Below, piece after piece: positions 1 through 32,510 of a stretch of 32,510 nucleotides of DNA. The notes under the pieces were generated by a model. It worked only from the letters and a program-made list of their open reading frames with translations. It ran no database searches and was not told the DNA's origin. Source of the DNA: a bacterium (GTDB taxonomy: Bacteria > Patescibacteriota > Patescibacteriia > UBA9934); contig JAQCKO010000013.1 of the NCBI GenBank assembly GCA_027592325.1, forward strand, positions 1 to 32,510, given 5' to 3'. Position numbers and translations under genes: made by a program. Position 1 is the stretch's first letter. Every line of letters starts with the position of its first letter.

Positions 1-63
1 TACGAAGTAAACGTTTCAACGAGCGAAGCGATCCAACCCGTACAATGCAAAACCCCTCACTTC

Positions 64-90
64 CTATCACTCTTGACAAGAGAGTGCTAA
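64..90 (+). promoter_or_regulatory. CIRCE-like operator for HrcA
   Basis: The right arm GAGTGCTAA (82-90) matches the CIRCE consensus exactly. The left arm CTATCACTC (64-72) matches 7 of 9 consensus bases, and the spacer is the usual 9 nt. CIRCE is the operator bound by the heat-shock repressor HrcA upstream of groESL operons. The spacer contains the -35 box TTGACA, so a bound repressor would cover the promoter. No hrcA gene lies in this window. Confidence 0.85.
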
Positions 91-101
91 ATTTCTAATC
101 T
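73..101 (+). promoter_or_regulatory. Sigma70-type promoter of groES-groEL
   Basis: TTGACA (73-78), a 17-nt spacer and TAATCT (96-101) form a vegetative-type promoter. Transcription would begin near 108, leaving a leader of about 20 nt before the groES ATG at 128. The -35 box lies inside the CIRCE spacer, which fits repression by HrcA and heat-shock derepression. Confidence 0.75.
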
Positions 102-127
102 AACGATGTAATTCATATCGATGTTCT

Positions 128-2075
<1,948 letters not shown>

Positions 2076-2087
2076 GTTGTTTAGATA

Positions 2088-2155
2088 TTAGTTCGGCAGC
2101 CCATATTCGATGAGTGCCGGATCCGGTTGAGTAGAACGACAGCCGGACAAGTAGC
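2088..2155 (+). repeat. Paired-hairpin intergenic repeat, copy A
   Basis: This stretch of about 65 nt recurs at 17983-18050 with roughly 88% identity by eye. Each copy holds two adjacent hairpins around a central GCCGGATCCGGY core. In copy A the second stem is TCCGGTTG / CAGCCGGA, which keeps pairing through a G-T wobble, while the first stem is weaker. Both copies begin about 13-15 nt after a stop codon, here that of groEL. Confidence 0.75.
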
Positions 2156-2304
2156 GAGTAGAGGCGACTTGACTCTCCCCCTATTTGAGAGGGAGCTGGA
2201 GGGGGTGTATTACTGCCATTTCAGGCAATCTGAGCTGTTCTGAAACGGATCATCGTCATTCCCATCAAAGATGAAAATTTGTAACGTTTTCATCGAAATA
2301 GCGT
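2156..2304. other. Intergenic stretch with low-complexity repeat-like sequence
   Basis: No gene is supported here. It contains a CTCTCCCCC...GAGAGGGAG...GGAGGGGGTG imperfect palindrome (about 2172-2207). A degenerate CGTCATTCCC...GAAAAT unit (about 2254-2280) resembles the palindromic repeats at 6715, 18180 and 30182. A short hairpin GATGAAAA / TTTTCATC lies at 2270-2294. These look like intergenic repeat debris. Confidence 0.45.
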
Positions 2305-2336
2305 AAAAAGAGTCGATTATATCGGCTCTTTTTGCC
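2305..2336 (+). terminator. Rho-independent terminator of groESL
   Basis: A 12-bp stem (AAAAAGAGTCGA at 2305-2316 with TCGGCTCTTTTT at 2322-2333, one T-G wobble) with a 5-nt loop ends in a T run. It lies directly upstream of the next promoter. The A-rich 5' side makes it potentially bidirectional. Confidence 0.75.
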
Positions 2337-2339
2337 GCA

Positions 2340-2348
2340 TGGTATAAT
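2340..2348 (+). promoter_or_regulatory. Extended -10 promoter of the 2370 gene
   Basis: TGGTATAAT is a perfect extended -10 element (TG at 2340-2341, TATAAT at 2343-2348). No convincing -35 box is visible 17 nt upstream, as expected for extended -10 promoters. Transcription should start near 2355, giving a leader of about 15 nt before the ATG at 2370. Confidence 0.65.
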
Positions 2349-2369
2349 CGCATCATAAACAATAATATT

Positions 2370-2867
2370 ATGTCTAAAACAAAAACATCACCAATGATGA
2401 TCCTAAATGTGGTCATCATTATCTTGCTTCTTGTCATCGTTGCCGGATTTGCTTGGAGGAATGGCTCAAAAAAAGCAAATAATACAGCCGATCAAGTTGA
2501 ATCGGATGGTATGTTCTATGTAAACGAAGAATGGGGATTCACCATGAATGTCGCGGATGATTGGGGCGGATACACAGAAAGCAGCGATTCAGAAATGGTA
2601 ACGGATGGGCTAAAGAGCATGGGAATATCTTCTAAAAATGACCCTAGTGTCGGGGTGATTATTTATCAATTTGATCTAAATGTTATTAGCGATGCCCTTG
2701 CCGTTGATCATCCATCAACACTGGTGGCGCGTATTGGTGACTATTACTATTCGTATGCAACAACGCTCCCAACGGGTCAAGGTGGAGTGGTTGTAACGGC
2801 TGAAGATGAAGAAGATGGCCGGATAATTCGCGGTCAAATGATTCCAACCATTACTTTCCTCGATTAG
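2370..2867 (+). CDS. Hypothetical membrane-anchored protein
   Basis: I do not recognise this 165-residue protein. A short positively charged N-terminus is followed by one hydrophobic helix (about residues 9-28). The remaining ~135 residues are acidic and probably lie outside the membrane. The middle (EEWGFTMNVADDWGGY) resembles the start of small exported domains of the PsbP/DUF type, but this is too weak for a call. The start follows an extended -10 promoter and has no Shine-Dalgarno site. A terminator follows at once, so the gene is a monocistronic unit. Confidence 0.75.
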   Translation: MSKTKTSPMMILNVVIIILLLVIVAGFAWRNGSKKANNTADQVESDGMFYVNEEWGFTMNVADDWGGYTESSDSEMVTDGLKSMGISSKNDPSVGVIIYQFDLNVISDALAVDHPSTLVARIGDYYYSYATTLPTGQGGVVVTAEDEEDGRIIRGQMIPTITFLD

Positions 2868-2878
2868 TCATCGTAAAA

Positions 2879-2905
2879 CAAAAAGAGCCTTCACGGGCTT
2901 TTTTT
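2879..2905 (+). terminator. Rho-independent terminator
   Basis: AAAAGAGCC (2881-2889) pairs with GGCTTTTTT (2896-2904) around a short loop, with one wobble, and ends in seven T residues. It closes the 2370 gene just before the promoter of the next gene. Confidence 0.7.
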
Positions 2906-2913
2906 GTTTGCGC

Positions 2914-2919
2914 TATACT
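2914..2919 (+). promoter_or_regulatory. -10 box of the DUF1905-like gene, leaderless arrangement
   Basis: TATACT (2914-2919) is preceded by CGC rather than TGN. Only 6 nt separate it from the ATG at 2926, so the predicted transcription start coincides with the start codon. It also rules out the in-frame TTG at 2908 as the start, because that codon would be upstream of the -10 box. Confidence 0.55.
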
Positions 2920-2925
2920 TATCGC

Positions 2926-3201
2926 ATGAAATCTCACCCTGTCACAGCACAAGTCGAACGTTTCCCGCAAAAAGGAGGGTGGTATTACGTATCGGTGCCG
3001 AAAAAATATACCGAAATGACGCGGAAGATTGCGAGGCGCGGGCTTGTGCCGATTACTGTTACGCTCGGTAATTCATCGTGGCGCACATCGCTTCTCCCCA
3101 TGGGAAATGGTACGCATTTCATTGCGCTTAAGGCTAAAATCCGTAAGCTTGAGTCTATCAATCTTGGCGATACGATCTCGCTTACATTTACAATTGGCTA
3201 A
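2926..3201 (+). CDS. DUF1905-like small protein
   Basis: This 91-residue protein resembles the DUF1905 family: a GGWYYVSVP strand near residues 17-25, a V-x-V-T segment, S-LLPMGNGTHFIALKAKIRK, and a closing GDTISLTF strand. DUF1905 is a small beta-barrel-like domain of unknown function. An in-frame TTG at 2908 would extend it, but a -10 box overlaps that extension, so ATG 2926 is preferred. No Shine-Dalgarno site is seen. The family call comes from pattern memory, not a search. Confidence 0.75.
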   Translation: MKSHPVTAQVERFPQKGGWYYVSVPKKYTEMTRKIARRGLVPITVTLGNSSWRTSLLPMGNGTHFIALKAKIRKLESINLGDTISLTFTIG

Positions 3202-3322
3202 CATATTTGCTACGGTTTTTGCCAGAGGGGGTGAAGGATGGAAGGCTGCGCGTTTTTATTTGCCCTGTTGGTGTTCAGCTACGTCGTGAATACCTAGTCT
3301 TGGTTACCGCAACGATTGCAAG

Positions 3323-3634
3323 ATGCTGTGCGATCTTGCAGATGACGATGCACACTACGTTCGCTGTGCGCGGAAGATCGATGATAATCGCGTCTTCATT
3401 GAGGTTACGGTAAAAGGACACCGGGCACGCTACTGGAGGCGGAATGCCGGTCGGATTGGCCACGGTGACATTATCGAGCTTCGCGCGATGGGATCGCCTA
3501 GGACGATTCGCATTGAATTCGTCGGCGGATACATACAGGCAAAGCGTGGGAGCTGGGTGTCGCTTCAGGCAATGCAGCGTCCAGCGCGAGCAATTCTTTG
3601 GCAGCTCGATAAGATTGCTTCGGCTCCGTCATAA
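3323..3634 (+). CDS. Hypothetical protein, Arg-rich
   Basis: I do not recognise this 103-residue protein. It is basic, with RARYWRRNAGRIGHGDIIELRAMGSPRTIRIEF in the middle suggesting a small beta-rich fold. The in-frame stop TGA at 3287-3289 limits any upstream extension. No promoter or Shine-Dalgarno site decides the start. The preceding 120 nt (3202-3322) hold no convincing gene, although short open frames there could be the decayed 5' part of a longer ancestor. A terminator directly after it supports it as a transcribed unit. Confidence 0.5.
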   Translation: MLCDLADDDAHYVRCARKIDDNRVFIEVTVKGHRARYWRRNAGRIGHGDIIELRAMGSPRTIRIEFVGGYIQAKRGSWVSLQAMQRPARAILWQLDKIASAPS

Positions 3635-3671
3635 CAGGCTCACCGCGAGGGGTGGGGGCCTGTTTCTTCTT
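3633..3671 (+). terminator. Probable rho-independent terminator
   Basis: AACAGGC (3633-3639) pairs with GCCTGTT (3658-3664), with inner CACC/GGTG pairing, followed by a TTCTTCTT tract. It starts inside the stop codon of the 3323 gene. Confidence 0.6.
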
Positions 3672-3698
3672 GTAAAAAGCTCGTTACGTATGTAATCT
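3670..3698 (+). promoter_or_regulatory. Promoter of prfB
   Basis: TTGTAA (3670-3675), a 17-nt spacer and TAATCT (3693-3698) give a plausible vegetative promoter. The -10 hexamer is identical to that of groES. Transcription from about 3705 leaves a leader of about 20 nt before ATG 3726. Confidence 0.55.
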
Positions 3699-3725
3699 GA
3701 CACCTGAACGCTCAAACCCGAAAAC

Positions 3726-4823
3726 ATGTCGAAGCAAGAAAAGGATCTTCAAATATTGAAAACGAGCGTTGAAGAAGCGCGGACACGTCTTCAGATTGAG
3801 AAAAAAATGATTGAACTTCAAGCACTTGAAGCGCAAATGGCTTCCCCAGATTTTTGGAATGACTCAGATGCTGCGCAGAAGGTTTCGCAGGATGCAGCTG
3901 ATCTGAACAATGAAATCGAATCATGGGATGGATTCATTGCTGGTATTGATGACGCTGCTGCCATGATCGAACTCGCAGGAAGTGAGGAAGATGATGATGC
4001 GATGGAAGAGGCAGAGCAAATGATTGATGCCTTACAAAAACGCTTCGAAAAAGCTGAACTTGCGACGCTCCTTACAGGACCATACGATCGCTCAAACGCG
4101 ATTATCTCTATTCATGCCGGAGCTGGCGGAACCGATGCAATGGATTTTGCAGAAATGCTCCTTCGCATGTATGTGCGCTATGCCGAAGGGCGCGATTGGA
4201 AAGTAGACGTGACGCATGAATCACGTGGGGAAGAAGCCGGAATAAAAAGTGTGACCTTTACCGTGAAGGGTACTTATGGATATGGCTACTTGAAAGAAGA
4301 AGCAGGTGTCCATCGTCTTGTGCGTATATCGCCGTTTGATGCAGAAGGATTGCGGCATACATCGTTTGCTCTTGTAGAGGTCATTCCAGAGCTCGACAAA
4401 CTCACCGAAGCAAAACTCGATCTCAACATGGATGAGGTGCGCATTGACACATTCATGGCAAGTGGGAAGGGCGGCCAGTCTGTAAACACTACATATTCTG
4501 CGGTCCGCGTCACACATCTTCCAACGTCTACCGTCGTGAGCTGTCAGAACGAACGCTCGCAGCTTCAAAATAAAGAAACCGCGCTGCGCATTCTTAAGTC
4601 GCGACTTATGCAGCGTATGATGGAAGAGCGCGCAGAAAAGCTCGATGAAATCCGAGGTGGGCATAAAAGTCCTGAATGGGGGAATCAAATTCGCAGTTAT
4701 GTTTTGCAGCCGTATCAACTTGTGAAAGATCATCGAACAAATACAGAAGTAAAACAGGTAGACAAGGTTCTAGGTGGAGACATTGATGTGTTTATTGAGG
4801 CAAGTTTGAAATCGGCTGAATAG
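3726..4823 (+). CDS. prfB: Peptide chain release factor 2
   Basis: RF2 recognises UAA and UGA stop codons in the ribosomal A site and triggers peptidyl-tRNA hydrolysis. The 365-residue protein has an N-terminal coiled domain, the codon-recognition tripeptide SPF at 202-204 (HRLVRISPFD), and the catalytic GGQ at 249-251 (SGKGGQSVN). No in-frame TGA or CTTTGA slip site is present near the start, so the autoregulatory frameshift known from E. coli is absent. RF2 together with several genes ending in TGA indicates the standard bacterial code. The start has no Shine-Dalgarno site. Confidence 0.96.
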   Translation: MSKQEKDLQILKTSVEEARTRLQIEKKMIELQALEAQMASPDFWNDSDAAQKVSQDAADLNNEIESWDGFIAGIDDAAAMIELAGSEEDDDAMEEAEQMIDALQKRFEKAELATLLTGPYDRSNAIISIHAGAGGTDAMDFAEMLLRMYVRYAEGRDWKVDVTHESRGEEAGIKSVTFTVKGTYGYGYLKEEAGVHRLVRISPFDAEGLRHTSFALVEVIPELDKLTEAKLDLNMDEVRIDTFMASGKGGQSVNTTYSAVRVTHLPTSTVVSCQNERSQLQNKETALRILKSRLMQRMMEERAEKLDEIRGGHKSPEWGNQIRSYVLQPYQLVKDHRTNTEVKQVDKVLGGDIDVFIEASLKSAE

Positions 4824-4824
4824 C

Positions 4825-4853
4825 TTGATTTTAATGGCTCATTTTGCTATAGT
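4825..4853 (+). promoter_or_regulatory. Leaderless promoter of the epimerase pair
   Basis: TTGATT (4825-4830), a 17-nt spacer and extended -10 TGCTATAGT (4845-4853) form a complete promoter. The ATG at 4862 is only 8 nt after the -10 box, so transcription should start at or within 2 nt of the start codon. Confidence 0.7.
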
Positions 4854-4861
4854 TCTGCCAT

Positions 4862-5791
4862 ATGAAGGGCAAAAAAGTCGTCGTTACAGGCGGTTGCGGA
4901 TTTATTGGTTCACACTTGGTGAATCGTCTTATTGAAGACGGATACAAGGTACTTGTGATAGACAAGAAAAAACCAAAGCTCCGCATAAAACACGCCGAGG
5001 CTCGATACAAAAAAATGGTTGTTGAAAGCATTGAGGCTGCGGACGCGATAAAAAAATTTGCGCCGAGTATTCTCTTTCACTTAGCGGCGCATATTGATGA
5101 CCGTGAAGCAGCGCATCGTCCGGTGATGAATGCTGAGAATAATATTATAGGGACGGTGAATTTGCTCGAAGCATGCCGATCTCTTACAAAGAAACCGCGA
5201 TTTATCTTTGCGTCAACGGGGGAATTTATCTACGGAAATGCAGATCAATTGCCAACGCCGGAAACAGCAAATGTGAATCCGCTCACGCCATACGCGATTT
5301 CAAAACTTGCGGCTGAACAGTACCTTCATTTTTATAAGAATGTTTATGGTATTTCTACGGTTGCACTGCGTTTTTCAAATGTGTTCGGCCCTGGTCAAGA
5401 CGAAAAAGCAACGTATGGAGCGATCGGAATTTTTACGGGGCGATTGCTCCGCGGCGAGTCCGTGTATTTGAATAATGATGGGACAACAACGCGTGATTAT
5501 TTATATATTGATGATGCAGTTGATGCGCTTGTGAAAGCAGCAGTATCTGATGAAGCGGGGGTATTCAACATTGGGACAGGTATTGCCCGCAGTACACAAG
5601 ATGTCCTTGATGCGATTCGTGAAATCACCCATGTGCGAGCAAAAGCAGAGATGCGAGAAGAGATGGAAGATTTGGTGAAGCATAGCAGTCTGCTTTCGCA
5701 TCGTGCAGAACAGATTTTTGGCTGGCATCCACAGATTTCCTTTGAAAACGGCCTTCAAAAAACCGCGGAATGGTATTCTGAAAACCTATGA
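4862..5791 (+). CDS. NAD-dependent sugar epimerase/dehydratase (extended SDR)
   Basis: This 309-residue protein is an extended short-chain dehydrogenase/reductase, the group that includes UDP-glucose 4-epimerase and dTDP-glucose dehydratase. It shows the Rossmann motif TGGCGFIGSH (9-18), catalytic Ser/Thr in FASTGEF (117-122), and YxxxK as Y144-K148 (PYAISK), followed by RFSNVFGPGQ and the C-terminal RDYLYIDDAVDAL block. It probably modifies nucleotide sugars for envelope glycans; the exact substrate cannot be read from the sequence. It overlaps the next, related gene by 4 nt, suggesting translational coupling and an ancient tandem duplication. Confidence 0.9.
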   Translation: MKGKKVVVTGGCGFIGSHLVNRLIEDGYKVLVIDKKKPKLRIKHAEARYKKMVVESIEAADAIKKFAPSILFHLAAHIDDREAAHRPVMNAENNIIGTVNLLEACRSLTKKPRFIFASTGEFIYGNADQLPTPETANVNPLTPYAISKLAAEQYLHFYKNVYGISTVALRFSNVFGPGQDEKATYGAIGIFTGRLLRGESVYLNNDGTTTRDYLYIDDAVDALVKAAVSDEAGVFNIGTGIARSTQDVLDAIREITHVRAKAEMREEMEDLVKHSSLLSHRAEQIFGWHPQISFENGLQKTAEWYSENL

Positions 5792-6705
5792 AGATCATTG
5801 TTACGGGAGGGGCTGGATTTTTAGGGACGCATGTCGCAAAGGCCCTCAAGAAGGAGAAGCATAGTGTTTTGGTTGTGGATGATTACCGAACGGGTATTCG
5901 TCGCGAACAGGTAAAAGGCGTCAACTATCTTGAGGAGGATTTTGGAAACGAAGCAGCGCTTGAAGCTATTCGCGTATTTGCTCCCAAAGTAATTGTGCAT
6001 TTAGCAGCGCAAACGAGTGTGCATGTTTCCGTAGAGGACCCGCTTAAAGATGCCGCTGTAAATATTATATCTAGTTTGAAGATTCTTGAGCTCGCGAAGG
6101 AGCTAAACGTTCGCTTTGTTTTTGCCTCGAGTGGAGGAGCCATTGTCGGCGATGCCCCTATACTACCGACTCCGGAGCTTGATCAAGTGACACCGATTTC
6201 GCCATACGGAATCTCGAAGTATATTTTCGAAACGTATTTAAAGCAAAGTGGTCTTTCGTATTTTGGGCTTCGATTCTCGAATCTCTATGGTCCAGGTCAA
6301 GAATATGTGCCTGGCGGAGAAGGAGCAGTGATGCCAATCTTCATCTCGAAGGTATTAAATAGCGAGCAAATTACCATTTTTGGTGATGGATCAGCGACAC
6401 GTGATTATCTTTACGTTGACGATGCGGTATGCGCAACTTTGCTTGCAATTCATTCGGATATGAATGGCCTTGCAAACATCGCAACCTGTGAAGAAGTGTC
6501 GCTTACGAGGCTTGCTGAAGCGCTCCAAGAAATTCACGGGGAGGAGATTGATATCGTCCATGGCCCTAATCGGCTAGGAGATATTCAACGTAGCTGCTTA
6601 AAAAACGATCGCGCGAAGGAGCTTCTCGGGTTTACGCCGATGGTTACCATCGAAGAAGGACTGAAGCGAATGTACGATTGGTTTCGGGGGAATACTCGCT
6701 ATTAG
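5788..6705 (+). CDS. NAD-dependent sugar epimerase/dehydratase (extended SDR), paralog
   Basis: The 305-residue protein has the same architecture as its upstream neighbour: TGGAGFLGTH (6-15), FASSGGA (112-118), Y140-K144 in PYGISK, RFSNLYGPGQ and RDYLYVDDAV. It resembles UDP-glucose 4-epimerase (GalE-like). The start ATG lies in an ATGA overlap with the previous stop. The pair may carry out successive steps or form a heterodimer; this is inference. No glycosyltransferase gene is nearby to suggest a substrate. A palindromic repeat follows the stop. Confidence 0.9.
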   Translation: MKIIVTGGAGFLGTHVAKALKKEKHSVLVVDDYRTGIRREQVKGVNYLEEDFGNEAALEAIRVFAPKVIVHLAAQTSVHVSVEDPLKDAAVNIISSLKILELAKELNVRFVFASSGGAIVGDAPILPTPELDQVTPISPYGISKYIFETYLKQSGLSYFGLRFSNLYGPGQEYVPGGEGAVMPIFISKVLNSEQITIFGDGSATRDYLYVDDAVCATLLAIHSDMNGLANIATCEEVSLTRLAEALQEIHGEEIDIVHGPNRLGDIQRSCLKNDRAKELLGFTPMVTIEEGLKRMYDWFRGNTRY

Positions 6706-6714
6706 CTAGTAGCC

Positions 6715-6752
6715 GAGTTTCGTCATTCCTGCGAAGGCAGAAATCCAGTGTA
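6715..6752 (+). repeat. Short palindromic intergenic repeat (REP/dRS3-like)
   Basis: CGTCATTCCTGCGAAGGCAG followed by AAATCCAG matches the unit at 30182-30215 with a few differences. The stem CTGC/GCAG with flanking ATT/AAT survives around a GAAG loop. It belongs to a family with copies near 18180, 30005 and 30182. Confidence 0.65.
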
Positions 6753-6818
6753 AACTGTCGTAGCGAGAAATGTCATGACAAAAAGTGAAGTGTGTATATT
6801 GTCCGAACTCTAACCAAC

Positions 6819-7412
6819 ATGGAATCCATCTCTCCAAAGTACATGCGACGTATTCTCAGAACCCTCCGAAACGGTGGGGTGATTGCCTTTCCAACGGAAA
6901 CGTCGTATGGGCTTGGTTGTGATGCAACAAATGCAGAGGCGGTGGAGAAGATTTTTGCGATTAAAAAACGATCAAAGTTGAAGGCGCTTCCGATTTTACT
7001 TCCTACCATGAAGTCGGTTGCGACATATGTTGAGGTAAATCCAAAGGTATATGCCCTCATAAGCTCACATTGGCCAGGACCGCTGAATCTTATCTTGCCG
7101 ATTGCTGATGATTCGCCCGTGGCGGAAGCGGTCGGAAGTGAGGGATGGCAGTCGGTTCGTCTTTCGTCGCATCCTGTTGCCGCGAAGATTGCGCGCAAAT
7201 TGCACCGGCCACTTGTTGCTACAAGCGCAAATATTTCTGGAAATGCGAGTATCTATTCAGCAGAGCAGATTGAAATCGAATTTGCAGACGAGCAGATACA
7301 ACCCGATCTCATTGTTGACGTAGGAGGACTCCCGCGCGTTCCCGCATCGACAACCGTGAAGGTTGAGGAAAACTCTGTCTTTGTCCTCCGTGAAGGTTCT
7401 TTGAAGTTATGA
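6819..7412 (+). CDS. tsaC: L-threonylcarbamoyladenylate synthase (YrdC/Sua5 family)
   Basis: The enzyme makes threonylcarbamoyl-AMP from Thr, bicarbonate and ATP, the first step of t6A37 tRNA modification. The YrdC domain is clear: GGVIAFPTETSYGLGCDA, KKRSKLKALPILL (the K-x-R substrate motif), HWPGPLNLILP, VRLSSHPVA, and LVATSANISG. At about 198 residues it is the short form without the C-terminal Sua5 domain. A GTG at 6792 would extend it by 9 residues, but a TATATT -10 candidate lies at 6795-6800, so ATG 6819 is preferred. It overlaps rsmA by 4 nt, joining a tRNA- and an rRNA-modification gene in one operon. Confidence 0.9.
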   Translation: MESISPKYMRRILRTLRNGGVIAFPTETSYGLGCDATNAEAVEKIFAIKKRSKLKALPILLPTMKSVATYVEVNPKVYALISSHWPGPLNLILPIADDSPVAEAVGSEGWQSVRLSSHPVAAKIARKLHRPLVATSANISGNASIYSAEQIEIEFADEQIQPDLIVDVGGLPRVPASTTVKVEENSVFVLREGSLKL

Positions 7413-8197
7413 ATATTCAGCCAAAAAAATCCTTTGGTCAGCATTTTCTTCGCAGCGATGCGGTTATTGAGGCTATTGTTGATGCCGTCCCAATACAATC
7501 AGGTGAAATAATCGTCGAAATTGGTCCTGGGGAAGGGGTGCTCACAGATGCGCTTGTGAAGCGCCATCCAGAGCACGATGTGGTGCTTTTTGAGGCAGAT
7601 CGCGATCTTGAGCCTCACCTAAAAGAGCAGTTTTCGCAAGCTCGAATTGTTATGGGTGACGCTGCCAAAGTAGATTTTGATACCGAGTTTTCCACATCAG
7701 ACTGGGTACTGTTTGGCAATCTTCCTTATAATGCTGCCGCGCCAATTCTGATGAATGCTCTTTATGCGGAGCACCCGCCGCGTGCGCTTGTGATTATGGT
7801 ACAGAAAGAGCAAGGCGATAGAATGCGTGCAAAACCAGGTGAAATGAGCATGCTTTCAGTGGCAGCGCAATTCGTTGCTACAATCAAAAAAGTAAAAGAT
7901 GTGCCTCCAGGAGCTTTTTTTCCGCCGCCAAAAGTGAATTCAATCGTTTTGAAGCTGACACCTGGGGCGCATGCAGATGTATCGCCTGATGAGAAAAAAG
8001 CAGTATTACAACTTGCAAAAGCCGGTTTTTCTGCCCGCCGGAAAATGCTCATCAAAAATTTGATGCGTGAGCTTGGCCTTGATCGAGATTGGGTGCATGC
8101 AGCAATGCAGGCATCTGGGCTTGAAGCAACTGCACGAGCGCAAGAGGTATCAATCGATGATTGGATTCAGCTGTCGCGAAATTTACGTGTAACGTGA
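7409..8197 (+). CDS. rsmA: 16S rRNA (adenine1518/1519-N6)-dimethyltransferase RsmA/KsgA
   Basis: RsmA dimethylates two adjacent adenines in helix 45 of 16S rRNA late in 30S assembly. The 262-residue protein has KSFGQHFL (7-14), SAM-binding EIGPGEGVLT (37-46), the catalytic NLPY at 104-107 (FGNLPYNAAAPIL), the VQKEQGDRMRAKPG block, and PPGAFFPPPKVNS. The C-terminal helical part contains the usual FSARRKMLIKNL. It overlaps the tsaC stop in an ATGA arrangement, indicating co-translation. Length and motifs are normal. Confidence 0.96.
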   Translation: MNIQPKKSFGQHFLRSDAVIEAIVDAVPIQSGEIIVEIGPGEGVLTDALVKRHPEHDVVLFEADRDLEPHLKEQFSQARIVMGDAAKVDFDTEFSTSDWVLFGNLPYNAAAPILMNALYAEHPPRALVIMVQKEQGDRMRAKPGEMSMLSVAAQFVATIKKVKDVPPGAFFPPPKVNSIVLKLTPGAHADVSPDEKKAVLQLAKAGFSARRKMLIKNLMRELGLDRDWVHAAMQASGLEATARAQEVSIDDWIQLSRNLRVT

Positions 8198-8248
8198 GTG
8201 CGCTTTCGTGGTCCGTTGGGGAATATGAAAAACAAAATTCCAGAACAT

Positions 8249-8342
8249 CAGCGAGGGTCGGGATAGACCAGGGGATTTGCGACGGTCCGGCAGGAAAGCC
8301 CCGGGTGTCGAATTGAATCGACGAACGAACCGCAGATGCTCA
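8249..8342 (+). ncRNA. Possible structured RNA of unknown class
   Basis: The 183-nt gap between rsmA and the next gene is GC-rich and has no supported ORF. A long-range helix can form between CATCAGCG near its start and CGCAGATG near 8331-8340 (one A-A mismatch), continued by GTCG/CGAC. Inside are GGGG/CCCC pairing and a small TCC-GGCA-GGA hairpin. The segment ends before the promoter at 8363. The apical sequence slightly resembles SRP RNA domain IV but lacks its conserved bases, so no family is assigned. Direction is assumed. Confidence 0.3.
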
Positions 8343-8362
8343 CAGCGAGCGGAATGCGATCG

Positions 8363-8371
8363 TGGTATAAT
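8363..8371 (+). promoter_or_regulatory. Extended -10 promoter of the surface-protein operon
   Basis: TGGTATAAT (TG 8363-8364, TATAAT 8366-8371) precedes ATG 8381 by 9 nt. The predicted start of transcription is within about 3 nt of the start codon. Upstream in-frame ATGs at 8336 and 8354 lie before the -10 box and are therefore rejected as starts. Confidence 0.7.
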
Positions 8372-8380
8372 TTCCGTACC

Positions 8381-9067
8381 ATGGTAGAGCAAAATGAGCC
8401 GCAGCGTTTGATTATTCAGCGCAAACGGCGGGCATATTCAAAAGAGCATACGCTTGGATATTATCTTGTCGCCGGGATAGGAAGCCTTTCGGTGATTTTT
8501 GGATTTTTCTATATGGGTGCACATGTGGTTTCAGCGCTTTCGCAAGACTACGATGGACCGCTTTACCTTACGCCTGAGCAAAAACAGCAGCAGGAACTCA
8601 TTACGCTGCAAGCCTCTGATACCGATCAAGATGGCCTTACGGATTACGATGAGCTTTATGCATACGGAACAAGCCGGTACCTTGCTGATTCGGACGGAGA
8701 CGGCCAAGGAGACCTTGAAGAGATTCAAGCAGGACAAGATCCAAATTGTCCGCGAGGTCAAGATTGTGCCAATGGACTTAGGAATGTGTATGATCCAGGA
8801 TTAAATCCGGCGGCAGGTCTTGTGGAAGGTTCTGCTGCATTAAACGGAGGTGGTTCAGATCAAACAGATGCCCTTCAAGAAGTGATTGAAAACACAAGCG
8901 CCACGCAAATTCGCCAAATTTTGCTTGAAAGTGGGCTCGATCCAGAACTTCTCGATTCGATGACCGATGCGCAAATTTTGGCACTATATGAACAGACTGT
9001 TCTTGAACTGGAAGAGTCTGGGCAATTGGCGGAGGATGCATTAGAAGCAAATAGCATAGTCGAATAA
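8381..9067 (+). CDS. Membrane-anchored protein with Ca-binding thrombospondin-3/EF-hand-like repeats
   Basis: The 228-residue protein has a basic N-terminus, one hydrophobic helix (about residues 26-50) and an extracytoplasmic region. Two calcium-loop motifs follow: DTDQDGLTDYDE (80-91) and DSDGDGQGDLEE (103-114), the DxDxDGxxDxxE pattern of thrombospondin type 3 / dockerin-like sites. A Cys pair (residues 123 and 129) follows. The C-terminal half is acidic and helical. ATG 8381 is chosen because the promoter overlaps longer versions. It ends 1 nt before the giant Cys-rich gene, so the two are one operon, and it may anchor or assemble that protein. Exact function unknown. Confidence 0.85.
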   Translation: MVEQNEPQRLIIQRKRRAYSKEHTLGYYLVAGIGSLSVIFGFFYMGAHVVSALSQDYDGPLYLTPEQKQQQELITLQASDTDQDGLTDYDELYAYGTSRYLADSDGDGQGDLEEIQAGQDPNCPRGQDCANGLRNVYDPGLNPAAGLVEGSAALNGGGSDQTDALQEVIENTSATQIRQILLESGLDPELLDSMTDAQILALYEQTVLELEESGQLAEDALEANSIVE

Positions 9068-9068
9068 T

Positions 9069-12000
9069 ATGAAACATCGTTTGCTTGTCAGTATTATAGC
9101 GATACTCATGTTAATGGGTGTTTCGTTTTCACCAATACATTCACACGCACAAGTAGCTGGTGTTGTAACAACACCATTCGACACACATGCAGATATTGCC
9201 GCGGAATCAGCAACAGAAACGAAACGCACGGTAGGTGAGGCTATCAAAATGGGAACGCTATGGGGGCTCACCATCGCGCTTCTTGAAACCATGCAATATT
9301 TTGCCGATCAAGTCGCGTATAATGCTGCGGTTTGGATTGCCTCAGGGGCGCCGGGAGGCGAGCCATTAGTTGAGCAGAGGCCAGTAGGGGATTACTTTTT
9401 ATACGCAGGATCCTTGTTTGCTAACGAGGTAATTGTTGAGCTTGCAAAGGCAGATGAGCGTTTTGTGCCGCTGCAAGGGTTTGGTGTGTGTACACCACCA
9501 AATTTGCCGGCGCTACAAGTAGGAATTAAAAGTGCTTTTCAGCCGGGAGACTTAGACATTTGTGGGGTAGAAGAGCTCCGTGAAAACTGGTCAGGATTTA
9601 TTGGAGGGATTAGTAAAACAATTACAAATAAAGAAGAACGTAATCGTGTAATGCTCAATACGCTCAAGGATTCATTCAATCCGAACGTCAACGCATTTTC
9701 TGTGTCATTTGGCCTCTACACCGACACTCTACTTGGCGCACAAAAAGAAGCAGAGCTAAACTTTTTAAAGCTCATGGTGGGTGATTCAGGTTTTAAACCA
9801 GTGGTGGACTTTATTACGGGGAATGTCGCGACTCCTGCAAGCTTGGTCTCTGACCATGTAAAAACACAGTTCAAAAAACCGGACGAAGTTGCACAAGACT
9901 CTGCGACGGCCTTTATTCCAAATGGGATACTCCTACAAGCTGGGCATCGTGCGGCTTCTATTTTTACGAATACATTGCTTTCTGAGTTGACACGAAAAAT
10001 TCAAAACGGTCTTTTTGATCCAATTGAATTCGACGATCCATTTGATGAATTTGCAAGCGGAACGGGGTCGCGAGACGCAGCACAAGAACGCTTACGTTCA
10101 ATTTTGACATTCTCTCCAATTGGGTCGTCGAATTATAGTCTTCTTTCTGAATTCGTTACCTGTCCATCGACCACGCGTGGAACCGCTCGTCGTATTTACA
10201 ATTGTGTTCTTGATGCAAGTTTTGCTTCGGCTATTTCACGGTCAGAAGCAGGTATTGCACTCACGCTTGAAGAAGCAATCAGTCAAGGCCTCATTAATGG
10301 AAATTGGCCGCTTATTCCATCGGGGGATATTACGGCAAATCAAGATCCTCTCTGCTATACATACGGATTTTGTCATGGAAACCTTGTAAAAATGCGAAAG
10401 GCGCGCATTATTCCTGTTGGTTGGGAGCTTGCTGCAGAATCTCCTCAAAATGGAGGGGGTTCGTATGTAACGCTACGTGAAGCGATGGAAGGATTTTATG
10501 AGTGTAACGATGAAGGTGGTCGCGACGACAATAATCCGTGGTGTAAGCTGATTGACCCAAATTGGGTATTGAAGTATCCGGAAACGCAATGCCGCCTGCT
10601 TGTTCACGGTCAACAACTTGAGGCTTCGGGGGTAGATTCACGTGCGCAGGAGTGTGTTGATTTTGAAAGCTGTGTTAGTGAGAATGAAGACGGAACCTGT
10701 AACGCTTATGGACATTGTATTGAGGAAGAGAATACATGGACATTCCGCGGGGATAGCTGTCCTGCAGAATATGCAAGCTGCTTAAATTTCCGCCGATCAG
10801 ATGGGAAAAACGTGAGTTATCTTTCTGCAACGGTTGATCAGTCCGGATGTAATGCTTCAAATAGCGGTTGTCTTTGGTATCAGGACACACTGACTGTGAC
10901 AGATGAATCAGCGACGTTCGGGACAATTGACGACGTCGCTGCTGATGATGCACGAGAGGATGCCTATCTTGATCGTGTGTATTTTACATCGGCAGTAGAG
11001 CCGTGTTCAGAAGGTGATGTAGGATGTGCGGAACTGTATCGCCGCAGCGACACTCTGACACTCAATCTGGTGCAGAATCCGAGTTTTGAGGCGGACGAAG
11101 ACTTAGATGGGATTCCGGACAGATGGACAGCAGAAGATACTTCCGTGTTCGAGAGGCGTGAAGGAGCTGGTCGACGCGGAGGATTTGGAGTGATTGCAAA
11201 TGGGGATTTGGTTCAATACGGTTTACGCTTGGAGCAAAATAGTTTTTACACATTGTCAGCGTTTAGTGGGCGTTCAAATGACGCTGTTCCCGGAACGGCA
11301 GATGTGATTCTTTCGCTTATTGGTCCTGATGGGGCAGCGCCTTCTCTTGAAGCGCTTAGTATTTCAGAGGGTTGTACTATTCTTGACGAAGTTGCTGGAC
11401 GCTATGGGATAACCATGAATCCATCTGGGGCCGATTTACAGCGATTCGATTGTACCTTTACAGTGCCAGGATCACTTGTATCTGGTCCGTTTACAGGCGT
11501 GCTACGTATGCGGAATACGTCGGGAACGGTTATTATTGACGATGTTCAAATTGAGCAGGCAGCAGCTCCGACGTCGTATACGGAGGGGTATAGCGATGCA
11601 GCGGTTACGGTGGAATATGCAAAGCTTCCTCCGGTCGAACTTGGTTGTACCGGAGGACCAGAGGATCACCCAAACTGTGCAAACTATTCGGCTATTTGTA
11701 GTGAGCTCGACGCAGGATGCACCCTGTATACTCCAACAAATGGGAATCCATCGGTTTCTGCAACGGTATCGCCGGCAGATGTTTGTGATGCAGCGTGTAG
11801 TGGCTATGATACCTACAAACAAGAGCCAACGTATTACGAACCAGAGGGACAATTTCCTGTCTATTTCATTGCAGAAACGGCAGATGCTTGCTCGGCTGCT
11901 GACGTCGGCTGCTCTGAATTTACGAATCTTGAAACAGAAGAAGTTTCCTATTATACGTATTTGCGTGCATGTGTGACCGAAACACAGGCTACAACAAATA

Positions 12001-15000
12001 TCGACAGCGATAATGAAGCCGTTTTCTACACATGGGAAGGAAGCGACACGGACGGGTATCAGTTGCGAACGTGGAATTTACTCGAATCGAATATTGAAGC
12101 TCCGTCAATTGTATTTGAAAGTGGATACGTGGAAGCAAATCCAGGTGCTGCGCCGTGTACGAATTGGGTAAGTGACGAGAGCGGCATTCGCTGCATAGAT
12201 ACCGTGCCAGATATGAATACTGATGCAGCTGCTTGTGATGAATATGCAGATATTTTCACGAATCCCGATTGTCGTGAGTTTTATGACAGCGCGGGAGGAA
12301 TTCACTACCGATTATGGAGTAAGACGGTGAGCGTTGATAATAGTTGTGTAAGCTATCGAAAAACTGATGTATTCGGATTGGGATCTGATACGGATGCTGA
12401 TGGAATAGATGACGGGAAAGAAGTTTGTGAAGCATCGGGAGGACGTTTTAATGACAGCGCGCTTACGTGTCTTTACTACGGACTAGACGTACAAAGTGAC
12501 CGTTGTGGGGCATCTGAAAATGGTTGTCGCGCGTATACCGGCGGACAAAGCGGAAACAGTCGTATTGTATTTGAAGATTATGTTGAGGATGGAACGGTTG
12601 AAAAATGGCAAGCGAGTATTGGATCACCAGCGGATGACGATATTCTTTATAGTAATGAGTCGCTTGCTGCTGATGGGCACTCTGTAGAATTTAGCTCGCC
12701 GGTACTCCGGACGCATTACTTCGACCTTGGTTCGCCTTGTGAGGAAGAAGGGGGCTGTCTTTCGACAGATTATGGCGATGTTTCACGCTCAGGTGGCAGT
12801 TGCCGGATTCCATTCGGGGAGCAAGTATGTGGCGAGCTTGTAGGGGGGATTTTTTCAGGGAAAACGTATACCGTAACATTTCTCGCAAAAGGAAATACAA
12901 CACTCGAAGTACTATTGAAGAATTTCAGCCGTCCTGATACCGAGCTTGTATTTGATGAGCTACAGCTTACGCCAGAATGGAATCAATTTACACTTGGACC
13001 GATTGCGATACCGGACAGCGGTGAATGGGGAGAGAATGAAGCGGTGTCGCTCCTTTTCCGTCATACGGATGGTACAGAAAATACCGTTCATGTAGATAAT
13101 ATTGTCTTGCGTGAAGGGGAAGGAAATCTGTATTTGATTTCTGATTCATGGATTACTCCAGCGCAGTGTGATGCCACACCTGAAGGAGCGCTTGCTCCGC
13201 AATTCCAGCTTGGATGTCAAGAATATACAACGCAATCAGGACAGTTTGCGTATCTCAAAAAATTCACGCGACTTTGCGATGAAAGTAAAGTAGGTTGTGA
13301 TGCATTTTATGCAACACATCAATCAGAATCACCGTATCTATCTCTGCATCGCGCGACCTGTCAAAACCTTGATCTGAATGCAGATGGAGCGCCTGATACG
13401 GCTTTGGTCCGCACAACTTGTCGATTGCTCGCAGAAACAGATGGACTCAGTTTTGACGCAGGATCGCCAGCGCTTTGTGATATGCAGCCAGGTCAGTCAT
13501 CATGCGAATATACATCATCAGATTGGCTGCCAGAAGCTACTATCGTAAATCTTGGTATTCTTGCTGCACACATTGACTACGGTCCTGAAGCCGCATTCGT
13601 TCAAGCGGATCAACCGATTTACATTGTCCTCAATGAAGAGAGTCGTTGTTCTTCTTCAGGTGCTGGGTGTAAGGAACTCGGAAAACCAGCATTCAGCGCG
13701 GATCAAAGTCAGGTGACAGCATTTGAAACGGTGTATTTGAAAGACGATCCGGAACGGTATGACGAAATTCTTTGTTCTTCGGATGAATTATTCTGTGAAG
13801 AGTGGAATTCGACCACAGAAGGAACATGGTATTTCAAAGATCCGGGTGAGCATGCGTGTGAATATCGCACGGGCGTGACGATTGGCGCGACATCGTATGA
13901 TGGATGGTTCCGTACGGGAACATCAGAATTTTGTTATGGAACCGGGACCTGTTCAGATAGCGGTGCTGCTTGTGTCCTCGACAGTGATTGTGCACCATCA
14001 GGTGGGGAATGTGTTGTGACGACAGGAAGCTTCGTGATTGGTGGAACAGAGTCAGGTATTTGGCGTAATGGAGATGCTGGGTATGACGGTTGGATAGGAA
14101 TGTGCGCGCCTGAGTGGAACAGTTGTAAAGTGTTTGAAGATCCGATGGATGTTGATAATGAGCTTGCATACCAATCCTCGGCTGGGGAGATGTATCCTTT
14201 CATTGACAACGATATCTTAAACGATGATAGAAATACGCCGACGGAACGATGTAATGGACAGGTGAGTCAGCAGGAAGGTTGTGTGCTGTTCAATGATGAA
14301 GCAGATGTAGCTCAAAATTATCAAACAAGCGCGACGTATGTTGCGAGCCAATACGCGGATGAATTTTACGGGGAACGTCCATTCGATTTGGTAGATCCAA
14401 TCGACTGTTCGCAGTCCGGCGGAGGCATTGTGAATTATCGCGGTCAGCAAATTGACCTCTGTCAATCGCGTTGCCGCTATCGAACGGCTGATGTGATTAC
14501 ATTCCCAGATGCAGATGATGGATTATTCCAGTTCGGTGGTTCATGTCTTACCAATTTAGATTGTCCTGACGTCGCAGGAGCAATCCCTGGTGAAATGGCG
14601 GAAGGACAGTGTAATAATGCCCTGATAGATGCAAACCGACTTCAGAACGATGCAAACCGTATTTTGAAGGTTACGCGTGATCGTGTCTGTTCAGAGTGGC
14701 TTGCATGTGATGAAGAGCGTCCTGAATGGGATGAATCGATTGGGGCGTACCGAAGCGTTTGTCAGCTGGTAGGACGGTATGAAGATGGCGCTGAGCCAGG
14801 ATTCAATGAGGTCCAGGTGACAGATAGCGTGACGCGCGTGTTGGATATCGATCTTTACACAGCGCGTGAGACAGGTTGGTATGGCGTGGACTATTCAGGG
14901 TATGCGCTTCCTAATCGTTTCTCTGTTGAGCATTTGAGCCAAGAAAATATTGCCTCGCCATTTACATGTGTAAATACGTCTCGTACCGAGGTTGCTTGTG

Positions 15001-17972
15001 ATCCGCTGAATCCAGCAGCCGCTTCATGTGCAGGTGCTTGTGAACGCAATAGTGTGAAGACGTATAGGCTTGCCTTTAATGCAGGAACGTGTGAAGACAC
15101 GCATGGATCAAGCTGTACGGTTGGATTCTGTAGCGACACCGGACGCGCATGTACGAACGATGGGCAATGTAACGATGAAGCATTCTGCGCAACAGGAACC
15201 TGTCTTGAGCGTACCGGGGCTGCTTGTCGATTGGATGAAGATTGTGGCGGTGGCCAGATTTGTGATGGGGGAACATGTGCGATTGAGAGTGGGGCATGCG
15301 GACTTGATTTTGCCTGCCCAGGAGCATCGGTTTGTAATGTTTCGACGGCAGTGAATGAGGGGACATGTTATAACGACCGTTGTTTACTATCGCCTGAAGG
15401 AGAGACATTCGTTGACGCGTTTAGCGTCAGCGAGGTTTGTCGTGCATACCCTGAAGCAAATAGTCCATTTGAAAATAAATTGGTTGAGCAGTGGCAAATT
15501 GAAGATCGTTCCGCACAATCAACAGTGCCGAATCGTTTAGAAAGTGCGCATGTGTATCAAAGCGTTTCTGGGTATGAAGCCGCGAATTTCTGTGCACCAG
15601 GGGAAACCTGTTCATGCTCATATCGTAAAATTGGCAATACCGGGGGATCGCAATATATTGGCGCATCAGGAGCGCCAGACGTTCTTGGAATATGCGAAGG
15701 TGGTGACTTTACCGGTGACTTCTGTTCAGATGAAGAAGATTGTGGCGGGGAAGATGGTCTTACCGAATACTGCCAAGGATTTGATCGTGAAGATACGTAT
15801 TACGGACTTACGGGGTACTGCTTAGAGCGCGACACCAGCATTAATATTGAAGGTGATCAAAATCTTGGGGCATGTATTACCTGGCTCCCGGTAGATGAAT
15901 TACAAGGATCAACCAATATTTACGCAAAAGCCGTTAATGCTGGGGTATTTGATGATGTGTATTACTGTGGAGAGGTACGGACGTATGCAATTGCTCAAAC
16001 TGCAATGGGATGTTCTGCGGTTCGTGGAGAAGATGGCCTCTCACCAGTCGATCCGGCTGACTCAATAACCGATAGAGATAATAGCTGGTGTCAACATACA
16101 GTTGTTTGTCCGAAGGGATATTATGCCATTGTTGGTGGAGCAAAATATCCAGCTATGGATGGTACGGCTTACTGGGCAAATCGCTGTGCAAATTCGGGGG
16201 ATTACTGGGACGGGGGACGAGATGCGTGTCCGTATATGTGTATTCCAGACAATGCATTCACCGATTCAGGTGAGGCGTGTGCAGAGTTATTACCACCGTC
16301 AGATGCAGAGGGATTGGGTGCATATAGGCCTGTAACTAAATCGGGAGACACAGTTGCAAAAACACCCTATCATTATTACGACGATCCACTTGAATTTGAT
16401 GGTTTAGTCGACACACTTGAATCGTGTAAGTCATACGGTCGTGATTTAGAACTAGATAGTATTGGATTGACTGATGCAAACTTACCTTGGCCTTGGTGGG
16501 ATTTGAATGATAGTTGTGGTGATGGATTTGGTAGCTGTAATGAGTACGCAATAGAGCTTCCAACAAGTGATGGAACAGGATATGTAGACTGGGCTGAAAC
16601 ATTCCCCGCATGTCAGAGTGTAATTCAGGTCGCAGCTGATGAGGCCGACCAATATGCCATCGCATATACAAATCGTGTACTTGGCAACGAAGATTATGAT
16701 ATCTTCCCGCTTGATTACGTGCGTACAACAGTGAATGAACCATTTGGTTCGACGCGTAATCCAGATGAGGTGAGTGTTTTAAATGCAGTTGGTATTCCTG
16801 ATCCAACGCCATTGGTCATTCCATATTGCTCTTATGATGATGACATTTTGCCGCCAGACAGCTACGACTCACCGCTAGCATGTTCGATGGGAATTTGTTC
16901 TGTTGCGGAACAGCGCTGTTCGACTGATAGAGACTGTCCGGGAGATGAGTTCTGTATGCGCAAAGGCGACTATTCATCGGGACTGCTAAACACAGGTGAA
17001 ATAGAAGCGCAGTCATATCTAGATTGGTATGCAACGTTTGGTTACTCACCATTTGTTGATCTTCCGCCAGGCGAGCGCAGAGGTGACATAGCGGGCCGGC
17101 TTTCACAAATCTTCGCGGTTCCGCAAAAAATTCGTACATGGGTTTTGGGAGCACTCGGTTCGTATGGACCGGCTGAGGATATTGAAGTAGATGCTGATGA
17201 TTTTGATGACGATTTCTATTGGGATACCCGTGAAGAAAATGGAAATACGGTTCCACAATTACGCGCGCTTGATGTAGAGAATTGTAATGACAGTGGCCTT
17301 TGTCCAGAAGATGCATCACATCCGATGACGATTAATGGCCAAAATGAAGGGTCGGTTATTGCAGAAGGTGGCTTCCTTCGCGCAACGGCGCAATTCTTCG
17401 CCTTTGCTGACCCGAACCAACTGCCGCTGCGTGTAGTAAAAATGGCTTGGGGGGAAGAAGATGGAGCGATATTAGCACCAGGTCTTGATGATTTTTACCT
17501 TAACCATCGCGGACTGACGGGTGGTGGGAGTGCTCAGACAAAATGTGATGACGATACAGGAACATGGGGAACGACCGATGAAAGCTGTACGCCAGGATTC
17601 TTCACCTTCAGAAATGATTACACCTGTGATGCCAGGGATGTCGATCCTGACGTGGGATTGCCGCTTTGTAGTACGTTCGTCGGTGGTGAGCCGACCATTT
17701 TCCAGCCTTGTGTGCGTGAAGTTGATGGCGTAGATGCCTGTGTCTTCAAGCCAGGTGTGCACGTCCGTGATAACTGGGGGTATTGCGCCGGAACGTGTGA
17801 CCTCAATGGCGATGGTGTCGCCGAAGAAGGAGAAGGCTGCTTTAATGCGAGCTTGGAGATTGGCAGTGTAGACGATTCAATCAATCAGTGTAATTACCTT
17901 TTAAAGCCTGGTGGCAGAACTACTGACGATCCGTGGACTTACTATGACGGGGAGATTATTGTGAAACCATAG
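9069..17972 (+). CDS. Giant exported Cys-rich multidomain protein (2967 aa)
   Basis: The N-terminus (residues 1-28, ending HSHA) is a signal peptide; the rest is acidic and very rich in Cys and aromatic residues. Recurring units are C-x5-GC followed by an aromatic or acidic residue (near residues 645, 877, 940, 1145, 1402, 1525, 1736). Two jelly-roll segments resemble carbohydrate-binding modules (about 667-832, NPSFE to DDVQIE; and about 1160-1352, ending VHVDNIVLREG). Calcium-type motifs include DTDADGIDDGKE and DLNGDGVAEEGE. Tandem 25-residue Cys knots lie near 2016-2103. No C-terminal anchor is seen. Exact function is unknown. Similar giant proteins next to VirB6/VirB4-like genes are a feature of CPR bacteria, suggesting an adhesin or appendage component stabilised by disulfides and Ca. 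A hairpin repeat and a terminator follow. Confidence 0.9.
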   Translation: MKHRLLVSIIAILMLMGVSFSPIHSHAQVAGVVTTPFDTHADIAAESATETKRTVGEAIKMGTLWGLTIALLETMQYFADQVAYNAAVWIASGAPGGEPLVEQRPVGDYFLYAGSLFANEVIVELAKADERFVPLQGFGVCTPPNLPALQVGIKSAFQPGDLDICGVEELRENWSGFIGGISKTITNKEERNRVMLNTLKDSFNPNVNAFSVSFGLYTDTLLGAQKEAELNFLKLMVGDSGFKPVVDFITGNVATPASLVSDHVKTQFKKPDEVAQDSATAFIPNGILLQAGHRAASIFTNTLLSELTRKIQNGLFDPIEFDDPFDEFASGTGSRDAAQERLRSILTFSPIGSSNYSLLSEFVTCPSTTRGTARRIYNCVLDASFASAISRSEAGIALTLEEAISQGLINGNWPLIPSGDITANQDPLCYTYGFCHGNLVKMRKARIIPVGWELAAESPQNGGGSYVTLREAMEGFYECNDEGGRDDNNPWCKLIDPNWVLKYPETQCRLLVHGQQLEASGVDSRAQECVDFESCVSENEDGTCNAYGHCIEEENTWTFRGDSCPAEYASCLNFRRSDGKNVSYLSATVDQSGCNASNSGCLWYQDTLTVTDESATFGTIDDVAADDAREDAYLDRVYFTSAVEPCSEGDVGCAELYRRSDTLTLNLVQNPSFEADEDLDGIPDRWTAEDTSVFERREGAGRRGGFGVIANGDLVQYGLRLEQNSFYTLSAFSGRSNDAVPGTADVILSLIGPDGAAPSLEALSISEGCTILDEVAGRYGITMNPSGADLQRFDCTFTVPGSLVSGPFTGVLRMRNTSGTVIIDDVQIEQAAAPTSYTEGYSDAAVTVEYAKLPPVELGCTGGPEDHPNCANYSAICSELDAGCTLYTPTNGNPSVSATVSPADVCDAACSGYDTYKQEPTYYEPEGQFPVYFIAETADACSAADVGCSEFTNLETEEVSYYTYLRACVTETQATTNIDSDNEAVFYTWEGSDTDGYQLRTWNLLESNIEAPSIVFESGYVEANPGAAPCTNWVSDESGIRCIDTVPDMNTDAAACDEYADIFTNPDCREFYDSAGGIHYRLWSKTVSVDNSCVSYRKTDVFGLGSDTDADGIDDGKEVCEASGGRFNDSALTCLYYGLDVQSDRCGASENGCRAYTGGQSGNSRIVFEDYVEDGTVEKWQASIGSPADDDILYSNESLAADGHSVEFSSPVLRTHYFDLGSPCEEEGGCLSTDYGDVSRSGGSCRIPFGEQVCGELVGGIFSGKTYTVTFLAKGNTTLEVLLKNFSRPDTELVFDELQLTPEWNQFTLGPIAIPDSGEWGENEAVSLLFRHTDGTENTVHVDNIVLREGEGNLYLISDSWITPAQCDATPEGALAPQFQLGCQEYTTQSGQFAYLKKFTRLCDESKVGCDAFYATHQSESPYLSLHRATCQNLDLNADGAPDTALVRTTCRLLAETDGLSFDAGSPALCDMQPGQSSCEYTSSDWLPEATIVNLGILAAHIDYGPEAAFVQADQPIYIVLNEESRCSSSGAGCKELGKPAFSADQSQVTAFETVYLKDDPERYDEILCSSDELFCEEWNSTTEGTWYFKDPGEHACEYRTGVTIGATSYDGWFRTGTSEFCYGTGTCSDSGAACVLDSDCAPSGGECVVTTGSFVIGGTESGIWRNGDAGYDGWIGMCAPEWNSCKVFEDPMDVDNELAYQSSAGEMYPFIDNDILNDDRNTPTERCNGQVSQQEGCVLFNDEADVAQNYQTSATYVASQYADEFYGERPFDLVDPIDCSQSGGGIVNYRGQQIDLCQSRCRYRTADVITFPDADDGLFQFGGSCLTNLDCPDVAGAIPGEMAEGQCNNALIDANRLQNDANRILKVTRDRVCSEWLACDEERPEWDESIGAYRSVCQLVGRYEDGAEPGFNEVQVTDSVTRVLDIDLYTARETGWYGVDYSGYALPNRFSVEHLSQENIASPFTCVNTSRTEVACDPLNPAAASCAGACERNSVKTYRLAFNAGTCEDTHGSSCTVGFCSDTGRACTNDGQCNDEAFCATGTCLERTGAACRLDEDCGGGQICDGGTCAIESGACGLDFACPGASVCNVSTAVNEGTCYNDRCLLSPEGETFVDAFSVSEVCRAYPEANSPFENKLVEQWQIEDRSAQSTVPNRLESAHVYQSVSGYEAANFCAPGETCSCSYRKIGNTGGSQYIGASGAPDVLGICEGGDFTGDFCSDEEDCGGEDGLTEYCQGFDREDTYYGLTGYCLERDTSINIEGDQNLGACITWLPVDELQGSTNIYAKAVNAGVFDDVYYCGEVRTYAIAQTAMGCSAVRGEDGLSPVDPADSITDRDNSWCQHTVVCPKGYYAIVGGAKYPAMDGTAYWANRCANSGDYWDGGRDACPYMCIPDNAFTDSGEACAELLPPSDAEGLGAYRPVTKSGDTVAKTPYHYYDDPLEFDGLVDTLESCKSYGRDLELDSIGLTDANLPWPWWDLNDSCGDGFGSCNEYAIELPTSDGTGYVDWAETFPACQSVIQVAADEADQYAIAYTNRVLGNEDYDIFPLDYVRTTVNEPFGSTRNPDEVSVLNAVGIPDPTPLVIPYCSYDDDILPPDSYDSPLACSMGICSVAEQRCSTDRDCPGDEFCMRKGDYSSGLLNTGEIEAQSYLDWYATFGYSPFVDLPPGERRGDIAGRLSQIFAVPQKIRTWVLGALGSYGPAEDIEVDADDFDDDFYWDTREENGNTVPQLRALDVENCNDSGLCPEDASHPMTINGQNEGSVIAEGGFLRATAQFFAFADPNQLPLRVVKMAWGEEDGAILAPGLDDFYLNHRGLTGGGSAQTKCDDDTGTWGTTDESCTPGFFTFRNDYTCDARDVDPDVGLPLCSTFVGGEPTIFQPCVREVDGVDACVFKPGVHVRDNWGYCAGTCDLNGDGVAEEGEGCFNASLEIGSVDDSINQCNYLLKPGGRTTDDPWTYYDGEIIVKP

Positions 17973-17982
17973 GGTAGTGCTG

Positions 17983-18050
17983 TTAGTCCGGCAGCTCATC
18001 TTCGATGAGTGCCGGATCCGGCTGAGTAAAGCGACAGCCGGACAAGTAGT
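17983..18050 (+). repeat. Paired-hairpin intergenic repeat, copy B
   Basis: Second copy of the element after groEL. Hairpin 1 is TCCGGCA-g-CTCATC / GATGAG-TGCCGGA with a TTC loop (17987-18016). Hairpin 2 is TCCGGCTG / CAGCCGGA with a 10-nt loop (18017-18042). The two stems abut at GCCGGATCCGGC. It begins soon after the stop of the giant gene, the same place as copy A relative to groEL. Confidence 0.8.
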
Positions 18051-18076
18051 TTGTAGCGAGTAGGTAGTAGCTCAAG

Positions 18077-18110
18077 AACAAAAGAACGGGTGCAGGCCCG
18101 TTCTTTTGTT
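18077..18110 (+). terminator. Strong rho-independent terminator of the giant-protein operon
   Basis: A perfect 14-bp stem (AACAAAAGAACGGG at 18077-18090 with its complement at 18097-18110) around TGCAGG has a T-rich 3' arm. It ends the operon that starts at 8381, so the VirB6-like gene downstream is transcribed separately. Confidence 0.8.
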
Positions 18111-18180
18111 GCGAGGATTTTGAAGAGTGTTGAATCGATTAGTTTACTAACTCGTTGGAATCGTTGAAGACGTTGGGTTC

Positions 18181-18210
18181 TCGTCATTCTTGCGAAGAGC
18201 GGGATCCATC
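18181..18210 (+). repeat. Short palindromic intergenic repeat (REP/dRS3-like), degenerate
   Basis: TCGTCATTCTTGCGAAGAGC followed by GGGATCCATCG is a diverged copy of the family seen at 6715 and 30182. It abuts the inverted-repeat element that begins at 18208. Confidence 0.55.
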
Positions 18211-18314
18211 GAATAGATCCTTCACTATGTTCCCGGCGGAGTCACGGCGGAGCCGGACGGGCCGGGCAGGCAAGAATTTGTAAATTCTCGAGCGAAGCGA
18301 GAGATCTATTCGAT
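18208..18314. repeat. 107-nt MITE-like element with perfect 12-bp terminal inverted repeats
   Basis: ATCGAATAGATC (18208-18219) and GATCTATTCGAT (18303-18314) are perfect inverted repeats. Between them are further small palindromes (GAATTTGTAAATTC, CTCGAGCGAAGCGAG). The right 45 nt (18270-18314) recur in diverged form at 30107-30152. There is no coding capacity. The next part of the gap, to 18398, is AT-rich pyrimidine-biased sequence with no recognised feature. Confidence 0.6.
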
Positions 18315-18398
18315 TGATAGCCTCAAATACAACCTGTAAACCTTTGCAGCCTTTTACAACCTTTCTACTATCTACATTCTACTTTCTACCGATTCCCC

Positions 18399-18434
18399 AA
18401 AAGCAAAAGACCCCACCTCCGAAGAGATGGGATC
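18399..18434 (-). terminator. Rho-independent terminator of the minus-strand lipoprotein gene
   Basis: Read on the minus strand, an 11-bp stem (GATCCCATCTC / GAGGTGGGGTC, two wobbles) is closed by a TTCG tetraloop and followed by TTTTGCTTTT. It sits 18 nt past the stop codon. Confidence 0.85.
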
Positions 18435-18452
18435 GAGACGGGTGCGGAGCTG

Positions 18453-19142
18453 TCAGGTGCTCCAGCACTCGATGAAGTCGAGGTCGTCCGGGAACGCATC
18501 AGTCGTGTAGTCGAACACGAACCCGTTCGCGGTGAACTCCTCGTTGAGGATGATCGGTGTCCCGATGTCATCGCCGGTGTCACCGACGATGTCGAAGTTG
18601 GTACCGTTGACCACCAGCTGCGCCTGCGACCAGAGCTTGTCGATCTGGAAGTAGGTGCTATCGATGATCGCGACGTCCGGGTTGTTGAACTCGATCACGC
18701 GACCATCGTACATGGTACGACGGCAGGACATATCGCCCCAGCGTCGGCTGTAGTTCAGGTCGAATGCTTCTTCGGTCACCTGATCGGCGACTACGGTCAC
18801 CTCGATCTCGGGGATGCCGAACTTCTTGCCGTCACGGTCGTGCAGCGGCAATCCGTCGTGGCTCAGGTCGGTGATGTCACCGACGGTCACCGTGTGGGTG
18901 CCCGTCGAGACCGTGATGTGCTCACCAGTGTAGCCAGCGAACTTGCCGTTGACGTTGACCATGCAGTCTTCGGGCGAACCATCGATCGCGGCGTGGACCA
19001 GCAGGGTGCCGGTCTCACCGTTCCCGGCGGGCGTCGTCACGTCCGAGCCATGCGGCCCGGTCGTGGACACCTGCGGAAGGCGGTTCACGTAGCAGCCCAT
19101 GACCACGAGGGCCATGAACGAAAGCGTGGGGTTGAAACGCAT
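18453..19142 (-). CDS. Putative lipoprotein, function unknown
   Basis: The 229-residue protein begins with a lipoprotein signal peptide (MRFNPTLSFMALVV) and the lipobox VMGC with Cys17. The mature part is rich in beta strands and acidic residues and contains a GTHTVTVGDITDL segment like PEGA-type beta domains; I do not recognise a family. The start is fixed by the Shine-Dalgarno site GAGGAG 6 nt upstream; an upstream GTG at 19202 lacks one. It has its own consensus promoter and terminator. Base composition is about 60% GC in one 60-nt line counted by eye, against about 47% in a host-gene line. It looks foreign compared with its neighbours. Confidence 0.8.
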   Translation of the reverse strand: MRFNPTLSFMALVVMGCYVNRLPQVSTTGPHGSDVTTPAGNGETGTLLVHAAIDGSPEDCMVNVNGKFAGYTGEHITVSTGTHTVTVGDITDLSHDGLPLHDRDGKKFGIPEIEVTVVADQVTEEAFDLNYSRRWGDMSCRRTMYDGRVIEFNNPDVAIIDSTYFQIDKLWSQAQLVVNGTNFDIVGDTGDDIGTPIILNEEFTANGFVFDYTTDAFPDDLDFIECWST

Positions 19143-19148
19143 GGGGGA

Positions 19149-19154
19149 CTCCTC
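19149..19154 (-). promoter_or_regulatory. Shine-Dalgarno site deciding the lipoprotein start
   Basis: GAGGAG on the minus strand ends 6 nt before ATG 19142. It is a textbook site, unlike the SD-less starts of most genes in this window. Confidence 0.8.
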
Positions 19155-19219
19155 GTGGGCCAAGGGCCCGTTTAATGAACGTTTGCAAACCCGGTATTTC
19201 ACGAGTTTGACTCATAATG

Positions 19220-19248
19220 TTTATACCAAATATAGCCAAAATTGTCAA
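19220..19248 (-). promoter_or_regulatory. Consensus sigma70 promoter of the minus-strand lipoprotein
   Basis: On the minus strand, TTGACA (19248-19243), a 17-nt spacer and TATAAA (19225-19220) form a near-perfect promoter. Transcription near 19213 gives a leader of about 70 nt that contains the Shine-Dalgarno site. Confidence 0.8.
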
Positions 19249-19530
19249 TGATTGTGAAAAAAGTCTCGGTTTGCGGAGGGGTGATGGGATAGGGTTTAGG
19301 AATATATTCACAAAACATGTATTTTCTTAACATTTTCAGCTTTTTACAACTTTTGACAGCTTAAAATAATTCATCCACAGCCGTTGTTGAAGCCTTTCGA
19401 CAGCTTTTTGTTGGTGTCGTTGATCGAAAAAGGGGTGTGCTGAAGGCCTTCGACAGGTTTTGCGAATATTGGCCCAGGTATCTCTTGTCGTTCTTCGGCA
19501 AAACCGATGCAATGGAAGTAGAAAGTCATG
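19249..19530. other. Gene-free AT-rich intergenic stretch
   Basis: No gene is supported. It contains pyrimidine-rich runs and repeated phrases of the form CTTTCGACAG / CTTCGACAGG (near 19395 and 19448), typical of low-complexity intergenic repeats. A hairpin GAAAGT-CATGC-ACTTTC near 19530 begins the structured leader of the next gene. Confidence 0.4.
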
Positions 19531-19745
19531 CACTTTCAGAAACCTACTGATGGTCTGGGGCGGCTCTATTTTGGCAAGGGGTAGAGATTATCCAACGCAT
19601 TGGGGGATTCGAACGACTTCTAAGGGAGTGGAAGTCACACCTTCATATGTTCCGGGGGCCTATGGGCCCCTTAGGGAACATCTATGCAAACGCTACCTCG
19701 AGACGGCAACCGCCATTCCCCTCGAGTTAGGGCTTGCATAGAGCA
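19528..19745 (+). ncRNA. Highly structured leader upstream of the M23 lipoprotein
   Basis: Several strong helices occur in series: GAAAGT/ACTTTC, CTCTA/TAGAG, CCAA/TTGG, GACTTC/GAAGTC, then TGTTCC-GGGGCC / GGCCCC-GGAACA (19648-19682), and TATGCAA...CTCGAG / CTCGAG...TTGCATA (19682-19741). The last ends about 15 nt before the Shine-Dalgarno site. It may be a cis-regulatory leader or an independent RNA. It does not match tRNA or tmRNA, and no family is recognised. Confidence 0.4.
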
Positions 19746-19758
19746 GCCCAGTACCTTC

Positions 19759-19765
19759 AAAGGAG
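19759..19765 (+). promoter_or_regulatory. Shine-Dalgarno site deciding the M23 lipoprotein start
   Basis: AAAGGAG lies 5 nt before ATG 19771. It selects this start over the in-frame ATG at 19684, which has no such site and falls inside the structured leader. Confidence 0.85.
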
Positions 19766-19770
19766 AACCC

Positions 19771-21561
19771 ATGCAGATTACGCACATTGCGGCTGCTTTC
19801 AAGCTCATTCTGACGTGCTCCGGCATTATGCTGCTCATGGGCTGCGCGCCTAAGTGGTGGACCGACACCATGATGTCGCCTCCTGGCGTTGCATCTGAAG
19901 AACGCGCGCTCGAGTACGAGACGAAGACGGTTCATATGCCCTTTGATCGCGGGTATCGCACGCTTTGTGTGCAAGGTCCTGGCGGGAGCTACTCGCATCG
20001 TGCGTTCTCGACGGCACATGACCTCGATTTCGATACACCGAATGATCGCGACGATCCCGTCTTCGCCCCGGCAGCCGGAACGCTGCGGGTGCATGGACGC
20101 GAGGTCGATACGGGAGGCTTTGGCCTTCACGTGAATATTGACCTTGGTGACGAGACTTACATTGTTCTCGCACATCTGCGTGACGTCTTCCTTGAAGATG
20201 GAGCCCAGGTGGCAGCTGGTCAGTTGATCGGCTTTGAGGGAACGACGGGCCGTTCTACGGGTGATCACGTTCACATGGGTCGTCACAGCGGCCTGGCGTC
20301 TCGACCGGCAGAGTATGGCGAGTCCATTCCGGATCTGTCGTTGTACTTTGAAGACGTGACGTTGGGGACAGCGGGCGAGCAGCGCGTTTCGGCATTCGAA
20401 TGCGCGCTTCCTGGCGGGCATGTGTATGAATCGCAGATGGCGACGCCACGCTGGCATCCAAATGGCAGCCTGCTCAAGCATCCGGCAAGCCCCGACGTCT
20501 TCTTGCTCGAAGACGGACGGCTCCATCACCTCGCAGACGAAGAAGTCTTCTGGGAGCGTGGGTATCGGTTCGCAGATCTCGCTCTTATTACGGCAGCCGA
20601 GATGGCCTGCTATGAAGAAGGGGAGATCATTCGAGAAGGGGGTGTGTTACGCGCATTCAGGGTGCATGATGGTCGGCAATTCCTGCAAACGACGTGGGAT
20701 GATGCTTGCTACATCCTTCCGCGTGTGCACTGGGAAGCAGTGCTCGAAACCTGGGGAATTGCCGTCCCTGCGGAAGGCCTTGAGCGTACCGATGCCTATC
20801 TTCATGACTGCATGATGGATGCGCCGGCACAGTTTCGTGAGGGGACGCTCGTTAAGGAGACTTCACGAAGTGACGTGTATGCCATTACAGATGGAGTGGC
20901 TATGCCGATTGCAAGCTGGGATACGTTCCTGCTGCTCGGATTCGGAACGAGGACGATTTACACGGTTCCCGATGGAGCAATCGCTTCTGTCATGGGACGT
21001 GTAGGAGACTGTGCAGCGGATGTACATTGCATCACGCGCGCGCAAATCGAAACCTGTGGAGGCGGCACACTTGGTGCTGCCGGTGGAGGAACCGATGAAG
21101 AAACTGCACGCGCTGATTCCGCGGTGGATGCAGAAGCGCACGATTCACACGATGATGATGCGCCGGGCGCAGATTCGGGTGTCGCATCCTCGTCGCCGGA
21201 TGATCCAGACCAGCTGAGGATTCTCTGGCGTGGCGATGACGTATATGATCGCATTTCACTTTCAGGTGAGTTCACCGGCGCTGTCGGTGGGTTTTCGGAA
21301 GGGTGGGTGCCTCATCTTGCCGTGGTCGCATCGGCATCGCAAATCGAGTACCTGCGCTCCATGGAGCGCTTCGATACGCTTCGATTCTCGGTGGAATTCG
21401 AGGTTGACGGACGCATGTCTTGGTCGTGCCTCGCGCCATTTCCCCCCGGATTACAGCAAGGAGAGGTCTTTGCGTTCGCTGGGGACATTCCGCTCGAAGT
21501 AGTGCCGGTCGCCGATCCGGAAAGTGCCGGTTGCGGCCTGATGGTCACCTTCGATTACTAG
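19771..21561 (+). CDS. Lipoprotein with M23 (LytM-type) peptidase domain
   Basis: The 596-residue protein has a lipoprotein signal with LMGC and Cys25. Residues about 70-175 are an M23 metallopeptidase-like domain: HDLDF (83-87, candidate zinc ligands H83 or H76, and D86), VFAPAAGTLRV, YIVLAHL with His135, VAAGQLIGFEGTTGRSTG, and the HxH pair H166/H168 (GDHVHMG). M23 enzymes cut peptidoglycan cross-links. The first ligand motif is not canonical, so activity is uncertain. Residues about 231-420 carry repeats of the form LLKHPASPDVFLLEDG and LVKETSRSDVYAITDG. An acidic linker (430-480) and a C-terminal beta domain follow. The gene shows the higher GC and strong Shine-Dalgarno site of the island. 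It may remodel the wall of the cell itself or of a host. Confidence 0.85.
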   Translation: MQITHIAAAFKLILTCSGIMLLMGCAPKWWTDTMMSPPGVASEERALEYETKTVHMPFDRGYRTLCVQGPGGSYSHRAFSTAHDLDFDTPNDRDDPVFAPAAGTLRVHGREVDTGGFGLHVNIDLGDETYIVLAHLRDVFLEDGAQVAAGQLIGFEGTTGRSTGDHVHMGRHSGLASRPAEYGESIPDLSLYFEDVTLGTAGEQRVSAFECALPGGHVYESQMATPRWHPNGSLLKHPASPDVFLLEDGRLHHLADEEVFWERGYRFADLALITAAEMACYEEGEIIREGGVLRAFRVHDGRQFLQTTWDDACYILPRVHWEAVLETWGIAVPAEGLERTDAYLHDCMMDAPAQFREGTLVKETSRSDVYAITDGVAMPIASWDTFLLLGFGTRTIYTVPDGAIASVMGRVGDCAADVHCITRAQIETCGGGTLGAAGGGTDEETARADSAVDAEAHDSHDDDAPGADSGVASSSPDDPDQLRILWRGDDVYDRISLSGEFTGAVGGFSEGWVPHLAVVASASQIEYLRSMERFDTLRFSVEFEVDGRMSWSCLAPFPPGLQQGEVFAFAGDIPLEVVPVADPESAGCGLMVTFDY

Positions 21562-21566
21562 CTCTA

Positions 21567-21596
21567 AGCCCCGTTGAGGATATCGACGGGGCTCTT
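21567..21596 (+). terminator. Probable terminator of the M23 lipoprotein gene
   Basis: AGCCCCGT (21567-21574) and ACGGGGCT (21586-21593) form a perfect 8-bp stem with an 11-nt loop 5 nt past the stop codon. The following T tract is weak (CTTAC). Confidence 0.6.
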
Positions 21597-21664
21597 ACAA
21601 TTCATTGATCTTTCGACTCAGGAAATTAACCTATTTTCTCTTGCATACATCAAGAAACTCACCA

Positions 21665-21673
21665 TGCTATAAT
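21665..21673 (+). promoter_or_regulatory. Leaderless extended -10 promoter of the secretion cluster
   Basis: TGCTATAAT (TG 21665-21666, TATAAT 21668-21673) ends 8 nt before ATG 21682. The predicted transcription start is at or next to the start codon. No good -35 box is visible at the standard distance. Confidence 0.7.
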
Positions 21674-21681
21674 GGAGTCAC

Positions 21682-24399
21682 ATGCTCATGCTTTTACGCG
21701 CGCTAAAACGTAGCGTAACAAACCTCAAGCGACACAAAATCGCGGAACTGTTTATGGTCGTCGCGGTTATTCTGGTTCTGCCCGATTTTGCGTTTGCAGC
21801 AGATCCAGATCGCAGCATGATTTCGCAGGGGCTTGAGATTTTTATCTCGTTCTTTGGGCAAATGCTGACCGTTGTTGCCTATGCCATTGGTCAATTGATT
21901 ATTTTGGTCATTGGAACCATTGTTGTCCCAATTCTTGGCTATAACGATTTTGGCGCAAGTCCCGTGATTGGCCTTGGTTGGTCACTTGTGCGCGATGTGG
22001 TAAATATGTTCGTCATTATCGTCATTCTTTACATGGCGTTTTTGACCATTATTGGAAATCCAAAAGCGAATATTCAACAGCAACTTCCCAAATTACTCAT
22101 GGCGGTCGTGCTGCTCAATTTTTCGAAGACGATTACGCTACTTATTGTCGATATTGGTCAGGTGGTCATGATGACCTTTGTAAATGCGATTCAAGACATT
22201 GCGATTGGGAACTTTGTTCAATTATTCGGCGTTAATGAGTTTTTCTCGCTGAGCGCTGATGCAGGGGTAAATGCCGCGCTTAATGGTGGATACGATGCCG
22301 GTGTATTTACCGCAACCGCTTATGCAACCGTTGCGCTGATGATTATGGTTTTGGTGATTCTGCTCATCCTCGCCGCGGCGTATTTGTACCGCATTATTAT
22401 GATTTGGGTACTTGTCGTCATGTCGCCGCTTGCCTGGTTTATGAAGGGAGCGGGAGATTTATTTAGCGCCGGTGGAGGTGTGTATCAGCAGTGGTGGAAG
22501 CAGCTATCAAGTGTGGTTATTCTGGGTCCCGTGCTCACGTTTTTCCTTTGGCTTTCGCTTGCGGTGGCAAGCGAAGGAAGTCTTGCTTCTGCAGCGGGGT
22601 TCGATTCTCTGCGCGCAACGGATTTTACGACGGGGCTTGTGACGTCACCGCTTGCCGAACAAGATCGCTTTTTAAGCACTTTACTTGCGATGATTCTTCT
22701 TGTAGTTGGTCTTCGCGCTTCTGGTCAATTTTCAGAGGGATTTGGTGAAATTGGAGAGCGCTACTTGAACGAAGGGTTTGGGCAAAAGCTGCTGAAAGGG
22801 GCGGTTATGGCTCCGGCGAAGGGTGCGCGTAAGACAGCAAGGCTTGGAGCGGGCGCGTTCAAAGCTGGGGGAAATTTTGCCTTGAAGTATTCGAATGTTG
22901 GAGAAGATATAGGAAAAGTACTTGGTGTTGACGCAGCAAATACAGCTCGTAACGCACTTCAATGGCTCCCTGGTGGTAATGCCATTGCGGGCACTGTCGC
23001 GGGCGGTCTTGCGAGTGTTGGAGCTGGTATGACAGGTGCAGGTGTTGCGGCAAAAATGGCGGCTCGCAAAAAGAGGAAAGAACGCGCCGGAAAATTATCT
23101 CAAGCACAAAAGGCACAAGAACTTACCGGAATGGTCGACGCAGAGGGAAAACCAAATTACATGTCGCCTGGAGCACGACAGGTGCAGTATGAGTTGCTTG
23201 GGAATTTGGCGACAGACGATAAGCTACAAGATGAGCTTAAGGCTCAACTTGAGAATAAGTATCGCTTGGCAGGTCGTACAGATTGGGAATCGCATGCAAA
23301 TACCCAGTTTGAGACGATGATGGCAGATTCACTGAAGTATGTGAAGGCAAATGAAGATGATCTCATTGAAGGAGAAGGGGCCAAGAAGGGTCTTCTTAAG
23401 ACACGTGCAAAGTACATGCATCATTCAGCAAGTAATGAAATCGAAGAAATCATGAATGATGAGAACTTCAAGCTTAATATGATCGAGCCAGAGGCACTTG
23501 AAGATTCACGTGTCCGAGCGATTGTTGAAAAGAAACTTGGTTCCATTGTGACGGGATACTCAATGCGCGATGGTCAGCGAGTTGCAAATACGATGCTTGA
23601 TGATTTGAAAGCCGGTAAAGGTGTTTCTTCGGGTGTGCAGAAAATGATTTCTGGCGAGCGAGATGCAAAAGCGATAGACGCAACTGCTATCCCGACGGCG
23701 TCTCAAGCTGACTTGGCTAAGGCATTACGATTCAAGAAAAACTCTATTGACGGGATGACGGACGCACATATGACAGCAGCGGGCTCAAATGTTGTTGATG
23801 CCATCATTGATTCCGAAGTCAGAAACTTCTCAGATATGCAAGTGGCCGCTCGTGCGGAATTATTGAGACAGGTCGAGAGCAAGCGGAATGATACATCGCT
23901 TAGTGTTGAAATGCGTCAAAAGGCGAATCAGGCCTACATTCAGCTTGCGCCTGATGCTTCAGCATCGGTTGTTGGTAACCCCGCCATGAAAGCATTTGGA
24001 CTCAGTGCTGGTGCATTCGCTGGAACCCGTGGTGGGCTTACAGCTGATCAGAAGCGTGATGCTTTCGGTGCCGAGTTACAGCGAGACGTAACCTTGCTTA
24101 AGAAGCGTTCAATTGGTGAGCAAATTACAGCCAGTGCTTCAAATGAGCTTTCACGGGAGGTGATGAAGGTTGTCGATAGACAGTCTCTTCAAAAGTTGCT
24201 GAATGAATATCAAAGTGGTCTCACAGATGCATCTGGAAAAGCAGACATTGCAACGACGGTTGAGACGATTCAAAAGGCAATTGCTGCTGAATCTACAAAA
24301 CCGGTTGGAAATGCTGCAGGACAACTTACGCAGAAACAGTATAATACTCTCAAAGATCTTGCTCGCGATGCTTCGCTTATACGGCGTCAAATGACTTAA
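21682..24399 (+). CDS. VirB6/TrbL-like polytopic membrane protein
   Basis: The 905-residue protein begins with a hydrophobic segment ending FAFA-ADPD that looks like a cleavable signal. About six to seven further hydrophobic helices follow up to roughly residue 350 (for example IIVILYMAFLTII, VALMIMVLVILLILAAAYLY, FLSTLLAMILLVVGL). The rest, about 370-905, is Ala/Lys-rich, soluble and helical. The order of helices and the PLAWFMKGAGD region resemble VirB6/TrbL pore proteins of type IV secretion systems as found in CPR genomes. It would form the inner-membrane channel. It opens a tightly spaced five- or six-gene run ending at 29819. The long cytoplasmic tail is unusual for VirB6 proper. Confidence 0.8.
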   Translation: MLMLLRALKRSVTNLKRHKIAELFMVVAVILVLPDFAFAADPDRSMISQGLEIFISFFGQMLTVVAYAIGQLIILVIGTIVVPILGYNDFGASPVIGLGWSLVRDVVNMFVIIVILYMAFLTIIGNPKANIQQQLPKLLMAVVLLNFSKTITLLIVDIGQVVMMTFVNAIQDIAIGNFVQLFGVNEFFSLSADAGVNAALNGGYDAGVFTATAYATVALMIMVLVILLILAAAYLYRIIMIWVLVVMSPLAWFMKGAGDLFSAGGGVYQQWWKQLSSVVILGPVLTFFLWLSLAVASEGSLASAAGFDSLRATDFTTGLVTSPLAEQDRFLSTLLAMILLVVGLRASGQFSEGFGEIGERYLNEGFGQKLLKGAVMAPAKGARKTARLGAGAFKAGGNFALKYSNVGEDIGKVLGVDAANTARNALQWLPGGNAIAGTVAGGLASVGAGMTGAGVAAKMAARKKRKERAGKLSQAQKAQELTGMVDAEGKPNYMSPGARQVQYELLGNLATDDKLQDELKAQLENKYRLAGRTDWESHANTQFETMMADSLKYVKANEDDLIEGEGAKKGLLKTRAKYMHHSASNEIEEIMNDENFKLNMIEPEALEDSRVRAIVEKKLGSIVTGYSMRDGQRVANTMLDDLKAGKGVSSGVQKMISGERDAKAIDATAIPTASQADLAKALRFKKNSIDGMTDAHMTAAGSNVVDAIIDSEVRNFSDMQVAARAELLRQVESKRNDTSLSVEMRQKANQAYIQLAPDASASVVGNPAMKAFGLSAGAFAGTRGGLTADQKRDAFGAELQRDVTLLKKRSIGEQITASASNELSREVMKVVDRQSLQKLLNEYQSGLTDASGKADIATTVETIQKAIAAESTKPVGNAAGQLTQKQYNTLKDLARDASLIRRQMT

Positions 24400-24400
24400 G

Positions 24401-26146
24401 ATGCGGATAAAAAATCTTCCAGAAATTCAACAATTTCTCCTTAATACGAAGGTTTACGATCACCTTGAGGATCTCGTAAAGGAGTACAATCTGCCGGAGG
24501 AACGCCTCGAGGAGCTTTTAGATTTGACCGATGCTGTTATTGATGGACGCATTGACGTGAACATCATGCCGGAATTTTTGAAGAAAGCATTTGCGCTGAA
24601 AAAAGAAGATGCCGATGGTCTTGCATGCGATTTAGCCGGATTTCGATTATTGCCGCTTGCCGATTTTCTTCCAGGTGTCGAGCTCGCCATTCAGAATTGG
24701 GGTTGTGAACTGCACAAATATCCAGATGGTCGTGTTTCGGGAGCCGAAGCGTATGCCCGTATTGCGCTTCAACAGTTTCGCGAGGAAGAAGGTCTACAGC
24801 TTCCGCCGCAGTTAGAAAAACGCTTTGAACTTCTTGCGCTTAAATATCTCACGAAAGAACGTGCAAAAGAAGCAACAACGGTTCTATTGAAGCGACCAAT
24901 TACGATAGGGGGTCTTGAGTTTACCAATGAAATGGTGAATGATTTATTCCAGAAACTAGATGCCATTGGGAGCCAAATTGAAGGGCTTCAAAAGATGAAA
25001 ACGAAGACTGTTCAGAAGGAGAGGGTGAAATTTGTCGATGCGCCGCCTGGGCCTCCGAGGCCTCAAAACGTTAATCCGTTGCCAGCATCTAAGGCTAAGC
25101 AGATAAATGTAAAGAAGCAGAACGATTTCAAAGCACCAAAATCGCAACCACGATATGTCGACGCACCGCCGCCTCCGCCAAAGGTACGGTATGTTGATGC
25201 ACCACCACTTCCTCCTGGGGCGATTGTGCGACGTGAACCGCTTACCAATCAGCAATATGCAAAGCGCATGCAAGGTTCAATGCGAGCGATTATTCAAATA
25301 CCAACGCAGGAACTCGCGACAGAAGTGCCGGTTACTGTGGGGGATTATTTGAAAGAAGATGCAGACGAAATGGAGGTGCATGCGAAAAAGGCCGAACGCT
25401 ATGGCGGGGGGGCGGCACGGAATGCAAGAAGCAAAGAACTCGAACAGTTTGCGCACACTCTTTGTGATAAATACAGTGTACAAACTGTAAAGCGCGCGCA
25501 AGTAAGTAGTTTGATTGTTTCGGTATTGAGAGGTATACGATCATTCGCAAAGGCAGATGACATATTGGCTTCATACGATGTTCTAACAAAAGACAAGCGT
25601 CGCGCTCTTCTTTCCGATGTGAATGCGGAATTGGCCAAAGCAACGGAAAGCGGTTTCAGCATGAATGTTGTCGTGCAAAACAAACCTCGGATCACTCAAG
25701 GTGCGTCAAGAGAAGAACGTGCAATGCCTCCCAAGAAAGCGAGCGTGCGCATTAGTAGACCTAGTACGCCTGCGGAAGGGCTTCACATTGATCGGGTGCA
25801 AGATGTGGTACCAAATTCACGGTTGATTGGGCCAATTGATGAGCTTGGGAGCATTGACGCACGCGTATTTCGTCGGCTTTCGTCGAATCCAAAAGAAGCA
25901 GCTGAACGTGTCCTCGACAAAGTAGAAAGTTTAAAAGAGGAGCGGTATGCCGATATGGTACAAGGAGTGAAAGCTTGGCGTAAGAGCCCACTTTCTCGTC
26001 TGTATGTCGACATGACGCGTGAATCGCTTGTCAGTGGGGTATCAATAACCGAGATTGCGTCAAAACGTCGAAATAACGGTACGGCATCACTTTCGCCCTC
26101 AGAAGTCGCTGCAATTGTGATGATCAATCAGCGGCTTACCTATTAG
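24401..26146 (+). CDS. Hypothetical cytosolic protein with VDAPP repeats
   Basis: The 581-residue protein has no signal or membrane helix and is not a family I recognise. Residues 1-200 are helical and acidic. A Pro-rich hinge contains three repeats [FY]VDAPPxPP at about 211, 252 and 264. A basic region (about 270-480) and a helical C-terminus follow. It starts 1 nt after the VirB6-like stop, without a Shine-Dalgarno site, so it is co-transcribed and probably coupled. From its place between the channel and PrgI genes it may be a cytoplasmic adaptor of the machine; this is inference. Confidence 0.8.
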   Translation: MRIKNLPEIQQFLLNTKVYDHLEDLVKEYNLPEERLEELLDLTDAVIDGRIDVNIMPEFLKKAFALKKEDADGLACDLAGFRLLPLADFLPGVELAIQNWGCELHKYPDGRVSGAEAYARIALQQFREEEGLQLPPQLEKRFELLALKYLTKERAKEATTVLLKRPITIGGLEFTNEMVNDLFQKLDAIGSQIEGLQKMKTKTVQKERVKFVDAPPGPPRPQNVNPLPASKAKQINVKKQNDFKAPKSQPRYVDAPPPPPKVRYVDAPPLPPGAIVRREPLTNQQYAKRMQGSMRAIIQIPTQELATEVPVTVGDYLKEDADEMEVHAKKAERYGGGAARNARSKELEQFAHTLCDKYSVQTVKRAQVSSLIVSVLRGIRSFAKADDILASYDVLTKDKRRALLSDVNAELAKATESGFSMNVVVQNKPRITQGASREERAMPPKKASVRISRPSTPAEGLHIDRVQDVVPNSRLIGPIDELGSIDARVFRRLSSNPKEAAERVLDKVESLKEERYADMVQGVKAWRKSPLSRLYVDMTRESLVSGVSITEIASKRRNNGTASLSPSEVAAIVMINQRLTY

Positions 26147-26148
26147 CG

Positions 26149-26157
26149 TGCTATAAT
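26149..26157 (+). promoter_or_regulatory. Internal extended -10 promoter before the PrgI gene
   Basis: TGCTATAAT (TG 26149-26150, TATAAT 26152-26157) lies just after the previous stop and 18 nt before ATG 26176, predicting a leader of about 12 nt. It may give separate expression of the PrgI-ATPase part of the cluster. Confidence 0.6.
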
Positions 26158-26175
26158 TTTGACAGAAACTTGTAA

Positions 26176-26628
26176 ATGTCAAATCAATTTGTTGTTCCAC
26201 AATTCCTTGATGTCGAGACGAAAATCATTGGCCCAATCACCGCTCGTCAATTCATCATTTTGCTCGCAACGATTCTTGCGGAATTTGTCATTTACCGCAT
26301 TTTTTTGAGTATTATTCCGATTCTCCTTTTTGGACTTCCAACGCTTGCAATTGGTGTTATTTTTGCGTTCGCAAAGGTGAACGGGCAACCGTTTCATTAC
26401 ATTGCGCTTAATATGGTGCAAACATTTCGTCGACCACGCTTGCGGGTTTGGGATAAGCGAATATCAGATGCTGTGCTTCGTGCTTCATTGAAAAAGGACG
26501 AGCAACCAGAACCTCCTAAGCCACCTGTGAAACCCCCGATCGAAGGCTCACGGCTTTCCGATATGTCGCTCATTGTGAACACTGGTGGAGTGTATCAGCC
26601 AGACAAACCGCTCTATGGCAAAGGCTAA
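26176..26628 (+). CDS. PrgI family membrane protein
   Basis: The 150-residue protein starts with a polar stretch containing VPQFLDVETKIIGPIT, the hallmark beginning of PrgI-family proteins. Two adjacent hydrophobic helices (about 24-43 and 45-64) and a basic cytoplasmic tail follow, with a Pro-rich segment (about 115-124). PrgI proteins are small components of Gram-positive type IV secretion and conjugation systems and usually sit beside VirB4/TraC ATPase genes, as here. It overlaps the next gene by 14 nt if that starts at 26615. Confidence 0.85.
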   Translation: MSNQFVVPQFLDVETKIIGPITARQFIILLATILAEFVIYRIFLSIIPILLFGLPTLAIGVIFAFAKVNGQPFHYIALNMVQTFRRPRLRVWDKRISDAVLRASLKKDEQPEPPKPPVKPPIEGSRLSDMSLIVNTGGVYQPDKPLYGKG

Positions 26629-27322
26629 TACGGAAATGCAAAAATCCTCTCTTGCGAAATCAAAACCAGGGCCACCAACCCAGAACTATCTTGATATTGC
26701 GGAAATTCGTGAAGATACCGTTGTGCTGAAAAATGGGGAGTTACGTGCTGTCTTGATGGTGTCGAGTGTGAACTTTGCGCTTAAATCGCAAGATGAGCAA
26801 CAGGCAACCATTCAAGCCTATATGCAATTTTTGAATGGACTTGAACATCCTCTTCAAATTGTGGTGCAGTCACGTCGCATGAATATCGATAGGTACCTCA
26901 TGTCTCTTTCTGAGCAAGAGGCAATAATGAACAATGATCTTTTAAAAGCACAGCTACAAGATTATCGTACATTCATTTCTGATTTGGTGGACCTTGGCGA
27001 CATTATGCAGAAACGGTTTTACGTTGTGATTCCGTATAGTGCTCGGGAAGATAAAAAACGTGGTTTTTGGACGAAATTCAGCAGTGCCCTCAGTCCTGCA
27101 AGTATTGTAAAATTGACACAAAAAGAGTTTCGCAATAGAAAAGATCGACTGGATCAACGTGCTTCAATTGCAGCAAGTGGTCTGACTGGTATGGGGCTTC
27201 GCAGTGCCCGTCTTGATACACAAGGGCTTATAGAACTGTACTACACCGTGTACAACCCTGATGTGTTTGATCATCAAAAAATGGCGAATATTTCTGATAT
27301 TCGTGTTGAAGAAGGATTCTAA
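26615..27322 (+). CDS. TraC/VirB4 N-terminal-like protein
   Basis: The protein (about 235 residues) resembles the N-terminal domain of TraC/VirB4 proteins: an IAEIREDTVVLKNGELRAVLMVSSVNFALKS start, EQQATIQAYMQFLNGLEHPLQIVVQSRRMNI, then helical LKAQLQDYRTFISDL and FYVVIPYS. It has no Walker motif and ends before the ATPase gene, which starts 2 nt later. The ATPase subunit therefore appears split over two genes. The start is uncertain: ATG 26615 is chosen, ATG 26636 is also possible, and a GTG at 26585 is too deep in the PrgI gene. Confidence 0.8.
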   Translation: MAKANTEMQKSSLAKSKPGPPTQNYLDIAEIREDTVVLKNGELRAVLMVSSVNFALKSQDEQQATIQAYMQFLNGLEHPLQIVVQSRRMNIDRYLMSLSEQEAIMNNDLLKAQLQDYRTFISDLVDLGDIMQKRFYVVIPYSAREDKKRGFWTKFSSALSPASIVKLTQKEFRNRKDRLDQRASIAASGLTGMGLRSARLDTQGLIELYYTVYNPDVFDHQKMANISDIRVEEGF

Positions 27323-27324
27323 GT

Positions 27325-29271
27325 ATGGCAATTGAGATTGAACAATTAGAACAACGCGAAGATCGTCGACGCGAAAATGCTCCAAAGCCGATGACGGAAA
27401 AGGAGCAGCGTGTTGCCGAAGAACGTGCCACACTCGAGGAGGAGCGCGTGTATCGGCAAGGAACAATTGCGGTACGTGATTTAATCGCGCCATCATCTTT
27501 TGATGTAAAGCCAGATTATTTGCAGCTAGGGACGAAACTCCTCCGGACCGTTTTTGTGATTACCTATCCTCGTTACGTTGGCATAGGGTGGGGAGCGCCG
27601 ATTATTAATTTCAACGCGACCATAGATATTGCGTTATTTGTCTATCCTGTTGACTCACAAGTTATTTTGAAGCAGTTGCGGAATAAAGTAGGGGTCGTTC
27701 AAGCACAAATTTTTTCTGACAATGAAAAAGGTGCTCCACGCGATCCGATTCGTGAAACCGCTCTTCGCGATATGGAGCAACTGCGCGACGATTTGACCCA
27801 AGGCATTGAACACTTTTTTCAATTTGGGTTTTACGTGACAATGTATGCCGATTCAAAAGAAGAGCTTGATAAACTTACCGATAACATAGAATCGATTTTT
27901 GGATCAAAGCTTATCTACTCAAAGCGCGGATTATATCAATCAGAGCAAGGGTTTAATTCTACTATGCCGCTCGGTAACGATGAACTCATGATCGCGTTTA
28001 ACATGAATACGTCGCCGATTGCGTCGTCGTTTCCATTTATTTCTTCTGATCTTACAAGCGACAAAGGGATTCTCTTCGGAATCAATCGTCACAACAATTC
28101 ATTAATTCTCTTCGATCGATTCTCACTTCAGAATGCAAATTCGGTTGTATTTGCAACATCAGGTGCCGGAAAGAGTTATGCTGTGAAGCTCGAAGTTCTT
28201 CGCTCACTGATGATGGGAACCGAAGTGATTATCATTGACCCAGAAATGGAGTATCGAACACTTTCTGATGCTGTTGGTGGGACGTACGTTAATGTTTCTC
28301 TTGCGTCGGAAGGGAAAATTAATCCTTTTGATTTGCCTCGACCGGTAGGAGAAGAAGGGTCGGTAGAAGATATCTTGCGTAGCGCTGTCATTACACTGAA
28401 GGGACTGTTGCGTATTATGATCGGTCTTCCGACCGGAAAGGATGGTGAGCGAGGATTTACCCCTTCCGAAGATTCAACCCTCGACCGTGCGATTATTGAG
28501 GCGTATGCAAAGAAAGACATCACTCCCGATTTAACCTTTAAGGATTTAGAAACGGCAGAAGAGCCGGTATTGCAAGATTTGCAAGAAATTCTTGAAGGAA
28601 TGGAAGGAGCGCAAGATTTAGTTGACCGATTGAAAAAATATACGGAAGGAACATTTTCAGGACTTCTGAACTCGGCCACGAATGTAAAAATGGATAATCA
28701 GCTTGTGACTTTTTCGGTACGCGACCTTGAGGACGAATTGCGACCAATGGCGATTTATACCATCATCAATTATATTTGGAATGTTGTCCGGTCAAATAGA
28801 AAAAAACGTATTTTGGCGATTGATGAGGCGTGGTGGCTTATGCAGCACGAAGATTCAGCAAAATTTATTTTCGCCCTTGTGAAACGTGCGCGTAAATACT
28901 ATCTTGGCGTTACAACAATTACGCAGGACGTGAATGATTTTCTCACGAATGCATATGGACAAGCAATCGTGACAAACTCATCTATGCAGCTTCTCATGAA
29001 GCAATCACCGTCCGGTGCAGATCTTGTGGCGAAAACGTTTAATCTGACACAAAGCGAAACATATTTGCTTCTCGAAGCGGCTGTAGGAGAGGGAATTTTC
29101 TTTGCCGGGCAAAAACATGCGGCGATTCGTATTGTGGCAAGCTATACCGAAGATCAACTTGTGACAACGAATCCAGAGCAGTTGCTCGAGATTGAGCGTG
29201 CGAAGAAAGAGTTTGAGGAATCATTTGGTGGGGAAGATATTGCGTCGAAAGGCGCAGGTGAACTGAAATAA
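27325..29271 (+). CDS. VirB4/TraC-type secretion ATPase
   Basis: The 648-residue protein energises type IV secretion at the cytoplasmic face. A charged coiled N-terminus (1-45) is followed by a VirB4-type domain and a RecA-like motor: Walker A in ATSGAGKSYAVK (G280-S284, Lys283), IIIDPEMEY, Walker B in RILAIDEAWWLM (D500, E501), and the TTITQDVNDFL sensor (about 529-540). It starts 2 nt after its N-terminal-like partner, with GAAGGA upstream as one of the few Shine-Dalgarno-like sequences in the host genes. Motifs are intact, so it is probably active. Confidence 0.92.
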   Translation: MAIEIEQLEQREDRRRENAPKPMTEKEQRVAEERATLEEERVYRQGTIAVRDLIAPSSFDVKPDYLQLGTKLLRTVFVITYPRYVGIGWGAPIINFNATIDIALFVYPVDSQVILKQLRNKVGVVQAQIFSDNEKGAPRDPIRETALRDMEQLRDDLTQGIEHFFQFGFYVTMYADSKEELDKLTDNIESIFGSKLIYSKRGLYQSEQGFNSTMPLGNDELMIAFNMNTSPIASSFPFISSDLTSDKGILFGINRHNNSLILFDRFSLQNANSVVFATSGAGKSYAVKLEVLRSLMMGTEVIIIDPEMEYRTLSDAVGGTYVNVSLASEGKINPFDLPRPVGEEGSVEDILRSAVITLKGLLRIMIGLPTGKDGERGFTPSEDSTLDRAIIEAYAKKDITPDLTFKDLETAEEPVLQDLQEILEGMEGAQDLVDRLKKYTEGTFSGLLNSATNVKMDNQLVTFSVRDLEDELRPMAIYTIINYIWNVVRSNRKKRILAIDEAWWLMQHEDSAKFIFALVKRARKYYLGVTTITQDVNDFLTNAYGQAIVTNSSMQLLMKQSPSGADLVAKTFNLTQSETYLLLEAAVGEGIFFAGQKHAAIRIVASYTEDQLVTTNPEQLLEIERAKKEFEESFGGEDIASKGAGELK

Positions 29272-29273
29272 TT

Positions 29274-29819
29274 ATGACAAAAAAACAACGCATTGAACGT
29301 ATTTTCGCCGCTCTCGTCATTGTGATCTTGGTAATCGTATTGATTGCCGTGTTCACAAGGAATAAAGATGGCGAGGAAGATGCAGACGTATTGTCCCCAC
29401 TTCAGCAGATCGACCGTCGTAGTTTGGAGCCAACAAGTGTCGATGCACGCGCCAATCTTGCCGGGCCAGAAGTGATTGCAACCAGTTTTGTGGAGCGTTT
29501 TAGCAGCTATTCAACCGATAACAATTTTCAAAATGTGATTGATGCAAAGGCGCTTGCAACCGCATCAATGGACCTTCGGCTCGATCAACTCACCGAGACA
29601 AATAGTGTAAGTTTGAGTTTTTACGGTGTTTCGACCTATGTCATTACACAAGACGTGATTGTCGAAGATAATAATGGAATAACATTCGTCATGACAACGC
29701 AGCGCGAAGAAGCATTCGATACCCCGGCAAATACCTCAACAAGGTATCAAGATATTACCGTGCGCGTAATTCGCGAGAATGGGGAGTGGTTGGTCGATGA
29801 CTTCATTTGGGGCGCATAA
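29274..29819 (+). CDS. Small membrane-anchored protein of the secretion cluster
   Basis: The 181-residue protein has a basic N-terminus, one hydrophobic helix (about residues 9-28) and an extracytoplasmic domain with helical then strand-rich character (VSLSFYGVSTYVITQDVIVEDNNGITFVMTTQ, ending WLVDDFIWG). The topology is that of VirB8/TrbF-like or conjugative-transfer accessory proteins with an NTF2-like fold, but I cannot confirm that family. It starts 2 nt after the ATPase stop and is the last gene of the run. Its stop codon lies in a long inverted repeat. Confidence 0.8.
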   Translation: MTKKQRIERIFAALVIVILVIVLIAVFTRNKDGEEDADVLSPLQQIDRRSLEPTSVDARANLAGPEVIATSFVERFSSYSTDNNFQNVIDAKALATASMDLRLDQLTETNSVSLSFYGVSTYVITQDVIVEDNNGITFVMTTQREEAFDTPANTSTRYQDITVRVIRENGEWLVDDFIWGA

Positions 29820-29944
29820 AGAAAGGTCTATACCACCGTATCTACAGGCTTAAATCTGCGGTGCTCACTCACCGTACGTGCTAGTGCGGCTCGTTTCGCT
29901 CCTCGATTATGCACCTGTATCTACAGCAATCTAGACCTTTCTTT
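29818..29944. repeat. Inverted-repeat element with alternative helices at the cluster end
   Basis: AAAGAAAGGTCTA (29818-29830) and TAGACCTTTCTTT (29932-29944) are perfect 13-bp inverted repeats about 100 nt apart. The left one includes two bases of the stop codon. GTATCTACAG occurs twice inside. CACCG (about 29834), CGGTG (about 29861) and CACCG (about 29871) can pair in two mutually exclusive ways. The right arm ends in T-rich sequence, so it may act as a terminator. Confidence 0.55.
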
Positions 29945-30004
29945 TGAGTGTAATTCGTTTTGATTGTCACCACTATCTGAGGCAGTGAGAGGGGTCTTTT
30001 GTCT

Positions 30005-30152
30005 CGTCATTCCCGCGAACGATTGTTGAGCCAGCCCCGGCAGATGACCATCGCACAGATCTCTTGCTACGCTCCCGCCTTCGCTCTTTGAGCTTCGGAC
30101 GTGCAAGCGAGAATTCACAAATTTTCGAACGGATGTGAGAAATCTATTCGAT
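30005..30152. repeat. Diverged relative of the 18208-18314 element with REP-like start
   Basis: It begins with CGTCATTCCCGCGAACG, as the REP-like units do. It ends (30107-30152) with a segment aligning to 18270-18314 at about 75-80% by eye and finishing in the same ATCTATTCGAT. Its left inverted repeat is not preserved. Nothing coding is seen between 29945 and 30300. Confidence 0.5.
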
Positions 30153-30181
30153 GCCCAGTACAATCTGAACGTCCTGTTATT

Positions 30182-30215
30182 TCGTCATTCCCGCGAAAGC
30201 GGGAATCCAGCATAA
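30182..30215 (+). repeat. Short palindromic intergenic repeat (REP/dRS3-like), intact copy
   Basis: ATTCCCGC-GAAA-GCGGGAAT (30187-30206) is a perfect 8-bp stem with a GAAA tetraloop, flanked by CGTC and CCAG. It has the ATTCCC-N8-GGGAAT format of dRS3 units described in Neisseria; a shared origin is not implied. It is the best-preserved of the copies in this window. Confidence 0.75.
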
Positions 30216-30300
30216 AACGTCATTACGAAAGACGAACGGAGTGAGTGGTGTGGGAATCTCTTAGATCCCTTCGAAATCAAATCAGTGGTAAGCTGACTAT

Positions 30301-31017
30301 ATGTTCAGCATTATGACAAAAACAATCATCGATGCTGTTTTCCCGCGGTTTTGTGTTCGTTGTAGAGCGGATGGGGAATTGTACTGCGCGAAGTGTAAAT
30401 CGGAAGAGGTGTTGACGCGCGTGAAGGTCGCTTGCGGATATTGTGGCGCATCGAGCATGAGCGCGACAACATGTAAGGAATGCATGCGTCCTGAGCGATT
30501 TATATCGGTGCATCATGCGTTTTATTATGGAAATCATTCCGTGCGTGATTTGATCCGCGCATGGAAATATCATTTCGACGATTCAGCATTTCTTGAACTC
30601 AAAGGCCTCATGAAACGGGAAGGGATGATTGATACGCTTCGCGAATCTGGCTTCAATGCAATTATTCCAGTGCCACTTCACCGCGTGCGTAAAAATGAAC
30701 GTGGATTCGATCAGGCCGAAGATCTTGCGCGATTTCTTGCCGAAGAGCTTCAGCTCCCACTTGTCTACGCACTCAAACGCAAGCGCTCAACCAAAGCACA
30801 GGCTGACATGCAAGATCATAACCGGAAAAGGCAGATGAAATCATCGCCATTTGTCATTGCTGGGAGCGGATCGACGAAGCAATCTATTCACTCTCTAGGA
30901 TACAAGCGTATCCTCCTCATCGACGATGTGTGGACAACAGGATCAACGCTCCATGCCGCGCTTCAAGCGCTTCCATACGGTCTAAGTTATTCAGCCTTTA
31001 CCATTGCGAGACGTTAA
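30301..31017 (+). CDS. comF: ComF family protein (phosphoribosyltransferase-like)
   Basis: ComF proteins link to natural competence and combine a zinc-binding N-terminus with a PRT fold. The 238-residue protein has two zinc-finger pairs (C18/C21 with C29/C32; C45/C48 with C58/C61), the family block IPVPLHRVRKNERGFDQAEDLA (122-143) and the PRPP loop RILLIDDVWTTGST (203-216). All key residues look intact. A TATATG box overlaps ATG 30301, and ATG 30313 (residue 5) is 9 nt after it, so the true start may be 30313. The stop overlaps the stop of the convergent gene in TTAA. Confidence 0.92.
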   Translation: MFSIMTKTIIDAVFPRFCVRCRADGELYCAKCKSEEVLTRVKVACGYCGASSMSATTCKECMRPERFISVHHAFYYGNHSVRDLIRAWKYHFDDSAFLELKGLMKREGMIDTLRESGFNAIIPVPLHRVRKNERGFDQAEDLARFLAEELQLPLVYALKRKRSTKAQADMQDHNRKRQMKSSPFVIAGSGSTKQSIHSLGYKRILLIDDVWTTGSTLHAALQALPYGLSYSAFTIARR

Positions 31018-31280
31018 TAACTAAATGTTTCGTCTATCGTTGTTTTGATCGAGTCTCGCTGTTCCTCAGAAATATCAAGCCAGCAAGGCGTAATAAATTG
31101 CGCGCCAAAGTCATCGCCGTCAATGGTGAACATGAATTCATCCTGCTTCTGACATTCACCACGCGCCGGCTTCAATTTTTGATAAAACAAAAACCATGTT
31201 CCCAGAAAGGTTATGGCAGCCGTAAGAACAATGGCAATTATCATTTCGCGCTGGTGGGCGAGTTTTTGCTTCTTTCGCAT
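31014..31280 (-). CDS. Hypothetical small membrane-anchored protein
   Basis: The 88-residue protein has a basic N-terminus (MRKKQKLAHQRE), one hydrophobic helix (about 13-32) and a short outer domain with two Cys. No family is recognised. Its TAA and that of comF overlap on the palindrome TTAA (31014-31017), the closest possible convergent packing. An extended -10 box lies 6 nt upstream of its ATG, predicting a leaderless transcript and supporting it as a real gene. Confidence 0.7.
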   Translation of the reverse strand: MRKKQKLAHQREMIIAIVLTAAITFLGTWFLFYQKLKPARGECQKQDEFMFTIDGDDFGAQFITPCWLDISEEQRDSIKTTIDETFSY

Positions 31281-31286
31281 ACGTAT

Positions 31287-31295
31287 ATTCTAGCA
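31287..31295 (-). promoter_or_regulatory. Leaderless extended -10 promoter (minus strand)
   Basis: On the minus strand TGCTAGAAT (31295-31287) ends 6 nt before ATG 31280. The layout is the same as in several plus-strand genes of this window. Confidence 0.6.
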
Positions 31296-31324
31296 AAGAT
31301 AAAACCCGAGTTGCCTTGAAAGCG

Positions 31325-31525
31325 ATACACGTTCTCGTCGTTTCTTGTTATTTTAATCAATTCATCTTTCAAATATTCTTGTGCTTGCGGATGCAAGTGA
31401 GTTTCAGGTTCATTGAGCAGTAATAATGAGTTAGAAAGTTGATTGGTTGCGCTTTCTGCCGATATAGTTAACAAGAAAGAAATAAATTGACAAAAACCAT
31501 CAGGGAGAACCTGGTCGTTTTTCAT
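31325..31525 (-). pseudogene. Remnant of an ABC/OLD-like AAA ATPase
   Basis: About 67 residues keep the ABC-type signature-like LPDGFCQFISFLL and a Walker B segment LLLLNEPETHLHPQAQ, typical of AAA_21/RecF/OLD-type ATPases. The Walker B Asp is replaced by Asn. The P-loop half is missing: an in-frame TGA precedes ATG 31525 and a hairpin plus tRNA region lies beyond. Past ITRND the sequence no longer resembles the family and runs into the promoter of the next gene. This is a decayed fragment of a formerly larger gene, possibly from a defense or mobile locus. Confidence 0.7.
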
Positions 31526-31549
31526 GGCTGCTAGTGTCTTTCAGGTATA

Positions 31550-31619
31550 CCGGCTCGCTCTTTGAATGCAACCCACCTTCGCTACAGCTTCGGTGGGCAT
31601 GTCATTCACCGCTCGCCGG
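31550..31619. repeat. Long imperfect hairpin between ATPase remnant and tRNA-Ser
   Basis: CCGGC (31550-31554) pairs with GCCGG (31615-31619), GAATG (31564-31568) with CATTC (31603-31607), and CCCACC (31572-31577) with GGTGGG (31592-31597). Together they make a stepped stem of about 70 nt. Function unknown. Confidence 0.45.
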
Positions 31620-31669
31620 GATCCCTCCCTCATTCCAACGTTGTTGGAATCGGCATACCGTCCACCAAA

Positions 31670-31700
31670 GAAAATATCCCAGCAAAACTGGGATATTTTC
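31670..31700 (-). terminator. Terminator of tRNA-Ser(UGA)
   Basis: GAAAATATCCCAG (31670-31682) and CTGGGATATTTTC (31688-31700) form a perfect 13-bp stem with a CAAAA loop. On the minus strand it begins 3 nt past the tRNA CCA end and has a T-rich 3' arm. Confidence 0.8.
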
Positions 31701-31702
31701 TC

Positions 31703-31791
31703 TGGCGGAGAGGGAGGGATTCGAACCCACGAGGGCTATTAACCCTGACGGTTTTCAAGACCGTTGCATTCAACCGCTCTGCCACCTCTCC
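31703..31791 (-). tRNA. tRNA-Ser (anticodon UGA)
   Basis: The minus strand shows acceptor GGAGAGG / CCTCTCC, discriminator G and an encoded CCA. The anticodon arm CGGTCTTGAAAACCG has loop CTTGAAA with anticodon TGA. A long class II variable arm follows, then GGGTTCGAATCCC. It reads UCA and related serine codons. It lies 4 nt after the stop of the GIY-YIG gene and is followed by a terminator. Confidence 0.96.
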
Positions 31792-31795
31792 GTAT

Positions 31796-32043
31796 TTATG
31801 TCCACTCACCAGTGATGAGTTTCTCTTTTTTCTTTCGAGACCATTTTTGATCTGCCTCTCCCGCTTCATTGCTTCTGCACGAGTAGAAAATTTCTCCTCG
31901 CATACGAGTTTAACAGGAAGTCTGTTTTTGGTCCAGATTGATGCCGTCCCATTATTATGCCGCTTTAGACGACCGATTAGATCATCGGTCGATCCAATGC
32001 AATAGCTTTCATCACGACATTGTAAAATGTAAACGATGTACAT
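31796..32043 (-). pseudogene. GIY-YIG nuclease-like gene with a probable 1-nt frameshift
   Basis: From ATG 32043 the protein reads MYIVYILQCRDESYCIGSTD, then LIGRLKRHNNG, PVKLVCEEKF, EAMKRERQIKN, a small single-domain GIY-YIG protein (UPF0213 type). After QIKN (about 31842-31845) the open frame gives non-family sequence and runs through the tRNA-Ser gene to 31630. Restoring one base there gives N-W-S-R-K-K-K-E-K-L-I-T-G-E-W-T and a TAA at 31798-31796, exactly the expected family ending, total 82 residues. This is a real frameshift or a sequencing error next to an A run. Family function is unsettled; nuclease activity is only presumed. Confidence 0.75.
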
Positions 32044-32158
32044 ATAGCCCTTCGATCCTTCGCTGCGCTCAGTCCTCAGGACACTCACCTTGTTTTGCTT
32101 CCACTCATCGCTGTGGCTGCAAGTCACGAGCGAGGTTTGCCAGGTAAACCGAGTCGAG

Positions 32159-32248
32159 TGGCGGAGAGGGAGGGATTCGAACCCTCGAGCCCCGTAAAGA
32201 GCCAACACCTTAGCAGGGTGCCCCGTTCAGCCACTCCGGCACCTCTCC
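32159..32248 (-). tRNA. tRNA-Ser (anticodon GCU)
   Basis: The minus strand has the same acceptor as the other tRNA-Ser (GGAGAGG / CCTCTCC, G73, encoded CCA). The anticodon arm CACCCTGCTAAGGTG has loop CTGCTAA with anticodon GCT, followed by a long variable arm and GGGTTCGAATCCC. It reads AGU/AGC. The two serine tRNAs flank the GIY-YIG gene and could be one transcript ending at the 31670 terminator. Confidence 0.96.
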
Positions 32249-32324
32249 GTATTCATCAGGACCCATACCCGTCGCGAAATGTGCGGAAAGAGTACCTGAG
32301 AGTGCAGAAAAATTCAAGCCCTGG

Positions 32325-32333
32325 TGGTATACT
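32325..32333 (+). promoter_or_regulatory. Leaderless extended -10 promoter of the last gene
   Basis: TGGTATACT (TG 32325-32326, TATACT 32328-32333) ends 8 nt before ATG 32342, again predicting transcription from the start codon. Confidence 0.6.
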
Positions 32334-32341
32334 ACCTGTGC

Positions 32342-32510
32342 ATGGCAGAAAAAAACGATATTATTGAAGAAATCGATGCGGGGAATATGCTCCTAGGTTG
32401 GGAGACGTATGAATTCGAACCGCATGAGCGCTCAAAACGCTGGTATGTGATTGCCGGTGTGATTGTTGTCGCGCTTCTCATTTTTGCCCTGGTCTCTTCA
32501 AATTTCCTCT
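32342..32510 (+). CDS. N-terminal part of a membrane-anchored protein (truncated by window end)
   Basis: The first 56 codons are visible: an acidic start (MAEKNDIIEEIDAGNMLLGWETYEFEPHER), a basic SKRWY border and one hydrophobic helix (about residues 34-52), then the window ends. The topology fits a small inner-membrane protein with a cytosolic N-terminus. No family can be assigned from this part. The leaderless-type promoter supports the start. Confidence 0.7.
   Translation, partial: MAEKNDIIEEIDAGNMLLGWETYEFEPHERSKRWYVIAGVIVVALLIFALVSSNFL

Follow-up and report, generated by a model that had tools for sequence, protein, structure and literature searches.

The two GC-rich lipoprotein genes described here, one on the minus strand (18,453–19,142) and one on the plus strand (19,771–21,561) of the window (the whole stretch of 32,510 bp that was analyzed), are best explained as a conserved module of the Uhrbacteria T4SS locus rather than an island, a reading to which we assign a probability of about 70%. 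The window comes from Candidatus Uhrbacteria (Patescibacteria, class ABY1), and the source genome has a GC content of 46% and is a draft assembly of 21 contigs. To the left of the pair lies a giant gene of the T4SS locus (9,069–17,972, plus strand; 2,967 aa), whose homologues adjoin lipoproteins in relatives, and to the right a VirB6-like gene of normal GC (21,682–24,399, plus strand), which is without a Pfam family and is named from its position and its homologues in the conserved locus. They are followed on the same strand by genes for PrgI (VirB3-like; 26,176–26,628; PF12666, E 1.2e-9) and for a VirB4 ATPase of the CD1110 family (27,325–29,271), identified by an above-cut-off match to NCBIfam NF045971 and by the Pfam TraG P-loop. 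The only tRNAs in the window are at 31,703 and 32,159, and no integrase was recognized among its ORFs.

The initial annotation reported two divergently oriented lipoprotein genes with a lipobox ending in MGC, and estimated about 60% GC for the lipoprotein against 47% for the VirB6-like gene; the arrangement and the estimate both hold. The measured GC is 0.612 for the minus-strand gene and 0.578 for the plus-strand gene, which encodes an M23 protein, compared with 0.474 for the VirB6-like gene and 0.472 for the giant gene. Relative to 477 ORFs of the same genome, GC3 is 0.857 (z +5.7) in the former and 0.581 (z +2.1) in the latter, and about 1% of the 1-kb windows of the genome reach a GC of 0.57. 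At the stop codon of the M23 gene the GC steps from 0.57 to 0.43, and a comparable drop occurs around the divergent lipoprotein gene. The composition jump at both genes is real. It is not that of one GC-rich block, as had been supposed: the DNA between the two genes has a GC of 0.463 (0.412 in its upper half) and the gap between the M23 and VirB6-like genes 0.417, near the intergenic mean of the genome (0.459). The MGC ending does not serve as a signature either, as relatives carry SGC, AGC, TGC, GGC, and others at the same place.

The plus-strand gene encodes 596 aa, comprising a signal peptide, a lipobox with Cys25, an M23 domain, repeats, an acidic linker, and a C-terminal beta domain. The earlier suggestion of a wall-cutting M23 enzyme agrees with a match to PF01551 (E 1.3e-14; 54.6 bits vs. 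a cut-off of 28.7), which places the predicted protein in peptidase family M23. In the catalytic domain (20,041–20,283; Pfam match, aa 91–171), H76, D86, H166, and H168 are invariant, together with S75, D84, and D88; C25 and the same four residues are invariant in 15 of 15 aligned M23 proteins, and C25 sits after a hydrophobic segment in every aligned orthologue, as in a signal peptide with a lipobox. We take H76, D86, H166, and H168 to be the metal ligands, by alignment and from general knowledge of the M23 family; the first metal motif has the form SH-(9)-D. A Foldseek search with the predicted model gave S. aureus LytM (2b13, 28% identity) as the nearest fold to the M23 domain. The repeats (WHPNGSLxK..PxVYLLEdG..hlxxeexFwerGY; 20,422–21,060, aa ~218–430) were defined from the alignment and the model (pLDDT ~95), and a WHPNG-type repeat also occurs in a second protein of the same genome; an EccB1-like match of the repeats was rejected as too weak (E 2.6e-4, rmsd 29 across the whole alignment). 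With its catalytic residues and its anchoring cysteine unchanged among the 15 aligned proteins, the M23 protein is most plausibly a wall hydrolase that is tethered to the membrane and takes the PrgK/VirB1 role.

VirB1 and PrgK perform the wall-hydrolase role in conjugation. The window has in common with such systems a putative wall hydrolase in a Gram-positive-type conjugation locus (CD1110-family VirB4, PrgI), encoded beside VirB6 and VirB4. Its M23 protein differs from PrgK/VirB1 in being a lipoprotein with repeats and a C-terminal beta domain, and in having a single M23 domain; Pfam and NCBIfam searches found neither a lytic transglycosylase (SLT) nor a CHAP domain in it, and we therefore say that it would work like PrgK/VirB1, not that it is one. 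A 2025 survey of Patescibacteria T4SS described VirB1 homologues, of which some contain additional Peptidase_M23 domains, and stated that other enzymes may replace VirB1; the portion of the survey drawn on here does not describe a Uhrbacteria protein of this architecture (PMC12102498). With the M23 endopeptidases LytM, MepM, and ShyA, the protein shares the metal-site residues and, in the predicted model, a LytM-like catalytic fold, whereas its NCBIfam equivalog scores are far below the cut-offs, SH-(9)-D takes the place of HxxxD, and the domain architecture is different.

Of 60 genomes from the order, 48 contain M23 orthologues (E<1e-30) and 55 contain VirB4, and across the order the M23 orthologues lie just upstream of the VirB6-like, PrgI, and VirB4 genes. 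In 35 of the 46 genomes holding both, M23 and VirB4 are on one contig and the same strand, with M23 upstream. Their co-occurrence is marginally significant (46 genomes with both, 2 with M23 only, 9 with VirB4 only, and 3 with neither; Fisher p 0.05). The M23 enzyme may instead serve the normal growth of the cell wall and be no more than co-located with the T4SS. The region had also been taken for an acquired island; on comparison with relatives, the M23 gene was in the same place, and so, by position, was the divergent lipoprotein gene. That a chimeric assembly or contamination created the composition jump is extremely improbable: the steps are abrupt and the genome is a draft, but the order giant gene–lipoprotein–M23–VirB6 recurs in independent assemblies of relatives, and synteny across dozens of such assemblies rules out a chimeric join.

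A search of an 84,980-species collection showed that 44 of 46 relatives of the M23 protein belong to Uhrbacteria or to MAGs of Patescibacteria type with no further placement, the remaining two being weak, domain-only matches; no outside donor lineage for the M23 gene was found in this collection, and plasmid and phage searches with the protein returned generic M23 domains only. The M23 and VirB4 trees have 9 of 28 splits in common, the family-level split among them (random mean 0.12, maximum 2). They also contain seven conflicting pairs of well-supported splits, and some exchange inside the order is therefore likely. Throughout the order the M23 gene keeps its synteny, and its inheritance is largely vertical. 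The GC elevation of the gene is likewise conserved and confined to its own transcription unit: in all 31 relatives compared, GC3 is higher in M23 than in its T4SS neighbors (mean +0.20, Wilcoxon p 9e-10), and at four-fold sites the GC is above that of the T4SS core in 29 of 32 (+0.19).

These data bear on a recent horizontal acquisition of the two genes as a GC-rich island, which we consider highly unlikely and which, for the M23 gene, was rejected. The GC3 values (0.86 and 0.58 vs. 0.42) and a codon usage unlike that of the host and of GroEL, chiefly in the divergent lipoprotein gene, speak for it, but the genes occupy the same place in relatives order-wide, the M23 tree is broadly congruent, the intergenic stretch that separates the two genes resembles host DNA, and neither a donor lineage nor anything in phages or plasmids was found. 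Flanking repeats had been noted, but no repeat pair bracketing the lipoprotein region was found; the clear repeat at ~18,181–18,313 is a dispersed intergenic one, with ~45 partial matches genome-wide, and is not specific to this region. Moreover, the GC elevation is itself conserved (31/31) and ends at the gene edges, and so is unexplained by a recent insertion.

The divergent gene encodes 229 aa with the lipobox VVMGC and a weak PEGA-like N-terminal domain that scores below the Pfam cut-off (15.3 vs. 20.8 bits, E 0.019); its structure prediction (pLDDT 43) was set aside. A Shine-Dalgarno site (GAGGAG, 19,149–19,154) and, read from the sequence, a promoter (19,220–19,248) consisting of TTGACA (19,248–19,243), a 17-nt spacer, and TATAAA (19,225–19,220) are present on the minus strand. 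The initial annotation was right about these sigma70-type signals but not in calling them unlike those of the host genes, as the type is common to ordinary genes: TTGACA is merely enriched upstream of GC-rich genes in this genome (13/36 vs. 30/290), and a special promoter class for them was rejected. Directly 3′ of the gene is a terminator-like hairpin with a T tail (18,409–18,434, minus strand; 11 pairs, 6 of them GC); overall, terminator-like sites are no more numerous in the region than chance would give.

A GC-rich divergent lipoprotein gene occupies the same position and orientation in 30 of 30 recruited loci (at least 30 loci), and its GC3 exceeds that of the T4SS core in 22 of 25. Sequence-level homologues were confined to three genomes (G002, G006, and G015), the mature sequence is hypervariable among relatives, and plasmid and phage searches gave no match. 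Grouping all divergent lipoproteins into one protein family by iterated profiles was rejected, as the leave-out HMM test failed and the mature parts did not recognize each other. Although position agrees in 30/30, we do not claim common descent because the mature sequences fail leave-out recognition; homology between families is not demonstrable for them, and replacement at a fixed site is therefore possible there. Both lipoproteins are probably surface-exposed.

In this gene class GC-richness persists over time, and what maintains it may be either selection on codon or RNA composition that is specific to these genes or exchange inside the order. One possibility, less likely than not, is that the sites are old while their occupants, above all the divergent lipoprotein gene, are time and again exchanged for alleles from a GC-rich pool, which keeps their composition high. 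It is consistent with divergent lipoproteins that are hypervariable beyond recognizable homology, with the strong M23–VirB4 tree conflicts, with some 40 GC-rich genes, most of them small, that form a genome-wide class in the source genome, and with the strength of this class in G040 and its near absence in the close relative G042, where M23 is also not elevated. Yet M23 is congruent in the family-level split and in many subclades, no outside donor was found for it, and fast divergence alone can erase homology. Slightly less likely is a selection or gene-specific bias that makes the codons or transcripts of the class GC-rich without transfer. The edges match the transcription unit, leader and terminator region included, and genome by genome the elevations in the two divergent genes are correlated (rho 0.76, inflated because both differences share the core term); however, G- and C-ending codons both rise, unlike in typical translational selection, and GroEL, normally highly expressed, is not GC3-rich (0.42), for which reason expression-level codon selection was rejected. 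The lgr genes of Protochlamydia amoebophila, LRR paralogues with host-like codon usage and a proposed foreign origin, are likewise GC-rich genes in a lower-GC symbiont, one of them near a tra unit (PMC2216083); the Uhrbacteria lipoprotein genes differ in that their elevation is order-wide and strong at synonymous sites and in that the M23 gene is largely vertical.

The M23 mRNA leader is predicted to be structured. In the window (plus strand), it contains hairpin H1 (19,615–19,636; GACTTC-TAAGGGAGTG-GAAGTC), whose loop GGGAGUGG is complementary to that of H2, a second GC-rich hairpin seen in the fold (19,648–19,680; TGTTCCGGGGGCC..GGCCCCTTAGGGAACA), and hairpin H2 (19,681–19,742; loop CCAUUCCC, arms 86% complementary), which stops 16 nt before the Shine-Dalgarno sequence AAAGGAG (19,759–19,765). 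The MFE z of this leader is −4.85, and in a comparison of leaders z is −3.01 for M23 vs. −1.62 for other genes (p 3e-5). A GGGAG(T) hairpin occurs in the M23 leader of 11 further loci of the window's family; as a mobile or regulon-wide element in the same genome, H1 (GGGAGT loop) was rejected, with four matches, no more than control hexamers. Leaders of this family show stable folds and conserved loop complementarity, and covariation of the H1–H2 loop pairing was unsupported, matched loops being no better than mismatched ones (p 0.39).

The M23 leader of the sister family is, on comparative sequence evidence, a conserved structured RNA absent from Rfam. It forms a 64-nt hairpin, at one locus per genome, with compensatory changes in 10 of 16 pairs (40 cells, 0/500 shuffles), 90.6% pairing vs. 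26–45% in slid controls, and 43 G-U vs. 5 A-C. Its apical loop is palindromic (AGAUCU, AGGCCU, AGUACU, AACGUU; 22 of 24 perfect), and since the loop is kept palindromic, two transcripts could kiss. Against Rfam 15, the window had no match at E<=1 and four relatives had none at E<=0.1. The sister-family RNA model did not match the window's own leader, and for the window's family it gave only weak matches, two of the four lying inside the M23 leaders. Like other structured leaders (riboswitches, dimerizing hairpins), the M23 leader of the sister family has a covarying hairpin directly 5′ of the Shine-Dalgarno site of one gene, and it shares palindromic apical loops with dimerization hairpins; it differs from known riboswitches and leaders in being without an Rfam match. 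Conceivably, though we would not favor it, this is a new cis-regulatory RNA family, present once per genome and only at this gene, in which kissing between two transcripts, or between two hairpins of a single leader in the window's family (GGGAGUGG with CCAUUCCC), would control ribosome access for a wall hydrolase whose action has to be reserved for the moment at which the secretion machine meets a host.

In the conserved module, the M23 protein would be exported, lipid-anchored on the outer face of the cell membrane, and cut peptidoglycan where the T4SS must pass, in its own wall and/or in that of the contacted host cell. The hypervariable divergent lipoprotein would be expressed from its own promoter and is most likely a host-facing surface factor. 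An unregulated wall hydrolase would be dangerous, and the folded leader may limit or time its production.

Composition jumps are routinely taken as horizontal transfer. The M23 gene is an order-wide counterexample, a largely vertical gene that stays GC-rich beside normal neighbors, and composition-based island calls in Patescibacteria will therefore mislead. Its leader provides a defined, testable conserved RNA in a group whose regulation is little known. The T4SS of Uhrbacteria (ABY1) is thought to be a machine directed at host bacteria, and the M23 lipoprotein is a concrete candidate for its missing VirB1-type hydrolase.

The window, contig C11, belongs to an 826 kb genome (21 contigs, 46.2% GC), and its proteins have their relatives in Candidatus Uhrbacteria MAGs. 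Its secretion locus encodes a giant protein of 2967 aa (9069-17972, +), a divergent lipoprotein (18453-19142, −), an M23 lipoprotein (19771-21561, +), a VirB6-like protein (21682-24399), a further protein, PrgI (26176-26628), a CD1110-family VirB4 (27325-29271), and ComF, in agreement with the type IV secretion system (T4SS) context with comF nearby described for class ABY1 in a survey (PMC12102498). The giant protein is Cys-rich and conserved in position, with weak domain matches only (DUF7107; a GTA spike fibre below the cut-off).

The initial annotation described a GC-rich, apparently acquired island flanked by repeats; the observation was mostly right, the interpretation wrong. Computed GC confirmed that both lipoprotein genes are GC-rich; however, the elevation is confined to their transcription units, and the DNA around them is host-like, with 0.463 GC between the two genes (0.412 in the upper half) and 0.417 in the gap before VirB6 (own-genome intergenic mean, 0.459). 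At the M23 stop codon, GC drops from 0.57 to 0.43, and the divergent gene has the same kind of edges. No bracketing repeat pair was found around the region; the repeated sequence near 18181-18313 is intergenic and dispersed, with ~45 partial genome matches, often nested or inverted.

By counts compiled from search-result tables, 48 of the order's 60 genomes have an M23 orthologue (E<1e-30), and 55 have VirB4. Both are present in 46 genomes, of which 35 carry them on the same contig and strand, M23 being upstream and mostly immediately ahead of VirB6; in the others, assembly fragmentation has left the two genes on different contigs. Across 84,980 species, an alignment-based scan resting on two peptide patterns that remote relatives could escape returned 44 loci of Uhrbacteria or unplaced Patescibacteria type and two weak domain-only matches. 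The M23 and VirB4 trees have 9 of 28 splits in common (0.12 expected by chance), but well-supported splits contradict each other in seven pairs. As judged from these trees, which come from quick searches and include some long branches, M23 has therefore descended mainly vertically, with a degree of exchange within the order. Order-wide orthologues and T4SS synteny contradict the reading as an acquired island; what lies here is a conserved pair of lipoprotein genes associated with the T4SS, persistently elevated in GC and including a new structured mRNA leader. In several sister-family genomes (loci L060, L062, L065, L073, and L061), a GC-rich gene resembling Ser/Thr kinases and the gene of a secreted partner, adjoining a serS-like gene, lie between the divergent lipoprotein and M23, upstream of the latter.

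GC at third codon positions (GC3) is higher in M23 than in the T4SS core genes in 31/31 relatives (mean +0.20, p = 9e-10), as is GC at four-fold sites in 29/32, window included. The excess ranges from +0.01 to +0.40 and follows the genome; the GC-rich gene tail is large in relative G040 and almost absent from closely related G042 (~300 kb sampled each), and M23 GC3 runs parallel (0.75 vs. 0.46). Two GC-rich ORFs at G040 contig starts (L193:68-514 and L202:70-831) have identical first eight residues (MTNICARP) and then diverge, as if one repeated start fronted different genes. The GC-rich class in the window's genome (GC3 > 0.58 vs. 0.42; e.g., C9:11974-12447, C6:625-1389, C21:10837-11238, and C9:25567-26274) comprises ~40 ORFs, a few top ones possibly antisense artefacts; many are small and unrecognised, several are secreted, and many have a strong SD and a TTGACA promoter of their own.

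The 130 nt 5' of the M23 start fold more stably than shuffles (mean z −2.64; 22/33 below −2; window, −4.85) and than other genes' leaders in the same loci (−3.01 vs. −1.62, p = 3e-5). In the sister family, this leader contains a conserved, covarying 64-nt hairpin aligned across 24 genomes (L065:6378-6441, +, and 23 other loci), with 90.6% of alignment cells paired against 26-45% in slid controls, and changes on both sides in 10 of 16 pairs (0/500 shuffles as high). G-U outnumbers A-C by 43 to 5, which points to a sense-strand RNA rather than a DNA dyad. Its covariance model matched 22 of 60 genomes, none with a second locus, and the hairpin lies directly upstream of M23 wherever both positions were comparable. 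The apical loops are perfect palindromes of four different sequences in 22/24 cases, which represent fewer independent events as the genomes are related. The model has no match in the window and few, weak ones in its family, two inside M23 leaders. In the window's family, the leader has a pair of hairpins whose loops, GGGAGUGG (19624-19631) and CCAUUCCC (19713-19720), are complementary and kept in 12 genomes; these loops were chosen by hand and showed no covariation within the family (p = 0.39). Rfam gave no match for the M23 leader, and the sister-family hairpin is a candidate new RNA family.

The divergent lipoprotein gene stands alone as a unit, with its own TTGACA-17-TATAAA, SD, and terminator-like hairpin. 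Direct searches found its relatives only in three genomes (G002, G006, and G015); an iterated profile recruited one ORF per locus, divergent to M23, in 30/30 distinct loci, almost always with a recognisable lipobox and with GC3 of 0.58-0.93, one AT-rich genome excepted. Once signal peptides were removed, the profile of one family failed to recognise the other's proteins. Position and architecture are conserved, a claim that does not extend to homology of the mature proteins. Since it is hypervariable and lipid-anchored, we infer a host-facing surface role.

In the M23 lipoprotein, the lipobox C25, H76, D86, H166, and H168 are invariant among 15 aligned orthologues. In the AlphaFold model (pLDDT 79), a LytM-like domain is accompanied by repeats, which are well modelled, and by a beta domain at the C-terminus. 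In one relative (G025, L058:4331-4948), a second short M23-like lipoprotein ORF lies immediately 5' of the M23 gene, and the leader there is unstructured (z −0.13). Domain searches found neither SLT nor CHAP, the marks of PrgK/VirB1, so the protein is classed as working like these enzymes rather than as a member of their group. Its co-location with VirB6 and VirB4, together with known PrgK/VirB1 biology, suggests that it may open the cell wall.
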